Assembly (NCBI GenBank): GCA_017643365.1 | Contig: JAEPNO010000004.1 | Location: 1-64,000, forward strand | Source: Balneolaceae bacterium | GTDB taxonomy: Bacteria > Bacteroidota > Rhodothermia > Balneolales > Balneolaceae | Direction of reading: 5' to 3' | DNA length: 64,000 nucleotides | In this document: positions 1 through 64,000 of the stretch, piece by piece | Layout of the letters: every line of letters begins with the position of its first letter | Numbering within the stretch: the first letter of the stretch is position 1 | Translations under genes and position numbers: made by a program | The notes under the pieces: model-generated | The model's database searches: none | The model's input: only the letters and a program-made list of their open reading frames with translations | What the model was told of the DNA's origin: nothing

Positions 1-88
1 GAAATAGAAAATAATATACCCTGCGGACTTAGAAATGCTATATTTAAAAGAAACTCAAAACGTTTAGGACACTATTGATAATTTTCAT

Positions 89-1360
89 TTAGTTATTGAG
101 GATTGCCTTCACATAATTTTCCCAACTCATAAACTCTGCTGCTTTACTCACATTTTCCTTTGGTATAGGTGAATCTAAAAATTTGAGCATTTGATTTGCC
201 ATGGAATCTATATTTTCAGCTTCCGCTAAATAACCGTTAAAGCCATCCTTAACTGTTTCGGGGAAGTGCCCTACATTAGTTGCCAAAATTGGTAACTCGA
301 AATTATAAGTGAGCGATTCAACCCCAGAGGGTGTTGCAGTGAGGTAGTACAAGATGCTGCAATCAGACACTTGAAAATACTTGTGAACATCTTCGTTGGC
401 TACGAATTCGTTTTTCACAACTACCGAGTCTGAGAGATTGAGTTCGTCAACAAGTTTGAGTGGGCGATAATCTTGCTCACTTTCTTTATTCTTTAAAAAC
501 AGAGCCTGAGCAATCCCAAATAAAAACCGCTTTAGTTTAGTAGTGAATTTCGAAGTATCGAGTGTAGCCCAGAACTCCTCGCCACAAATCAGGAATGACA
601 CATCATCCCGCTGCTCAGCTACTTTCTTAAATGCTTTGATCGCATTGTGCAATCCTTTGTATTTCCTGATGAATCCAAAGAAGAGAAATACGTTCTTTTT
701 TAGACCGAGTTCTTTTTTAAAAGATTCCACATCGAAGTTAGGATCGGGTTGATACAAATCATATACCGGGTGAAAAAGCTTAATTACACTTCGTTGGCCT
801 TTTTTATCTGATCGAGCTCCGTCTTCATTCACCAACATATCCATGTTTGGGAAAAGGGCTTTTAGCTCATTTACTGTTTTGAATGCGTGTGTGATGTACG
901 TCTCAGCATGCTTTATCCCTATTTTGGTGAGGCGTTCGTCAATAGTGCTTCCTTCTTTTTGAACCACGAAATGTAGATCAAAAATCACCTCTGCCGAGGA
1001 ATTCTTTCGCAACCATTTTGCAATCGACCCCATGGGGATTCCTTGTATCGAAATCGCCCATTGGAAAATTACTTTATCAGGATTCAAGGAAGCGATGTAC
1101 TTCGCCGTCTCTTTCCAGCTCAGCGGATTGTTGTAATTGGTGATGTATTTAACCTGAATGCGAGTGCCTTCCAGAAAATCGGATTTGCTCGACTTATCAA
1201 CAAATTCGCGCGGGATGATGGATGGATACTGATTGGTCCACGATACGATATGAACTTCATTCTCAGGATCTTTATCCAGCGTTTTAGCTAGTGATGTGTT
1301 GTAATTCGAAATTCCGCCTTTAAATTTTGGCCCTGGACCAAAGCATACGATTTTGGGCAT
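89..1360 (-). CDS. Glycosyltransferase, GT4-like (GT-B fold)
   Basis: The 423-residue protein is probably a cytosolic sugar transferase for surface polysaccharide or glycolipid assembly. It opens with a glycine-rich loop (GPGPKFKGGISNYN, about residues 8-21), typical of the acceptor domain of GT-B enzymes. A second Rossmann domain begins near LFFGFIRKYKG, and a donor-site segment SGVESLTYNFELPILATN lies near residues 345-362, where GT4 enzymes carry their paired-glutamate motif. The gene follows the epimerase at 1362-2408 with only a TGATATG junction, so the two are probably translated together and the epimerase may supply the donor sugar. The specific sugar and acceptor cannot be told from sequence. 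Confidence in the family is good, in the substrate nil. Confidence 0.8.
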   Translation of the reverse strand: MPKIVCFGPGPKFKGGISNYNTSLAKTLDKDPENEVHIVSWTNQYPSIIPREFVDKSSKSDFLEGTRIQVKYITNYNNPLSWKETAKYIASLNPDKVIFQWAISIQGIPMGSIAKWLRKNSSAEVIFDLHFVVQKEGSTIDERLTKIGIKHAETYITHAFKTVNELKALFPNMDMLVNEDGARSDKKGQRSVIKLFHPVYDLYQPDPNFDVESFKKELGLKKNVFLFFGFIRKYKGLHNAIKAFKKVAEQRDDVSFLICGEEFWATLDTSKFTTKLKRFLFGIAQALFLKNKESEQDYRPLKLVDELNLSDSVVVKNEFVANEDVHKYFQVSDCSILYYLTATPSGVESLTYNFELPILATNVGHFPETVKDGFNGYLAEAENIDSMANQMLKFLDSPIPKENVSKAAEFMSWENYVKAILNN

Positions 1361-1361
1361 A

Positions 1362-2408
1362 TCAGGTATATTTTTTTACGGCTACTTCATAAACACGGCG
1401 CATTCCTTCTTCAATACTTAGCTTCGGCTTCCAGCCCAATTTGTTGGTAACATAATCCATGTTGGCGTAGCGTGAGTGTACACCAACCGGTTTGTCGAGC
1501 AAGGGTTTGATGTCCGGATTGTAACCTGCAAATGAAGTGAAAATCTGTATCAAATCGAGGAATGATGTGAGTTTTCCACTTCCAATGTTGATGGCGCTTC
1601 CATCTTTAATGTGATCCATCGCTAAAAGCGTGCAGTCCATCACATCTTCGATGTGCACGAAATCACGACCTTGTTTACCGCTTCCCCAAACTTCAAATGG
1701 GTTTTCTTTAAGAGCAGCACGTCGTGCAATTGCGGGAACTGGATACGAGAGGTCCTGATCTTCCCCAAAACCGGAAAATGGACGAATACAAGTTACCGAA
1801 ACGCCATAGTGTTCAGCGGTGATGGAAGCCAGATATTCTCCGGTGAGCTTCGACCAGCCATAAGTCATATCGGGTTGGCCCATGCGTGTAAAGTCGATGT
1901 CACTTTCTGATAAAGCGATTGCATCAGATTCGGTTTGCAAATCAACAGGGTAGGCTGCACTTGAGCTTGGGTAAAGTGCTCGCTCGGGTTTATTCAGGCA
2001 AATCCATCGGAAAAAGAGTGCATCAATCGCTAAATCGAGCGCCACTTTCATCGGATCGCCATCAATAGTAGCACGACCGCCAACAATGGCAGCAAAATGA
2101 AACACATCTTTGAAGCCATCAATCTTCAAATCGTAGGTTTTGTTTAAATAATCGCTGTCCTCGATCATGTGCTCGAGCAAAACACGAATATCTGCTTTGA
2201 GAAAAATTAATCGTTCGTCATCCCCAAAAATCTCTAATCCGTTTTCGGATTTATGATGAGTAGTTCCTTCGGGAAGCCAAGTTGATGGATGAGTTCCAAC
2301 CGATAAATCATCAACAAATAGGATGATATCGTTGGTAGTTTTATAAAGTCGTTTAACAAAATTGCGGCCAACAAAACCGCAACCGCCGGTAATTAAATGA
2401 TAATTCAT
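1362..2408 (-). CDS. NAD-dependent sugar epimerase/dehydratase (extended SDR)
   Basis: This is a 348-residue extended short-chain dehydrogenase/reductase that acts on nucleotide sugars in the cytosol. The N-terminus carries the Rossmann motif TGGCGFVG (residues 7-14). The catalytic region shows SSSAAYP followed by the YGWSK motif (YxxxK). A TTG codon at 2423 would extend the protein by five residues, but the ATG at 2408 places the glycine-rich motif at the usual distance from the N-terminus and is preferred. It lies directly upstream of the glycosyltransferase at 89-1360 and probably forms an operon with it. The exact reaction (4-epimerase, 4,6-dehydratase or similar) is not resolved. Confidence 0.82.
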   Translation of the reverse strand: MNYHLITGGCGFVGRNFVKRLYKTTNDIILFVDDLSVGTHPSTWLPEGTTHHKSENGLEIFGDDERLIFLKADIRVLLEHMIEDSDYLNKTYDLKIDGFKDVFHFAAIVGGRATIDGDPMKVALDLAIDALFFRWICLNKPERALYPSSSAAYPVDLQTESDAIALSESDIDFTRMGQPDMTYGWSKLTGEYLASITAEHYGVSVTCIRPFSGFGEDQDLSYPVPAIARRAALKENPFEVWGSGKQGRDFVHIEDVMDCTLLAMDHIKDGSAINIGSGKLTSFLDLIQIFTSFAGYNPDIKPLLDKPVGVHSRYANMDYVTNKLGWKPKLSIEEGMRRVYEVAVKKYT

Positions 2409-2524
2409 AGTAAATATTTTCAAGTATCGGGGAAGATAGTCAATTCTAAAAAAAGCCTAAGCAAATAAAGCACTTTGTTTGAAAAATCCCTTTCTTTAAA
2501 GCCTTAATTTAATTTAAATGCTCC

Positions 2525-3499
2525 ATGTTACGTAGCGTATTTGTCGTAATTTTTTTCTCAATATTCTCTAGTGTTGTTGTTGCTCAAAATTTAGAAGTAG
2601 TCACAACCGATTACATTCACAATGTGTTAAAAGCCTCGGTGTCGGAAGACGGAATTAAGGTAATGGAAGGCACTACCACCATTCTCGAAGCCGATTACAA
2701 TCATCCTGGAGAGCCTGATCCTTCGCTGGCAGCCTATGCGATTCCCAATGGAAATGTAGTTGTGCGAGAGAATATCGCCAATTTTCTGTTCTACGATTCA
2801 TTCGGAAATATTAGCAAATCCGTGTCAAACAGTTCGCAGAGTGAGGGTGGAGAAGCCATATCGGAGTTTGCCACCAATGTGACCGGTAAAACCATGGTGA
2901 TTTATAATCCTAAAATCATCAGAAACGGAGTAGCAGGTTCTCGTGCCAAGTTTGTATTAAACAATCTAGAGGTTCTCGATATTTTTTCGAGTTCAGATCG
3001 TGCGATTAGAACAGTTCATGTTGCGGCATCCGGCGAATTAATTGCTATTGCAACAATGAAAGAAGGGGGCGATGATGAAGTCACAATTTTAGATCAATTT
3101 GGGAATAATTTAGGAACTTTGGAATTTGACCAAGATGTGAAAGGCGTTTCATTTTCTGAAAATGGATTGTTCGTAACTATATACTCCGGTGGGCGAGCAG
3201 CTGCTTATGAAATCAGAAGTAAAGAACGCGTTGGCTCCACAAGTTTTAGGAATACGAGCGTGATTTACGCGAATTACAGTCCTGAGGACAAAATAATCGT
3301 TGTAATCACAGGTTCAGGTTCTTCTGCATTCTCCGATTTACAGGCGCACACCGTTAATGTTTCGGCACGAAAAATTGCCCGAAAAGAGATTAACGGAACG
3401 ATGAGTCAGACACATCAGATTGTTATGGAACGCGCCGGTAACGGTCGATACAGCATATTAGGACTTGATAAAATGCTGAATTTACGAGCTCAGTTTTAA
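2525..3499 (+). CDS. Secreted beta-propeller-like protein, function unknown
   Basis: This 324-residue protein begins with a cleavable signal peptide (hydrophobic run to about residue 20, ending VVVAQ), so it is exported. The rest alternates short beta-rich segments resembling WD40/PD40 blades, for example VHVAASGELIAIATM, VSFSENGLFVTIYSGG and YANYSPEDKIIVVIT, each about 40 residues apart. No catalytic motif is visible. It is followed 48 bp later by the GH97 gene in the same direction and may be co-transcribed. I do not recognise a named family; the propeller call is inference from the repeat pattern. Confidence 0.6.
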   Translation: MLRSVFVVIFFSIFSSVVVAQNLEVVTTDYIHNVLKASVSEDGIKVMEGTTTILEADYNHPGEPDPSLAAYAIPNGNVVVRENIANFLFYDSFGNISKSVSNSSQSEGGEAISEFATNVTGKTMVIYNPKIIRNGVAGSRAKFVLNNLEVLDIFSSSDRAIRTVHVAASGELIAIATMKEGGDDEVTILDQFGNNLGTLEFDQDVKGVSFSENGLFVTIYSGGRAAAYEIRSKERVGSTSFRNTSVIYANYSPEDKIIVVITGSGSSAFSDLQAHTVNVSARKIARKEINGTMSQTHQIVMERAGNGRYSILGLDKMLNLRAQF

Positions 3500-3547
3500 G
3501 TTCCATCTTCTTCACTTACTAATAAAAACTACTCTAACCATAGTGCT

Positions 3548-5668
3548 ATGCTACGACTATTCGCTGTATTGCTGATATTTGCCATCGCTACAACTTTAGG
3601 ATGCTCAGGTATATTAACCGACACCACTTTAGAGTCTCCTTCTGGGAATCTGGCCATCGAATTTCAATTGAACGATGAAGGGGCGCCGACCTATCGTGTG
3701 ACCAAAGAAGGCAAGGAAATTATCGAAACATCTACCATGGGTTTCGAATTCAACGATCAGGCGCCAATGGCTGGTAATTTTGTGATGGTGGGAGGGAAGA
3801 AATCCACTACCAAAGAAACCTGGGAAATGCCTTGGGGCGAGCAGCGTGAAGTGCTTAATCACTACAACGAGATGAAAGTAGAATTGGAAGAAGAAGGTCT
3901 CCCAAATCGTAAAATTGATTTATACTTTCGTGCTTACAATGACGGTGTGGCTTTTCGATACTATTTTCACGAGCAAAATGGGCAGGATACACTTACCATA
4001 TCCGACGAACGCACAGAGTTTAATCTAACCGGCGATCATACTACTTGGTGGCAACCGGGCGATTGGGACATTTACGAGCAGTTGTACACTGAATCGAAAT
4101 TTTCTGAGATTGAAGTAGATCCGTATCGTGCAAATCTTGCGAATTTAATTGCCACACACATCCCCGAAAATTCGGTGAATACTCCCGTTACAATGCGTAT
4201 GGAAGACGGCACGCACTTGAGTTTCCACGAGGCAAATTTGTGGGATTATGCGGGGATGACACTACTCGTTGATACCACCAATCTTTCGATGATAAGCAGC
4301 CTGGTAAAGTCCGAACGATTTGGACACGCGGTAAAACGAGCACTTCCGTTCGCTACACCATGGAGAACCATTCAGATAACAGATAACGCCGGCGATTTGA
4401 TTGAATCAAGATTGATTGTGAACCTGAATGAGCCGAATAAATTAGGAGACGTGAGCTGGTTCACCCCGATGAAATACATGGGAATATGGTGGGAAATGCA
4501 CCTTGGAATTGCCACCTGGGATTATGAGCAAACACAGGACATGAGCACGTGGAATACCGACGAAGCAACTTCTGTTCGTCATGGAGCCACCACCGAAAAT
4601 GCAAAGCGCTACATCGATTTTGCTGCCGAAAACGGCATTAAAGGGCTATTGATAGAAGGATGGAACACCGGCTGGGCACGCTGGATTGGATTCCCCGATC
4701 GCGAAGGAGTATTTGATTTTGTAACGCCGTATCCTGACTACGACATCGACGAAGTTGTGCGCTATGCAACCGAACGAGGTGTGGAGATCATCATGCATCA
4801 CGAGACTTCAGCAGCACCAAGAACTTATGAGCAGCAAATGGATACTGCCTATGCGCTAATGCAAAAGTATAACATGCATTCGGTAAAGTCGGGTTATGTA
4901 GGGCCAATTATTCCGGATGGAGAATACCACCACGGGCAATGGATGGTGAATCACTACAATCACCATATGTTGAAAGCTGCAGAATATGAAGTGGCTGTGA
5001 ATATTCATGAGCCTATCAAGGCGACCGGTTTGCGACGCACTTACCCGAATTTGATTTCCCGCGAAGGTTTGCGTGGACAAGAGTTTAACGCTTGGGCAAT
5101 GGATGGCGGAAATCCACCGGATCATTTGCCAAAAATTGCCTTTACTCGAATGCTGGCTGGACCGATAGATTTCACGCCGGGGATTTTCAACATCAAGCTT
5201 GAACCATATCGTGATGAAAATCAGGTGAATACAACATTAGCTCAACAATTGGCTTTATATGTAGTGATATATAGTCCGATTCAAATGGCGGCAGATTTAC
5301 CCGAGAGTTATGAAGGTCAGCCGGCCTTTCAGTTTATCCGCGATGTTGGGGTAGATTGGGAACAGAGCATTGTGTTGAATGGAGAAGTGGGCGATTTCGT
5401 CACCATCGCTCGTGAAGAACGCGAAACCGGAAACTGGTTTGTGGGTGGAATCACTAACGAAGAAGCCCGCGAGCTAACCATCAACTTTGATTTCCTTGAT
5501 TCAAATAGCGAGTACGATGTAGTAATCTACAAAGATGCTGAAGATGCGCATTGGGATGATAATCCTACCTCCATTGAGATTGAAGAAATTGAAATCGACA
5601 GTTCTTCTTCACTAACTATTCAATTAGCTGAAGGCGGTGGCTTCGCAATTAGTTTATTGAAAAAGTAA
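3548..5668 (+). CDS. Glycoside hydrolase family 97 (alpha-glucosidase, SusB type), lipoprotein
   Basis: The 706-residue protein starts with a lipoprotein signal whose lipobox is TLGCSG (Cys19), so it is probably membrane-anchored. It then shows the GH97 order: an N-terminal beta-sandwich beginning TLESPSGNLAIEF, a TIM-barrel catalytic domain from about GIWWEMHLG, and a C-terminal beta domain. Characteristic segments are LLIEGWNTGW, MHHETS, NIHEPIKATGLRRTYPN and EGLRGQEFNAW. Glutamates in the last two fit the inverting SusB-type subgroup, and I see no VKxD nucleophile segment of the retaining subgroup. It would release glucose or galactose from oligosaccharides in the periplasm. A terminator follows at 5793-5829. 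Confidence 0.9.
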   Translation: MLRLFAVLLIFAIATTLGCSGILTDTTLESPSGNLAIEFQLNDEGAPTYRVTKEGKEIIETSTMGFEFNDQAPMAGNFVMVGGKKSTTKETWEMPWGEQREVLNHYNEMKVELEEEGLPNRKIDLYFRAYNDGVAFRYYFHEQNGQDTLTISDERTEFNLTGDHTTWWQPGDWDIYEQLYTESKFSEIEVDPYRANLANLIATHIPENSVNTPVTMRMEDGTHLSFHEANLWDYAGMTLLVDTTNLSMISSLVKSERFGHAVKRALPFATPWRTIQITDNAGDLIESRLIVNLNEPNKLGDVSWFTPMKYMGIWWEMHLGIATWDYEQTQDMSTWNTDEATSVRHGATTENAKRYIDFAAENGIKGLLIEGWNTGWARWIGFPDREGVFDFVTPYPDYDIDEVVRYATERGVEIIMHHETSAAPRTYEQQMDTAYALMQKYNMHSVKSGYVGPIIPDGEYHHGQWMVNHYNHHMLKAAEYEVAVNIHEPIKATGLRRTYPNLISREGLRGQEFNAWAMDGGNPPDHLPKIAFTRMLAGPIDFTPGIFNIKLEPYRDENQVNTTLAQQLALYVVIYSPIQMAADLPESYEGQPAFQFIRDVGVDWEQSIVLNGEVGDFVTIAREERETGNWFVGGITNEEARELTINFDFLDSNSEYDVVIYKDAEDAHWDDNPTSIEIEEIEIDSSSSLTIQLAEGGGFAISLLKK

Positions 5669-5978
5669 CGACGACTGATCAATGACGGGTTGATGAATGG
5701 CTAGTAAAGCTAAATACACGAACCTGTCATTCCCGCGGAAGCTATTTGGTGTAGTTTAGTACGAAACACAAAGTTTAATAAGAGTAACTATAACGGTTTG
5801 ACGGAGTACCTCTCAGACCGTTTTTTTTTGATGGGATACTAAGTTGCTTTTTAGATTGCGGTTATACATGCTTAGCAATCGTATTTTTAACGAATATTTC
5901 GTTCAGTTTATGAGTGTCAGATTCTGAAAAGTCATTTAAATTCAATCAGTTTCATTTATTGAATTTTGGGAGGGGTTG
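5669..5978. other. Intergenic left flank of the cassette array
   Basis: No gene is visible. The stretch holds a REP-like fragment near 5727 (CATTCCCGCGGAAG, related to palindromes at 60.0-60.3 kb), the terminator at 5793-5829, and a small hairpin GTTGC-ttc-GCAAC at 5976-5987 that overlaps the outer edge of site A. This is the boundary between ordinary chromosome and the accessory array. Confidence 0.6.
5793..5829 (+). terminator. Rho-independent terminator after the GH97 gene
   Basis: An ACGGTTTGA / TCAGACCGT stem (one G-T pair) is followed by nine T residues. It lies 125 bp downstream of the GH97 stop. Confidence 0.75.
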
Positions 5979-6113
5979 CTTCGCAACGGTCAAGTGTATG
6001 AGCAGTAGCGGATTTGAAAGGACAAACCTTTCAGGCTAGCACAAAGTTTATTAAAAGTACAGACCTTTGATTTACCACTTCACCCGCTATTGCTTATACA
6101 CAATGTTGTGCGT
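5979..6113 (-). repeat. attC-like site A (distal end of array)
   Basis: The left core is CTTCGCAAC (5979-5987) and the right core GTTGTGCGT (6105-6113). The main stem pairs 5995-6011 with 6084-6100 (15 of 17 bases), and an internal GAAAGG/CCTTTC hairpin lies near 6015-6031. This site belongs to the mer cassette, whose 5' end ACGCACAAC is at 9478-9486. Confidence 0.85.
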
Positions 6114-6248
6114 TCGCCCTTTATTTTCAGTCGGTTTAGTCAATTTTCAAAGGTAGGATTTTTTGGGGTAGGGAAGGCACTCTCTCTTGCAGGTTTTGGT
6201 CAAGCGTAGGCTGGTGCGACTTGCAAGAGTGTGTGCCTTTGGGTCGGA

Positions 6249-7901
6249 TTAACTGGCACAGCAACTTAATTTCGATACGTCTTTTCCGAAAGTTATTGCT
6301 GCTAATTTTATGCCTTCTCCCAAAGTCAAGTAAGGGTAGAAACTGTCTGCCAAGTCTTTCACAGTTATTCCGTATTTGATTGCCATACTTAATTGTTGGA
6401 TGAGTTCTCCGCCTTCGGGTGCGACTACTCTTGCGCCTATCAGTTTGTCTGTTTCGGTGTTGCGAATGAGTTTGATAAATCCCCTTGTGTCGTTTGCTGC
6501 TATGGCTCTCGGAACGTCTTTCAGTTCCAATTTTGAAACTTCAAACGGAATGCCTTTGGCTTCTGCCTGTGCTTCGTCTAAACCTGCCCCTGCAATTTGT
6601 GGGTCAGTAAACACCACCCAAGGCAAAGAAGAATAATCGGCTTTGTTTTCTGTTCCTGAGAAAGCATTTTCAACGGCAATTTTTCCTTCAAACGCTGCTG
6701 TATATACAAATGCAGGGGTGTTGGTTACGTCTCCTGCTGCATAAATGTTGGATAGACTGGTTTCCATCTTTTCATTTACCGCAATTTGTCCGCTTTTGGT
6801 GAGTTCCAAACTAAGGTTATCTAATCCCAATTGGCTTGTGTTTGGCTTTATTCCTGTGGCAATAACAACCTTGCCTTTTTCAACAATTTGGGTAAATGAG
6901 CCGTCAGGACATTTACAATGAATTATCGTTTCGTTTCCGTTCTTCTCGAATTTCACCGCTCTGAAATTGGGCAGAATTTCTATGCCTTCATTTCGCATTT
7001 GGGTTTCCAATGCTTCGCTGATGTCAGGTGTTTGTGTTCGCAATACTCGGTCGGTAAATTCAATAATGCGGACTTTTACGCCTAAACGATTATATGCCAT
7101 TGCAATTTCCAAACCTATATAACCTGCTCCCATAATGGTCAGGCTTTCGGGTTTTTCTTCCAAGTCAAAAAGAGAAACATTGGTCAGGTAGTCAATTTTG
7201 TCCAATCCTTCAATAGTTGGGATGTTGGTAGTAGCTCCCGTGGCTATTAAAAATTTGATGGCTTTGTATTCCTTGCCGTCCACTACAATGGTTTTATTGT
7301 CTTTGAATTTTGCCCAACCTTTTAGCATAGTCAGGTTTTCAAAATCGCTCACCACATCCATATATTTTTTCTCCTGAAGTGTGGCTACTAATTTTTTCTT
7401 GTCTTTGATGATTTGAGCAAAATCAATATCAACGCCTTTTGGTTTGATGCCTTCAAAGTTGGAATGCGTAGCGTGATAAGCCGTTTCGCCTGCACGAATT
7501 AGATTTTTGGAAGGTACGCAACCCACATTTACACAAGTACCACCAAAGTCTAAACCACCGTTTACCATTAAGGTCGATAAACCTAAACTTTCGGCTTTGA
7601 TAGCTGCCGAAAATGCAGCCGAACCGCCACCGATAATGATTAAATCAAATTGATTATTTACGCTGTTTCCATTCTCAGGGATTTCACTTTTTACACGATA
7701 ATTTTTTGTGTCATTGATTGTGCTGATGATTTCTTCTTTGCTCGTTTTTGAAGGGTCAAAAGAACATTCGCAAGTAGCTTTTGGATAGCTCACTTTGGCT
7801 TCTTTTACGCCTTCGTTTTTGGTAAGCAATTTTTCAATGCCTGTGGCACAATGGTCGCAGGTCATACCTGTGATGTCGAGTTTTATGGTTTCTTTGTTCA
7901 T
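6249..7901 (-). CDS. merA: Mercuric reductase MerA with N-terminal metal-binding domain
   Basis: This 550-residue flavoenzyme reduces Hg(II) to volatile Hg(0) with NADPH in the cytosol. It has an HMA domain (GMTCDHCATGI, Cys15 and Cys18), an FAD-binding motif IIGGGSAAFSAAIKAE, the redox-active pair in GGTCVNVGCVPSKN, a pyridine-nucleotide fold (IMGAGYIGLEIAMAYNRLG), and the MerA-specific C-terminal vicinal cysteines in LSCCAS, which deliver Hg(II) to the active site. It is the last gene of the mer cassette and overlaps the preceding HMA gene by 4 bp. Expression is probably controlled by the ArsR-type operator at 8265-8287. The stop lies about 135 bp from site A. Confidence 0.95.
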   Translation of the reverse strand: MNKETIKLDITGMTCDHCATGIEKLLTKNEGVKEAKVSYPKATCECSFDPSKTSKEEIISTINDTKNYRVKSEIPENGNSVNNQFDLIIIGGGSAAFSAAIKAESLGLSTLMVNGGLDFGGTCVNVGCVPSKNLIRAGETAYHATHSNFEGIKPKGVDIDFAQIIKDKKKLVATLQEKKYMDVVSDFENLTMLKGWAKFKDNKTIVVDGKEYKAIKFLIATGATTNIPTIEGLDKIDYLTNVSLFDLEEKPESLTIMGAGYIGLEIAMAYNRLGVKVRIIEFTDRVLRTQTPDISEALETQMRNEGIEILPNFRAVKFEKNGNETIIHCKCPDGSFTQIVEKGKVVIATGIKPNTSQLGLDNLSLELTKSGQIAVNEKMETSLSNIYAAGDVTNTPAFVYTAAFEGKIAVENAFSGTENKADYSSLPWVVFTDPQIAGAGLDEAQAEAKGIPFEVSKLELKDVPRAIAANDTRGFIKLIRNTETDKLIGARVVAPEGGELIQQLSMAIKYGITVKDLADSFYPYLTLGEGIKLAAITFGKDVSKLSCCAS

Positions 7902-8257
7902 AATGATTTCTCTTTTTTATTTTCTTTAATGATTTCGGCTTTATAGCCTGTCTGCTCAATAACCTTGATGATTGCATCAGGATTTGTTTTCTTCGGGTCG
8001 TATTGTATAGCTGCCAAATCGCCCGGATATTCCACTTTGTGGTCAATAATGCCGTCCACTTCTTTGAGGGCATTTGAAATATGGTTGGAACAACCTGCAC
8101 AAGTCATTCCCGTGATTTTCAATTTCAGGCTCTTACCTTCTTGCTGTGTTGCATTTGCTGTTTGTGCTTTATTGTCAGTCGGTTTGCAACATTGAGCATT
8201 GACCTGAGTAATTCCAATTAGGAACAAAGCACTCAATAGAATTAAATTCTTTTTCAT
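7898..8257 (-). CDS. Exported MerP-like heavy-metal-binding protein
   Basis: The 119-residue protein has a signal peptide (MKKNLILLSALFLIGITQVNAQ) followed by a cysteine-containing linker and one HMA domain with the GMTCAGCSNHI metal-binding motif. It is therefore a periplasmic carrier that would collect Hg(II) and pass it to the membrane transporter. It overlaps merA by 4 bp, indicating translational coupling. A near-perfect dyad at 8265-8287, the same as that in front of the regulator gene, sits immediately upstream of its start. It could also serve another soft metal; the merA context favours mercury. Confidence 0.85.
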   Translation of the reverse strand: MKKNLILLSALFLIGITQVNAQCCKPTDNKAQTANATQQEGKSLKLKITGMTCAGCSNHISNALKEVDGIIDHKVEYPGDLAAIQYDPKKTNPDAIIKVIEQTGYKAEIIKENKKEKSL

Positions 8258-8264
8258 TGTGTAA

Positions 8265-8287
8265 TTATTTAATTAAGTTCTTAAATA
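8265..8287. promoter_or_regulatory. ArsR-family operator, second copy
   Basis: TTATTTAA and CTTAAATA half-sites begin 15 bp apart, as in the operator at 9335-9358. The dyad lies between the merTP remnant and the MerP-like gene and would give the merP-merA pair its own regulated promoter. Confidence 0.65.
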
Positions 8288-8304
8288 CAAAAGGCAAAAA
8301 AATA

Positions 8305-8910
8305 CTATTTCTTGCCAACCACTTTGTAACCTGTACCGTTGATGGCTTCTTCAATTTGTGCAACGCTCACTTTGGTTTGGTCAAATTCTACCTTGGCAGT
8401 CGCTTCTTCATAAATCGCATCTACCTTAACAATGCCTGGCAATTTGTTCACATCATTTTCTACGTGTGAAGCACAACCATTGCAAGTCATTCCTTTTACA
8501 TCAAAAGTTACCGTTTGGATGTCAGAAGCATTGACGATTACAACTTCCTTGTTGTCGTTTGAAGGATAGAAAATGTGTGCATAGTTTGGAAAAGCGAGCA
8601 TCAAGGCTGCAAATACGGTTACAATTCCCAAAAACGTTTTGGTCTGCATAAAAGGTTTCTTTTCGTCTTCTTCGCAATCACATTGAATTTCTTCGGCTGT
8701 TCGTGGCTTAAGTTTTTGATACCAAGCAAAACCCAACACCTAAACGGTGATACCGATAAGATAAGGTCTTGCTGGTTCCATCCACGAAAATGTAGATGCC
8801 ACTCCTGAGGCTCCTGAAATAAGAGCCAATACAGGTGTAATGCAGCAAAGTGATGCTGCTACTGCCGAGAGCACTCCCGCTCCGACAAGTCTGTTGTTTT
8901 TCTTGTTCAT
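8305..8910 (-). pseudogene. Mercuric transporter MerTP fusion, interrupted by an in-frame TAG
   Basis: Read from the ATG at 8910, the frame encodes the MerT start MNKKNNRLVGAGVLSAV, a membrane segment with the SLCCITP cysteine pair, and a second hydrophobic segment ending ARPYLIGITV. It then meets a TAG at 8740-8742. The same frame continues with VLGFAWYQKLKP, a third membrane segment and a C-terminal HMA domain (GMTCNGCASHV), making up a normal MerTP of about 200 residues. The stop is codon 57. A single T-to-A change of a TTG leucine codon would explain it. The gene is therefore either inactivated or made as two pieces; the C-terminal piece could start at the ATG at 8737-8739. Its start overlaps the arsR stop as ATGA. 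A sequencing error cannot be excluded. Confidence 0.8.
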
Positions 8911-9284
8911 ACTGTTTCCTTTTTTGAATTGTTTATGATGTGTTTAAAAAATGGACGAAGTAAAGTCAGTTGCTCTTGTTTCAAAGAGTAGAAAATGGTT
9001 TGACCTTCTCTTCTTCCTTCAATTACGTTTCCGTCTTTTAGTTTTCTGAGGTGTTGCGAAACGGCAGGGATGCTCATACCGAGAATGTCTGAAAGGTCGC
9101 AAGGACAAAGTTCGTTTTCTTCTTCTAATAGAAATAAGATTTTCAACCTTACTTCGTTCCCTGCCAATGCTAAAAGTCCACTCAGTTGGCTGAATGCCTT
9201 GTCATTGATTTGAAGTATTTCACGACAATTGTCTATCTGCACCTTGTCGGCAAACACTCTGATACACGATTGATTGTTTTCCAT
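8907..9284 (-). CDS. ArsR/SmtB-family metal-responsive repressor of the mer cassette
   Basis: The 125-residue protein is a winged-helix repressor. It carries ELCPCDL on the helix before the recognition helix, the position where ArsR/SmtB sensors hold their metal-binding cysteine pair, followed by the recognition segment SIPAVSQHLRKLKDG and the wing EGRREGQTIFYSL. An additional Cys lies in the N-terminal SCIRVFADKVQIDNCRE. It is the first gene of the mer cassette and overlaps merT by 4 bp. A perfect 9-bp dyad at 9335-9358 upstream is the likely autoregulatory operator. Use of an ArsR-type rather than MerR-type regulator for merA is known in Bacteroidota-like systems; here it is inferred from context. 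Confidence 0.9.
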   Translation of the reverse strand: MENNQSCIRVFADKVQIDNCREILQINDKAFSQLSGLLALAGNEVRLKILFLLEEENELCPCDLSDILGMSIPAVSQHLRKLKDGNVIEGRREGQTIFYSLKQEQLTLLRPFFKHIINNSKKETV

Positions 9285-9314
9285 AATATTCCTGTTTAGG
9301 ATTTAATAACGCAA

Positions 9315-9322
9315 CAAAGATA
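9315..9322 (-). promoter_or_regulatory. Bacteroidota-type -7 promoter element of the mer cassette
   Basis: On the minus strand the sequence is TATCTTTG, matching TAnnTTTG. A TTG lies 21 bp upstream, inside the ArsR dyad, so repressor binding would block the -33 region. It lies 31-38 bp from the arsR start codon. Confidence 0.65.
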
Positions 9323-9334
9323 TAAATAGTTTTC

Positions 9335-9358
9335 TTATTTAAGCAAGTTCTTAAATAA
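9335..9358. promoter_or_regulatory. ArsR-family operator, first copy
   Basis: TTATTTAAG (9335-9343) and CTTAAATAA (9350-9358) form a perfect 9-bp inverted repeat with a 6-bp spacer. The dyad overlaps the -33 side of the promoter for the mer regulator gene. Confidence 0.75.
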
Positions 9359-9477
9359 AGTTTTCAACAATTCGTCTTTGTCAGCGGTGGGTGATTTAGC
9401 TCTTTTGGTTTTTTAGAGATGGCTTTTGTGTCGGCAAAAAACCAAATGTGCTAAATGTGCGGTGGGTTTTTAGGGTG

Positions 9478-9614
9478 ACGCACAACGGTCTTGGCTATGG
9501 TTTCGTTGCGGAATGGTTCGGCAGAACTATTCCGCCGTAAACCAAAGTTAGCAAACACGCAGGAATTTCCGCGAGGAAATTCCGCCGCAATGAACTATAG
9601 CCGTTGTTGTGCGC
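9478..9614 (-). repeat. attC-like site B
   Basis: The left core is ACGCACAAC (9478-9486) and the right core GTTGTGCGC (9606-9614). The stem is 9493-9511 with 9585-9602. The internal hairpin GGAATTTCC-gcga-GGAAATTCC (9562-9583) is perfect. Confidence 0.88.
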
Positions 9615-9620
9615 TGGCTT

Positions 9621-10085
9621 TTAATTCTTTTGTTCGGCGACACTATTTACCTCAATCCAATAACCATTTGGGTCTTGAAAAAACACCTGCTTAATTCCGT
9701 CAGCTCTAACATTTATCTTATTTATAGTTCCAGGCCAGTCAGAATATTCAATATTCATTGACTTTAACTTGTCAATTAACAAGTCAAAATCAGATGTAGT
9801 CAATGCCAAGTGTACTGCTTTATTCGTTTTTATCTCATCTTTAAGAATTGAAATCAGATGCAATTCTTTTCCTTCGCCGAGCGACAACCATCTAATTCCT
9901 TCAATGATTGTTCTATTTTTGATTTCGTTCAAATTCAGTACGTTTTTATAAAATTCCGCAGATTGATCAGAATCTTTTACTGATAAAGCAAAGTGATTGA
10001 AATTCACAGAAATTTCACTTTTCTCTTGTCCAATTACAAATCCACTAGACTGGATTAAAATCAGCAGAGCAATTAGTTTTTTCAT
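9621..10085 (-). CDS. Exported VOC/glyoxalase-fold protein
   Basis: Cassette 2 (9606-10130) encodes this 154-residue protein. The ATG at 10085 gives a clear signal peptide (MKKLIALLILIQSSGFVIGQ); an upstream in-frame ATG at 10127 falls inside the recombination core and is less likely. The mature part has the beta-alpha-beta pattern of the vicinal oxygen chelate superfamily: FNHFALSVKDSDQSAEFYKNVL at the start and VFFQDPNGYWIEV at the end, with candidate metal ligands His (FNHFAL) and Glu (IEV). It is a single module and would dimerise. The substrate is unknown. The stop is 6 bp from site B. Confidence 0.8.
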   Translation of the reverse strand: MKKLIALLILIQSSGFVIGQEKSEISVNFNHFALSVKDSDQSAEFYKNVLNLNEIKNRTIIEGIRWLSLGEGKELHLISILKDEIKTNKAVHLALTTSDFDLLIDKLKSMNIEYSDWPGTINKINVRADGIKQVFFQDPNGYWIEVNSVAEQKN

Positions 10086-10121
10086 AATTCTATTGGTTAA
10101 TGTTAGTTCTATTTTCAGCTT

Positions 10122-10256
10122 GCGCACAACGGTCTCGGCTATGAGTAGTTGCGTGGTTTAGCACTTAACTTTGCAACTACACACCAAGTTGGAAATTCCG
10201 CAGGAATTTCCAAAGTAGGCGAGAACAAGCAATTACTTATAGCCATTGTTGTGCTT
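10122..10256 (-). repeat. attC-like site C
   Basis: The left core is GCGCACAAC (10122-10130) and the right core GTTGTGCTT (10248-10256). The stem is 10137-10152 with 10229-10244 (14 of 16). A perfect 11-bp internal hairpin lies at 10189-10213. The sequence is closely related to sites E and K. Confidence 0.9.
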
Positions 10257-10259
10257 TCG

Positions 10260-11027
10260 TTATTTTTCTATTTCATTGTCAATTAACGAAATAATATTTT
10301 TATTTCTTTCTTTAATCATTTCGAGAGTTTTATTCATTCCGTTAAAGTACATAGCCGCAAATGCAAATCCATTCTTCTGTTTTTGGTCTTTTAACATTTC
10401 TCGAAAATCATCTTCATCTAAATTACCTAAAGAACCCGTTGTTCCATTTGATTTTTGATAGAAGTAATTGTTGGACAACGAATATATATCAGTCATTCCA
10501 TAAGAAGGCTCATATAAGGTTATTTCTGCATCATATCTAAAATGGTCTTCGGAATATTTAAGTTTTTTGTAAAGCTTATCAACTGTAAGTAATTCATTTT
10601 TTATGGAATCATTAGAAATAATTGCAAAATTTCCCGAATTCATAAGTTCTTGAAATGTATTGTCTGTTTGATAAAACCTTTGCCAAGTATATACGTCAAT
10701 GGTATATTTATTAAACTCATTCCAGTCTGTGACAGGTCTTCCATTATAATGTTCAACAACATTACTGGCAGAAATTGCACGCTCTGTTCTATTGGATATG
10801 TATTGGTCAATTTCTAAATTGGTTATTACCAAGTCAGTCTTAATGTTTTTCAAGTATGAAACTTCTTTTGTCCTTGATTTTTTTTCCTCGTTTAGGTTAT
10901 TGATTTGTAATGCTATCAAAATTCCGATAACGACAAGTATTATTTCTCCAATTGCATAAAGCAAATATTTACTGAATTTATTTTCAGTCAGCGTTTTTTG
11001 TCTAATTTTTCTAAAGAATTTTATCAT
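10260..11027 (-). CDS. DUF6090-family membrane-anchored protein
   Basis: Cassette 3 encodes this 255-residue protein. It has the hallmark start of the family: a basic MIKFFRKIRQKTLTENKFSKYL followed by a single membrane segment AIGEIILVVIGILIALQINN (about residues 25-45) and a long, charged, helical remainder with a coiled-coil look. The family is common in Bacteroidota and has no known function. A second member is in cassette 6 (12843-13565), so two independent cassettes carry the same family. The stop is 3 bp past the right core of site C. This cassette is the only one whose two termini are not complementary. Confidence 0.85.
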   Translation of the reverse strand: MIKFFRKIRQKTLTENKFSKYLLYAIGEIILVVIGILIALQINNLNEEKKSRTKEVSYLKNIKTDLVITNLEIDQYISNRTERAISASNVVEHYNGRPVTDWNEFNKYTIDVYTWQRFYQTDNTFQELMNSGNFAIISNDSIKNELLTVDKLYKKLKYSEDHFRYDAEITLYEPSYGMTDIYSLSNNYFYQKSNGTTGSLGNLDEDDFREMLKDQKQKNGFAFAAMYFNGMNKTLEMIKERNKNIISLIDNEIEK

Positions 11028-11043
11028 TGGTTAGCGGTTTCTG

Positions 11044-11245
11044 ATAATGAACGGTTTTGTATATGGCTCGTAGCGTGTAAATTAGAAAATTGTTTTCGGA
11101 TTAAGCACAAGCCAGATTTTTAAATTTTACTATTTATCTTTTTTGTTGGAAAGTCGTCAAATTTAAAAATTTGGCGACTTTCCAAATATGCCTTAACTTC
11201 GATTAAGCAACTGATTAGCTATGAGCTATATACGTTGTTACCTGT
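11044..11245 (-). repeat. attC-like site D (long form)
   Basis: The left core is ATAATGAAC (11044-11052) and the right core GTTACCTGT (11237-11245). The stem is 11059-11075 with 11217-11233. A large internal hairpin pairs 11146-11164 with 11167-11185 (18 of 19, the other a G-T). The left core does not match its own cassette end (GTTGTGCTT). About 100 bp between this site and the next stop at 11348 hold no gene. Confidence 0.85.
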
Positions 11246-11347
11246 AGTTATTTTCTGTTCATTTTTGTCCTAAATCCAATTCTATTTCTTTTTGGTCATT
11301 ATAAAAAACACTTTGTTATAGTAAGGAAATATTGATATCGTCAACTT

Positions 11348-11965
11348 TTAGCTATACATCTTTTTCCCTTGTATAACCATTTCTAATATTAGTAAAGGAA
11401 TAACCCAACTCGACCAAACAGATAGAGCGAAAATATCTACTGGTTCAGCTATTTCTAATGGTTGTAAGACATCAATAATCAACCTCGTAAATACAAATGC
11501 GGTAAACGTTATTGTGTAGCTTCTTAACATCCACTCCTTATGCAATTCAATTTTTCTTTTTTTAATAGAAAAGAACGCCATCAATCCTGTAGAAGCCCAA
11601 AAAAATGACATTGCCATTAATCCAAATTTATAACCAAGATTTACTTGTGATGTCAAAGCCAGATACATTCCCGTAATTCCTCCAAGTACTACACAGACCA
11701 AATATATTCTTCCCAATAACCTATGTCGATGAATGTTTTTATTCCGAAATGAAGGAATAAATTGAAAGGGTCCAATTATTATGGCAATAATTCCTAAAAT
11801 TATATGTGGAAGTAAAACATTGACTCTGGAAAAGTAATAATCTCCATAAGACTCTTGAGAAGGTACAACCATAGAAAATGCTCTCGTTAAAACATAATAT
11901 GCTCCAATAATCAGGATTAAAATATATAGGATATTCAATAGATTTTTAACGGATTTAGTTTTCAT
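11348..11965 (-). CDS. DUF2306-family multi-pass membrane protein
   Basis: Cassette 4 (11237-11994, ends GTTACCTGT/ACAGGTAAC) encodes this 205-residue protein with about six membrane segments. The conserved stretch of the family is visible: PHIILGIIAIIIGPFQFI, then NIHRHRLLGRIYLVCV and ELHKEWMLRSYTITFTAFVFTR, including the histidines and arginines at the membrane border typical of DUF2306. The function is unknown. The start lies about 20 bp inside the cassette end, and no promoter is visible between them, so transcription probably comes from upstream cassettes. Confidence 0.85.
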   Translation of the reverse strand: MKTKSVKNLLNILYILILIIGAYYVLTRAFSMVVPSQESYGDYYFSRVNVLLPHIILGIIAIIIGPFQFIPSFRNKNIHRHRLLGRIYLVCVVLGGITGMYLALTSQVNLGYKFGLMAMSFFWASTGLMAFFSIKKRKIELHKEWMLRSYTITFTAFVFTRLIIDVLQPLEIAEPVDIFALSVWSSWVIPLLILEMVIQGKKMYS

Positions 11966-11985
11966 ATGGTTGGTTTTGGTTAATT

Positions 11986-12120
11986 ACAGGTAACGGTTCG
12001 GGCTATGAGTAGTTGCCTGGGTTAGCACGAAACTTTGCAAGTACACACCAAACTGAAAATCCGCGAGGATTTTCAGAAGTAGGCAAGAACAAGCAATTGC
12101 TTATAGCCATTGTTGTGCGT
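11986..12120 (-). repeat. attC-like site E
   Basis: The left core is ACAGGTAAC (11986-11994) and the right core GTTGTGCGT (12112-12120). The stem is 12001-12016 with 12093-12108. A perfect 10-bp internal hairpin CTGAAAATCC-gcga-GGATTTTCAG lies at 12053-12076. It differs from site C by compensatory changes. Confidence 0.9.
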
Positions 12121-12127
12121 TCGTATT

Positions 12128-12583
12128 TTATTCTTTCATTTCTACTCTTATCAGCCGAATAGTTTTCGTATCGCTTAAATTTTCTACTGTATGAGGTGCT
12201 TCAGGGTCTTTGTACATTGTCAAAGGAAAAACAAGAGGTTCAGGTAACTTCCGGGTATCTATAATCACATTTCCTTCTGCGTCTCGGTCAATGAAATCCC
12301 CAGCTTCTATAATATATAAGACACTTTTCCATTGATGATGGTGAACAGGTTCAATTTCGTTGGGTAAGACAGTTACTTCTAAAACCCTTACTTTATCATT
12401 TTCCAATAGTATTTTATGATTATTTGGTGCAGATACAACCGCATCTTGGTCTTTTGGCCAATCCGCTGGATTTCCTGTTTTATACGAAAGTTTTTGTTCT
12501 TCAGTCGTTTGTCCGAAAACTGAAATAGTCGAAAATACTGCAAAGCAAATCACAGCAATTAGAAATTTAAAAGTTGATTTCAT
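12128..12583 (-). CDS. Secreted cupin-domain protein
   Basis: Cassette 5 (12112-12675) encodes this 151-residue protein with a signal peptide ending ISVFGQ. A single cupin barrel follows: LLENDKVRVLEVTVLPNEIEP, then the metal-binding HHHQWKSVLYIIEAGDF, and a second conserved histidine in APHTVENL. The three histidines and the glutamate suggest a metal-binding small beta-barrel, but no enzymatic role can be assigned. The stop is 8 bp from site E. Confidence 0.82.
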   Translation of the reverse strand: MKSTFKFLIAVICFAVFSTISVFGQTTEEQKLSYKTGNPADWPKDQDAVVSAPNNHKILLENDKVRVLEVTVLPNEIEPVHHHQWKSVLYIIEAGDFIDRDAEGNVIIDTRKLPEPLVFPLTMYKDPEAPHTVENLSDTKTIRLIRVEMKE

Positions 12584-12666
12584 ATTTTGTCAGTTTTAGT
12601 TTAGGTGCTTACTCTAATCGGTTTTCAGCTTTCCCGTTTTTCTTTGTTACTGTCGCTTGTCATATG

Positions 12667-12800
12667 ACGCACAACGTTCTAGTATAAACACAGTAGAATC
12701 TTTTGCTCGGGAACTTTTTCGTTTTCTATTGATCATCATTTTATTGACATATTTTCATTTTGCACTTCGCCTGCTATTGTGTTTATACATTGTTATCAGC
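12667..12800 (-). repeat. attC-like site F
   Basis: The left core is ACGCACAAC (12667-12675) and the right core GTTATCAGC (12792-12800). The stem is 12682-12696 with 12774-12788 (14 of 15). The stem sequence belongs to a different subfamily from C/E/K. Confidence 0.87.
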
Positions 12801-12842
12801 TTTTTTCTAAAAATATTCTGGAGGAGGAATAGCATGATTCCG

Positions 12843-13565
12843 TTATTCTTTGAGTGACTCCAATAAATTCAACATCTTAACAGACTCGTCCATTAGGTTA
12901 TGATATCGAGTCATATATACATTCAATAAAAACCTTCTTTGAAGTGTAAGGGCATTCATGGTCGATGCGTACTTTTTAAAGTAGTTTTCATCCACGTATT
13001 CAGCGTACAATTTATCGGGTAGAATACCACCAAACCCGACATTTATCACATGTCGATTGAGTGTCTCATAGAGCACGAGCGTACTTAAATCATTAGCCTT
13101 GATGTACCTTTCCTGCAGCGCATTGAATTTTACAAGTGCGCTTCGCTCTTCTCCAGTAAACAACTCCAGATCCCCGGCATTCAACATTGCTACAAAGCTG
13201 GTATTATTGAAGTTAGAGAGTGTACTTAGATTTCGTGTAAAGTCTATGTTGGGCAAATCTTTGAGTTGAATCGACATTTCAGCTAGATCTGACTTGAGTG
13301 TGTCAAGTTTATCCAACTCGGATTGACTATATCCTATCATTCTCTTGATAGCCGTGGTATCACTTTGAATCTCTTCAATCATGGAATGGACATAATCCAT
13401 CTTCCGTTTGCTTTTTTCTTTCAAGGTGATTGCTTGATTAATTTGTACTGCTATTAGTATTCCAACCACGACAAGAATGATCTCACCTATTGCATATAGC
13501 AGATATTTTGTGAATTTATTTTCAGTCATAAGCTTTCTGCGGATTTGGCGGATGAGGAAGAGCAT
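12843..13565 (-). CDS. DUF6090-family membrane-anchored protein (second copy)
   Basis: Cassette 6 (12792-13587) encodes this 240-residue protein. It shares the family start (MLFLIRQIRRKLMTENKFTKYL) and membrane segment AIGEIILVVVGILIAVQINQ with the protein at 10260-11027, but the rest is strongly diverged, so this is an independent acquisition rather than a local duplication. The soluble part is helical, with a predicted extracytoplasmic coiled region. The start is 22 bp from the cassette end, leaving no room for a complete promoter. The function is unknown. Confidence 0.83.
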   Translation of the reverse strand: MLFLIRQIRRKLMTENKFTKYLLYAIGEIILVVVGILIAVQINQAITLKEKSKRKMDYVHSMIEEIQSDTTAIKRMIGYSQSELDKLDTLKSDLAEMSIQLKDLPNIDFTRNLSTLSNFNNTSFVAMLNAGDLELFTGEERSALVKFNALQERYIKANDLSTLVLYETLNRHVINVGFGGILPDKLYAEYVDENYFKKYASTMNALTLQRRFLLNVYMTRYHNLMDESVKMLNLLESLKE

Positions 13566-13578
13566 GGATTAGGTTTTT

Positions 13579-13713
13579 GCTGATAACGTCTCGGCTATGC
13601 GCAGTGGCGGTTTAAGACCACAAACTTTTCAGCTTTGACCAAAAGTTTGATTTATGTACTGTTTTATCGTTTTGCACATCAGCCGCCATTGTCGTATAGC
13701 CATTGTTATGCAC
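13579..13713 (-). repeat. attC-like site G
   Basis: The left core is GCTGATAAC (13579-13587) and the right core GTTATGCAC (13705-13713). The stem is 13593-13610 with 13683-13701. The reading frame of the cassette 7 gene runs through most of it. Confidence 0.88.
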
Positions 13714-14544
13714 TTTTTGTTCTATTTTTAATAACTCTCCATCATCAAATCCTGTTGTTAAATATTCGGCTTTATGGACGAATGTCAAAGGTGAAATTCG
13801 AGTTTCTATAAATTGTTCAACCCCAGTTTTAACAATTGATTGAATTTCTTCCCAATTCCATTTTTTTGAATCTATACCTAAACTTAAATACCTCTCTTTT
13901 GGTGTAAAATCTTCTTGGCAAGCCCAGTCATCATTTTCCGAATCGTAGTCGTTCGTTCCGATTAAATAGGTTTGATAATCATTTTCAGTTTCTATAATTC
14001 CGAAATTAAATGCTTTAACAGACTGTGGAATTTTTTCTTTGTTGTCAATTCTGTTTATCCAAAAACTTATTAGTCGTTTGATTTCATCTTTATCGATTTC
14101 AATTTTAAAGTCCGAACCAAATTTTTCATATTCAACTTTGTTAAATTCCATTGGTTCAATTTTATCAAACCATTCGACATTCGTTCCTATTGAATTTGGC
14201 ATATCATCAGGACCTCCAGAGTCAAGTCCTATTCTTAACCATTTTACTGAATCTTCAGTTTTCTCAATTTCTACATTTATCACTGTACACCATAAGTCAA
14301 TATCATCAGGACACATCAAAATTGGAACGACTTGTTTTTGTTTACTGTCAAATCTATCCCAAACGAGTTTTCTTTCTTTTGAGTCTTCTAACCAATCAAG
14401 TAAAGTCGGTACGAGTCCAATTAAGTTTTTGTCAGGATATAATTCGTGCAAAATGTTGTCCAAAGATTTTCCGTCCACATTTATTGTCAAATGCGATTCG
14501 TTGGAATACTCACTTTTCTCATATTTTGCTTGAATTTGATTCAT
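13612..14544 (-). CDS. Cassette protein of unknown function, C-terminus encoded by site G
   Basis: Cassette 7 (13705-14563) encodes this 310-residue soluble, acidic, tryptophan-rich protein with no signal peptide. Recognisable patches include PTLLDWLEDSKERKLVWDRF, PILMCPDDIDLWCTVINVE and VKWLRIGLDSGGPDD. Acidic, tryptophan-rich proteins of this style often turn out to be immunity proteins, but I cannot name a family. The last 33 codons or so lie inside attC-like site G, beyond the cassette's right core, so the tail depends on which cassette follows. The start is 19 bp from the cassette end. Confidence 0.65.
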   Translation of the reverse strand: MNQIQAKYEKSEYSNESHLTINVDGKSLDNILHELYPDKNLIGLVPTLLDWLEDSKERKLVWDRFDSKQKQVVPILMCPDDIDLWCTVINVEIEKTEDSVKWLRIGLDSGGPDDMPNSIGTNVEWFDKIEPMEFNKVEYEKFGSDFKIEIDKDEIKRLISFWINRIDNKEKIPQSVKAFNFGIIETENDYQTYLIGTNDYDSENDDWACQEDFTPKERYLSLGIDSKKWNWEEIQSIVKTGVEQFIETRISPLTFVHKAEYLTTGFDDGELLKIEQKVHNNGYTTMAADVQNDKTVHKSNFWSKLKSLWS

Positions 14545-14554
14545 TTCGTCAATT

Positions 14555-14628
14555 GTGCATAACGCTACGCTAAAAAGCGTAAATCGGTTAGGTTGGTTTG
14601 GTTATGATTTTTAGCGATTGTTAGCACC
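14555..14628 (-). repeat. attC-like site H (short form)
   Basis: The left core is GTGCATAAC (14555-14563) and the right core GTTAGCACC (14620-14628). The stem is CGCTAAAAA (14568-14576) with TTTTTAGCG (14608-14616). At 74 bp it is the shortest site and has no internal hairpin comparable to the others. Confidence 0.75.
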
Positions 14629-14634
14629 AGTTTT

Positions 14635-15099
14635 TTATCCATTTTTTATTTTCAAATCTCCCGATATTGGAAAAGCATTGGTTATACCTTCAAGCTGATT
14701 TACCATTTTAGTGATTATTGTTTGGTCAAAATTTATTTCAAATTCGAGTTTGTTTCCCGTTCCTGCAAAATCCATTACTGAGCAATCTGCCTCAAAATGT
14801 CCAATTCCGTCACCTTTAATTTTAATAACTACCTGTCCTTCTAATGTGTCAAATAGTGCCGTTCCATCCAATTTGTCATAAAGTCGAGAAAGTTCTTGTT
14901 TGAATTTTTCAAAATCAGTGGTCATTAATTCAGCGTCAAACTGACCTGTGAACGCCCCTGCTTTGACCGTTACGTTGGATTTAATCCAATTATTATCCCA
15001 ATCCAATTCAGCGTCTGGGTGTGACAGTTTTAGTAGGTCGATTCTAATGAAGTCACCGCTGTCCTTAAGCTCAAAATATTTAGTATCGCTATTTGTCAT
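14635..15099 (-). CDS. WapI-type immunity-like protein
   Basis: Cassette 8 (14620-15116, ends GTTAGCACC/GGTGCTAAC) encodes this 154-residue soluble protein. The pattern DWDNNWIKSNVTVKAGAFTGQFDAELMTTDFEKFKQELSRLY, followed by a glycine-rich KIKGDGIGHFEADCSVMD and DQTIITKMVNQLEGI, resembles the WapI family of immunity proteins that neutralise contact-dependent toxins of the wall-associated WapA type. The match is by eye and the partner toxin is absent, so it would act as an orphan immunity gene. The start is 17 bp from the cassette end. Confidence 0.65.
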   Translation of the reverse strand: MTNSDTKYFELKDSGDFIRIDLLKLSHPDAELDWDNNWIKSNVTVKAGAFTGQFDAELMTTDFEKFKQELSRLYDKLDGTALFDTLEGQVVIKIKGDGIGHFEADCSVMDFAGTGNKLEFEINFDQTIITKMVNQLEGITNAFPISGDLKIKNG

Positions 15100-15107
15100 A
15101 TTTAATT

Positions 15108-15241
15108 GGTGCTAACGGTTAGTATATGAAAAGTAGGCGATTTCGAAGCACTAAACTACGGTTAAGCACAAAGTTTGATACGAGCCGAAACCCTTGAATT
15201 TATTACTATTTCGCCTATTTTTTATATACATTGTTAGCCAC
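15108..15241 (-). repeat. attC-like site I
   Basis: The left core is GGTGCTAAC (15108-15116) and the right core GTTAGCCAC (15233-15241). The stem is 15123-15140 with 15211-15228 (16 of 18). It is nearly a copy of site L, 4.9 kb away, while the genes on either side are unrelated. Confidence 0.9.
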
Positions 15242-15246
15242 TGGCT

Positions 15247-17796
15247 TTACTTTATTCGATATTGATATTTATTCTCTCGTTTTTTGAAAGCTTCAAATCC
15301 GCCTTCAAGTCCGATTAATGTTTCTCTTGTGTCTTCGTTTTCAATGGTTGTGCTCTTTATTACTGTTGATTGACTCGCTTCATCAATACTTAAAATATGT
15401 ATTAATTCTGCATCACCATTAACTACAAAATTTGCATTGTGTGTTGCAAAAACTATTTGTCTGCTTCTCTTTCTATCTTTAATAACTTCGACAAGATAAT
15501 TTGATATTAAAAGGCTGTCGAGGTGAGCTTCTGGTTCATCTATTATTATTGGGTTGTTCCCTAATAATAGTAAAATGACTAATACGGCTGTACATCTTTG
15601 ACCAAAGGATGACTTTTCAATAGGTCTTCCATCATACTGTACTTTTACCATTTTAAATTCAACATAATTTAGGTAAGTCATTTTTGTCAATAACTTATAT
15701 GCCTTAAAATTTGAATCTAAACCGAATAACTCAATTAAAAACCCCTTTGCGTTAGAAGCACTAGGATAGTTTTTTAGTGCTTCAATAAGAACTTCTTTAG
15801 TTGTTATGTCTTTTGGTGAAACACAAAACAAAATATCTTTTAAGACATTGTCGCTTTTGTAATTACTTCTCGCAATTTGCCCTTCAAATAAACTTTTGAA
15901 ATCACTAAATATTTTATCATTTGCAGCATTTTCATCAAAATCAAAGTTCAATGAAATGGGCTTTACAGATGTGTTTTTTAGATTTTCAAGGATTTCACTT
16001 ATTGACTTTATTTGAGTTTCAATTTCTGTTTGATAATCCGAACTTGCATTTATAGAAATGTTTTCATCAAACCCATCAATTTCCAATTGTAAAACATTTA
16101 TGTCGGCTTCTCTTTTTTGAATCTCATCTTCTAAAGAGTTAATCAAGATGTTTGCATTAGATATATCTTTTAGATTTTCTTCTGTAAGACCCTTGTCTGA
16201 TAAATATTTTTTTAATTCCGCTTTTTTTATGATTAGCTGTGCTTCTAATTCGGACAATTTTGAAATTGATGCTGAAAAATTAACAAGTGCAGTAGAGTCT
16301 GTAATTTCTTTTAATGCCTTAACAATCCTTTCTATTTCTAATGCATATTCGTTTTTTGGCTCGACTTGACTATTTTTTGTTTGCAGTTCTGATAAGTCAG
16401 CTACTAATAGATTATAATTTTCAATTGATGATTTCAGTTGGTTGATTTCTACTGTTAAATCTTTTAATTCGGCATTAATTCGTTTGTATTCTTCACTCGA
16501 AAATGATTCAACAAGTTTTTTATTTGTCGCTAGTTCTTTCTTCTTCTGTTCTAATTCTGTTTTTAAAGTTTCAATTCGCCTAACATTTATTATATGCTTC
16601 TTGTAACTCGCTAAACATTGCTTTAATACTTCTTCTTTATTTGAGATAAGTCCTAATTCATCCCTTTTAAGAATACGTCCGTAAACAGCACTTGTTAATT
16701 TATGATAGTCTTGTGCGAAATCTTCAATTTCATTTTGACTTAAGAATTCAATGTATTTTTCGTCAGCATCATTGTCTATGTCAACACTATCCTCTATGGA
16801 TAATATATTTCCATTTACATCACGAATTTTTTTGGTCGAAAAGAATTGATTTTCACCTGATTTTAATTTTTCGTGAATCAAATTCAATATTGTACTTTTC
16901 CCTGCACCACGACCACCAATAATACAAGTGAAATTTGGACTTAAATTAATTTCATTCTTTCCCGATAAGCAAAAGCTTTCATTTTCAAACATTGAGTCAG
17001 CTGGAAAATCTAAAACAATTTTATTTATCCTAATAGGTGGTGGAATAGGTGCGTTAGCACCTATATGTATTCTATATTCAGGTTCAAATAATATTTGTTT
17101 TAAACCTTCAAAGGTTGGTTCTGATTTTATCCAAAGATTTTGTTTGACTTGATAATCTGTTATGTTATGATTATCAGAACAAATAATCATTGGAATTTGA
17201 GCTTTGATTGCAGGAAAGACAATGTTCCTATAATCTTCTTGGTCTTTCACTTGACCTAATTCTAAAATATCAATATGGTTTAAAACTAAATCTGTTTTTA
17301 AAGCCATTTTGTAAGGCAAAGTATTAGTAATGTTCTCTATTGTATTTGCTTTACCTCCTGCGTGAACTGTTACTAAACCTCCCAAAGAATGTATTAAATG
17401 ACAAGTTTCTTTAAGGTCACAATGAATATATTGGTCACCACCTTTGTCTTGAATATCTTTTTTTGTAATTCCACAAGTCGATTGAAGTTTAATCCAAATG
17501 TCTTCAATATCGCTTTTTTCAGAAAATATGCCTATAAAATGAATCGAATCACTACCACCAAGTTCTGCTCTGAATTCAATTCCTGGTAATACCGTTACTT
17601 TTCCTTTACCTAATTCTTGAAGGTTTGCAATTCTTTGAACATCCATAACGTGATGGTCTGTTATGGCTATAACTTCAAGATTATTTGCAACAAGGGTGTC
17701 GATAATTTCTTGGTCAGATACACCTTTATTTTGGTAATCATATGATGTTTGTGTGTGGAAATGTAAATCCCACTTTCTCCATACATTTCCTATCAT
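15247..17796 (-). CDS. PHP-domain plus SMC-like ATPase (TrlF type), probable defence protein
   Basis: Cassette 9 (15233-17834) encodes this 849-residue protein. The N-terminus is a PHP phosphoesterase domain with the metal-binding motifs DLHFHTQTSYD (about residues 10-20), TDHH and CSDNHN. The ATPase follows: Walker A GGRGAGKSTIL near residue 300, a long coiled-coil hinge (about 390-620), and an ABC/SMC-type signature and Walker B (SSFGQRCTAVLVILLLLG, then IIIDEPEAHLD). This is the organisation of the TrlF-type AAA-like ATPases that are frequent in defence islands. A nuclease or phosphatase activity coupled to ATP-driven DNA sensing is plausible but inferred. The start is 38 bp from the cassette end. 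Confidence 0.85.
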   Translation of the reverse strand: MIGNVWRKWDLHFHTQTSYDYQNKGVSDQEIIDTLVANNLEVIAITDHHVMDVQRIANLQELGKGKVTVLPGIEFRAELGGSDSIHFIGIFSEKSDIEDIWIKLQSTCGITKKDIQDKGGDQYIHCDLKETCHLIHSLGGLVTVHAGGKANTIENITNTLPYKMALKTDLVLNHIDILELGQVKDQEDYRNIVFPAIKAQIPMIICSDNHNITDYQVKQNLWIKSEPTFEGLKQILFEPEYRIHIGANAPIPPPIRINKIVLDFPADSMFENESFCLSGKNEINLSPNFTCIIGGRGAGKSTILNLIHEKLKSGENQFFSTKKIRDVNGNILSIEDSVDIDNDADEKYIEFLSQNEIEDFAQDYHKLTSAVYGRILKRDELGLISNKEEVLKQCLASYKKHIINVRRIETLKTELEQKKKELATNKKLVESFSSEEYKRINAELKDLTVEINQLKSSIENYNLLVADLSELQTKNSQVEPKNEYALEIERIVKALKEITDSTALVNFSASISKLSELEAQLIIKKAELKKYLSDKGLTEENLKDISNANILINSLEDEIQKREADINVLQLEIDGFDENISINASSDYQTEIETQIKSISEILENLKNTSVKPISLNFDFDENAANDKIFSDFKSLFEGQIARSNYKSDNVLKDILFCVSPKDITTKEVLIEALKNYPSASNAKGFLIELFGLDSNFKAYKLLTKMTYLNYVEFKMVKVQYDGRPIEKSSFGQRCTAVLVILLLLGNNPIIIDEPEAHLDSLLISNYLVEVIKDRKRSRQIVFATHNANFVVNGDAELIHILSIDEASQSTVIKSTTIENEDTRETLIGLEGGFEAFKKRENKYQYRIK

Positions 17797-17825
17797 AGTT
17801 TCATTGTTCGATTTATTTTCAGCTT

Positions 17826-17960
17826 GTGGCTAACGGCTCTGTGTAAAGTATGTGGGGCTTTGTCGGCACGACATTGTCCCACAAGCAATGCAGCTACGGC
17901 TGGGGCGTGACTGTCACGGAGTGACCGTCCGCCCCATATACTTTACACTATGTTAGCTGC
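17826..17960 (-). repeat. attC-like site J
   Basis: The left core is GTGGCTAAC (17826-17834) and the right core GTTAGCTGC (17952-17960). The stem is 17841-17858 with 17931-17948 (17 of 18). The interior is GC-rich with its own hairpins, such as GTGACTGTCAC near 17906. Confidence 0.9.
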
Positions 17961-17979
17961 TGGGCTTTTTATTCTTTTT

Positions 17980-18705
17980 TTATTTTAATTGTCGTGTTTT
18001 AAGAGTGTCCTCTTTAAGCACTTTGATTATCTCCTTCTCTGAATTGTCAATAGAGGTCTCAATGTCGTCAAGTTGCTCGTCAATTGTCAGTATAGGTTTT
18101 GTCAGTTTGTCAATGGTCTCCTGGTCTATTTGGGTCGGTGAGTTGTCAAGTCCTTTGTAACTGAAATAAAGTCCCGCACCGCTCATTATCACGCTTGCCA
18201 CCAAAGAGATGACAGCAATTCTAATGTTGCGTGTTTGGCTTACTTGGTCATTTGTCTGGAAGCCGTTGTTAACGTAGTCAATGAGTGGTTGTCCGACCAA
18301 TATGGTTTTGAATGAGCAGTCAAGTAGCATGTTAACCAAGTCAGGGTCAACAAACTGATATGGTATGTGCTGATTACCTACAACCAGTTGTCCATAGCGA
18401 ATTTGTCCGTTGTTGGCCGCTTGTAGGTATGTGGTCACATAGCCATTTTTTTCAAGGTCGTCAAGTAGGTTAACTGTTGTAACCAACTCAGCAGTTATTT
18501 GCTCGACAACGTCAACCAAGTTTCCAGCGTTGTAGAATTGCACGTCCGCCCGAACTTCAACAGTCCGTGCGTTATAGTCCAAATAGATGTCCTTGTTGTC
18601 AAGTAAATGGTCAATGACCGAAGCATAATTTGATAAAATGCCTTGATTATGGTAATTGACAATTCGATTAACTATTGTCCGCTCAAATTGATTTAATGTT
18701 CTCAT
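17980..18705 (-). CDS. Cassette protein with one membrane segment, unknown function
   Basis: Cassette 10 (17952-18734, ends GTTAGCTGC/GCAGCTAAC) encodes this 241-residue protein. About 160 N-terminal residues form a soluble helical and beta region without a signal peptide. One membrane segment follows (IRIAVISLVASVIMSGAGLYF, near residues 165-185) and then a short acidic, coiled-coil-like tail. I recognise no family. The arrangement of a cytosolic sensor-like head plus single membrane helix occurs in several membrane-acting defence effectors, but that is only a hint. The start is 29 bp from the cassette end. Confidence 0.65.
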   Translation of the reverse strand: MRTLNQFERTIVNRIVNYHNQGILSNYASVIDHLLDNKDIYLDYNARTVEVRADVQFYNAGNLVDVVEQITAELVTTVNLLDDLEKNGYVTTYLQAANNGQIRYGQLVVGNQHIPYQFVDPDLVNMLLDCSFKTILVGQPLIDYVNNGFQTNDQVSQTRNIRIAVISLVASVIMSGAGLYFSYKGLDNSPTQIDQETIDKLTKPILTIDEQLDDIETSIDNSEKEIIKVLKEDTLKTRQLK

Positions 18706-18725
18706 GTCGTCTCTTTTTTTGCCTT

Positions 18726-18860
18726 GCAGCTAACGGTCTAGGCTATGAGTAGTTGCGTGGGTTAGCACGTAACTTTGCTAATACACATCAAGTTGGAAAT
18801 TCCTGCGGGATTTCCAAAGTAGACGAGAACTAGCAATTACTTATAGCCATTGTTGTACAT
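18726..18860 (-). repeat. attC-like site K
   Basis: The left core is GCAGCTAAC (18726-18734) and the right core GTTGTACAT (18852-18860). The stem is 18741-18756 with 18833-18848. It has an internal near-perfect hairpin and belongs to the C/E/K subfamily. Confidence 0.9.
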
Positions 18861-18864
18861 AGTT

Positions 18865-20013
18865 TTATTGTTCATTCCATCCGAGGATTTCGAATTCATA
18901 ATTAGTATTGTTTTCAGGACTTATTGGGATATAAAAGAATTCAGCTAAATCATAGTCTTTCACTATAGCTTCTTTTTGCCCTTTATTGCTACCACCAATA
19001 AAACGAATTTGTGCAGAAGGAAGCATAGACAAGGTGATTTCTCTCTCAAAGTCGGAACTTTTACTCATTTCCAATTTCCTTTCTTCGTCCCAATTACCAA
19101 GATTCTTGTGATTCCCAATAATGAATACTTTATCTTTTTTATTAGAAACTTTAACTTTAATCGTAACTTTTCTTTCTATTGCATTGACATTTTGATATTG
19201 ATAATAGTAAGATAACCCTTCTGTTAAGGCAGGTAAAAAAGAGGTTGAATGCCCTTTTTCTATAAAAGAAGAAATTTTGAAATAGATATTTTCTATTTCT
19301 CTTTCATTGAGGAAGTTGTAAACTTTTTCTCGGGCAGGTTTCCAGCGACTCCAATAATTTTCTTCATCAGCATTAGATAAATAAATAAACTTTTTACTTT
19401 TTAACTCATTAAAACTAAAATCTATAAATTCATTAGCAAGTCTTTCTTTGTCGTATGAAAAGTTTGGTGAGATTGCTATAAAGCTGTCAAATAACTCGGG
19501 TTTATGTATTAAAGTGGAAATAACAAATGATGCACTCAAAGAGTGTCCAATAGCTAATCTGCTTTTTAAGGTCCTGTAATTTTTGTCGATGTAGGGAATC
19601 ACTTCATTGGACATATAATTCATAAATGCTTTTTGATTTGCTTTGCCATAAAAAAAACCTTGTTTATCGTACACAGGTTTTGGAAGAAAGTCATCATTTC
19701 GACCATAATCTTCTAATTTCAAATTAGCAGGTATTCCAACTACTATGAATTCACTGTTTACATCTTCTTTATCTAAAAAGTAACTTATTGAATGCGCTAA
19801 ATTGAAAAGCTCTGTTCTGTGAGCATCAAAGACAAACATTACTTCATAATGCTTTAACGAGTATTCATTGTAGTAATATGGTGTATAAATGTATATTTCT
19901 CGATCTTGATTTAGCTCTTTTGAATGAATTTTAACCGTTTCAATTATAGGTATATCTTGTGCTATAAGTAAATTATAACTAAGAAGAAATAATGTAAATA
20001 ATATAATTCTCAT
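18865..20013 (-). CDS. Secreted alpha/beta-hydrolase (esterase family) with C-terminal carbohydrate-binding-like domain
   Basis: Cassette 11 (18852-20037) encodes this 382-residue exported protein. A signal peptide (MRIILFTLFLLSYNLLIAQ) is followed by an esterase-D-type hydrolase fold with the nucleophile elbow AIGHSLSAS (Ser near residue 160) and a candidate catalytic histidine in EKGHSTSFLPAL. From about residue 280 a beta-sandwich begins, with the pattern VFIIGNHKNLGNWDEERKL, resembling CBM20/CBM48-type starch-binding modules. The substrate could be a siderophore ester or acylated sugar. The start is 24 bp from the cassette end. Confidence 0.82.
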   Translation of the reverse strand: MRIILFTLFLLSYNLLIAQDIPIIETVKIHSKELNQDREIYIYTPYYYNEYSLKHYEVMFVFDAHRTELFNLAHSISYFLDKEDVNSEFIVVGIPANLKLEDYGRNDDFLPKPVYDKQGFFYGKANQKAFMNYMSNEVIPYIDKNYRTLKSRLAIGHSLSASFVISTLIHKPELFDSFIAISPNFSYDKERLANEFIDFSFNELKSKKFIYLSNADEENYWSRWKPAREKVYNFLNEREIENIYFKISSFIEKGHSTSFLPALTEGLSYYYQYQNVNAIERKVTIKVKVSNKKDKVFIIGNHKNLGNWDEERKLEMSKSSDFEREITLSMLPSAQIRFIGGSNKGQKEAIVKDYDLAEFFYIPISPENNTNYEFEILGWNEQ

Positions 20014-20028
20014 AAGGTTCTCAAAATT

Positions 20029-20163
20029 ATGTACAACGGTTAGTATATGAAAAGTAGGCGGTTGCGAAGCACCGAACTTTCAGTTAAGCACAAACTTTGA
20101 TACGAGCCAAAAGACTTGATTTTATTACTGTTTCGCCTATTTTTTATATACATTGTTGTGCAT
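20029..20163 (-). repeat. attC-like site L
   Basis: The left core is ATGTACAAC (20029-20037) and the right core GTTGTGCAT (20155-20163). The stem is 20044-20060 with 20134-20150. It is a sister of site I. Confidence 0.9.
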
Positions 20164-20179
20164 AGTTTTTTATTTCAAA

Positions 20180-20295
20180 TGGTGTGAAGCGGGGGACTCG
20201 AACCCCCTTACCCTCTGTCCTAATAAAGTCGATTGTTCATCAGTTACTGATTTTCCAAAGCAAAGGCTCCATTCTTCACACGAGGGTTGCTTCAC
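20180..20295 (-). ncRNA. tRNA-like / tmRNA-like RNA in the abortive-infection cassette
   Basis: On the minus strand a 116-nt segment starts GTGAAGC and ends GCTTCACACCA, giving a perfect 7-bp acceptor-type stem, discriminator A and an encoded CCA. Just inside the 3' side is a perfect T-arm, GGGGG-TTCGAGT-CCCCC. A second stem, ACCCTC with GAGGGT, sits directly inside the acceptor and encloses 66 nt that contain an ATCAG-TAA-CTGAT hairpin. No D-arm or normal anticodon arm can be drawn. The layout of acceptor plus T-arm plus one long central stem resembles the tRNA half of tmRNA. It lies downstream of the AbiJ-like gene in the same cassette. It may be a decoy, a primer, or a decayed tRNA. Confidence 0.5.
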
Positions 20296-20461
20296 GAATA
20301 ATCATTTTCAGTTTTTCCATAATTTCAGATTTTATCAGTTCTACAAACACTATTACTAATGCGAAGAACAGAAACTTACTGAGGTCAAACAGATAACTGG
20401 TTACTACATCTACTTTGCTACATAGGCTCTTAAATATTTTCAGAAAGGCAAATCTTCCCAA
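20276..20461 (-). CDS. Possible small membrane protein overlapping the AbiJ-like gene
   Basis: A 61-codon frame starts 22 bp inside the end of the abortive-infection gene. It encodes one hydrophobic segment (LFFALVIVFVELIKSEI, about residues 31-47) between basic flanks. Its TGA stop falls at the 5' edge of the tRNA-like element. The overlap would permit translational coupling, and a small membrane partner would suit an abortive-infection module. AT-rich non-coding DNA also yields such frames, so this is a weak call. Confidence 0.3.
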   Translation of the reverse strand: MGRFAFLKIFKSLCSKVDVVTSYLFDLSKFLFFALVIVFVELIKSEIMEKLKMIIREATLV

Positions 20462-21273
20462 TCTGCCGATTCAGTTTCCTTTATTTTATTTTCTTGTTCT
20501 AAAGTTTTTTCAACCGATTCAATAAATTTTATTGAGTTCGTTACATTGTTAAAAATCAAGACGCTTTCAGAATAATTTAGAATTGGATTATCGTGTGCAA
20601 AGCTTTTGTTATTCCTAATGTCATTAAAAGCTTCAATGACGTGAATTGAATACTTTAGGATTCTCTCCGTCATTTTAGATTCGATTTTGTCTTGGGCAAC
20701 TATAAACTTTACGTATTTCCCAAAAATCGCATTTAAAGATTCGTCCTTTTTTATTTCTATGTTGTGATTCTCACAAAGCTGTCTGATAAACTTCATAACA
20801 TATGTATGTAGTCTATCTAATGCGGCTTCTGGTTCATTTTTATCAATACTCTCTCTTATCGACTTGGCTAGTAAGCTGAAATCTTTGTCGTCAGGCACTT
20901 CTCTAATTACATCTATTTCTTCAACGACAGTATCAGCTAATAGTCTTTGAGCAATTTTCTGACATTCATCAAAGAGGTTTTGTTCGGGCTGAGTAATCTC
21001 AACGTACGACATTATTTTTTTGTCTTTCCAATAATCAAGCATTTCAGAAATTAACTTACCGACTTTGTAGTTGCTTTCTTTCTGCCAAATAGCTCTTATT
21101 CTATTTGCTTTTGAATCACCAAAGTCAGCATAGTTGTCAGAATAGAATTCAAGATTCAAAGTCTCAAAAACAAAATCGCTTAAAGTTCTATTCGAGAAAT
21201 CAAGGACATAGCCACCTCCCATTTCAAAGAACTTTTCCAATTTCAATTTTTCTCTTCTGTTTAAATCTGACAT
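20440..21273 (-). CDS. AbiJ-like abortive-infection protein (Abi_C domain)
   Basis: Cassette 12 (20155-21299) encodes this 277-residue soluble protein. The first 70 residues (FSNRTLSDFVFETLNLEFYSD...SKANRIRAIWQKESN) look like an AbiJ-type N-terminal module. The C-terminal half, LDRLHTYVMKFIRQLCENHNI through LNAIFGKYVKFI to NNKSFAHDNPIL, matches the abortive-infection C-terminal domain, a HEPN-related helical fold. The conserved RNxxxAH-like stretch (RNNKSFAH) fits a HEPN ribonuclease active site. The likely role is phage defence by RNA cleavage in infected cells. The tRNA-like element just downstream suggests a possible RNA partner or antidote. The start is 26 bp from the cassette end. Confidence 0.8.
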   Translation of the reverse strand: MSDLNRREKLKLEKFFEMGGGYVLDFSNRTLSDFVFETLNLEFYSDNYADFGDSKANRIRAIWQKESNYKVGKLISEMLDYWKDKKIMSYVEITQPEQNLFDECQKIAQRLLADTVVEEIDVIREVPDDKDFSLLAKSIRESIDKNEPEAALDRLHTYVMKFIRQLCENHNIEIKKDESLNAIFGKYVKFIVAQDKIESKMTERILKYSIHVIEAFNDIRNNKSFAHDNPILNYSESVLIFNNVTNSIKFIESVEKTLEQENKIKETESADWEDLPF

Positions 21274-21290
21274 TCTGTTTTTTTCAAATT

Positions 21291-21424
21291 ATGCACAACG
21301 GTTTGTATAAAAGCAGTTGCGGATTAATGTGCACTAACTTCCAGTTAGCAAGATAGTGAATTAAAACAAAAAACGGTTTGAGATTACTCACAAACCGCCA
21401 TTGCTTTTATACCTTGTTGTAAGT
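21291..21424 (-). repeat. attC-like site M
   Basis: The left core is ATGCACAAC (21291-21299) and the right core GTTGTAAGT (21416-21424). The stem is 21305-21322 with 21395-21412. Confidence 0.88.
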
Positions 21425-21429
21425 AGTTT

Positions 21430-22062
21430 TTATTCTACTTCAGTAATTAAATCTTGTCTACTTTTCCTAACCTTTTTAAGGTTGACTAACCAATCATTTT
21501 CTGTGTCCCGGTATCCTAAAGGAAGCAAAACACAACTTCTTAACCCTTTTTCTCTTAGGTTTAAGATTTCATCTACTGCATTTGCATCAAAACCTTCCAT
21601 AGGGGTGGCATCAACTTCCTCAAATGCTGCGGCTGCGATAGCTTGTGAAAACGCAATGTATGCTTGTTTAGCTGCATGATTGAAATTTATCTCAGGGTCT
21701 CTTGGAGGGTAACCTTTTAAAAGCATTTGTCTATAATTCTCCCAGCCTTCATTTTTAAATCCTCTAACCTCATTAACTAAGTCAAACATCTTGTTAATTC
21801 TCTCTTCAGTATATGTGTCCCAAGCTGCAAATACTAATAAGTGTGAGCAATCGGAGACAACAGACTGATTCCACGCAACTGCTTTAATTTTATCTTTTAC
21901 CTCTTGATTAGTAATAACATATACTTCAAAAGGCTGTAAACCACTGGAAGTTGGTGCAAGTGATATCGCTTCTATGATATTATCAATTTTTTCCTGAGGT
22001 ATTTTTTGACCGTTCATGGCCTTTGTGGCATAACGCCAATTAAGTTTATCTAGTAATTCCAT
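21430..22062 (-). CDS. Nitroreductase-family flavoprotein (NAD(P)H-dependent)
   Basis: This 210-residue cytosolic flavoenzyme is the third gene of cassette 13 (21416-23597). It begins MELLDKLNWRYATKAMNGQKIP and has the FMN-binding pattern IIEAISLAPTSSGLQPFEVYVI plus the C-terminal LGYRDTENDWLVNLKKVRK expected of NfsB-type oxidoreductases. It is separated by 4 bp from the DJ-1/HchA-like gene, so the two share a transcript, probably from the promoter at 22948-22955. It would reduce quinones, nitro-compounds or other electrophiles. The stop is 6 bp from site M. Confidence 0.9.
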   Translation of the reverse strand: MELLDKLNWRYATKAMNGQKIPQEKIDNIIEAISLAPTSSGLQPFEVYVITNQEVKDKIKAVAWNQSVVSDCSHLLVFAAWDTYTEERINKMFDLVNEVRGFKNEGWENYRQMLLKGYPPRDPEINFNHAAKQAYIAFSQAIAAAAFEEVDATPMEGFDANAVDEILNLREKGLRSCVLLPLGYRDTENDWLVNLKKVRKSRQDLITEVE

Positions 22063-22066
22063 TTTT

Positions 22067-22921
22067 TTAGTTTAATTCCTTTAATAATGTTTTTGCAGCA
22101 AGTTTCCCTAATTCATTTGATGCCAATGGACTTGATCCAGTAATCAATTTCCTATCTCGACAGACTGTTTTATCCATTTTAGTATTCATCAAATTGACAC
22201 CGAGATTTTTTAATTTTTCACTTAGTCCATATGGCATTTTTCCAGGAAGATAACCGAACATTGGTGTTTTATTGTCAACTGAATCTGGAAACACAGCCAT
22301 ATTATATCCCTTGTATAAGAATTCTTGATCATCCAAAGTGGTTGATAAGAATGCTCCTGGTCCATGACATAGGCTAATCGTAAATAAATCATTTTCATCT
22401 GCCCACCTTAGAATTGTCGCTACATTTTTATCTTCAGGGATACCAATCATTGCGCCATGTCCACCTGGAACAAAAACAGCAGCATACGATTCTGAATGAT
22501 CAAATGAAGACTTAATGAATTCAGAAAGCTTAAGCGGCTTTTCAAAGTTTGCTTTGTTTTCATTGTAGATGGCTTTTACATGTTCATCTTTTTTAGGGAA
22601 AGCCCACATTTCAAAAACTACAGGTTTTCCTGTTGGAGTGGCAATTTCAAATTCAAATCCTGCATTTTTCAAATGAAGCATAGGTAACAAAGCTTCTACT
22701 GGGTGATTTCCTGTGGAGAAGAATCTACCGTTTTTCATTTTTAAGTTCTTTTCTTCTGTGAAAATGACCAGAATTTTTGATTTTTTGCCTTGGTATTTTT
22801 GATAGGTGATATTTTCAAAATCTGTTTTGTCAGATACTCCCATTTTTAAAGCCATTTTGGATGGGCTGTATGATCCATCCGATTCCAATTTTGGAGCAAA
22901 ACCTAATATTTTTTTGAGCAT
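22067..22921 (-). CDS. DJ-1/PfpI (HchA-type) protein
   Basis: The 284-residue protein belongs to the type-1 glutamine amidotransferase-like DJ-1 superfamily. The key segments are VFVPGGHGAMIGIPED and the nucleophile elbow ISLCHGPGAFL, with the cysteine flanked by histidine as in HchA/Hsp31 glyoxalase III-type proteins. It is second in cassette 13 and probably detoxifies dicarbonyls or repairs glycated molecules alongside the nitroreductase. A TAnnTTTG promoter and a perfect ATTACC/GGTAAT dyad lie upstream, after the crp-like gene. Confidence 0.88.
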   Translation of the reverse strand: MLKKILGFAPKLESDGSYSPSKMALKMGVSDKTDFENITYQKYQGKKSKILVIFTEEKNLKMKNGRFFSTGNHPVEALLPMLHLKNAGFEFEIATPTGKPVVFEMWAFPKKDEHVKAIYNENKANFEKPLKLSEFIKSSFDHSESYAAVFVPGGHGAMIGIPEDKNVATILRWADENDLFTISLCHGPGAFLSTTLDDQEFLYKGYNMAVFPDSVDNKTPMFGYLPGKMPYGLSEKLKNLGVNLMNTKMDKTVCRDRKLITGSSPLASNELGKLAAKTLLKELN

Positions 22922-22947
22922 AACTTTTGTGTTTTTGATTTGAATAT

Positions 22948-22955
22948 CAAAAGTA
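22948..22955 (-). promoter_or_regulatory. Promoter -7 element for the DJ-1/nitroreductase pair
   Basis: On the minus strand the sequence is TACTTTTG, matching TAnnTTTG, 27-34 bp from the start codon. No clear -33 TTTG is present at the right distance, as expected for an activator-dependent promoter. Confidence 0.55.
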
Positions 22956-22976
22956 GGAGAGTGCTTTTGGATAAAA

Positions 22977-22992
22977 ATTACCCTATGGTAAT
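22977..22992. promoter_or_regulatory. Candidate Crp/Fnr-type binding site
   Basis: ATTACC-ctat-GGTAAT is a perfect dyad. If transcription starts about 7 bp past the -7 element, the dyad is centred near -43, the class II activator position. The gene for a Crp/Fnr-family protein ends 5 bp away in the same cassette. Confidence 0.5.
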
Positions 22993-22996
22993 AAAT

Positions 22997-23572
22997 CTAC
23001 TTTTTTGCTTTTTCGGCTCGCACTCGACTCAGACTTTGTTGAGTTATGCCTAGATATGATGCAATGTGATAATTGGGAACGTGTTGTTCAATATTAGGGT
23101 ATTGTTCAAGGAATAGATTATATCTTTCTAATGCTGTTAACTGCAATTGATTTAAGATTCTTTTGTGCAAACTAACTACATGCCGTTCTAAGTTTTTTCT
23201 TTGAAACGCTTCAAATTCTGGAAATTGAAGATATATCTCATCTAACTTCTGAGCGTTGAATTCAATTACGGTTGCATCAGTGATACATTCCACTGTAAGT
23301 GAAGCAGGCTCATTGTTGTATATTGCCATAAAATCACTAATCCACCAATCTTTAATTGCAAACTGGAGCGTATGTTCCTTGCCTTCCTTGTCAACACAAA
23401 ACGAACGTAGACTACCTTGAGTAACAAAGAAAGTCTTGTTTACAGTTTGACCTCCTCTGATTAAAACTTCTCCTTTCGACACCTTTTTTTCTTTGGAAAT
23501 AGAATAGATATATTCCTCAGCTTGTGCGGAAAGCGAAATTGAACTTTTTATTTTATTGATTAGGTTTTTCAA
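22997..23572 (-). CDS. Crp/Fnr-family transcriptional regulator
   Basis: The 191-residue protein has a cyclic-nucleotide-binding-like beta barrel (KGEVLIRGGQTVNKTFFVTQGSLRSF, then AIKDWWISDFMAIYNNEPASLTVECI), a long dimer helix, and a short C-terminal helix-turn-helix (NYHIASYLGITQQSLSRVRAEK). It is the first gene of cassette 13, 25 bp from the cassette end, with no promoter of its own visible. It probably activates the two genes behind it through the dyad at 22977-22992. The Cys pattern does not suggest an FeS cluster, so a small-molecule ligand is likelier. Confidence 0.88.
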   Translation of the reverse strand: MKNLINKIKSSISLSAQAEEYIYSISKEKKVSKGEVLIRGGQTVNKTFFVTQGSLRSFCVDKEGKEHTLQFAIKDWWISDFMAIYNNEPASLTVECITDATVIEFNAQKLDEIYLQFPEFEAFQRKNLERHVVSLHKRILNQLQLTALERYNLFLEQYPNIEQHVPNYHIASYLGITQQSLSRVRAEKAKK

Positions 23573-23588
23573 GGGTTGTTTTTCAATT

Positions 23589-23754
23589 ACTTACAACGCA
23601 CAGCTATGATGAGTGGGGATTAGAAAGCACTAATCTCTTGTCTCGCACATAGCCACGCCTTCGTTTAAATTTATTAATTGTGGCGGACTTCCCAATCCCC
23701 AAGAAAATATCCTCACCGATAAAACCCCATTCATTCATAGCATATGTTGGGCTT
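23589..23754 (-). repeat. attC-like site N
   Basis: The left core is ACTTACAAC (23589-23597) and the right core GTTGGGCTT (23746-23754). The stem is 23603-23618 with 23725-23741. An internal GATTAG/CTAATC hairpin lies near 23618-23634. This right core is the only one that fits the classical GTTRRRY rule. Confidence 0.85.
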
Positions 23755-23825
23755 TCGTTATTTGCACCATCTTGTGCTGCATGTCTATTTCCAATCGAAA
23801 GGATAGTCTCTCTCAGAGTAGCCAA

Positions 23826-24833
23826 TCACCCAAGGCCAAAAGCTGGTTCTGATACGCCATGATACCATAGTCTTATTTTCCCATCTTCAATAAGCCCATC
23901 AGGTGCTGTAACTTCTGTAGCCCATGAGAGTGAGTTAGCTGTTGCTATTGGTTCGGAGTAAATTTCATAGTTTCCTAAGAATGTTGTAGATCTGGCCATT
24001 CCAATGCTATTACCGGTTGAAAAAGGGACATACCAATAATCTGATGACTTCATAAGAGTAGCTTCATTGATATCAGGACTATAGGTAACCTCAGACGGCT
24101 GAATGAGAGGAGTATTGACTTTGCTCCAGTTTATTCCATCGTTGGATGTAGCTGCCATAATTTTGATTCCTGCATTGGCCCCTTTCCAGTCATCAGTTAC
24201 ATTCCACCCAGCGTAAATCATGTAAAATTGCTCGCCATCATACACTACTCCCGGGCTTGTCATAGCATGGCGGTCGTCCGTATTTTCGCCAGATGTATTG
24301 CGAGGTATAAGAGGTTGATCTACACTTTTTGGATGACGAGTAAAATCAATTCCATTTGTTGATGTAGCTAAGCCGATTTCGTAGTTTTCCACATGTTCAT
24401 TATCAGCTTCTCCTTCGCGATATCCAGAATAATACATCCAATACTCATTTCCAACCTTAAGTACGTCTACAGTTTCAAGTGTATTATCCCACCCATTTGG
24501 TTGACTAAAAAAGGCAGGATAGTCTCTTTGATTATTTCCATCAGGGGTAGTCCACGTTTCTCCATTATCGTTAGAAATCACAACTCCAAATATTCGCTCG
24601 TTGGGAGATATTTCTTCTGCTGAATAATACATATATAGTTTGTCTCCATCTCTTAATAAGGAGGGATCTGCCGCTAGAGAGAAAGGACTTTCAAAAACAG
24701 GGGTGTTGGATTGTATGAAGCCCGAATCAATTAGTTCATCAGAACCTTCATCTTCATTACAAGAACCTGTAAAACTTAGGGTGATGAGTAATAAAATAGA
24801 TTGAATTAAAAGTCGCATAGTTTCGATTTTCAA
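23826..24833 (-). CDS. Lipoprotein with five-bladed propeller glycosidase fold (GH43/GH32-like)
   Basis: Cassette 14 (23746-24897) encodes this 335-residue lipoprotein. An ATG at 24818 is an equally good start and puts the lipobox FTGSC nearer the N-terminus. The mature part has the DPSLLRDGDKLYMYYSA opening with its catalytic-base-like aspartate, repeated YWMYYSG and YMIYAGW blades, and TSPGVVYDG, all typical of furanosidase-type five-bladed propellers. The carboxylate in EVTAPDGLI is the candidate general acid. Substrate unknown; a role in arabinan, fructan or beta-galactoside use is possible. It is the cassette closest to the integrase. Confidence 0.78.
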   Translation of the reverse strand: MKIETMRLLIQSILLLITLSFTGSCNEDEGSDELIDSGFIQSNTPVFESPFSLAADPSLLRDGDKLYMYYSAEEISPNERIFGVVISNDNGETWTTPDGNNQRDYPAFFSQPNGWDNTLETVDVLKVGNEYWMYYSGYREGEADNEHVENYEIGLATSTNGIDFTRHPKSVDQPLIPRNTSGENTDDRHAMTSPGVVYDGEQFYMIYAGWNVTDDWKGANAGIKIMAATSNDGINWSKVNTPLIQPSEVTYSPDINEATLMKSSDYWYVPFSTGNSIGMARSTTFLGNYEIYSEPIATANSLSWATEVTAPDGLIEDGKIRLWYHGVSEPAFGLG

Positions 24834-24888
24834 TATTAATACAGATATTCGGCTATTTTCCCTACATTAGGTAGCATGAACAACAATG

Positions 24889-25024
24889 AAGCCCAACGGT
24901 GGCGTGCATGAAATGTAGCGGTTAAATATCCACTAATTTCATTTTTGTTATTTGACTTAAAAATAAGACAAAAATTTGGTTTTATAACTTTTTACCGCTA
25001 TGTTTTATGCGCGCTGTTGTGTTT
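24889..25024 (-). repeat. attC-like site O (integrase-proximal)
   Basis: The left core is AAGCCCAAC (24889-24897) and the right core GTTGTGTTT (25016-25024). The stem is 24902-24921 with 24995-25014. The right core implies another, gene-less unit between this site and the integrase: AAATACAAC at 25444-25452 pairs with it with one G-T. Confidence 0.85.
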
Positions 25025-25185
25025 AGTAAATGGTCAATAGCCATTGGTAATATCCCCATTTACGTAGTCAGAACGGACGCTACATAGCATCTCTGGTTCA
25101 GGTTTATGTTTTTAAAATTATGCATTTTATCAGTTGCTGATAAGGTGTCGTTATTTTAAAAGCTGCCCGTAAATTTAATTTCTTT

Positions 25186-25389
25186 GGATTAAGGTCGTTA
25201 CTATAAAAACCTTTTTTATGTTAACTCTTGACTTTGTCAAAAAAATAACATAACTTCGGCAAGCTTTATGCGAATCAATATTCGTATTTGATAGTGTAAC
25301 TCTCACACGATCCTGATCGAAAGCTTGGGTAGTCCGATATTGTTCTTAAGTCCAATTCCATACTCTTTTTATAGTAACGACCTTAATCC
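25186..25389. repeat. Perfect 24-bp inverted repeat around a hairpin-rich interior
   Basis: The left arm 25186-25209 (starting GGATTAAGGTCGTTAC) is the exact reverse complement of 25366-25389. The 156 bp between the arms hold a nested dyad at 25217-25252 (TATGTTA..TTGAC-ttt-GTCAA..TAACATA), a CGAAT/ATTCG hairpin at 25271-25284 and a CGATC/GATCG hairpin near 25308-25319. No reading frame is visible. It lies in the leader between the last site and the integrase and could be a MITE-like insertion, a gene-less cassette or a structured regulatory RNA. Confidence 0.8.
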
Positions 25390-25445
25390 TCAATTTTCGA
25401 TGCGTAGCAATAAACCTGGGAAGATCCAAAAGTCTGTCTTATTAA

Positions 25446-25538
25446 ATACAACATAGGCGTAACACGCACTAAGTTCATGTTATCCCAGTTTCATCTTTAA
25501 GTATTATTGTTGTTATTCTATTAGATAAATAGAGTAAC
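25446..25538. other. Candidate attI region of the array
   Basis: The stretch between AAATACAAC (25444-25452) and the integrase start contains TAACA and TGTTA half-sites (25460-25464 and 25478-25482) with a 13-bp spacer, a layout compatible with two recombinase-binding arms. No gene fits here. The position matches that of attI in integrons; the assignment is inference. Confidence 0.3.
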
Positions 25539-26381
25539 ATGAAGAAAAGTGAATTACTTGTAAAGTACAAACATCAGCTTACGCTCAAAAACTTTAGTGA
25601 AAGTACTATTCGTGCATACACAAATGGCTTACATCTGTTCCTGAATTATCTGAACGAAAATAATATTAAAAAGGTGAATTCAGAGCACCTTTCTCAGTTT
25701 TTCTATGAATCAAAAAAAGCAAATGATTACGGCTATTCGATGATGAAGCAACTCTTAGCTTCTGTTAAATTTTTATATCATGAAGTTCTAAAAGAACCCA
25801 TCGATTTTGATTTCAATATCAAAATGAAAAAACCTTCAACTATACCGGAGGTGCTATCGGTTGAAGAAGTGCAACGATTCTTGAATACTTTTACCAATCT
25901 AAAGCATAAATCTATTTTCACTCTGTGTTATTCTGCCGGACTAAGGGTAGGGGAGATACTTAATCTCAAAATAAGTGATATAGATTCTAATCGCATGCAA
26001 ATTCGGATTCATCAGGCAAAGGGAAAGAAAGACAGATATTCACTGTTATCGCCAAAAGTACTAGTCCTTTTAAGGCAATATGCTACCGAATACAATCCTA
26101 AAGAATATCTTTTTGAAGGTCAAAACGGTGGTAAATATTCAAGCGCTTCTATTCAAAACCTGATGAGAAAACACCGGAAACTTGCCAACATTAAGAAAAG
26201 AGCAACCCCGCACACACTTCGACATTCGTTTGCTACGCATCTGTTAGATTCAGGCACTGATATTCGTTTCATACAGGAGTTACTGGGCCATAAACACATT
26301 TCAACCACTCAGATTTATACGCACGTAACTACTCGAAGTGTGAAAGAAATCCAAAGTCCCATTGAAAATTTGCAGCTATAA
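25539..26381 (+). CDS. Tyrosine recombinase, XerC/D-like, putative cassette integrase
   Basis: This 280-residue protein has a SAM-like N-terminal core-binding domain (residues 1-95) and a catalytic domain with the full set: Arg136 in SAGLRVGE, a Lys near 163 in KGKKDRY, His225 and Arg228 in TPHTLRHSFATH, His251 in LLGHKH and Tyr260 in IYTHV. The sequence between the beta hairpin and HTLRH has the length seen in XerD; the extra segment that defines IntI integrases is absent. The C-terminus VKEIQSPIENL nevertheless resembles the RSPLDxL tail of IntI. It is divergent from all cassette genes and sits at the head of the array, exactly where an integron integrase would be. It is the obvious candidate for moving the cassettes. 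Classical IntI elsewhere in the genome cannot be excluded. Confidence 0.88.
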   Translation: MKKSELLVKYKHQLTLKNFSESTIRAYTNGLHLFLNYLNENNIKKVNSEHLSQFFYESKKANDYGYSMMKQLLASVKFLYHEVLKEPIDFDFNIKMKKPSTIPEVLSVEEVQRFLNTFTNLKHKSIFTLCYSAGLRVGEILNLKISDIDSNRMQIRIHQAKGKKDRYSLLSPKVLVLLRQYATEYNPKEYLFEGQNGGKYSSASIQNLMRKHRKLANIKKRATPHTLRHSFATHLLDSGTDIRFIQELLGHKHISTTQIYTHVTTRSVKEIQSPIENLQL

Positions 26382-26428
26382 TTCTTAGCTACCGATCAGA
26401 TTCCTGCTAACCGGCCTAATCTGAATTC

Positions 26429-27811
26429 TTAAGCTATTTCTCCACGTCGTTCTAATAAATCGTGTTCCACCTTTTGCATGGTATTTCCATCTAATTTGTA
26501 GAAAACCATTAATAATGCAGCCCCAAGGAAGAATACAGCAGGTACAAAATTCCACATCGTGCCAATACCTGACAACGCTTCCGACGTTTGTACTTGGTCT
26601 TTCACAAAGCCGTACCAGCCTAAGATGTAGCCCGGTATTGCACTGCCTACAGCGGAACCAAATTTTAAGGCAAACATCGAGGCAGAAACTGTTAACCCGG
26701 CACTATTATGTCCCGACAGCCATTCACCATATTCTGCGCAATCTGTGTACATAGCAAAAAGCAGCGTAATGATTATACCAAATGAGAAAATTCCTACACT
26801 ATACAGTAATAGTGTGCCGATAAAGAAATGAGTGGGAACAAAAAAAGTGGCAAGTGTAGATCCTGCAAAAAGAAGATTACTTGCAATCATCAGTTTTCGC
26901 TTATCAACTATTTTTAGCAATGAAGGAGTTATCAACGCTCCGAATAATTGTCCTACAAAGCCAAAGGTGATAATGAGGGTAGTAGAGTCCATCCACCAGA
27001 GCACTTTCTCGGTACCTAGTTCCATATTGTACTTAGTAAAAAAAGCAGTAGAAGAAATTCTTGCTACCAAACCAACAACAATTAAAATGCTACAGAAGGC
27101 AAGAATAATCCATGAAATGTTTTTTCTTAACACAGTTAAATCATCTTTAATACTAGATTCATGTTTCTTGGGTCGAATTCGCTCTTTAGTGGTGAAAAAG
27201 GTGAAATAGAAAAGAACGACAGTTAAAACAGCAAAAATTATAATAGTTAGTCGGAAACCTAATACTTCATCACCACCTCCCAATAAATCAACCAAAGGTT
27301 TTGCAGTTGCCCCAACTAAAATGGTACCTAAAGAGGCCAAAATAAAACGGAACTGTGTAGCCTTCGTTCGTTCCTCTGAAAGCGGGTGGATAACAGCCAA
27401 TAGAGCAGAATACGGTACATTTATTGCCGTATAGCCCAGCATTATAAGTGAGTAAGAGACATAGGCGAAAATTAATTTTCCCGTTTGTGATAAATCAGGA
27501 CCTAAAAATAACAAAAAGCCCAAGGCGGCATAAGGAACTGCTACCCAAAGTAAAAATGGTCGATATTTTCCCCATTTAGACTCTGTTCTATCTGAAATGA
27601 TACCCATGGTAGGATCGCTGATTGCATCAATTACCTTGGTTACTAAAAACATAGTAGCCACTCCTGTAGGGGAAATACCCCAAACATCCACGTAGTAATA
27701 CAGTAAAAAGATATTGAAAAAACCCATGTAGAATTGGGAGGCCATATCGCCCATGCCATACCCTGTTTTTTCCAAAAAGGAAAGTGGCGCTGTATTACTC
27801 GTATTTTTCAT
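26429..27811 (-). CDS. GPH-family sugar:cation symporter (MFS)
   Basis: The 460-residue inner-membrane transporter has about twelve membrane segments. The N-terminal GYGMGDMASQFYMGFFNIFLLYYYVDVWG and the DPTMGIISDRTESKWGKYRPFLLW loop are diagnostic of the glycoside-pentoside-hexuronide (MelB-type) family, including the conserved Asp residues for cation binding and the RxxxGKYRP loop. It converges with the integrase gene from the other side and marks the right border of the accessory region. It would import sugars released by surface or periplasmic glycosidases, but the substrate is unresolved. Confidence 0.9.
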   Translation of the reverse strand: MKNTSNTAPLSFLEKTGYGMGDMASQFYMGFFNIFLLYYYVDVWGISPTGVATMFLVTKVIDAISDPTMGIISDRTESKWGKYRPFLLWVAVPYAALGFLLFLGPDLSQTGKLIFAYVSYSLIMLGYTAINVPYSALLAVIHPLSEERTKATQFRFILASLGTILVGATAKPLVDLLGGGDEVLGFRLTIIIFAVLTVVLFYFTFFTTKERIRPKKHESSIKDDLTVLRKNISWIILAFCSILIVVGLVARISSTAFFTKYNMELGTEKVLWWMDSTTLIITFGFVGQLFGALITPSLLKIVDKRKLMIASNLLFAGSTLATFFVPTHFFIGTLLLYSVGIFSFGIIITLLFAMYTDCAEYGEWLSGHNSAGLTVSASMFALKFGSAVGSAIPGYILGWYGFVKDQVQTSEALSGIGTMWNFVPAVFFLGAALLMVFYKLDGNTMQKVEHDLLERRGEIA

Positions 27812-28118
27812 GTATTTAAATTGTATTAGCTTAGATGATAGAATCTATGTTTTAAAAGATGCTCTATTTACTGCATTTGTCTGTTTTCAGAATAAAAACA
27901 TAATTACCGCCATAGTTGTTAAATCAAGAAAACAACAATCGATGAAACTTATATTTTATTCAATTATCAAGAGTATAATCATTATCTGCCAAAAGTGATT
28001 AACATGAAAAAAAGCGAATTTCTTAAAAAGTACATTCGACTCCTTAAACAAAAAAAGCCCGACTCATAGAGCAGGGCTTTTTAATGTTATAAGTTCGACG
28101 TTGGATGTTCAACGTTCA
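27812..28118. other. Intergenic region with an integrase-start remnant
   Basis: No full gene is visible. At 28004-28069 (+) a 21-codon frame begins MKKSEFLKKY, near-identical to the start of the integrase at 25539 (MKKSELLVKY; 25 of the first 30 bases match), then runs off into a terminator at 28051-28082. It looks like a truncated relic of a related recombinase gene. Confidence 0.45.
28051..28082 (-). terminator. Rho-independent terminator of clpC
   Basis: AAAAGCCC and GGGCTTTT form the stem around a 13-nt loop. On the minus strand it is followed by a T-rich run, 37 bp past the clpC stop. Confidence 0.75.
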
Positions 28119-30707
28119 TCAGGCTTTCGCTTCTTCCGATTCGTCTTTGGTTTCATCGCTAGAATCAGAAGCTTCCGGAGCTTTTTCTTCGGCTTCAGCT
28201 TCTACCCAGTCAAATTCCAAGTCGTCTCGCTTCTTATTCATTTTGATTTTAATGGTAGAACCTTCAGCTTTTTTATGCTCTAGCAATTCTTCTGCCAATG
28301 GATCTTCAATATACTTCTGGATCGCACGCTTAAGCGGACGAGCACCGTATTTAGGGTCGAAGCCTTTCTCGGTGATAAAATCCTTCGCGCCTTTGGTAAT
28401 CTCCACGTTGTATCCAACATCTTTAATCCGGGCAAAAAGCTCCTCAGAAAGAATATCGATAATCTGAAAGATGTCGCCTTTTTCCAGCGGCTTAAAGGTG
28501 ATTACATCATCAATACGATTCAGGAATTCCGGATTGAATACTTTCTTCAACGCATCCTGAATGGTGGTCTTCATTTTAGCGTAATCGAAGGCTGTTTCGT
28601 TGATATCTGCAAAACCGATGCCTTTACCCATGTTCTTAATATCACGAGCACCGATATTCGATGTCATGATAATAATGGTGTTTCTGAAATCTACGCGACG
28701 ACCCAGGCTGTCGGTTAGGATCCCGTCATCCAACACCTGAAGCAGGATATTAAAAACATCCGGATGTGCTTTTTCGATCTCATCAAGTAATACAACACTG
28801 TATGGCTTGCGACGAACTTTCTCGGTGAGTACACCGCCTTCTTCGTAACCTACATATCCCGGAGGCGCTCCGATCAGGCGGGAAACGGAGAATTTCTCCA
28901 TGTACTCACTCATGTCAATTCGGATGAGCGCTTCGTCTTTATCAAATAGATATCTTGCAAGCACTTTCGCCATTTCTGTTTTACCAACACCGGTTGGTCC
29001 TAAGAAAATAAATGAACCTATCGGACGAGATGGATCTTTCAATCCGGCACGCGTACGTTGGATAGCCTTGGTAAGCTTCACGATGGCTTCTTCTTGCCCA
29101 ATCACTTTTCCGGCAAGACTCTCCTTCATTTTGAGGAGTTTTTGCCCTTCGTTCTGGCTGATTTTGTTTACAGGAACACCACTCATCATGGCGATTACAG
29201 AAGCTACATCTTCTTCAACAACGTCAAATACGATGCTTTCGCTTTCTTTTTCCCATTCTCGTTGTGCCACTTCGAGGTCTTCGATTAAACGCTTTTCTTT
29301 GTCGCGCAATCGGGCAGCTTCTTCAAAACGCTGCTTTTTCACCATCGAGTTTTTCTCGGCACTGGTGGTTTCAATTTCTTCTTCCAGTTGGATAATGTGC
29401 TTAGGCACGGTGATATTCGCTAAGTGAACACGAGCTCCGGCTTCATCCAAAGCATCAATCGCCTTATCCGGCAGGAAGTGATCGGTAACATATCGATCGG
29501 TTAATTTCACACAGGCATCTAGAGCATCCGGTGTATAATTTACGCTGTGATGCTTTTCGTATTTACCTTTAATTTGATTTAGAATCTCAATCGTTTCCTC
29601 AGCTGTAGTAGGATCAACCATGATTTTCTGGAAACGTCGTTCCAAGGCACCATCTTTCTCAATAAACTGACGATACTCGTTCAGCGTAGTTGCACCTATT
29701 GCCTGTATATCACCACGGGCGAGAGCAGGCTTTAACATGTTTGATGCATCCAACGAACCACTTGCGCCACCAGCACCTACAATGGTGTGCAGCTCATCAA
29801 TAAATAGAATTACGTTGTCGGTTTTCTCGAGCTCGGTCATTACCGCTTTCATGCGTTCCTCGAACTGTCCACGGTATTTTGTGCCGGCAACCAGAGCAGC
29901 AAGGTCAAGTGCGATCACGCGCTTATCATACAATACACGTGATACTTTTCGCTGAATGATGCGGGCAGCTAAGCCTTCGGCAATGGCAGTTTTACCAACA
30001 CCGGGCTCACCAATAAGAACCGGATTGTTTTTCTTACGTCGACTCAATACTTGAGCTACGCGTTCAATTTCTTTATCCCGACCGATAATAGGATCAAGTT
30101 TTCCTTCTTCGGCCATTTGAGTGAGATCGCGCCCGAAATTGTCGAGCACGGGAGTTTTCGATTTGTCCATTCGTTTTTCTCTTGCGCTTCCGGAACCCTG
30201 AGATCCTTTAGAAGGAGGCGTGCTTGCGCTTGCAGTAAGAGCATCGCCTTCATCCGAGTCTTCACGAGATTTTCCGGATATAATTAAATCAAGTTCTTCG
30301 CGAACAGCGTCGTATGAAACGCTGAATTGTTGTAAAATTTGAGCGGCTATGTTTTCATCATCTCGTAAAAGAGATAAAAGTAGATGCTCGGTGCCAATCG
30401 TATCGCTTTTATAAAGCTTTGCTTCCAGATAAGTGATTCGAAGTACTTTTTCAGCCTGCTTGGTAAGCGGAATATTGCCTACGGTTACAGAGCCACCGGT
30501 ACCACGAACGGTATCTTCTATGGTTTTTTTAAGCTTGAATAAATCGCAATCCAGATTTTTTAAAATTCGTACGGCAACACCATCTCCCAGGCGAACAATG
30601 CCTAAAATTAAGTGTTCAGTTCCAATGTAATCGTGACCAAGTCGTAAAGCTTCCTCTCTACTAAATTGTATGACGTCACGAACCTTACTTGAAAAATTAC
30701 CCTCCAT
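28119..30707 (-). CDS. clpC: ATP-dependent Clp protease ATP-binding subunit ClpC
   Basis: This 862-residue Hsp100 unfoldase feeds substrates to ClpP. It has two N-terminal Clp repeats ([22 protein letters not shown] and a second copy near residue 80), AAA domain 1 with GEPGVGKT, a middle domain with a UVR-type segment ([18 protein letters not shown]), and AAA domain 2 with GPTGVGKT. A ClpP-docking IGF tripeptide is in GKGIGFAD. The serine/glycine-rich linker between the N-domain and AAA1 is longer than usual, and the tail is acidic ([15 protein letters not shown]). Confidence 0.96.
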
Positions 30708-30840
30708 GTGATAAGTCCTTTAATAATGAAAAATTCTATAGTCTTTAGGGCAAAAAACGAGCCAATCGTAAAATTAGTTCATTTCAATTCGAATGTAGTA
30801 GAGCAGGTAAGTAAAAGCAAACTAAATGACGTTAGATTGC

Positions 30841-32358
30841 TTAAAAAAGGGCAGTGCCTGTCATTTCTTCAGGCTGATCGAGCTCCATTAATTTGAGCAG
30901 AGTAGGGGCAACATCGGCAAGTATTCCCTTTTTAAGTGCAATTTCTTCCGGGTAATTTACCAAAACAGCGGGCACCGGAGATGTTGTGTGCGCTGTGTGT
31001 GCGCTACCGTCGGGTTTTACCATTTGATCGGAGTTTCCGTGATCGGCAATGATCAATGTTCGGTAACCATGTTCGCTGGCAGTTTCAACCACACGCTTTA
31101 ACTGAATATCTACGGCCTCAACAGCGGCAATGGCTGCATCCATATCGCCTGTGTGGCCTACCATATCGGGATTGGCAAAATTGAGAATCACCAAATCGTA
31201 GAAGTCTCGTTGGAGTTGTTCAACCAGTTTGTCACCGACTTCAGGGGCACTCATTTCGGGTTGAAGATCGTAGGTTGCCACTTTTGGACTTGGAATCACT
31301 AATCGATCTTCGCCTTCGTTTGGTTCTTCTTCGCCACCATTAAAAAAATAAGTAACGTGCGGATACTTTTCGGTTTCGGCAATGCGAAACTGTTTCAACC
31401 CTTTTTTACTAACCCATTCGCCCAAGGTATTAGTGAGAATCTGTGGGGGATAGGCAACATGAACGTTTTCGAAAGTTGCATCATACTGGGTGAAGCAAGT
31501 GTAATGCAGATTCAGATCAGGCTTTACTTCAAATTCGTTGAATCCATCTTCGGTAAATGCGCGCGTGATTTCCCGAGCACGATCGCCGCGAATGTTGTAG
31601 AAGATAACAGTGTCATTTTCCGCAATTCTTGATTCAGGATCGGTATTCAACAGTACCGGATTGATAAACTCGTCGGTTACTTTATTGGCATAACTGGCTT
31701 CAAAAGCTTCATCCGCTGAAGAAAACGTTTCTCCTTTGCCATGAACTAATAAATCGTAGCCTTTTTGAACTCGCTCCCAACGGTTATCGCGATCCATGAT
31801 GTAGTAACGACCAACTATCGAAGCGAGCTCGCCTACACCAATTTCGTCGGCTTTTGCTTGGAATTCTTTGGCATAATCGATGCCGGAATGTGGAGCGGTA
31901 TCGCGCCCATCAGTAAATGCATGAACATAAACATGTTCGATGCCATGTTTTTTACACAACTTTAGAATTGCAAACAAGTGTTCGTTATGGCTGTGTACTC
32001 CGCCATCAGAAAACAAACCCATTACATGGATTTTATTTTTCTTTTTTGCGGCTTCGATTGCGCGCATGAGCTCTTCGTTGTTGAAGAAATCTCCATCGCG
32101 AATATCTTTATTTATTTTAGATAAGGCTTGCCAAACAATTCGACCTGCCCCGATATTCAAATGGCCAACTTCGGAGTTACCGAACTGGCCATCTGGAAGT
32201 CCTACATGTTCCCCGCTTGCAAGTAGTTGCGTGTGTGGGCAAGATTCTACTAGTGAATCGTAAAATGGTTTGTGCGCTTTATCAATAGCGCTAACCTCGG
32301 GGTTCTCCGCAATACCGAACCCATCTAAAATTACAAGCATTGCTTTTGAATTTTTCAT
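30841..32358 (-). CDS. gpmI: 2,3-bisphosphoglycerate-independent phosphoglycerate mutase
   Basis: The 505-residue cytosolic metalloenzyme interconverts 3- and 2-phosphoglycerate in glycolysis. It has the alkaline-phosphatase-like metal site LVILDGFGI at the start, the phosphoserine motif GNSEVGHLNIGAGRIV (Ser near residue 62), the HVYVHAFTDGRDT segment, and the second metal cluster FANPDMVGHTGD and IADHGNSD. The length is normal for the family. It stands 31 bp after rpsT on the same strand and may share its transcript. Confidence 0.97.
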   Translation of the reverse strand: MKNSKAMLVILDGFGIAENPEVSAIDKAHKPFYDSLVESCPHTQLLASGEHVGLPDGQFGNSEVGHLNIGAGRIVWQALSKINKDIRDGDFFNNEELMRAIEAAKKKNKIHVMGLFSDGGVHSHNEHLFAILKLCKKHGIEHVYVHAFTDGRDTAPHSGIDYAKEFQAKADEIGVGELASIVGRYYIMDRDNRWERVQKGYDLLVHGKGETFSSADEAFEASYANKVTDEFINPVLLNTDPESRIAENDTVIFYNIRGDRAREITRAFTEDGFNEFEVKPDLNLHYTCFTQYDATFENVHVAYPPQILTNTLGEWVSKKGLKQFRIAETEKYPHVTYFFNGGEEEPNEGEDRLVIPSPKVATYDLQPEMSAPEVGDKLVEQLQRDFYDLVILNFANPDMVGHTGDMDAAIAAVEAVDIQLKRVVETASEHGYRTLIIADHGNSDQMVKPDGSAHTAHTTSPVPAVLVNYPEEIALKKGILADVAPTLLKLMELDQPEEMTGTALF

Positions 32359-32389
32359 GGGTGGTTACCTCTAGGGTTCGGGAATGGAG

Positions 32390-32641
32390 TTACAAGTTGT
32401 TTACGTGCTTTGTGAGACGTGCTTTTGTGCGAGCGGCATTGTTCTTGTGAACAATTCCTTTAACGCTCATTCTGTCTAAGTAAGAAACGGCATCTTTTAA
32501 TGCAGTTTCAGCTTTCGCCTTATCAGTCTCGCTAAGCACTTTCTTTACAAGCGTACGCATTTTAGAACGACGTGCAGTGTTGTGCTCGTTACGAACTTTG
32601 TTTTGACGTACACGCTTGATAGCTGATTTATTTTGTGGCAT
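32390..32641 (-). CDS. rpsT: 30S ribosomal protein S20
   Basis: This 83-residue, strongly basic protein has the S20 pattern: MPQNKSAIKRVRQNKVRNEHNTARRSKMRT at the start and VHKNNAARTKARLTKHVN at the end. It binds 16S rRNA early in 30S assembly. It is divergent from cmk. Confidence 0.97.
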   Translation of the reverse strand: MPQNKSAIKRVRQNKVRNEHNTARRSKMRTLVKKVLSETDKAKAETALKDAVSYLDRMSVKGIVHKNNAARTKARLTKHVNNL

Positions 32642-32766
32642 GGATAATTAAATTTTCTCTTTGTGTGTCCAAAAGTTTTGAAGACTCGAAAATTACGGGT
32701 TCCTAAAATACTAAACAAGAAATGATTGAATATAAAAAGGAATAAACTTAATTTAGCTGATCTGTT

Positions 32767-33429
32767 ATGATAGTAGTTATAGATGGACCGGCAGGATCCG
32801 GTAAAAGCTCGACTGCGAAAGCAGTAGCGGAAAAATTAGATATACAATATTTAGATTCTGGAGCCCTATATCGTGCTGCCACCTGGATTTATAACAAGTC
32901 TGATCAGAACAGAGATAAGTTCTTTGATACTTTGAATGAAGTCAATATCAGTTTCAAATATTCTGATGCTTTCTTTAATGTGTTTGTGGATGGAGATGAT
33001 ATTTCGTCTGAAATTCGCTCTCAGGATGTAAATAATTCTGTGAGTACCGTTGCAGCGATGCCGGAAGTGCGCGTGTTTATCAACAAATTGATGCATCACG
33101 CAGTTTCCCAAAATCACTATATAGCGGATGGTCGAGATCTTGGAACGGCTGTTTTTCCGGAAGCACAACTGAAGTTTTTTATGATTGCGGATCTGGAAGT
33201 TCGAGCACAACGTCGCCTAAAAGAAATGGGCGAAACAGACGTGAGTCTAGATCAAGTTCGTGAAAACATTGCTTCGCGAGACAACATAGACTCCAATCGC
33301 GATTCAGATCCATTAAAGAAAGCACCAGATGCTATTGAAATAGATACCACTTCGTATTCATTTGAAGAACAAGTAGCCTTTATTTGCGAGCAAATTCGCC
33401 CTCATTTAATAGCCACAACAAAACAATAA
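32767..33429 (+). CDS. cmk: Cytidylate kinase
   Basis: The 220-residue cytosolic enzyme phosphorylates CMP and dCMP. The P-loop GPAGSGKSST is at residues 7-16. The NMP-binding insert is recognisable in YLDSGALYRAATW, and ADGRDLGTAVFPEA and the lid RAQRRLKEMGETD follow as in other Cmk proteins. It precedes rpsA by 55 bp, the classical cmk-rpsA pairing. Confidence 0.97.
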   Translation: MIVVIDGPAGSGKSSTAKAVAEKLDIQYLDSGALYRAATWIYNKSDQNRDKFFDTLNEVNISFKYSDAFFNVFVDGDDISSEIRSQDVNNSVSTVAAMPEVRVFINKLMHHAVSQNHYIADGRDLGTAVFPEAQLKFFMIADLEVRAQRRLKEMGETDVSLDQVRENIASRDNIDSNRDSDPLKKAPDAIEIDTTSYSFEEQVAFICEQIRPHLIATTKQ

Positions 33430-33484
33430 CCTTATCCCACTTCCGAAAGTCGGTTGTGAGGTAAAACATTAACAAAACAGTACA

Positions 33485-35398
33485 ATGTCAGAAGACAAAA
33501 AAGAAACCATCGAACAAGAAGCAACTACCGAAGAAGTTGTAGTTGAAGAAACTCAAGAATCTACCTCCACAGAATCAACAGCTGAAGAGAAAGCTGAAGA
33601 AGTGAAAGAAGAAGCACTAACGCATGTGTTTAGTGGCGATGTTGAAGGAGAAGTTTACACTTACGATCAATTGGATAGCCCATCGGATGAATACACTGCC
33701 GATGAGTACAACCAATTAATGGGAATGTATGAGAATACATTAAACACCATTGAAGAAAAAGAAATTGTTACCGGTCGTATTGTATCTATTGACGAGAAAT
33801 ATGTTGTAATCGACATCGGATTTAAATCTGAAGGTATTATTGCCGTAAATGAGTTTTCGAACAAATCGCTCGAAAACATGGCACCCGGCGACGAAGTAGA
33901 AGTATTCCTAGACCGTGTTGAAGATAAAGAAGGTCAGTTAATTCTATCTCGCCGTAAAGCAGACATCCTGCTTGCATGGGAAAAAATTGAAAGTGCACAC
34001 GAAACCGGCGAAGTGGTTGAAGGTCTTATCAAGCGCCGTATTAAAGGTGGTATGGTTGTTGATCTATTTGGAATCGACGCATTCTTACCTGGTTCGCAAA
34101 TCGACGTCCGTCCGGTTCGCGATTTCGACGCATATGTTGGTAAAACAATGGAATTTGCTGTTGTTAAGCTAAACATGGCTGCTGAAAACGTTGTTGTATC
34201 TCACCGTGCGCTTATCGAGAGTGATCTTGAAGAGCAAAGAGAGCAGATTCTTGATACGATCGAAGCAGGTCAGGTACTTGAAGGTGCCGTTAAAAACATT
34301 ACCGACTTCGGTGTATTCATCGATCTTGGTGGCGTAGATGGTCTACTTCACATCACCGATCTTTCTTGGGGACGTGTTGACAACCCAAGCGAAATCGTTC
34401 AGTTGGATCAGCGCTTAAACGTTGCGGTTATCGATTTTGATGAGCGTAGCAAGCGCGTATCTCTTGGATTGAAGCAATTACAGCCGCATCCGTGGGAAGA
34501 AATTCATGGCAAGTATCCTGAAGGAATGAAAGTTCAGGGCCGTGTAGTTTCTATCGCTGATTACGGTGCATTCATCGAGCTTGAAAAAGGTGTTGAAGGT
34601 TTGATTCACATTTCTGAAATGAGCTGGACTCAGCACATTAAGCACCCATCTCAACTAGTTGAGAAAGACGATGTGGTAGAATGTATTGTATTGAACATCA
34701 ACGAAGACGAGAAGAAAATCTCTCTTGGTGTTAAGCAATTAACTAACGATCCATGGGCAGACATCCTTGAGCGCTTCCCAATCGGTTCTAAGCACAAAGG
34801 ATTTGTTCGCAACCTAACCAACTTTGGTGTGTTTGTTGAGCTTGAGCCTGGCATCGACGGCTTGATTCACGTATCTGACCTTAGCTGGGAAGACAAAGTG
34901 GAGCACCCGAACGAGGTTGTGACCAAAGATCAGGAGATCGAAGTGGTTATCCTTGGTGTAGATTTCGACAACCGTCGTATCACATTAGGTCACAAGCAAG
35001 TGCTTGAAAATCCTTGGGAAATTTACGCACGTGAATTGACTCCGGGTACCGAAGTAAAAGGTGAAGTTGTGAAAGTAACCGATCGTGGTGCATTTGTGAA
35101 ATTGACTAACGGTGCTGAAGCATTCCTAAACCTAACGAAAGCTGTAGAGCCTGAGTTTAAAGAAGGAATGGAAGTTGAAGCATTCGTATTGAAGTTCGAC
35201 GAAGCAGGTAAATCTATCGATTTAAGCCAGCTTGATTCTGATCAGAAGAAAGCGGTTAAAGCGGCTAAGAAAGCAGAAGAAGAAGCTAACATGGAAACAG
35301 GAGCACCGACTCTTGGTGAAATGAGTGGCCTTGCTGCTTTAAAGCAAAAGATGGAAGCTGAAGAAGCAGCCGAAGCGAAAAAGAAAAAAGAAGACTAA
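33485..35398 (+). CDS. rpsA: 30S ribosomal protein S1
   Basis: The 637-residue protein recruits mRNA to the 30S subunit. A glutamate-rich N-terminal extension of about 75 residues precedes six S1 OB-fold repeats, beginning near KEIVTGRIVSIDEKYVVIDIG, GEVVEGLIKRRIKGGMVVDL, GQVLEGAVKNITDFGVFIDL, GMKVQGRVVSIADYGAFIEL, GSKHKGFVRNLTNFGVFVEL and GTEVKGEVVKVTDRGAFVKL. The last two repeats are followed by an alanine/glutamate/lysine-rich tail. Codon use is strongly biased, as expected of a highly expressed gene. A strong terminator follows. Confidence 0.97.
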   Translation: MSEDKKETIEQEATTEEVVVEETQESTSTESTAEEKAEEVKEEALTHVFSGDVEGEVYTYDQLDSPSDEYTADEYNQLMGMYENTLNTIEEKEIVTGRIVSIDEKYVVIDIGFKSEGIIAVNEFSNKSLENMAPGDEVEVFLDRVEDKEGQLILSRRKADILLAWEKIESAHETGEVVEGLIKRRIKGGMVVDLFGIDAFLPGSQIDVRPVRDFDAYVGKTMEFAVVKLNMAAENVVVSHRALIESDLEEQREQILDTIEAGQVLEGAVKNITDFGVFIDLGGVDGLLHITDLSWGRVDNPSEIVQLDQRLNVAVIDFDERSKRVSLGLKQLQPHPWEEIHGKYPEGMKVQGRVVSIADYGAFIELEKGVEGLIHISEMSWTQHIKHPSQLVEKDDVVECIVLNINEDEKKISLGVKQLTNDPWADILERFPIGSKHKGFVRNLTNFGVFVELEPGIDGLIHVSDLSWEDKVEHPNEVVTKDQEIEVVILGVDFDNRRITLGHKQVLENPWEIYARELTPGTEVKGEVVKVTDRGAFVKLTNGAEAFLNLTKAVEPEFKEGMEVEAFVLKFDEAGKSIDLSQLDSDQKKAVKAAKKAEEEANMETGAPTLGEMSGLAALKQKMEAEEAAEAKKKKED

Positions 35399-35422
35399 TA
35401 CTTCTTAATTCTTATTGAAATT

Positions 35423-35457
35423 AAAAAGCCCTGTATCGCAAGATGCAGGGCTTTTTT
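35423..35457 (+). terminator. Rho-independent terminator of rpsA
   Basis: AAAAAGCCCTG and CAGGGCTTTTTT make an 11-bp stem with a T-run, 25 bp past the rpsA stop. It is symmetric enough to also stop minus-strand transcripts. Confidence 0.85.
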
Positions 35458-35485
35458 AATATCTAAATAAAAAATTGAATAAAAC

Positions 35486-35734
35486 TCACTTCAAATAAAA
35501 GAATACAATCTTATTCTGCGAGTCTTTTTTACTCTTAACTTTTTTGTTGTTCTCGCGGTTATATGCATACACCACATTACGTGCCGAGCTAAGCTCTTTT
35601 TCATTGGCATACTTAACCTGAACAGCATCGCCACCGGGCTTTAATTTTGACAAAGCTTCAGTTAATGGCGAATATTTCGAGCTTTTTTTTCTCGAGCTTG
35701 AAATGTTCCCCCTTGGAACCATTTTAATTTTCAT
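35486..35734 (-). CDS. Small basic hypothetical protein
   Basis: The 82-residue protein is lysine/serine-rich (SSSRKKSSKYSPLTEALSKLKPGGDAVQV, then SARNVVYAYNRENNKKVKSKK). The central part resembles a short DNA- or phage-related adaptor, but I recognise no named family. There is no signal peptide or membrane segment. It sits alone between rpsA and the moxR-like gene. Confidence 0.6.
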   Translation of the reverse strand: MKIKMVPRGNISSSRKKSSKYSPLTEALSKLKPGGDAVQVKYANEKELSSARNVVYAYNRENNKKVKSKKDSQNKIVFFYLK

Positions 35735-35810
35735 AATTCTCTATCGTCTAATGTAAAATCTACAATAAACTATAATAGAATTATTGAAATATTAAAAATT
35801 AGAAATCGAA

Positions 35811-36812
35811 CTATGGAACTAATACGTTCTGCATAATTTTTTCTACGATATCTTCTGCAGAAATATCCTCAGCTTCGGCCTCAAATGTGGGGATGATACG
35901 GTGCCTTAACACATCCATTGCAATAGTGCGAACATCCTCTGGTGTAACATAGGCTCTATGCTCCATAAATGCATGTGCTCGCGCAGCAAGGTTTAAGTTA
36001 ATGGTAGCACGTGGTGAAGCTCCAAAGCTTATTAAATCAACAAGATCATCCAGCCCGTAATTTTTAGGTTTTCTGGTAGCAAATACTAAATCAACAATGT
36101 ATTTCTCTACTTTTTCGTCAATATAAATTTCATTAACAGTTTCTCTGGCTTTTAGTATGGTAGAAACATCCACCACTTTAGATAACTCTACTTTAGAACC
36201 CGTTTTTGCCATTCGTCGCATGATTTCCAACTCTTCGTTCTCGGTCGGATACCCAATCTTCAGCTTTAGCATAAAACGATCTACCTGAGCTTCGGGTAGG
36301 GGATAGGTTCCTTCTTGCTCTACAGGGTTTTGGGTGGCAAGCACCAAAAATGGTTCATCGAGCTTAAAGGTTTCTTCGCCAATAGTAACCTGTTTTTCCT
36401 GCATAGCTTCGAGCAAGGCGCTCTGAACTTTCGCCGGAGATCGGTTGATCTCGTCCGCAAGAATGATATTTGCGAAGATAGGCCCTTGTTTAACAAAGAA
36501 ATCACCTTCTTTTTGATTGTAAATTAAAGTACCAATCAAATCGGCAGGTAATAAATCAGGAGTAAACTGTATTCTCTGAAAATCGGTATCAATCACTTTG
36601 GCAAGCGATGAAACTGTGAGCGTTTTTGCCAACCCGGGTACACCTTCAAGTAATACATGCCCATTAGTCAACAATCCAATCAATAACCGATCGATCATAT
36701 AATGTTGGCCAATAATTACTTTGTCCAATTCTACTCTAATATCATCGATAAACGTACTGCTGCTTTCAATTTTCTTCTGCAGTACTTCCATGTCAATAGT
36801 TTGCTCGCTCAT
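35811..36812 (-). CDS. MoxR-family AAA ATPase
   Basis: The 333-residue cytosolic ATPase has Walker A GVPGLAKT, Walker B ILADEINR, sensor 1 LATQNPVEQEGTYPLPEAQVDRF and the C-terminal lid with GASPRATINL. These are typical of MoxR chaperones, which usually assist von Willebrand-factor-type proteins. The usual downstream DUF58/VWA genes are absent here; a short hypothetical and rpsA follow instead, so this copy is separated from its normal partners. Confidence 0.93.
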   Translation of the reverse strand: MSEQTIDMEVLQKKIESSSTFIDDIRVELDKVIIGQHYMIDRLLIGLLTNGHVLLEGVPGLAKTLTVSSLAKVIDTDFQRIQFTPDLLPADLIGTLIYNQKEGDFFVKQGPIFANIILADEINRSPAKVQSALLEAMQEKQVTIGEETFKLDEPFLVLATQNPVEQEGTYPLPEAQVDRFMLKLKIGYPTENEELEIMRRMAKTGSKVELSKVVDVSTILKARETVNEIYIDEKVEKYIVDLVFATRKPKNYGLDDLVDLISFGASPRATINLNLAARAHAFMEHRAYVTPEDVRTIAMDVLRHRIIPTFEAEAEDISAEDIVEKIMQNVLVP

Positions 36813-36884
36813 TGTATAAGTTTGGTAGTTATCTATTAATTAAGTTCTTAATTTCTCGCCTTTCATCTTAACCTTCAAACGTCA

Positions 36885-37691
36885 ATGGACATTTTACAAT
36901 CTTTTTTACTGGGACTCATTCAAGGGTTAACAGAATTTTTACCAATTAGTAGTTCTGGTCATCTTGCTTTAGGGCGATATTTACTGAATAGCGATACCGA
37001 AATGGGAATTACATTCGAGGTGGTAGTTCATTTTGGAACGCTTTGCAGTATCGTAATTTACTACAAAACTGAGATACTTAATCTGATAAAAGCACTATTT
37101 CGTTTTATAGGTTCGCCATCGATTGCAAAAACCGACAAAGACGTGAAGGTAATCGGCTTTATCCTGATAAGTATGATCCCAGCTTTTATAGTAGGATTCA
37201 CTCTCAAAGACTATATCGAGGGCATTTTTATGAATCCGATTTTGGTTTCTGGGATGTTGATTGTAACAGGGATAATTTTATTTCTAACCAAATTCAGCAA
37301 GAATCCCGAAGGGGAAATTACTACTAAAAAGGCTTTTTTGATTGGTATTGCACAGGCTTTTGCTATGATCCCGGGGATAAGTCGATCGGGTTCTACGATC
37401 TCAACGTCGTTATATTTGGGTATCAGCAGGGAAGAAGCTGCGAATTTCTCTTTTTTGATGGTGATCCCTGTTATTGCCGGTGCCATGATCCTGCAAATGG
37501 GTGAAGTATTAGAAGTTGGGATTAGTAATTCACAGATTTCCAGCTTATTGGTTGGCTTCTTTACCGCCTTTATTTCCGGCTACTATGCGCTAAAATACCT
37601 CATCATAATTTTAAAGAAACAAGGCTTTCATTACTTTGCATATTATTGCTGGGTAGTAGGTGGTGCAGGATTGATCTACTTTTTAGTATGA
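36885..37691 (+). CDS. uppP: Undecaprenyl-diphosphatase
   Basis: The 268-residue membrane protein recycles the lipid carrier of peptidoglycan and O-antigen synthesis at the outer face of the inner membrane. Both diagnostic motifs are present: GLTEFLPISSSGHLALG near the N-terminus and PGISRSGSTISTSL in the second half, together with about eight membrane segments. Confidence 0.96.
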   Translation: MDILQSFLLGLIQGLTEFLPISSSGHLALGRYLLNSDTEMGITFEVVVHFGTLCSIVIYYKTEILNLIKALFRFIGSPSIAKTDKDVKVIGFILISMIPAFIVGFTLKDYIEGIFMNPILVSGMLIVTGIILFLTKFSKNPEGEITTKKAFLIGIAQAFAMIPGISRSGSTISTSLYLGISREEAANFSFLMVIPVIAGAMILQMGEVLEVGISNSQISSLLVGFFTAFISGYYALKYLIIILKKQGFHYFAYYCWVVGGAGLIYFLV

Positions 37692-37734
37692 TCAAATTTT
37701 ACCAAATAGGATTCACTCTTTCAATTTATAGATA

Positions 37735-38700
37735 ATGCCCGATTCAAATTACATCCAAACCGATACTATAGATCCGCATGTTAAACGACGGAGAGCTATT
37801 CTAAAAGCTCATCCCGAGGTAAAAACTTTGTATGGGCGAAATCCGGCTACTTTTGGTTGGATATTATTTCTGTTTTTTGGTCAATTAATCATCGCATATT
37901 TGGTAAACGATGCCTCCATTTGGTGGGTGATTGGAGCCGCATATTTTGTGGGTGCTTTTTTTAATCACTCCGCTTTTTGTCTGAAGCATGAATGTACGCA
38001 TCATCTGGTGTTTAAGAATAAAACCGCAAATATGTTGTCAGGAATTCTTGCGAATCTTACCTCATGTACGCCTAGCTATGCAATATTCTCAGTTACGCAT
38101 ATCAAACATCATTCTCATCAAGGTGAGTACGATATGGATTTTGATCTCCCTTTGCATTGGGAAGCGAAACTGATAGAAAACACTCCTTTTGGAAAAATTT
38201 TATGGATGCTGTTACAGCCTTTGGCAGTGTCTCTACGTCCACTTCGGAAGCACACCATGAATTACGTAACCAAATGGGCCTATGTGAATGTTGCAGCTGT
38301 TATTTTGTTCGATGTGGCCATTCTGTATTTCATGGGGCCATATGCGTTTTTCTATCTTTTTTTGTCAACCGTTTTTGGTTTAGGATTACATCCACTGGGT
38401 GCTCGCTGGATACAAGAGCATTACGTTGTTCATGAAGATCAGGAAACATATTCGTACTACGGTTGGCTAAATAAAATCACGTTTAATATCGGGTATCATA
38501 ACGAACATCATGACTTTCCCGGAATTTCATGGAATAAATTACCAAAATTGCGAAAAATGGCCCCTGAGTTTTATGATACTCTCTATTATCACACTTCTTG
38601 GTCGAAACTTCTACTCCGCTTTTTTACAGATAAGAATCTGACCTTATACTCTAGAATTGAGCGACCACCAAAATCCGAATTGTCGAAAACAGCCGGTTAG
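37735..38700 (+). CDS. Sphingolipid delta-4 desaturase-like membrane desaturase
   Basis: This 321-residue membrane di-iron desaturase resembles the eukaryotic dihydroceramide desaturases along its whole length. Shared features include the N-terminal DPHVKRRRAILKAHPEVKTLYG, the histidine boxes HECTHH, HIKHHSH and HNEHHDFP, and the block QETYSYYGWLNKITFNIGY. The C-terminal APEFYDTLYYHTSW also matches. It has four or more membrane helices with the histidines on the cytosolic side. It would insert a double bond into a sphingoid or acyl chain. It begins 43 bp after uppP and may be co-transcribed. The substrate (dihydroceramide or plain fatty acyl chain) is not proven by sequence. Confidence 0.85.
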   Translation: MPDSNYIQTDTIDPHVKRRRAILKAHPEVKTLYGRNPATFGWILFLFFGQLIIAYLVNDASIWWVIGAAYFVGAFFNHSAFCLKHECTHHLVFKNKTANMLSGILANLTSCTPSYAIFSVTHIKHHSHQGEYDMDFDLPLHWEAKLIENTPFGKILWMLLQPLAVSLRPLRKHTMNYVTKWAYVNVAAVILFDVAILYFMGPYAFFYLFLSTVFGLGLHPLGARWIQEHYVVHEDQETYSYYGWLNKITFNIGYHNEHHDFPGISWNKLPKLRKMAPEFYDTLYYHTSWSKLLLRFFTDKNLTLYSRIERPPKSELSKTAG

Positions 38701-38701
38701 T

Positions 38702-39865
38702 TCAAAACATAAAACCGGTGGTGAAATAAACGCCGGTTCCTTCTTCTGAGAAGCCAAAATCGCATCTTATGATAAAATCAGGTGTGAAAAAAGAAGCGAG
38801 TGCGCCAAAGCCAAAGGTCGTTTTTAGATCGTTTTTTATGGTGCTAAAATCGGTGCCCTCAGCAAATGTTCGTCCAACATCCAAAAACAATGTACCACCG
38901 AATCTCATATCATTTTCGGGAATTCCGAAGAGCCATGTTCTAAGTTCGCTGTTTAAAAGAACGGCATGATCGTCGGAAAACCGTCGGCTCTCAAAACCCC
39001 GTAACGTTTCTTCATCACCTGCATAGGAGAGTTTCCAATAGGGAACCTCGCCATTTGTGAATCTAGCCATCACGCGATTTGCGAATGTAATATCTCGAAT
39101 CAGAAAAAAAGTGAAGTAATGTCTCAATTCGCTTTCAAAAACGATAAGATCGAAAGTGCTTCCCCAAAGAGAGTTGCCAATTTCGAGACTGGTACTTGCA
39201 TAAGTTCCTGTAGTAGGCTGAAATTCGGAGTTGCGAGCTTCCCATATAAATCCCGCACCAATCATCGAGGTAACACCGCCATCAATTCCCAGAGGAGCGT
39301 CACGGGTAATTAATCGATCTGAGCCATTATCCCAAGGGGTTTCGTAGCGTGTATTGATAATAAGATTGGCATCCAGCTGAGAGGCTTGTGTTGGACGAAT
39401 GAGAGGGAATCTACCCTGTAAACGAAAGCCGGCTGTAAACGATTTAAATTGATAATAAACCGGAAGGTTCTCTGGTGGACTTTTGATGATCGAATAATTG
39501 CCAATACCGAAGTAGGCATCTTCAAAAAACCTGGATGAATAAATTTCTGAAGTAAGTCGAATATTCCGATCAAACGCTTGTGGTTTATCATAAAACAAAG
39601 AAAACGATGCCAAGCCTTTGGTTGATACAATCGCACTTAGGTTAATAAAACCATAAAAGGGTTCTACATTATCTTTGAAGATATACCAATTAAAAACTCC
39701 CCCGCCAATTAGGCCAAGATCTGAATTAAAGGCTACGGCAGGAAGAAAAGCGAACTCTGTGGAATCCGTTTCCGATACTGTTTGAGCATTTACGTTTAGT
39801 AGTGTTCCAAAACAAAAAAGGGCGATAATAACTATCGCCCGGTATTGAAAATAGTTGGTATGCAA
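38702..39865 (-). CDS. Omp85/BamA-TamA-like outer-membrane barrel without POTRA domains
   Basis: The 387-residue protein has a signal peptide (ending LLNVNAQ), ends in an aromatic phenylalanine, and is dominated by alternating beta strands. The loop-6 type motif LRGFESRRFSDDHAVLLNSELR, as in Omp85 barrels, is clear, but there is no N-terminal room for POTRA domains, so it is the short surface-antigen type. It follows nhaD by 4 bp on the same strand. A transport or assembly role is assumed from the fold. Confidence 0.82.
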   Translation of the reverse strand: MHTNYFQYRAIVIIALFCFGTLLNVNAQTVSETDSTEFAFLPAVAFNSDLGLIGGGVFNWYIFKDNVEPFYGFINLSAIVSTKGLASFSLFYDKPQAFDRNIRLTSEIYSSRFFEDAYFGIGNYSIIKSPPENLPVYYQFKSFTAGFRLQGRFPLIRPTQASQLDANLIINTRYETPWDNGSDRLITRDAPLGIDGGVTSMIGAGFIWEARNSEFQPTTGTYASTSLEIGNSLWGSTFDLIVFESELRHYFTFFLIRDITFANRVMARFTNGEVPYWKLSYAGDEETLRGFESRRFSDDHAVLLNSELRTWLFGIPENDMRFGGTLFLDVGRTFAEGTDFSTIKNDLKTTFGFGALASFFTPDFIIRCDFGFSEEGTGVYFTTGFMF

Positions 39866-39869
39866 GGTG

Positions 39870-41306
39870 TTAGATAAATATCCAGGTTACTAATAAGTAC
39901 ACAGGCACTAATATACCTACCGACCAAATCATATACCCACCGAAACTTGGCATTTTTACACCATTTTGATCGGCAATAGATTTTACCATGAAGTTTGGTG
40001 CGTTACCAATGTAGGTTAGCGCGCCAAAGAATACGGCACCTGCAGAAATTGCGACCAGTGTTTGAGTCATTTCATACATCAAAACTTCTGCGTTACCACC
40101 AGCAGCATTAAAGAACACCAAGTAGGTCGGGGCATTATCTAAAAAGGCAGATAATAGTCCGGTTATCCAGAAAAACATTGTGTTAATAGGGTCTCCTGAA
40201 CCATCGAAAACCGCATTATTGATAAACTGTAATGCGCCCTCGCCGTTATTCGCAGCTTTCAGCATTTCTATAGGCGCAATTATAGTGATGAAAATCCCGG
40301 CAAATAATTTCCCTACTTCTTGAATTGGGAACCAATTGAAACCGTTTGCTGCGCGACTTTCTTTTGATGTGAAATGCCAGCTAACCCAGGTTAAAAACAA
40401 CAAAGCTACATCACGAACAACATTTTCAAATTTAACATGAACATGAAATACCGTGAACTCGCCAAGGTGCACCAAACCTGAGAATAATACAGCGCCAACC
40501 ACACCTAAAATCAGGAATAAGTTGAACGAGCCCTCTAGTCCGAGTGGTTCACTTCCATCGTCGAGCGGTGCAGTATTGGTTTCTTTTTTGTAGAGATACT
40601 TATCCCAAGCGTAATAGATTATCAATAACACTACCGACACAAAAGCCATTTCCCAGAACAAATTAGTTGTAGTCCAGAAGAAATCTACGCCTTGCAAAAA
40701 GCCTAAAAATAATGGAGGATCGCCTAGTGGAGTTAAAGAACCACCTACGTTTGCTACAAGAAATATGAAAAAGATTACGATATGCTTTTTGGTATTTCTC
40801 CAAGCGTTGGCGCGTAAAATTGGGCGGATTAACAACATTGCTGCACCCGTTGTGCCCATCCAGCTGGCAAGTATTGTACCTATTAACAGGATGGCAGTGT
40901 TAACTTCGGGTGTTCCTTTTAAATATCCCTTTATTCTTACTCCACCGGATATAGTGAAAAGCGCTAATAAAAGAATTATGAATGGAAAATACTCTAGTAA
41001 GTAAGCGTGAAGTACTTCGTAGAGAGTTGCGTCGAATCCGAAGGTGATGATCATCGGGATAACGAGTAACAAGCCCCAGAAGCCAGAAACTTTCCCAAAG
41101 TTATGATGCCACCATTCTTCGTTTACAAGTGGGCATATCGCGATAGAAAGCAGTATTCCGGCAAAGGGGATGGTCCAAAGTAAATTTAAACCGCTTCCAT
41201 CTATTCCATTACCACTACCTTCGGCGGCAAGCAGTAAATCTGGGATGAATACTATCCCGAAAAGAAGAAATACGAATTTTAGTATATGTCTGTATTTTTG
41301 TGGCAT
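39870..41306 (-). CDS. nhaD: NhaD-family Na+/H+ antiporter
   Basis: This inner-membrane protein of about 478 residues exchanges Na+ or Li+ for protons. The conserved blocks LASWMGTTGAAMLLIRPILRAN, VANVGGSLTPLGDPPLFLGFLQGV and ITGLLSAFLDNAPTYLVFFN are diagnostic of the ion-transporter superfamily NhaD branch. An ATG at 41360 would add 18 residues; the ATG at 41306 brings the N-terminal hydrophobic segment (LKFVFLLFGIVFIPDLLLA) closer to the start and is preferred. It heads a two-gene unit with the Omp85-like gene. A marine or saline habitat would explain it. Confidence 0.93.
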   Translation of the reverse strand: MPQKYRHILKFVFLLFGIVFIPDLLLAAEGSGNGIDGSGLNLLWTIPFAGILLSIAICPLVNEEWWHHNFGKVSGFWGLLLVIPMIITFGFDATLYEVLHAYLLEYFPFIILLLALFTISGGVRIKGYLKGTPEVNTAILLIGTILASWMGTTGAAMLLIRPILRANAWRNTKKHIVIFFIFLVANVGGSLTPLGDPPLFLGFLQGVDFFWTTTNLFWEMAFVSVVLLIIYYAWDKYLYKKETNTAPLDDGSEPLGLEGSFNLFLILGVVGAVLFSGLVHLGEFTVFHVHVKFENVVRDVALLFLTWVSWHFTSKESRAANGFNWFPIQEVGKLFAGIFITIIAPIEMLKAANNGEGALQFINNAVFDGSGDPINTMFFWITGLLSAFLDNAPTYLVFFNAAGGNAEVLMYEMTQTLVAISAGAVFFGALTYIGNAPNFMVKSIADQNGVKMPSFGGYMIWSVGILVPVYLLVTWIFI

Positions 41307-41482
41307 CTCTAAGAATTTTGGGTTTTGAACTCTTATCGGACTGAAAATAGCATAACTCAAGAGTATTCAAAAAGTAGCTTTAAAGTATATAAAAGATTTG
41401 AAATTAAAAGTTTGTTAAGCCCAAAAACGTTCATTTTGATTGTTATGTTCTAGCAGGCATAGATAATCAAACAAAAAGCATT

Positions 41483-41767
41483 ATGGAACCATTAAAAGAA
41501 GAAAAAATTATTAAGCTTTTATCTGAGTTAGATGGATGGAAATTCGAAGACGATATGATTAAAAAAGATTTCGAGTTTAACGACTTTAAAGAAGCCTTGG
41601 CTTTTATCGTTAGAGTGGGCTTCGAAGCAGAAAGCTTAGGGCACCATCCGAATTTAACAAATGTGTATAATCAGGTTGGGATTGCCTTACAAACACATGA
41701 TATCGGAAATAAAGTGAGCGCAAAAGACATCGAATTGGCTACTAAGATAGAAGCGTTGTTGAGCTAA
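41483..41767 (+). CDS. phhB: 4a-hydroxytetrahydrobiopterin (pterin) dehydratase
   Basis: The 94-residue cytosolic protein has the family signature: EKIIKLLSELDGWKFEDDMIKKDFEFNDFKEALAFIVRVGFEAESLGHHPNLTNVYNQVGIALQTHDIGNKVSAKDIELA. The His-His pair (GHHPN) and the later THD form the active site. It regenerates tetrahydropterin after aromatic hydroxylation, or acts as a transcription partner in some organisms. It fits with the PTPS and FolE2 genes at 58.5-59.9 kb. Confidence 0.93.
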   Translation: MEPLKEEKIIKLLSELDGWKFEDDMIKKDFEFNDFKEALAFIVRVGFEAESLGHHPNLTNVYNQVGIALQTHDIGNKVSAKDIELATKIEALLS

Positions 41768-41826
41768 ACATTTTAGTATGGAAGCTAGCATACTAAGTTA
41801 GAAATTGTGTATATTTAAGGCTCTCT

Positions 41827-41850
41827 GTTACTCGGAAAATCCAGAGTAAC
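41827..41850 (+). promoter_or_regulatory. Leader hairpin before rpsF
   Basis: GTTACTC (41827-41833) pairs perfectly with GAGTAAC (41844-41850), extended by GGA/TCC inside. It lies 37 bp before the rpsF start and could be a binding site for S6:S18 autoregulation, which is known in other bacteria. Confidence 0.35.
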
Positions 41851-41886
41851 TGTTTTCAAATAAACGGAAACATCCAAAGAAACATT

Positions 41887-42261
41887 ATGAGTAAAAACTA
41901 TTACGAGTTTACGTACATCGTAAACCCTGTTCTGGAAGACGAACAGACTAAAGCAGCTGTTGATCAGGTAACAAAGCTTTTCACCGACAACGGCGCAGAA
42001 ATTGAAGAAGTTAACGAGTGGGGATTACGTAAGTTTGCTTACGAAATCGACAAAAAAAACAGCGGATACTATGTAAACATGTATCTTGAAGCTCCCGCCG
42101 ATGCTATACCAGTTGTTGAGCGTTTCTTACGCATTGAAGACAGCTACATGCGTTACCTTACTCTCAAGTTTGATGCAAAAATGATGCGTCACCGCGAGTT
42201 AGTAAAGAAAAATGCAGTGCCGAATGTTTTTGAGGTAGCTGAAGAAGAAACAGAAGGGTAA
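41887..42261 (+). CDS. rpsF: 30S ribosomal protein S6
   Basis: The 124-residue protein has the ferredoxin-like S6 fold: YYEFTYIVNPVLEDEQTKAAVDQVTKLF, then EEVNEWGLRKFAYEIDKKNSGYYVNMYLEAP and VERFLRIEDSYMRYLTLKFD. It begins the rpsF-rpsR-rplI operon. Confidence 0.97.
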   Translation: MSKNYYEFTYIVNPVLEDEQTKAAVDQVTKLFTDNGAEIEEVNEWGLRKFAYEIDKKNSGYYVNMYLEAPADAIPVVERFLRIEDSYMRYLTLKFDAKMMRHRELVKKNAVPNVFEVAEEETEG

Positions 42262-42285
42262 TCGCAACATTAAAGGAAATTTCTC

Positions 42286-42537
42286 ATGATTAAGAATCCA
42301 TCACACCCAAAGAAAAGCGTACGTAAAGTTAAGCAGTGTAAATTCACCCAAGCTGGGTTAGAATACATCGATTACAAAGATGTTGATACACTACAACGTT
42401 TCACCAACGACCAAGGAAAAATTCTTCCACGTCGTGTTACCGGAACAAGTGCAAAACACCAACGCCAGCTTACTAGAGCTATCAAACGTGCTCGTTTTTT
42501 AGCGCTTATGCCATACGTAGCTGAAAACTTACGCTAA
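42286..42537 (+). CDS. rpsR: 30S ribosomal protein S18
   Basis: The 83-residue basic protein carries the S18 core [51 protein letters not shown]. It forms a heterodimer with S6 on the 30S platform. A Shine-Dalgarno-like AAAGGAAAT precedes the ATG. Confidence 0.97.
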
Positions 42538-42555
42538 TATCCAGGGAGTATACCA

Positions 42556-43002
42556 ATGAAAGTTATTTTAAAAGAAGACATCGATAAATTAGGTAGTGCC
42601 GGTGATCTTGTAGCCGTTAAAGATGGTTACGGTCGCAACTTCTTAATTCCACAAAAGAAAGCAGTTTTAGCTACAAAAGGAGCTATTGCTGAATTGGAAT
42701 TAATGAAGAAGCGTGCAGCTATTCAGGCTGATCTTACCGTGAAAGAAGCAAAAGATCTTGCTAAAATTCTGGAAGCAACTTCGCTTACTATCTCAGTTAC
42801 CACCGGTGAAGACGACAAAATTCACGGTACTGTAACTAACGTACAAATTGCTGAAGCTTTACAAGAGCGCGAAATCTTTGTTGATCGTCGTGATATTTCC
42901 ATCGATTCTGATGTGAAAGTACTTGGCGAATACACTGCTACTGTAAGCTTACTTGGCGATTTAAAGCCAACAGTGAAATTCTGGGTAGTTAAAGACGACT
43001 AA
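42556..43002 (+). CDS. rplI: 50S ribosomal protein L9
   Basis: The 148-residue protein has the N-terminal L9 domain MKVILKEDIDKLGSAGDLVAVKDGYGRNFLIPQKKAVLAT, a long connecting helix and the C-terminal domain with a family-typical IHGTVTN. It binds domain V of 23S rRNA. CAGGGAGTA provides the ribosome-binding site. Confidence 0.97.
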   Translation: MKVILKEDIDKLGSAGDLVAVKDGYGRNFLIPQKKAVLATKGAIAELELMKKRAAIQADLTVKEAKDLAKILEATSLTISVTTGEDDKIHGTVTNVQIAEALQEREIFVDRRDISIDSDVKVLGEYTATVSLLGDLKPTVKFWVVKDD

Positions 43003-43132
43003 CCCAAACATCTGATTGCTTGAATGGTGGGTGATTTCATTTTGTTACAAAATTGTTATTTCAGCAGTTTTGAAAGCAAAACTTAGTCTCGTATCATTCT
43101 AACACGCTTTGATAAACCAGCAAGCAACCCCG

Positions 43133-45043
43133 ATGAAAAAGAATTCAACACGTTTAATGGGGATCATCATATTGATGTTATCCCCATTTTTTTTATTCGC
43201 CCAAATCCCCGACCCGGTAAAATTTGAAGTGGTTGAGGCCCCTGAAGAGGTGTTAGCCGGCGAAAGCTTTTCTATAAAGATCGATGCCTCGATCGAAGGC
43301 GAATGGCACCTTTATTCTGTGCTCAACGATCCTGACGCAGGACCATATCCAACGGCATTTTCTGCTAAATCGAACAATTTTATTATTGCTGATGAAGTAA
43401 ACGAATCGAAGGCTGATATCGAATTCGATCCTAACTTTGAAGCCGATCTAGGCTGGCACACAACCTTTGCTAATTTTGAAGTACCCGTTGCCGTAAAAAC
43501 CGAAATGACCGGCACTCAAACACTCGACATCGAAGTGTTTTATCAAGTGTGTGACGATCGGGTATGTCTTCCACCCAAACGTAAATCCATAATCGTTACT
43601 GTTGATGTAATAGGAGTTTCTGAAACTCCTTTAGAGGCAGCAATAGGCGGTGCGACATCAAGTACAATTGATTCCGGATCGGCAGTAAAGTCATCCGGAC
43701 TTGGAGATGACGGAATTTTCTCTTTTATATGGATTGCGATATTAGCCGGCTTTGCGGCACTGCTAACTCCCTGTGTTTTTCCAATGATTCCGCTCACTGT
43801 TTCCTACTTCAGTAAACAAAGCGACGACAGCAAAGGAGTAGGCAAAGCTCTTTTATTTGGTTTCGCAATCATCATCACCTTTACTTTAATCGGTTTTGTT
43901 TTAGCAGCAATATTTGGGGCATCAGCAGCACAGAATTTTGCCTCTGATCCTTTCATAAATACATTTATTGCAATTGTATTAGTAGCTTTTGGTTTGAGTT
44001 TGCTTGGGATGTACGAGCTTCAACTACCGCATCAGTTTACAAACTTCTTAAATCGCAAAAGCAATGAAAGTAGTGGTGTTTTAGGCATCTTATTTATGGC
44101 TTTTACCATCGCAGCCGTTTCATTTTCTTGTACGGCACCATTTGTAGGAGCCGTTTTTGCTGCAACTGCCGGTGGAGAATGGTTTTACCCAATCATTGGT
44201 ATGATCGGATTTTCAGCGGCTTTTTCCACACCATTTGTGCTTTTTGCCATGTTCCCTCAATGGTTGGAATCGTTGCCAAAAAGTGGCTCGTGGATGAATA
44301 TTGTAAAAGTGTTACTTGGCTTTATCGAACTGGCAGCCGCCATCAAGTTTTTCTCAAATGTTGATTTGGTGTTAGGATGGGGACTCATCAGCCGTCCGTT
44401 TGCCATTGCACTTTGGATCGCCATTTTCTTTATCGCAGGATTATATCTGCTTGGCGTATTTGTACTCAAGCACGAAAAAAAGCCGGAGTATATTTCAACC
44501 GGAAGGTTGTTGCTGGCCATGCCGTTTCTTTTGTTTAGTTTTTATCTCATCCCCGGTTTGATGGGTGCATCTTTAGGGATTTGGGACAGCTGGCTTCCTC
44601 CAAAAATGCAAACTGACGTGAGCGTAGTTGGCACAATCGCCGCTATGGGTGGAACAGGTTCCGTTTCGGCCGATGATGGCTGGGAATCGGATTACGAAGC
44701 TGCTATTGAAGAAGCAAGAAGTGAAGGTGTACCTGTCTTTATCGATTTTACAGGATACACGTGTACGAATTGTCGCGCCATGGAATCGAATGTATTTCCT
44801 CTGGCCGAAGTTCGGGAGCGGTTCAATCAAATGAAATTGGTTAAACTCTATACCGATGGCGGCGCCGATGCGCAGAAAAATCAGCAAATTCAGTTTCAGT
44901 TAACCGGTAATGTTGCGTTGCCTACCTACGTAATTCTGGATCCATCCAACAAACAAGTGATGGCGCAGGAGTTGGGTTACATGGCATCCGAAAAATTTGT
45001 ATCCTTTTTGGATAAAGGCCTTAACTCTTTTAATTCCAAATAA
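43133..45043 (+). CDS. dsbD: Thiol:disulfide interchange protein DsbD
   Basis: The ATG at 43133 gives a signal peptide (MKKNSTRLMGIIILMLSPFFLFAQ); a TTG at 43109 would extend it. The protein of about 636 residues then has the DsbD-alpha periplasmic domain (VCDDRVCLPPKRK with its redox cysteines), an eight-helix DsbD membrane domain with TPCVFPMIPLTVSYF and SFSCTAPFVGA, and a C-terminal thioredoxin-like domain with GYTCTNCRAME (CxxC). It transfers electrons from cytosolic thioredoxin to periplasmic proteins, for disulfide isomerisation or cytochrome c maturation. A downstream co-directional gene encodes a giant outer-membrane protein. Confidence 0.93.
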   Translation: MKKNSTRLMGIIILMLSPFFLFAQIPDPVKFEVVEAPEEVLAGESFSIKIDASIEGEWHLYSVLNDPDAGPYPTAFSAKSNNFIIADEVNESKADIEFDPNFEADLGWHTTFANFEVPVAVKTEMTGTQTLDIEVFYQVCDDRVCLPPKRKSIIVTVDVIGVSETPLEAAIGGATSSTIDSGSAVKSSGLGDDGIFSFIWIAILAGFAALLTPCVFPMIPLTVSYFSKQSDDSKGVGKALLFGFAIIITFTLIGFVLAAIFGASAAQNFASDPFINTFIAIVLVAFGLSLLGMYELQLPHQFTNFLNRKSNESSGVLGILFMAFTIAAVSFSCTAPFVGAVFAATAGGEWFYPIIGMIGFSAAFSTPFVLFAMFPQWLESLPKSGSWMNIVKVLLGFIELAAAIKFFSNVDLVLGWGLISRPFAIALWIAIFFIAGLYLLGVFVLKHEKKPEYISTGRLLLAMPFLLFSFYLIPGLMGASLGIWDSWLPPKMQTDVSVVGTIAAMGGTGSVSADDGWESDYEAAIEEARSEGVPVFIDFTGYTCTNCRAMESNVFPLAEVRERFNQMKLVKLYTDGGADAQKNQQIQFQLTGNVALPTYVILDPSNKQVMAQELGYMASEKFVSFLDKGLNSFNSK

Positions 45044-45113
45044 GCAGAAATACCGCTACCATTTATTTAAATGCTCAACGCAGTCGTTTGATTGCAGAAT
45101 GTGATTGGCACCG

Positions 45114-48100
45114 ATGGTACAACGGTTTGCACTACTCTTATTTATTTGCCTGTTTTTTTGCGCGGTCTTCAGTTCCGTTCGGGCTCAGTCGCTGTTATTT
45201 GAGTCCTTCGAGATACCCATTCCTCAAGCTGATACCACTCTTATTTTTGATAATTGGCTAGACGAACATTCCATCGTTATTCGCACTCTACCCGACAGTA
45301 TTCTAATTTCAGATTGGCGTTTTGACGAAGAAACGGGGCAATTTTATCTCCCTAAACTTGATTCAGCGAGTATCGTCAATCAAAAGGCTTTGTCTATATA
45401 TTATGGACGATTACCGACTAGCTTGAGCAGGCAGTATCAAAAAAATGTAATGCTTGAATACATTCCCGAGCTAGAACATCGAGATTCGGTTTCAAGGCCG
45501 AGTAGCAGTCCCGGTTCCGGCTTTTCTTCGGATATTCAACAATCCGGGAGTTTAAGCAGAGGGATTATCGTAGGCTCAAACCAGGATTTTGCCCTCGAAA
45601 GTGGACTTCAGTTTCAACTTCAGGGACAACTTACCGACGATATCAGACTGTATGCCATTTTAACGGATCAAAGTATTCCTTTTCAGCCGGATGGCACCAC
45701 ACAATCAATCCGTGAATTTGATAGAGTGTTGATTCGACTTCGATCTGAGCAAGCACAATTAGAAATGGGTGACGTAGATGTGAATTTCACCAAAACCACC
45801 TTTGGGAAATTAAATCGCCGACTTCAAGGCGCATCGGGCAGCTATTCGGGCGATTTGAATCAATCCAAGTTTGCTGTTTCATCGGTACGAGGAACATTTA
45901 CAACACAACGATTTGAAGGCATTGAAGGAACGCGGGGTCCATACCGATTGACAGGTTCAAATGGAGAGCCTTTTGTGATTATTCTTGCGGGAACCGAGCG
46001 CGTTTACATTAATGGAGAGCTTGTAGAACGAGGAGAGGAAAACGAATATATAATCGATTATGGCCTTGGGGAAATCTATTTCACCGATCAGGTATTTATA
46101 AAGGATGAAACTCGAATCTTTGTAGAATATGAATATGTAGATCAGGAATTTAGCCGAACTCTTTTAGCCGGAGAGACCAGCCAGAAGTTGTGGGATGATC
46201 GTTTTGAGCTTGGTGTAAGTGTAATCCGAATGGCTGATGGGAATGATCTGCTTTCTCAGCAAAGCTTATCGAGAGATGATATTGATGTGCTGGAATCGGT
46301 GGGAGACGACATTCAGAATGCCTTAGTTTCCGGAATTGTTGCAAATCCGGACGATGACGCCTTTAATATCCGTTATGCGTTGGTTGATACATTATATAAT
46401 GGGCAATCTTATCAAATTTTCAAAAATATCGCAGGATCGAATTCCTCTAATTTAGCGGTTCGATTTTCGAATGTGGGGCAAGGAAATGGTTCGTATGTGA
46501 GAGTTGGCTCAGCATTAAATGGACTTCTTTATGAATGGAAAGGCCCGGGGAAAGGTAGTTATGAGCCCTTTCGAAACCTGCCTGCGCCCGAAAAGCATCA
46601 AATGATTTCGATAACGGGGGCACATTCAATCACCGAAAATATTAGGTGGTATGGGGAATTTGCTTTAAGCGATGTGGATAGAAACCGGTTTTCATCGTTG
46701 GATGATGATGACAATGCAGATTTTGCGTTGATCGGCGGTTTTGAAGCTAGTGATTTAGAATTGGGTGCTACGGTCTTCGATTTCGATTATCGTCATCGCC
46801 AAAGCGGTAAAAATTTCGAGGCGTTCGAACGAACTCGAGAAGTAGAATTTGATCGGAAGTGGAATATCAACCAAAACGAAATTAGTGGTGAAAAAGTAGA
46901 TGAACTTTCAATTGGCGCTCTCATAAATAACAATATTGATATAGATCTGGGTGCCGGTCGGCTAACGCTACCCGGGCAAGAAAGTTTGAGGCAATCAGTA
47001 AGTATAGACGCTCAAATTCAGTCAAATTCGAAATTTAATTACTATCAGGAATTTTCATCTACAGAATTCAATCAAATAGGATTTAAAAATAACTGGTTAA
47101 AACAGCAGGCAATTTTACAAACCACATTGTCCGATAGATTAAGTAGTTACGTAAATGTAGAGCATGAAAATAAACGCGACCGATCTGGCGATAATGATTT
47201 GACAGGAAATTCATTTCGATTTTATGAAATCGCACCGGGCCTAGCCTACCGATTTGAGCAGGGGGTTATTTCCGGTGGTATTGCTTATCGTGATGAGGAT
47301 ATCCTCCAAAACGAACAGTTTGTTGATGAATACACTGCAATTGAACAGCAATATGGATTGGAATGGAAAGTGAGAGAGTTTTTCACCACAAATAATAAGG
47401 TGAGATTTAGAAATAAAAATTTCTCTGCAGACCAAGCAATTCAAGGCAAGCGAAACACAAATGCGTTACTAATTAATTCTGAAAACCAGATCGAAACCGA
47501 GCGTCTGAATCTACGATCTCGGTACTCGGTGAGTACTCAGCGCCGTTCTATTGCACAAGAAACTTATTTTGAAGTGGGACCGGAATTGGGGCAATATGTA
47601 TGGATAGATAACAATAAAAATGGCATCGAAGAAATTGATGAGTTTTTCCCTGAATTATCGCCAAATGAAGGGACCTACATACTTCAATTTTTGCCTTCGG
47701 ATGAGCTCATCCCAACAACTGAGCTAAGCTTTAGAAATGGATTTGAGTGGTCACCATTTAGAGGTAATAGATCAGATAATGATGCCAATAACGTACTGGA
47801 ATCGTTAGAGCTGGAAAGCAGATTCGATATTTTTGAAAACACAACGAATCCCAATGAGAATGATATTTATCTGCTACGATTAGATACATTTCGCGACGAC
47901 AGTTTAACCATTCAAGGCAGATTGAGTTGGTCGCAAAGAGTGAGGATAAATCCGACCGAAAAATGGGAAAGTTCAGCATTTTATAGTAGCTCAAAGTCAC
48001 TAAATAAAAGGACATCAGAAATAGTAAAAACATTCGATCAACTCCTGATGTTCGAAAATGAATACCGAATCAACTCACACCAATGGATTGAACTCTCTTT

Positions 48101-48563
48101 TTCTCGATCGGTCAAAGAAAATTCCAGTACGGAGCTGGTGCAGCGGACATATAATATAAAGAGCTGGGAAATTGAGCCCGGATATAGAGTTCGTTTTTCG
48201 CGATCATTACAGTTTGGGTTACAAGCAGGATATACATCAAAAGTAAATCGATCGGAATTCAATTCTGACACAAACGCTGAGATAATTCGCTCCATACTGT
48301 CAACAAGGGCTTTTTTAATTGATCGAATTCAATTTGGCAGTAACGTCGAATTTCGAAACACAAAAGTAACCGGAGCAACAAATACTTTTACAAACTACGA
48401 ATTAACCGAAGGTACCGGCGCGGGTAAACATTTGATTTGGAATATAAATGCCGGATATCGTATTAGTAATTTAGTTCGAATTACATTTAATTACGATGGT
48501 AGAACAGTTGCAGAGCGATCTGATATCCATACCATAAAGCTTGTTGTAAGCGCTATTTTCTAG
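45114..48563 (+). CDS. Giant outer-membrane beta-barrel protein, unknown function
   Basis: From the ATG at 45114 the protein has about 1149 residues. It has a signal peptide ending SSVRAQ, a serine-rich stretch near residue 140, and then a long run of alternating strands extending to the C-terminus, which ends in phenylalanine. A recognisable early block is QSGSLSRGIIVGSNQDFALESGLQFQLQGQLTDDIRLYAILTDQSIPFQPDGTTQSI, followed by EFDRVLIRLRSEQAQLEMGDVDVNF. These resemble a family of very large surface barrels in related phyla, but I cannot assign a function. A calcium-like motif DNNKNGIEEIDEF occurs near residue 830. It begins 71 bp after dsbD, which may assist its folding. Confidence 0.7.
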   Translation: MVQRFALLLFICLFFCAVFSSVRAQSLLFESFEIPIPQADTTLIFDNWLDEHSIVIRTLPDSILISDWRFDEETGQFYLPKLDSASIVNQKALSIYYGRLPTSLSRQYQKNVMLEYIPELEHRDSVSRPSSSPGSGFSSDIQQSGSLSRGIIVGSNQDFALESGLQFQLQGQLTDDIRLYAILTDQSIPFQPDGTTQSIREFDRVLIRLRSEQAQLEMGDVDVNFTKTTFGKLNRRLQGASGSYSGDLNQSKFAVSSVRGTFTTQRFEGIEGTRGPYRLTGSNGEPFVIILAGTERVYINGELVERGEENEYIIDYGLGEIYFTDQVFIKDETRIFVEYEYVDQEFSRTLLAGETSQKLWDDRFELGVSVIRMADGNDLLSQQSLSRDDIDVLESVGDDIQNALVSGIVANPDDDAFNIRYALVDTLYNGQSYQIFKNIAGSNSSNLAVRFSNVGQGNGSYVRVGSALNGLLYEWKGPGKGSYEPFRNLPAPEKHQMISITGAHSITENIRWYGEFALSDVDRNRFSSLDDDDNADFALIGGFEASDLELGATVFDFDYRHRQSGKNFEAFERTREVEFDRKWNINQNEISGEKVDELSIGALINNNIDIDLGAGRLTLPGQESLRQSVSIDAQIQSNSKFNYYQEFSSTEFNQIGFKNNWLKQQAILQTTLSDRLSSYVNVEHENKRDRSGDNDLTGNSFRFYEIAPGLAYRFEQGVISGGIAYRDEDILQNEQFVDEYTAIEQQYGLEWKVREFFTTNNKVRFRNKNFSADQAIQGKRNTNALLINSENQIETERLNLRSRYSVSTQRRSIAQETYFEVGPELGQYVWIDNNKNGIEEIDEFFPELSPNEGTYILQFLPSDELIPTTELSFRNGFEWSPFRGNRSDNDANNVLESLELESRFDIFENTTNPNENDIYLLRLDTFRDDSLTIQGRLSWSQRVRINPTEKWESSAFYSSSKSLNKRTSEIVKTFDQLLMFENEYRINSHQWIELSFSRSVKENSSTELVQRTYNIKSWEIEPGYRVRFSRSLQFGLQAGYTSKVNRSEFNSDTNAEIIRSILSTRAFLIDRIQFGSNVEFRNTKVTGATNTFTNYELTEGTGAGKHLIWNINAGYRISNLVRITFNYDGRTVAERSDIHTIKLVVSAIF

Positions 48564-48734
48564 TGTTTTTAAAAGATCATTAAAAGCAACAAGAATTTTG
48601 CATTAAAAAAGGGCTAAATATTGTCTAAAAGTTCACTTTTTAAGCATTTTCGCGTTTTGACATTTATTTCAAAATGGCATATCCTTTCGCTTCACTAATC
48701 TTAGATACTAACATTTAAAATATTCGGAGTGAAC

Positions 48735-49463
48735 ATGACATCGTCGATTGCTCTCTTTCTATTACAAGCCCCAGCTAACGAAGGCTTTTTTAATCTAATT
48801 GTTGAGAAGTTTAATGAAGGTAATGATGGTGGCTGGATGTGGCCCGTATTGATTACCTTGATTTTAGGTCTTGCTATTTTTCTTGAAAGAATTATTACCC
48901 TTAACCTTGCTGACATCAATACACGGAAGTTTATTGTAAACGTTCAGGAAGCTCTTCAAGAAGGTGGCGTTGAAGCTGCAGAACAACTTTGTGCTCAAAC
49001 ACGTGGACCGGTTGCTTCAGTATTTCAAGCTGGTTTAATGCGTTCACACGAAGGTATCGATGCTGCTGAAAAAGCAATTGCAGCATACGGTTCTATCGAA
49101 ATGAGTTTCCTTGAAAGAGGGCTTATTTGGTTATCACTCTTTATCGCTATTGCACCGCTCTTCGGATTCCTTGGAACCGTAGTTGGTATGATCGAGGCAT
49201 TCGATGATATCCAGGCTGCATCTGATATTTCTCCATCTATTGTAGCAGGTGGTATTAAAACTGCACTTTTAACCACTGCCGGTGGTCTAATTGCAGGTAT
49301 TATTCTTCAAATCGGTTACAACTACTGTGTTTCTAAAATCGACCGTTTAATCGCCGAGATGGAAGAAAGCTCTATTACTCTTATTGATTCTATTATTTTA
49401 CTACAAGAAGGTAAGCCGCTTGTTCCTGCAGTAGATGCAGCAACCAACTCAGAAACTGAATAA
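48735..49463 (+). CDS. exbB: ExbB/TolQ/MotA-type proton channel
   Basis: The 242-residue inner-membrane protein has three membrane segments. The core GLIWLSLFIAIAPLFGFLGTVVGMIEAFDDIQ, followed by SPSIVAGGIKTALLTTAGGLIAGIILQ, is the proton-channel signature. The ATG at 48735 is preferred over a GTG at 48729 because GGAG at 48726-48729 lies at ribosome-binding distance. It drives TonB-dependent import with the two ExbD proteins behind it. Confidence 0.94.
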   Translation: MTSSIALFLLQAPANEGFFNLIVEKFNEGNDGGWMWPVLITLILGLAIFLERIITLNLADINTRKFIVNVQEALQEGGVEAAEQLCAQTRGPVASVFQAGLMRSHEGIDAAEKAIAAYGSIEMSFLERGLIWLSLFIAIAPLFGFLGTVVGMIEAFDDIQAASDISPSIVAGGIKTALLTTAGGLIAGIILQIGYNYCVSKIDRLIAEMEESSITLIDSIILLQEGKPLVPAVDAATNSETE

Positions 49464-49488
49464 TTAACCCCAAAAACGGAGAAGCTTT

Positions 49489-49770
49489 ATGGAAAGCAGT
49501 GTAATTGTACAAATAGCCGTTATTGGAGCCATGGGTTTAATTGGGTTAGGCATTGTCTCGATGATTGTATCGGGAATTAAAAGCCTTGCACAAGGAAAAC
49601 AGGATGTAAAACGTATTGTTATTATGGCTGTACCCTTCGCGATCTTTGGTATTGCATACGGTGTTTTAGGTGATATACCTAAAGCCGGTGTACTTACTAC
49701 TATTGCAATGATGGGTATCATGGTTTTTTCTGTGGTAATCACAGGTTTACGCGGTACTTTTAAATTTTAA
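49489..49770 (+). CDS. Small three-helix membrane protein of the exb operon
   Basis: The 93-residue protein has three hydrophobic segments (VQIAVIGAMGLIGLGIVSMIV, VIMAVPFAIFGIAYGVL, GVLTTIAMMGIMVFSVVI). It is inserted between exbB and exbD with short gaps and good ribosome-binding sites, so it is part of the operon. The family is not one I can name. It may tune the ExbBD complex. Confidence 0.75.
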   Translation: MESSVIVQIAVIGAMGLIGLGIVSMIVSGIKSLAQGKQDVKRIVIMAVPFAIFGIAYGVLGDIPKAGVLTTIAMMGIMVFSVVITGLRGTFKF

Positions 49771-49785
49771 AACCGGAGCATACCT

Positions 49786-50328
49786 ATGCTAATGAAAAAG
49801 AAAAAAAGAGAAGGAGCGGAAATTAATGGCTCGTCGATGGCTGACATCGCCTTCCTGCTGCTCATTTTCTTCCTGGTTACCACCACTATTAACGTGGATA
49901 CCGGGATCGGGATGGTGTTGCCTCCGCCTTTAGATGAGGAAGTAGATCCACCACCTATTCGAGAACGAAATCAGATGAATATTCTGGTTAATGCTCAGGG
50001 TTTAATCCTTATGGATGAACAACCTGTATCTATTAACGAAGTTCGCCAAAAACTGATGGAGTTCATCGACAATCCAAATAACGATGAAACGCTCGCAGTT
50101 TCGCCTGAGGCAGCAATTGTTTCACTTAAAACTCAAAAAGAAACTCCGTACCGAATCTACATTGATATGTTGGATGAAGTAATGGGTGCCTACAAAGAGT
50201 TACGTGACGCAGCTTCTCGTGCAAATTATGGCGTTGAGTTCAATCGACTTCAGCCGGAATCTCCTCAAAGAGAGCAAATTCAGGATATGTATCCTAAGAA
50301 AATTTCAATTGCAGCGGAGGAAGGATAA
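49786..50328 (+). CDS. exbD: ExbD/TolR-type protein 1
   Basis: The 180-residue protein has a cytosolic N-terminus, one membrane helix with the conserved aspartate (SSMADIAFLLLIFFLVTTTI) and a periplasmic domain starting GIGMVLPPPL. The C-terminal periplasmic part is longer than usual. Its stop overlaps the start of the second exbD (TAATG). Confidence 0.92.
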   Translation: MLMKKKKREGAEINGSSMADIAFLLLIFFLVTTTINVDTGIGMVLPPPLDEEVDPPPIRERNQMNILVNAQGLILMDEQPVSINEVRQKLMEFIDNPNNDETLAVSPEAAIVSLKTQKETPYRIYIDMLDEVMGAYKELRDAASRANYGVEFNRLQPESPQREQIQDMYPKKISIAAEEG

Positions 50329-50777
50329 TGGCAGGTCATTTTAAAAAGAAACAAGCAGGAACCAAGCAGGAAGTACCTACATCAGCAATGCCTGATGTTG
50401 TATTCATGCTTCTGTTCTTCTTCATGGTAACCACCGTACTTCGTGAGGTTACTTTGAAAGTGAAGCTTGATTTAACACAAGCTTCACAAATCGAGAAAAT
50501 CGAAGAAAAGCGTTTAGTATCATATATTTATATGGGACCTGAACGCCTTCCGGGAAATCAACTTGGTGACGATAAAGTGCAAATCGACGATCAAATTATA
50601 GATGATATCGGTGCTATCCGAAATATCATGTATGATAAACTATTAGAAGAGCCAAGATTAATCGTTTCCCTTCGTGTAGATGAGAATTCAAGATTCGAGC
50701 TACTTTCTGATGTTCAAAAAGAACTTCAGCAAGCTGGTACTTTCCGAATCAACTATTCAACTAAACGCGAAGAGTAA
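50328..50777 (+). CDS. exbD: ExbD/TolR-type protein 2
   Basis: The 149-residue protein has the conserved membrane segment AMPDVVFMLLFFFMVTTVLRE with its proton-carrying aspartate, followed by a periplasmic domain. It is translationally coupled to exbD 1. The two different ExbD proteins suggest a mixed TonB-energising complex, as in many Bacteroidota. Confidence 0.92.
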   Translation: MAGHFKKKQAGTKQEVPTSAMPDVVFMLLFFFMVTTVLREVTLKVKLDLTQASQIEKIEEKRLVSYIYMGPERLPGNQLGDDKVQIDDQIIDDIGAIRNIMYDKLLEEPRLIVSLRVDENSRFELLSDVQKELQQAGTFRINYSTKREE

Positions 50778-50799
50778 TTTTTCTCGTTCAACATATTCA

Positions 50800-50830
50800 G
50801 GCATCTGCGTATTACGTGGATGCCTTTTTT
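50800..50830 (+). terminator. Rho-independent terminator of the exb operon
   Basis: GGCATC and GATGCC form a stem with a 13-nt loop, followed by TTTTTT. Confidence 0.7.
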
Positions 50831-50844
50831 AATTTATACCACTT

Positions 50845-51873
50845 ATGAGTACTACATTCACTCCCATTCAGGAAATCGGTCGCGAAAAGCTTCTCGAGAA
50901 ACTCAAAACCTATAAAGGCGCAGAGGTTGGGGCGGTAATTCATGCTGCCGGTGACGATGCCGCTGTGATTAAAGCATCCGCCGATAAACTTCAGCTCCTC
51001 AGTTCTGATTCTTTTGTAGAAGGAGCAGACTTTGACCCAACCTATATGCCATTCACTCATTTTGGCTATAAAATGGTGACAGCAGTGGTTTCTGATATTA
51101 TTGCCATGAATGGGGAGCCAAAAGGATTACTTGTAAATTTGGCACTGCCAAACCGCATGTCGGTGGAAATGATTGAACAATTGTACGAAGGCATTGATCG
51201 TGCTTGTAAGCAATTCGGAATGGCTATTCTTGGTGGCGATCTTACAGGGAATCATCAAAATGCAGTGTTTTCGTTAACCGTACAAGGTGAAGTGGCCGAA
51301 GTAGATTTGGTAACCCGAAGCAACGCCAAGCAAGGTGATGCCATTTGTGTTACCGGCGATGTTGGCGCAGCCGTTGCAGGACTACGAATATTGATGCGAG
51401 AAAAGAAATTCTGGCAGGAACATGGCGATCAACAATCTCAGCCTGATTTAGGAGATTACAAGTTTGTGGTAGAACGACAGTTACTACCGGTTGCTCGCTT
51501 AGATGTTATAAAAACACTTCGCGCACACGATGTAACACCAACAGCCATGATCGATCTAAGTAAAGGCATCATAAAAGAGGTGACTAGCCTGTGCAGGCAA
51601 TCAGATCTTGGAGCGCATTTATATCAAGCAGCAGTGCCTGTGGCAGTAGAGACCCGACAAGTTGCCGATGAGATGGAAGAGGATGTTGATAAGTACGCAC
51701 TATTTGGTGGCGAAGATTACGAACTGATTTTCACCCTCCCCGAGAAGGATGTAGATCACTTTATTAAACATTTTAACGATTTTTCTGTAATCGGACGAAT
51801 GACTCCCAAAGAAGATGGGTTAATATTACAGACGGCAGAAGGCGATCTAATCGGTTTTGATGAATTGTCATAG
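50845..51873 (+). CDS. thiL: Thiamine-monophosphate kinase
   Basis: The 342-residue cytosolic enzyme phosphorylates thiamine phosphate to thiamine diphosphate. The N-terminal EIGREKLLEKL, AGDDAAVI, SSDSFVEGADF and the GGDLTGN and CVTGDVGAA glycine-rich loops are typical of ThiL/PurM-like enzymes; FGGEDYELIFT near the C-terminus is the family signature. Confidence 0.95.
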   Translation: MSTTFTPIQEIGREKLLEKLKTYKGAEVGAVIHAAGDDAAVIKASADKLQLLSSDSFVEGADFDPTYMPFTHFGYKMVTAVVSDIIAMNGEPKGLLVNLALPNRMSVEMIEQLYEGIDRACKQFGMAILGGDLTGNHQNAVFSLTVQGEVAEVDLVTRSNAKQGDAICVTGDVGAAVAGLRILMREKKFWQEHGDQQSQPDLGDYKFVVERQLLPVARLDVIKTLRAHDVTPTAMIDLSKGIIKEVTSLCRQSDLGAHLYQAAVPVAVETRQVADEMEEDVDKYALFGGEDYELIFTLPEKDVDHFIKHFNDFSVIGRMTPKEDGLILQTAEGDLIGFDELS

Positions 51874-51975
51874 CATGTTTCGTGGCACGTTTTTTGCCAT
51901 TTACTAGATGCCTAAATCCTACATAAATAAAAGTGGGATTGCCTATATTAGAAAAAAAATTAAGAGTTTATTTTA

Positions 51976-54105
51976 ATGGCTGAGAACAAGCCCAACAAGA
52001 AAAAATCTATAAAACCACCATTGGGTGGCAAAAAACCAAATGCTCCTAAGTTTCCTACCTGGGGCTTTCTGGTAATTATTCTGTTTTTGATCTTTGTACA
52101 GATCATCTTTCTAAACCCGGAAGGTGGAAACGGAATTAAATACAGCAAGTTTCTATCCGACGTTCAAAATGGATATGTAGAAGAAATTATTATAAAGAAC
52201 GGGGTAGATATTTATGGCAAGTACAACGATAAAGCCATTAGCGACGGAATTATCAATCTTCCTGCAGAATCAGATAATCCACTAAATATCCCTTCATCCG
52301 GCGAAGAATTTAGAGCATTCGTAACAACGATGATTCCTGGTGATGATATTCGACCCATTCTCGACGAAAACAACGTTGAATATGAAGTTCGCATAGAAGA
52401 AGACTGGTTTAGTGGTGTTTTCATGTGGTTGATCATGATTGCGGTGGCAATCGGATTTTGGGTATTCATTTTCAGAAGAATGAACCCGGGACAGCAAGTG
52501 CTCAATATCGGGAAGAACAAAGCTTCGTTGTACGATAAACAGACCGATACCAAAATTACATTTAAAGATGTTGCCGGCTTAGATGAAGCCAAGGAAGAGG
52601 TTAAAGAAATTGTAGAATTCCTGAAAAATCCGGGCAAATTCACCAAACTGGGTGGTAAAATTCCTAAAGGTGCATTGTTAGTAGGTTCGCCGGGAACGGG
52701 TAAAACATTGCTTGCAAAAGCAGTTGCCGGTGAAGCCGAAGTTCCATTTTTCTCGCTATCAGGTTCCGATTTTGTGGAAATGTTTGTTGGGGTAGGTGCA
52801 GCTCGTGTTCGCGATTTATTTAAGCAAGCGAAAGAAAAAGCACCGTGTATTATTTTTATTGATGAGATCGATGCAATTGGTCGCTCTCGTGGACGTGGAC
52901 AAATGCCCGGCGCCAATGACGAGCGTGAAAACACGCTGAATAGTCTATTGGTAGAAATGGATGGTTTTGCCACCGATTCGGGTGTGATAATACTTGCTGC
53001 TACAAACCGCCCTGATGTATTAGATAACGCATTGTTACGTCCAGGTCGCTTTGATCGCCAGATTTCGATCGACAAACCGGATATCGTAGGCAGAAAAGCA
53101 ATTTTCAAAGTTCACTTAGAGCCACTTATCCTCTCAAAGGAAGTGGATGTTAAGAAATTAGCAGCTGCAACTCCCGGATTTGCAGGTGCAGAAATCGCCA
53201 ACGTATGTAATGAAGCAGCGTTGATTGCCGCGCGTAGCGATAAAGAGGCAGTGGATATGGACGATTTCCACGATGCCATTGATAGGGTGATTGGCGGTTT
53301 GGAGAAAAAGAATAAAATCATTTCTCCGGAAGAAAAAGAAATTGTGGCGTACCACGAGGCAGGGCATGCCGTAGCCGGATGGTATCTCGAGCATGCCGAT
53401 CCGTTGGTTAAAGTATCCATCGTTCCGAGAGGGATTGCCGCACTGGGTTATGCTCAATATTTGCCAAAAGAGCAGTATTTGCATCAAACCGACCAACTAC
53501 TGGATGAAATGTGTATGGCATTAGGGGGTCGTGCTGCCGAACAGATTATATTCGGTAAGATTTCGACTGGTGCTTTAAGCGATCTGGAACGCATCACCAA
53601 AATGGCGTACAGCATTGTTACCGTGTACGGGATGAATGATAAAATCGGGAATATCTCGTTTTACGATTCCAAGCAAAGCGACTACAATTTCAATAAGCCA
53701 TATTCTGAAGATACAGCCAAAATCATCGACGAAGAGGTTAAGAAAATTGTGGATGGAGCGTATCAACGTACCGTAGAACTATTAACTGATAAAAAAGAGC
53801 AACTCGAAATTCTGGCTAAAGAACTTCTCGACAAAGAAATCATTTTCCAATCCGATTTGGAGAAGCTCATCGGTAAACGTCCGTTCGATAAGCCAACCAA
53901 CTACGAAGCCTATACCAACGGCGAAGATTCGAGTGATGATGAAGATTCGGAAACAAGCGAAGAAACAGTTTCGGAAAATAAATCTGAATCAGAATCGGAC
54001 GAAAAAATCGGTGGAAATGTTGATTCGGTAATATCTGATGATAATACTGACGAAGGCGAAAGCGGAGCTAACGATACCAAAAACGTCGATTCTTCAAGCT
54101 CATAA
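51976..54105 (+). CDS. ftsH: ATP-dependent zinc metalloprotease FtsH
   Basis: The 709-residue inner-membrane protease has two membrane helices (about residues 32-52 and 145-165) flanking a periplasmic domain. The AAA domain carries Walker A GSPGTGKT, Walker [12 protein letters not shown] and the second region of homology [21 protein letters not shown]. The zinc-protease HEAGH motif is in [16 protein letters not shown]. The C-terminal 60 residues are a serine/acidic tail of low complexity. It degrades misfolded membrane proteins and controls lipid A synthesis in related bacteria. Confidence 0.97.
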
Positions 54106-54246
54106 CATTAGGTTAACGTACGGGACACATTCAGTTAACCATGCGATAACAAAAACATAAAAGGCAGGTAACAGTACGGAAAAGAGTGTGTGCTAATTTG
54201 TTCACGATTAAAAAAACGTGAACAAAATTCATATCAGCACATACTC

Positions 54247-56946
54247 GTGAAAAAAATTAAACTCACATCCGTTCTGATCTTTGCCTTACTCCTCACAGCA
54301 AATCTATTTGCGCAAAGCTCTGGAAAAATTGTCGGTACCGTTGTAGACAGCGAAACCGGCGAAACACTTATTGGTGTAAACGTTGTTATTGATGGTACCA
54401 TAAAAGGTACAGCCACCGATATCGATGGAAGATACACCATCCGAAATGTAGAGCCGGGTACATATACCGTAGTAGTAAGTTATTTATCTTTTTCTACCCA
54501 GCGAATTACCGGAGTTGTAGTAGGTGATGGCGAAACAGTTAGCTTAGATGTAGCCTTACAGCCGGAATCAGAATTACTAGACGAAATTGTTGTAACAGCA
54601 GAAGTAGTTCAAAATAATGAAGCCGGTTTACTATCTATCCAGCGAAAATCAATTCCTGTTCAGGATGGTATTTCGTTTGAAGAAATTTCGAAAGGCTCGG
54701 ATGGCAATGTAGGCTCGGCCATGAAAAAAGTTGCCGGTGTTTCGGTAGTAGGTGGCAAAGATATTTATGTGCGTGGCTTAGGGAACCGCTATTCGAATGT
54801 ACAGCTAAACGGCTCGGCGATTCCATCCACCAATCCAAACAAAAAGGAAGCCCCGGTTGATATTCTATCCAGCGGAATTGTTGAGAATATCATTGTACAA
54901 AAAACCTTTACTCCCGATCAATCGGGGGAGTTTTCAGGTGGATCGGTACAAATTGTAACCAAAGAATTTCCCAACGATAAAAACATCGGGGTTTCTTACT
55001 CAACTTCTGTTAACAGCCATTACTCAATGCAGAATTATCTAGGCTATAATGGTGGAAGCCGTGATTTTTTGGGGTACGATGATGGTTACCGCAATCTGCC
55101 ATCCGAGCTTACTGACAGTGAGATTTCGGGGAATCAAGAAAAAGTGAGTATAGCTAATAACTTGAACAACACTTGGTCATCAAAACAAATCCAATCGTTG
55201 CCAAGCCAAAAAATCAGTGTGAATTATGCTGATATACTCAATCAGGATAAGATGCCGATTGGTGTGGTTTCCAATCTCTCGTACAAGTACGAAACCTCAT
55301 CGAGATTCGATGAGAATATGCGCTACATCAATCAATATAATGAGTCGACAAATGTAGCTTTTCTAGGTTCTGATTACACTAGAAATACAGGAACTGAACA
55401 TGCCAGCTTGAGTGCAATGCTCAATCTATTTGTAAAGCCCAATGGCAACACCAAATTGGGTATTAAAAACCTGTACTCAAATTCCTTGAATAACTCGTTC
55501 TCTGAAATTGCAGGGACTTACTATAATTTTGATGGTGTAAATCGCCAAACAGTAGCAGAGTTCGATCGTCGGGCTGTCTACTCAAGCACACTAAATGGCG
55601 AAACCTATTTCGAGAACTTCTTCGCCTCTAAATTAGAAGTGGCACTTACGTATTCTAAAGCAGTACGAGATTTACCTGATCGTAGAACTACGCAGTATGG
55701 TGCCAACGATAGCGGTGATTTTGAAGTGATTTTCCCTTTCAGAGGTAATACGCATTTTTTCTCTTATCAAGACGACAACAACTACACTGCAAAACTTGAT
55801 TACACACTAGATCCGACAGAAGGCATAACTGTTAAAACCGGCGGTGTTGGAATGATTAAAGACCGCTCGTTCAGTTCATATAAGTTGGTGTATCAGGATT
55901 TGGGCAGCAACTTTCCACAGGAGCAAAAAACGGCATCACCCGAAGAAATCTTTACGGCAGACAATTTAAGCTCAGGAAAATTAGATCTCATTGAAACATC
56001 CAGCTCTCGCGATTCATACGAAGGCTACCAAGAGTTATTTGGTGGATACGCATCGCTTAATTGGAGCCCAAACGCGAACTGGAATATCGAAGGTGGTGTG
56101 CGTGCCGAGTATTCTGCTCAGTTTATCGACGATGAATCATTAATTGCTGAATTAGATTATTTACCTGCACTGAACGCTACTTATCGCCCAAGTGCCAAAG
56201 TAAACCTTCGAAGTGCTTTTTCTATAACTCTAGCCCGACCTGAGTTCCGAGAGCTTTCGAACTTCAATTTCCAGGATTTCGTGGGTGGACGCACTGTTTA
56301 TGGTAATCCCGATCTTGAGCGAACCAGAATATATAATTACGACCTTCGGTTTGAAGTATTTCCAAATGCCGGTGAATTAATTGCGGTAAGTGCTTTTTAT
56401 AAAAAGTTCGAAAATCCGATCGAAGTCTTCTACCGCATCACTCAAAACAACGAAGTTAAATACGATAATGTGGCGTCATCCAATTTATACGGGCTTGAAT
56501 TAGAGGGGCGAAAAGACCTGAGTTCAAACCTTAGAGTAAATACCAATTTCTCGTACATCTTGTCGAATGTAAGCTATGATGATGACCAAGCCGCCGGACG
56601 CCTTGCGAATACCGAGCGCTCGATGTTTGGTCAATCGCCATACACTTTTAATATCAATGCGTTTTATGCAATCCCACAGATCGATTCAGACCTTACCGTT
56701 TCGTTCAACACCTTTGGGAAAAGAATATCAGCAGTAGGAAATAAAGAACAGCCCGACGACGAGTATGAACAACCGTTCAACAAGCTGGATATATCCTTAT
56801 CAAAAAAGATCAGAAACACCTCAGTTAATGTGAGTATCGAAAATTTGCTGGGTGACGACATACACTACAAACAAGGTGATGTTACCACGAATCGATATGA
56901 AATCGGAACAACGTTTTCAGTCGGTATCAGTTTCAATTTCAACTAA
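54247..56946 (+). CDS. TonB-dependent receptor with N-terminal carboxypeptidase-regulatory-like domain
   Basis: From the GTG at 54247 the protein has about 899 residues and a signal peptide (KKIKLTSVLIFALLLTANLFAQ); the frame opens earlier at 54190 without a better signal. A CarboxypepD_reg-like domain (GKIVGTVVDSETGETLIGVNVVIDGT...GRYTIRNVEPGTYTVVVSYLSF) precedes a plug with VYVRGLGNRYSNVQLNG and a beta barrel with about 22 strands that ends in an aromatic residue (FNFN). It follows the SusC-like organisation but has no SusD partner. The lipoprotein gene 19 bp downstream is probably its co-factor. Confidence 0.92.
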   Translation: MKKIKLTSVLIFALLLTANLFAQSSGKIVGTVVDSETGETLIGVNVVIDGTIKGTATDIDGRYTIRNVEPGTYTVVVSYLSFSTQRITGVVVGDGETVSLDVALQPESELLDEIVVTAEVVQNNEAGLLSIQRKSIPVQDGISFEEISKGSDGNVGSAMKKVAGVSVVGGKDIYVRGLGNRYSNVQLNGSAIPSTNPNKKEAPVDILSSGIVENIIVQKTFTPDQSGEFSGGSVQIVTKEFPNDKNIGVSYSTSVNSHYSMQNYLGYNGGSRDFLGYDDGYRNLPSELTDSEISGNQEKVSIANNLNNTWSSKQIQSLPSQKISVNYADILNQDKMPIGVVSNLSYKYETSSRFDENMRYINQYNESTNVAFLGSDYTRNTGTEHASLSAMLNLFVKPNGNTKLGIKNLYSNSLNNSFSEIAGTYYNFDGVNRQTVAEFDRRAVYSSTLNGETYFENFFASKLEVALTYSKAVRDLPDRRTTQYGANDSGDFEVIFPFRGNTHFFSYQDDNNYTAKLDYTLDPTEGITVKTGGVGMIKDRSFSSYKLVYQDLGSNFPQEQKTASPEEIFTADNLSSGKLDLIETSSSRDSYEGYQELFGGYASLNWSPNANWNIEGGVRAEYSAQFIDDESLIAELDYLPALNATYRPSAKVNLRSAFSITLARPEFRELSNFNFQDFVGGRTVYGNPDLERTRIYNYDLRFEVFPNAGELIAVSAFYKKFENPIEVFYRITQNNEVKYDNVASSNLYGLELEGRKDLSSNLRVNTNFSYILSNVSYDDDQAAGRLANTERSMFGQSPYTFNINAFYAIPQIDSDLTVSFNTFGKRISAVGNKEQPDDEYEQPFNKLDISLSKKIRNTSVNVSIENLLGDDIHYKQGDVTTNRYEIGTTFSVGISFNFN

Positions 56947-56964
56947 CAATAACTACATCAACCA

Positions 56965-58266
56965 ATGAAAAAAATCACAAATACTCTCTCATTAGTAGCT
57001 CTTAGCGTACTTTTTCTGATCTCTGCTTGTAAGGAAACTTCTACAGGCACCGATCCCGAAGGTGATATTCCGCAGATATACAGTTCTCTGCCGGGCACAT
57101 TGATCACATCCAACACCACTTGGGATTCTGATCAAACACTAACCGGTCAATACTACGTACTACCCGGTGTTACGCTTACCATCGAAGCCGGTGTTACTGT
57201 ATCGTTCGAATATCACAACAACGACATCGATAAAGTAGGAGCGATTATCACACTTCCTGCTGATGACACCAATTTTGATGCACCAAGAGCAAGTGGGCGA
57301 TTAGTTGCCGAAGGTACCGCCAACAGCCCGATTGTATTTACATCAGCTCGTACCGACAAACAGCCCGGTGATTGGGGCGGAATCGTGCTAGCCGGTGAAG
57401 GTGTGAATAACATCGAAGGAGGCAAAGGAGAAGTTGAAGGCTTACCTGATGCAATCCAATACGGTGGCAATAACAACGCTGACGACAGCGGCTCGCTAAA
57501 GTATGTTCGTATCGAGTACGTTGGATTTTCTTTTGTGGAAGGATCCGAGTTAAACGGACTCAGTTTATACTCTGTAGGATCAGGTACCACGCTCGAATAC
57601 ATTCAAGTGTACAAATGCACCGATGATGGCTTCGAATGGTTTGGTGGCTCTGTAAATGCAAAATATCTGATTTCTGCATTCAACGACGATGATTCGTTCG
57701 ATATGGATGAAGGCTGGAATGGAAAAGGTCAGTATTGGTTAGCGGTGCAAACTGCCGGTGCCGATAATGGTTTTGAATCTGATGGTAGAAAAACTTTAGG
57801 AATCGGTGCAGCAACTTCGCCAACCTTATACAACGTGACTTTAGTTGGTTTGAAACAAGACGGTTCAACCAAAGATGCCGAAGACAAAAACTACGGAATG
57901 CGCTTGCGTGAGGAGTTCGAAGGGACTCTTGAGAATTTTGTGATTACCGATTTTGATGGGTTCGCTTTTAAGATTGAAGACGATACCAGAGCGAATTTCC
58001 CAACAACGCTTTCTATCGACAACACCATTCTTTTCAATAATGATGGTTTTGCCAGCGCTGCCGATTCAACCGATTTTCAAGCTAAAACTTTGGCGGAGAA
58101 TCCCGGTTTTAATAATGCCGGATCGTTCGATTTTTCAGTAGCCCAACCGATGACAGGTGCTACTCCTCCGTCGGATGGATTCTTTAACGTGAATGCAACG
58201 CATGTAGGTGCTTTCGGAACCACCAACTGGGCAACCGGTGCATGGGTTCGTTGGTCGGATAATTAA
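56965..58266 (+). CDS. Lipoprotein with parallel beta-helix repeats, receptor partner
   Basis: The 433-residue protein has a lipobox (LFLISAC, Cys near 22) and repetitive short strands with glycine/asparagine turns: QYYVLPGVTLTIEAGVTVSF, then SALTVE-like turns around LEYIQVYKCTDDGFEWFGGS. These are typical of beta-helix surface proteins that accompany TonB receptors in Bacteroidota and relatives. The spacing of 19 bp from the receptor gene marks a two-gene operon. A terminator follows at 58362-58394. The ligand is unknown. Confidence 0.78.
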   Translation: MKKITNTLSLVALSVLFLISACKETSTGTDPEGDIPQIYSSLPGTLITSNTTWDSDQTLTGQYYVLPGVTLTIEAGVTVSFEYHNNDIDKVGAIITLPADDTNFDAPRASGRLVAEGTANSPIVFTSARTDKQPGDWGGIVLAGEGVNNIEGGKGEVEGLPDAIQYGGNNNADDSGSLKYVRIEYVGFSFVEGSELNGLSLYSVGSGTTLEYIQVYKCTDDGFEWFGGSVNAKYLISAFNDDDSFDMDEGWNGKGQYWLAVQTAGADNGFESDGRKTLGIGAATSPTLYNVTLVGLKQDGSTKDAEDKNYGMRLREEFEGTLENFVITDFDGFAFKIEDDTRANFPTTLSIDNTILFNNDGFASAADSTDFQAKTLAENPGFNNAGSFDFSVAQPMTGATPPSDGFFNVNATHVGAFGTTNWATGAWVRWSDN

Positions 58267-58361
58267 AAGAGGCAAAGAATTTAGTAGAATTAAGATGACC
58301 ACTTAATACAAATCTACTCCAAGAAACGTCTCACTTAATTGTGAGGTGTGCTGATCACAAT

Positions 58362-58394
58362 GGGAGCTCCGAGGAATCGGGGCTCCTTTTTTTG
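58362..58394 (+). terminator. Rho-independent terminator of the receptor operon
   Basis: GGGAGCTCCG and CGGGGCTCC form a stem followed by TTTTTTT. Confidence 0.85.
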
Positions 58395-58507
58395 TAATAA
58401 TTTATTGTTGCCCGAACGCTGGAAAGGATCATTGGATTAATATTGGATAGAAATTATTAGATTTGAACGCCTAACACATTGGGCGGTAACCAACTAAGTA
58501 TAATATT

Positions 58508-58948
58508 TTGGTATTTGTAACTCGACAAGCACATTTTAACGCAGCGCATCGCCTCCATAATCCGGAAAAAAGCGAGGAATGGAACGCATCAACTTATGGC
58601 AAATGCAATTACCCAAATTGGCATGGTCATAATTATATCATCAAGGTAACCGTAGCCGGAAATCCCGATCCCGAAACCGGATATGTAATCGATTTGGGGA
58701 AACTAAAACAGATTATGAAAGATCAGATTCTTGATCCATGCGATCACAGAAATCTAAATCTAGATGTTCCTTTTCTGAAAAACATTATTCCAACCTCAGA
58801 AAATTTGGTAAAAGTTTTTTTCGATCAGCTTAAAGATCAGGTGGAAGCCGTTGCATCCGAAGGGAGTGTATTGTATTCGGTAGAACTGTTCGAAACCGAA
58901 CGAAACATCGCCGAATATTGTCCTTTTAAGCATACTATTATTAAATAA
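58508..58948 (+). CDS. 6-pyruvoyltetrahydropterin synthase homologue (PTPS, animal-like)
   Basis: The 146-residue enzyme starts at a TTG (58508). It has the zinc ligands and fold of the PTPS/QueD family: FNAAHRL, YGKCNYPNWHGHNY, and DHRNLNLDVPF. The GKCNxxNxHGHNY block with Asp-rich TGYVIDLGKLK and the late ETERNIAEY resemble the animal 6-pyruvoyltetrahydropterin synthases that make tetrahydrobiopterin more than they resemble QueD. It lies 19 bp before folE2 and is probably in one operon with it, giving a GTP-to-pterin route. Confidence 0.87.
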   Translation: MVFVTRQAHFNAAHRLHNPEKSEEWNASTYGKCNYPNWHGHNYIIKVTVAGNPDPETGYVIDLGKLKQIMKDQILDPCDHRNLNLDVPFLKNIIPTSENLVKVFFDQLKDQVEAVASEGSVLYSVELFETERNIAEYCPFKHTIIK

Positions 58949-58966
58949 CCGACTATCGCAAGAGCT

Positions 58967-59866
58967 ATGATTTCAAACCAAGTACGTAGATTTTACGACC
59001 CTACTTTTACTATTACTCCCGAATACAAGGATTCTCTACCGGATCTTCAAAATGGTCCTGCTTCATTAATCGAAGGGGCGAATGTGCCTATTCAACAAGT
59101 GGGGATCTCAAACTTCAGAATTCCGCTACAGTTCAAAACCAGAGATGGTAAACCGATCACGCTCGAGACATCGGTGGATGGCTACGTGAGCCTGGATGCC
59201 AATAAGAAAGGCATCAACATGAGTCGCATTATGCGCACGTTCTACAAATTTAAAGACGAGGTTTTCTCGCTGGATATGCTCGAAAAAGTGTTGAAGGCTT
59301 ACAAGGAGGACATAGAATCGCAGGAATCGTTTTTAAGACTATCGTTCTCTTATCCAATGGTTATGAAAAGTTTGCGTTCTGGGATGGAAGGCTATCAATA
59401 TTATGAGGTTTCGTTCGAAGGGCACTTAGATAATTACGATCGATTCCACAAACACATGCATTTGAAGTTTGTTTATAGCAGTGCTTGCCCATGTTCGTAC
59501 GAACTGGCAGAACACGCCCGTGAGACTCGTGAAGTGGCGGCTATTCCTCACAGTCAACGCAGTGAGACCGAAGTAACTGTAGCACTTAGAGACGAATTTT
59601 TTGTGGAAGATTTAGTGCAGGTTTGTCGCGAAGCGTTGAAAACCGAAACTCAGGTAATGGTAAAGCGCGAAGATGAGCAAGCTTTTGCCGAGCTAAACGG
59701 AGCGTATCAAAAGTTTGTGGAAGATGCAGCTCGTTTGCTTTATCAAGAATTAGACAGCTACAACAGCATCCGCGATTTTGTGGTGCGATGTGCCCACCTC
59801 GAAAGTTTGCATAGCCACGATGCTGTGAGCAGAATTTGTAAAGGTGTACCTAATGGATTGCGATGA
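58967..59866 (+). CDS. folE2: GTP cyclohydrolase FolE2 (type IB)
   Basis: The 299-residue cytosolic metalloenzyme opens GTP to 7,8-dihydroneopterin triphosphate. The family landmarks are [17 protein letters not shown] at the start, the metal-binding cysteine in [35 protein letters not shown], and [13 protein letters not shown] near the C-terminus. It supplies folate and pterin synthesis together with the PTPS gene upstream. A terminator follows. Confidence 0.95.
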
Positions 59867-59892
59867 CCTCCAATCTAAGGTTAGTGAGAACA

Positions 59893-59922
59893 CAAGGCTG
59901 AGTGAAGACTCGGCCTTTTTTG
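59893..59922 (+). terminator. Rho-independent terminator of folE2
   Basis: AAGGCTGAGT and ACTCGGCCTT form a stem with a GAAG loop and a T-run. Confidence 0.85.
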
Positions 59923-59950
59923 TTTTACCCTACTTTTCGATGAAAAGTAT

Positions 59951-60119
59951 CTCGTTGGGACAATTCATGAATTGTCCTTACAGAAAAAGAGGGGTAATGG
60001 AAACTTGCAGGAGCTTCGAACTATCTCTAAGTCATCCCTGCGGAGGCAGGGATCTGAAATCGTGAAAGAATGATAGGCCTTTTTAGAGCGTTAGAGTCCC
60101 ACTTGCGTGGGAATGACTA
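59951..60119. repeat. Direct repeat, copy 1 (period 206 bp)
   Basis: Starting CTCGTTGGGACAATTCATG, the 169-bp copy is nearly identical to 60157-60325. It contains a CATCCCTGCGGAGGCAGGGATC palindrome and the REP-like pair CCCAC..GTGGG. Confidence 0.85.
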
Positions 60120-60156
60120 TTAGTTATGCTTTTCGAAACGAAGTCATAAAAAGGTA

Positions 60157-60325
60157 CTCGTTGGGACAATTCATGAATTGTCCTTACAGAAAAAGAGGGG
60201 TAATGGAAACTTGCAGGAGCTTCGAACTATCTCTAAGTCATCCCTGCGGAGGCAGGGATCTGAAATCGTGAAAGAATGATATGCCTTTTTAGAGCTTTAG
60301 ATTCCCACCTGCGTGGGAATGACTG
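60157..60325. repeat. Direct repeat, copy 2
   Basis: A near-exact copy of 59951-60119, with about four base changes. The connecting segment at 60112-60156 is repeated a third time at 60512-60588, followed by a perfect 26-bp palindrome at 60561-60586. Confidence 0.85.
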
Positions 60326-60328
60326 TTT

Positions 60329-60385
60329 AATTCGCTTCACTTAGGATCCATCAGCCGTGCGTTCGCTCGACAGATGGTGAGGTTG
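60329..60385. repeat. Second repeat family, copy 1
   Basis: AATTCGCTTCACTTAG followed by CATCAGCCGTGC and GATGGTGAGGTTG is repeated at 60447-60503. ATCCATCAG is imperfectly complementary to AGATGGTG, giving a hairpin. Confidence 0.75.
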
Positions 60386-60446
60386 AATGGCTACCCATCA
60401 TTTCGACGGAGTCGGGGTGATGGAATTCTTAATAAAGCCTGGAGCT

Positions 60447-60503
60447 AATTCGCTTCACTTAGCATCCATCAGCCGTGCTCGCGCCCGATAGATGGTGAGG
60501 TTG
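60447..60503. repeat. Second repeat family, copy 2
   Basis: The second copy of 60329-60385 with several changes in the central GC-rich loop. Confidence 0.75.
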
Positions 60504-60612
60504 TAAGTGGGGATGACTATTAGTTATGCTTTTCGAAACGAAATCATAAATAGGTACTCGTAAGGACAATTCATGAATTGTCCTTACGCTTATTATGAAT
60601 TAATAAGCTTAT

Positions 60613-62934
60613 TTACCAATTAAGACTCAGCACTCGATTGTTGAAGTAGGTGGTATCACCCTCCATAATCATACCTATTTCCCAGATAGGTTCTTTCTGA
60701 GTGGTCACCATTTCTTGGCTTTCGCCATCTCTCAAATACTCAAAAGTGAAGGATTTGTCACCAATCATCACATTCTCGAGTTTGGCTTCATCCCATTCGC
60801 TCGGCATTTGAGGATTTAGATAAACAATTTGCTCCGAAGCCATCGGTTGTATCCCAAAAAACTGTGATACAATCGGAACGGCAAAGCTGTAGATATTCCA
60901 CGCTTGGGTCATCATACCGTAATCGGGCGATACTTCGTACATGCTTCCGGGCAGTGCGTAGCTGAAAGTTCTAGTCATGCGTTGCAGGTAATTCAGTGCC
61001 TGATCGGGGCGACCGTAATTGTTTTTTGCCACAACTTGAACTCCGGTGGGGAGCGTCATCACCGCTCCGGTGTAAGAAAAGATCTTACTTCCTTGAAAAG
61101 AGCCATCATCCGATCCGGCCGATTCATCGCGATCGATGCCGGTCACGAATACGCCAAAGGGATTCACAAATTGTTCGGCCGTTTCTAGCGCTTTCAAGGC
61201 TTTTTCGGGGTCAGCGATTCCCACTTCCATCGGGGTGTTTACTACCCAGTTATGATGCACTACAAAAGGACGTTCTTCATCAGATGGATTATCCAAAATC
61301 GCTTGCCGAGTGGCTTTAAGTTCTTCTACCGCCCACGGTTTGTTTAAGGTGTCGGCGCGGATAATGGCATCGTCGATTAAATGCAGGGCTTGTTCATCCG
61401 TACCGATAAAATCGGCATAAGATTTGAACTCCTCCGACCAAAATTCTGAGTTTATCAGTTTCGCCAGTTTAGTTGCTTTCTCTCGATAAGATGAAGCCAA
61501 TTCTGTCTTACCAAGTTCATCGGCCATAAAAGCGGCATCCGCAAAGGCCTTCTGGGTGTAGGACGCTACATCGATCATCTCGCTACTGAGCCCGTGGATT
61601 TCCATCATCCCATAGCCATCAGGAAACAGGTTGTTGTTGTCGTCATTTTCTTCGAGCAACCACGTTAAGCCGGCTTCAATGGTAGGGAAGTAGCGCTCCA
61701 AAAATTCCCGATCTCCATTCCAGCGATAGATTTGCCAAATCAGCGTAGCAAATTGAGGCGTTTCGTTGATATTACCCGGATTAAATACCGCGCCGTTGGT
61801 CGACATCTCGTGGATGATTCGTCCGTTACCATTTATTGCATTTGAAACGGAATCGAGCAACTCAATGGTGTTGTAGACGGCATCGGTCTGGCCGATCATC
61901 ATATATCCTTGCAGCGCATATTCGCTATCAACCCCAAACCACCATGGGTAATCGGGGATGCCGGCGCCAATTCCTGATCCAATTTCGGGAACCGTACGCA
62001 CCAACCAATCGGAGTTGTATTTGAGCCACTCAAAGGCTTGCTCTAGTTCTTTGTCAGGGATGGTGAGTTTGCTCTGATTTTGAAGTTCTTCGTATCGATC
62101 CCTTTTTGCAGTCAATAGTTCATGTGGATTAGTTTGCAAGGCTTCCAGCGTTTCGATTGCAGATTCTTGATCAGTATAAGAACCTGCGATAAAAAATCGT
62201 TGAGTGACCGCAGAATTAGCCGGAATTTCTAATTCATAGGTGATTGAGCCGGCTGTGCCATTTCCGGGGTGCGTAGAAAAATTAGAAGCGGCACTTGTTG
62301 GAGTTTTATCAGATGTAAATGCAGCAAACCAAGGATTTTCGCTATCTCTGAATAGTACTAAATCACCACGCAATTCTACGGCATCACCCGCATCAACCAT
62401 ATCTGTTCGCTCACCCAACCAAGTAGGCCGTAAATCGGAAAAGGCAGTAAATTCTAATTGGCCAGACACATCCTTATCAGAATTATTTTTGAACACATAT
62501 TCGATAACGATGCCTTCCATGTCGTCCGGTACATAGTTCCATTGTTGTACTGTAACCTTTTTCTCGGCAATGGTATAATCGTGGCGATTGGCGTAGGGAT
62601 AATTGGTAAACGAATCGGCATTGTTCAGTAGAATGGGTTCATCGAAACCGAAGGTAATTGCAGTACTAAATCCATCCATTAACTTTATGGGATGATTCCA
62701 GATACCGCCCATTTCGCCTGTGATGTGCCATCCTATAGGTGGAAAGGTTCCATTTTGATGCCCAACCATGTACACTCGGTTTCCGGCGGTTACATAGGGA
62801 GAATCGAGATACTCCACTTTACCGGTAATATTGGGTGAGTTTTTAGTGATTTCTTCAATATTGGATGAGGGCTGATCTACGCAAGCGCTCAGAATCAAAC
62901 CGCTAAAAAGTAAAAAAAATAGTGATCGCTTCAT
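60613..62934 (-). CDS. Lipoprotein glycosidase, (alpha/alpha)6-barrel (glycogen-debranching-like)
   Basis: The 773-residue lipoprotein has the lipobox LILSACVD (Cys18). A beta-sandwich N-terminal domain (about residues 40-290) is followed by an (alpha/alpha)6 toroid. Landmarks are DYPWWFGVDSEYALQGYMMIGQ, GRIIHEMSTNG and NINETPQFATLIWQIYRWNGD. These are the patterns of GH15/GH63-like and glycogen debranching families. The Asp and Glu residues in WFGVDSEY and IHEMS are good catalytic candidates. It would process an alpha-glucan outside the cytoplasm. The neighbour behind it is a propeller protein on the same strand. Confidence 0.75.
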   Translation of the reverse strand: MKRSLFFLLFSGLILSACVDQPSSNIEEITKNSPNITGKVEYLDSPYVTAGNRVYMVGHQNGTFPPIGWHITGEMGGIWNHPIKLMDGFSTAITFGFDEPILLNNADSFTNYPYANRHDYTIAEKKVTVQQWNYVPDDMEGIVIEYVFKNNSDKDVSGQLEFTAFSDLRPTWLGERTDMVDAGDAVELRGDLVLFRDSENPWFAAFTSDKTPTSAASNFSTHPGNGTAGSITYELEIPANSAVTQRFFIAGSYTDQESAIETLEALQTNPHELLTAKRDRYEELQNQSKLTIPDKELEQAFEWLKYNSDWLVRTVPEIGSGIGAGIPDYPWWFGVDSEYALQGYMMIGQTDAVYNTIELLDSVSNAINGNGRIIHEMSTNGAVFNPGNINETPQFATLIWQIYRWNGDREFLERYFPTIEAGLTWLLEENDDNNNLFPDGYGMMEIHGLSSEMIDVASYTQKAFADAAFMADELGKTELASSYREKATKLAKLINSEFWSEEFKSYADFIGTDEQALHLIDDAIIRADTLNKPWAVEELKATRQAILDNPSDEERPFVVHHNWVVNTPMEVGIADPEKALKALETAEQFVNPFGVFVTGIDRDESAGSDDGSFQGSKIFSYTGAVMTLPTGVQVVAKNNYGRPDQALNYLQRMTRTFSYALPGSMYEVSPDYGMMTQAWNIYSFAVPIVSQFFGIQPMASEQIVYLNPQMPSEWDEAKLENVMIGDKSFTFEYLRDGESQEMVTTQKEPIWEIGMIMEGDTTYFNNRVLSLNW

Positions 62935-62945
62935 GATTCTAAGGA

Positions 62946-63806
62946 TTATTCGTCTACAACAATTGCAATTTTATCGCCTGCATTTGATATCGCCAAGCGA
63001 GTAATTCCGGTTAGATTATATTGACTAAGATCAGCAACTGACGCCCAACGATTTCCATCAAAAAAGAATAGCTCTGAATCTTTCCCCATAAAAATATCGC
63101 CGGAAGGAGTGAGTGCCATGTCTTCCGATTCCGGTACGGTATTCGTGATAAATCGAGATTCATCTTTTTCGGGATAGTAAGCTTGAATCTCCCATACGTC
63201 TTCCTTTTTTAGGATGTAGGCCAGTGCATTTTCGTTTTTCATTTTGTGGAACGACCGACCGGGGTTTTCACCTAATATCTTTTTGTCCAGCGTTCTGGAA
63301 TTATGCCACTGCACTGTTGCGGGTGAAGTATCGGTTGCTAAAATAAAACTGAGATATCGATCACTATCATACCAAGCGTAGTAACCAACAATGCGCTCGG
63401 ATTCCAAAATTATTGGATCCTCGTAACCCGGTGTGATTTTCCAGAATTGTTGCTCGCCGTTATTCCTCAAAATCACAAACGAAATGAACGCACCTTCCGG
63501 TGTTTGGATGGGCGAATACTCAGAGTAACCGGGCGTGTGCATCAAAAAATTAAGCTTCTCATTTTCAATATCATACAATGCCACATCCGTTTGGCCATCG
63601 CGGGTGGCTGCCATCAGAATTCCGGAATCATCCAAAAGAAAAGAAGGCTGATTATCATAGCCGGGATTGTTGGTGATGTTTTTGGGATTGGAAATCGAAT
63701 ACCCATTTTCGGTTTTAGTGAGATCGAAAAGGTAGATTTCAGTGCCACTTTGGGCAAAAATTGAAGTAGCAACGAAGCTGAAAAGCAGTAAGAAAGTTTT
63801 GCGCAT
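62946..63806 (-). CDS. Secreted TolB-type beta-propeller protein (PD40-like)
   Basis: The 286-residue protein has a signal peptide (MRKTFLLLFSFVATSIFAQ) followed by WD/PD40 blades: NNPGYDNQPSFLLDDSGILMAATRDGQTDVALYDIEN, FMHTPGYSEYSPIQTPEGAFISFV and so on. It ends near a short acidic tail. No catalytic residues are visible. It lies 11 bp upstream of the glycosidase gene and is transcribed with it. It may bind the glycosidase or a substrate. Confidence 0.78.
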   Translation of the reverse strand: MRKTFLLLFSFVATSIFAQSGTEIYLFDLTKTENGYSISNPKNITNNPGYDNQPSFLLDDSGILMAATRDGQTDVALYDIENEKLNFLMHTPGYSEYSPIQTPEGAFISFVILRNNGEQQFWKITPGYEDPIILESERIVGYYAWYDSDRYLSFILATDTSPATVQWHNSRTLDKKILGENPGRSFHKMKNENALAYILKKEDVWEIQAYYPEKDESRFITNTVPESEDMALTPSGDIFMGKDSELFFFDGNRWASVADLSQYNLTGITRLAISNAGDKIAIVVDE

Positions 63807-64000
63807 AATAGTATTTGGTTAGAGTGAGAATCTAGTAAAACAAGTTGAAAAAACTGAATACGAATGCCGATGAAAACAATCCTGTTTGTCGAAATGTAAA
63901 AGCACACCGTTGAGCAAACTTCTTACAATATCGTAACAATAGTCTCCTTATATTGTAGAACTATTCATTTTTTTATAATAAGGACACTAGGTAATATGAA

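Follow-up and report, generated by a model that had tools for sequence, protein, structure and literature searches.

Which RNA lies behind the abortive-infection gene of this locus, and does it serve the protein encoded next to it? The stretch analysed here (the window, 64,000 nucleotides) carries a 116-nt element, which the first-pass annotation described as a mobile tRNA mimic beside an AbiJ-like gene and proposed to be the target, decoy or antidote of a putative ribonuclease. As judged by comparison of sequences, Bacteroidota have a conserved family of tRNA-like RNAs that travels with defence and integron-like cassettes.

The tRNA-like domain and its cassette

The tRNA-like domain lies on the minus strand at 20180-20295. 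Read from 20295 to 20180, its layout is 5'-GTGAAGC-AA-CCCTC...GAGGG-TAA-GGGGG-TTCGAGT-CCCCC-GCTTCAC-A-CCA. The outer acceptor is a perfect 7-bp stem of GTGAAGC (20295-20289) with GCTTCAC (20190-20184), followed by A73 (20183) and an encoded CCA (20182-20180). The T-arm, GGGGG-TTCGAGT-CCCCC (20191-20207), is also perfect, and is invariant or nearly so across all relatives. A further 6-bp stem, stem A, pairs the 5' strand ACCCTC (20282-20287) with the 3' strand GAGGGT (20210-20215). Acceptor, T-arm and 6-bp stem were all present in the minimum free energy fold of 20300-20175 (-41.4 kcal/mol, z -3.1). A scan for a T-arm with 7/7 acceptor pairs and CCA found one site in the window; after shuffling with dinucleotide content kept approximately, the mean was 0.0 (0/200 reached one). 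Neither a D-arm nor an anticodon arm appeared in the folds of this domain or in any relative. The structure first described thus holds in sequence, fold and shuffles. Blastn found no second copy in the same genome.

The element lies 3' of the Abi_C gene (20440-21273, minus strand), in one cassette with it. The encoded protein of 277 amino acids matches Pfam Abi_C (PF14355) with E=1e-11 and 45.2 bits against a cut-off of 24, and its RNNKSFAH sequence is a motif of the RNxxxxAH type, which together place it among the HEPN-type Abi_C proteins. The HEPN-type motif that had been noted for this gene (RNNxxxAH) is present; the AbiJ-like label found no support in PADLOC, which returned 0 families. A sequence search found no relative of the protein in the PDB, and none was found in viral contigs. 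The cassette is bounded by attC-like repeats on the minus strand, one downstream of the element (20027-20172; repeat families D3/D6/D7) and one at the other end (21281-21435; repeats I23, D5 and D6).

About eight gene cassettes with attC-like repeats between them occupy 10108-25000 (minus strand). They encode a WapI-like immunity protein, a PHP/ATPase defence-like protein, an esterase and others; the protein of a neighbouring cassette (17980-18705, minus strand) has a weak PADLOC match to AbiZ (E=5e-5). Beside the array, a tyrosine recombinase of divergent XerD/integron type (25539-26381, plus strand) scored 202.9 bits on the integron integrase model, below its cut-off of 265. Just upstream of the recombinase gene there is a perfect 24-nt inverted repeat (25186-25209 and 25366-25389, 156 nt apart), possibly an attI-type or regulatory site.

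Relatives beside the Abi_C gene

When about 85,000 species of bacteria and archaea were scanned for the pattern, three copies came up, and all belong to Bacteroidota (Cellulophaga, Arenibacter and a Bacteroidales MAG). Among 397 genomes of the Cellulophaga family, further copies were found in G625, G832 and G816, together with a truncated one in G283. The G625 block is 99% identical to that of the window, and its genome belongs to another class; the Abi cassette of G625 reads as a recent transfer between classes, which bears out the earlier description of a mobile tRNA mimic. In G625 (L069 1558-3860) a recombinase lies directly upstream of the 98% identical Abi cassette copy, and more attC-like repeats follow.

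The Abi gene stands just upstream of the RNA in seven of eight loci, the window included. These seven close loci share 66-100% amino acid identity, and the RNA is present, intact or nearly so, in six; G283 keeps the abi gene with a truncated RNA that misses the T-arm. At L056 the abi gene is likewise kept, with a frameshift in the short frame described below and changes in T-loop and acceptor. The eighth locus, the MAG copy (L025), has only the last codons of the Abi gene left, after a lipoprotein gene. Nucleotide identity to the window is about 58% in the N-terminal half of the Abi gene, 77% in the HEPN half, 86% in the block after the stop codon and 89-93% in the tRNA-like domain (G283 and G625 lie higher). 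Identity thus rises from 5' to 3', and the gene is less well conserved than the block and tRNA-like end that follow it. The upstream part of the block is 85-98% identical within the HEPN family.

These observations bear on the idea that the RNA serves the HEPN ribonuclease specifically, whether as antitoxin, decoy or sensor, in the way that RCd22 serves AbiF. AbiF is an Abi toxin for which an RNA antidote, the noncoding RNA RCd22, has been documented (PMC12373285). Adjacency in 7/7 close loci, a block more conserved than the gene and a HEPN half more conserved than the N-terminal half all speak for such a partnership. An analysis of the HEPN superfamily treats the N-terminal domains of AbiJ as sensors, and a search of it by terms gave no mention of a tRNA-like partner (PMC3710099). 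Against a partnership, L025 has the RNA after loss of the gene, G283 has the gene with a truncated RNA, and Abi_C homologues of about 50% identity in Bacteroidota and Proteobacteria have no RNA beside them. The expected pairing in other genomes was thus found among the close loci and ended at about 50% identity. Together with the truncation in G283, this departs from a type III toxin-antitoxin system, in which the RNA would be conserved with the toxin homologues. Three Proteobacterial homologues (L044, L045 and L046; 43-49% identity), which lack the RNA, are plasmid-borne and lie right behind restriction-modification genes.

Relatives without the HEPN gene

More distant relatives were sought by blastn and by covariance models built from the HEPN-linked sequences, the latter in a sample of 1,890 genomes. 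In G043 a tRNA-like element lies in a gap of about 1.9 kb inside a DISARM-like locus. This intergenic gap (L067 7361-9298) also holds tandem repeats. In two Prevotella-like genomes the element is downstream of the type I restriction gene hsdR, with a SIR2-like gene in the locus, and in G973 it directly follows a frameshifted tyrosine recombinase. We assigned the names Prevotella-like, DISARM-like, SIR2-like and hsdR ourselves from the sequences. In all, neighbours of five kinds accompany the block or its tRNA-like end: the HEPN gene, hsdR, a broken recombinase, a lipoprotein gene and the DISARM-like locus. G043 carries the tRNA-like domain; the full unit was seen after the other four. Model matches at 27-42 bits were ordinary tRNAs where inspected, except for two Prevotella-like ones of about 121 nt.

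The element is sporadic, being found in one of 40 genomes in the genus of G973, and a deletion has removed it from two sister genomes. In L122 and L123 (near the centre, minus strand) a deletion fuses the 5' part of the tRNA-like element into a DUF3800-like gene. Sequence comparison presents a family that is sporadically distributed in Bacteroidota, stands next to unrelated genes and is transferred horizontally.

Since the RNA occurs without HEPN genes, and homologues of about 50% identity occur without the RNA, a HEPN antidote cannot be the general role of the family, and the earlier proposal of target, decoy or antidote is not supported in that general form. Within the HEPN cassettes an antidote role is possible; as the explanation of the RNA, we consider the specific partnership unlikely.

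The conserved block and its short frame

The tRNA-like domain is the 3' end of a conserved block of 253 nt (20180-20432, minus strand, defined by alignment), which starts at the stop codon of the Abi_C gene and holds a short hydrophobic frame before the tRNA-like end. The block is co-linear in three families (253, 259 and 263 nt); where these differ by indels in its upstream part, the indel lengths are divisible by three. The possible short ORF has 24 codons (20276-20350, minus strand), and its stop codon TGA (20278-20276) lies inside the tRNA-like domain; upstream, the frame is open as far as a TTG at 20461 (61 codons). Its possible start site is GTG, ATG or TTG in 10/10 copies, and every family has one open hydrophobic frame, the frameshifted L056 being the exception among copies. 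A codon-phase test found no enrichment of substitutions at third positions, so coding is plausible but not proved; the frame may encode a peptide. In L056 the frame was lost together with parts of the T-loop and the acceptor end, which hints that the short frame and the tRNA-like end belong together.

The usual site of the element, 3'-terminal in a gene or unit, would suit a tRNA-like 3'-end signal, in which RNase P cleavage and the CCA end separate and stabilise the cassette mRNA in a co-transcribed array and the peptide frame is incidental. Conservation that falls on the acceptor and T-arm, and a short frame without clear coding selection, point the same way. However, about 130 nt upstream of this domain are also conserved, and the scan of the window found no such end on the other cassettes of the array. 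We regard such an insulator as improbable.

Covariation and a predicted pseudoknot

In G043 and the Prevotella-like copies, the 5' acceptor strand aligns with an inner strand of the window, GTGAAGA at 20279. This defines an inner form of the tRNA-like domain (20180-20279, minus strand; alignments A3/A6/A7 and pair counts). The inner acceptor (20279-20273 with GCTTCAC) forms 6/7 pairs in the window; its position is common to the window and the distant relatives, where 6/7 or 7/7 pairs form, and the distance from it to the CCA is 100-111 nt in relatives. Among eight aligned sequences four of its pairs were changed on both sides, and its covariation score was reached by 0/500 shuffles and lay above all slid versions. 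The combined score of stem A and acceptor on nine sequences, G973 included, was likewise reached by 0/500 shuffles. These shuffles ignore relatedness, and the independent lineages with acceptor changes number only three or four. In 7/9 sequences the inner stem has a mismatch at position 7. Stem A pairs fully (100%) in the nine sequences, as CCCTC:GAGGG or, in G973, CTCTC:GAGAG, with one compensatory change from C-G to U-A. The middle of G043 was not alignable.

Stem A and the inner acceptor together are predicted to form a pseudoknot. The window family has two competing 5' acceptor strands, outer and inner, and in this family alone the outer strand permits a nested three-way junction. This junction is predicted to be about 5-11 kcal/mol more stable, with energies computed without pseudoknot scoring.

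Could the element instead be a recombination scar or a degenerate tRNA gene without RNA function? The 3' ends of tRNA genes are common integrase targets. The T-arm is identical to that of the host tRNA-Leu(UAG), the acceptor of the Prevotella-type copies is identical to that of host tRNA-Tyr, the element is linked to recombinases and mobile cassettes, and some copies are truncated or mutated. Yet a 3' remnant would leave the matching, covarying 5' acceptor strand unexplained, as well as the co-linear conservation over 253-263 nt, and we judge this origin quite improbable.

Comparison with known RNA classes

ARAGORN found 0 genes in the element and Rfam gave no match at the gathering threshold; below it, similarity to tmRNA was confined to 17 nt of the T-arm (11 bits). 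The tmRNA covariance model scored 11.3 to 18.5 bits against a gathering score of 47. The element has the 7-bp acceptor, T-arm, discriminator and CCA of a tRNA and lacks the D-arm, the anticodon arm and any call by ARAGORN or Rfam RF00005. An ordinary tRNA or tmRNA was rejected on these calls and on the far too low tmRNA score. An ordinary tRNA with an intron, which the acceptor, T-arm and CCA might recall, is hardly credible because ARAGORN and Rfam are silent and every relative, at 100-111 nt, is without D-arm and anticodon arm.

Among the 31 host tRNAs checked, three encode CCA and none shares the acceptor of the element. A host tRNA copy was rejected, as the acceptor is in none of the tRNAs checked and blastn found no second genomic copy. 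An HDV-like ribozyme has a similar order of stems, but by our reasoning the junction of T-arm and acceptor strand has no nucleotide for the catalytic C. A phage or plasmid origin was also rejected: the element and the short frame have no match in phages, plasmids or viral contigs, a single 23-nt plasmid match (E 0.1) being judged chance. We found no earlier description of such an element in the open-access literature, outside which most subscription journals lie. This tRNA-like RNA family is absent from Rfam 15 and apparently undescribed in Bacteroidota.

A proposed function

Our best explanation, which as a whole we put forward tentatively, is a Bacteroidota RNA element of about 255 nt whose short frame and D-armless tRNA-like 3' domain act as a processing or translation switch. 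Its comparative part, namely acceptor covariation, the family itself, unrelated neighbours and horizontal transfer, is established at the level of sequence comparison. In the proposed element, the short hydrophobic frame would run into a D-armless tRNA-like end with an acceptor of 6-7 bp, a T-arm, A73 and CC or CCA, and the leader stem would be able to form a pseudoknot. Transcription would yield it either within the upstream mRNA, as its 3' part, or as a separate RNA, and the acceptor/T-arm minihelix may be recognised by tRNA enzymes such as RNase P and the CCA-adding enzyme. Because the stop codon overlaps the 5' acceptor strand, translating the short frame may keep the tRNA-like end from folding or being cleaved, and vice versa. 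Probably, tRNA enzymes mature the RNA module and a coupling to the short frame exists, so that the module could switch the processing or translation of a small membrane-type peptide. It would then be an accessory or addiction-like module carried along by defence cassettes.

A bolder version, which we hold to be doubtful, takes these elements as a new class of mobile control module in bacteria. In it, a small membrane-peptide gene ends within a tRNA mimic, and the mimic would be the RNA half of a unit, either toxin-antitoxin-like or phage-sensing, that joins different defence systems. Many phage-defence ribonucleases target tRNA, and some phages have tRNA genes. A conserved tRNA mimic carried with defence cassettes could tie tRNA processing or damage to the control of defence. 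The family also adds to the bacterial tRNA-like RNAs one that has covariation support.

Among known systems, AbiF/RCd22 and type III toxin-antitoxin systems resemble the locus: on mobile DNA, an Abi protein of HEPN type has a structured RNA as its neighbour (PMC12373285). In contrast to them, the RNA here is downstream, tRNA-like and also found without the HEPN gene, and the protein is Abi_C, not Abi_2. With tRNA genes of class II (Leu/Tyr/Ser type) the element shares the acceptor stem, a T-arm with TTCGANT, A73 and CCA; it differs in having no D-arm or anticodon arm, a length of 100-111 nt, an overlapping reading frame and a leader stem capable of a pseudoknot. tmRNA (RF00023) likewise has both a reading frame and a tRNA-like end that lacks the anticodon arm, and the weak T-arm matches recall it, whereas the element scores far under the gathering score, would not fit the D-loop and H2 of tmRNA, places its frame upstream of the tRNA-like part and measures about 100 nt against about 350 nt. 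In viral tRNA-like structures and mascRNA, as in the element, a longer RNA has at its 3' end an acceptor/T-arm minihelix that mimics tRNA. The Rfam models gave no sequence kinship to either, apart from a 15-nt mascRNA match, and the element, unlike them, is bacterial and resides in mobile cassettes.
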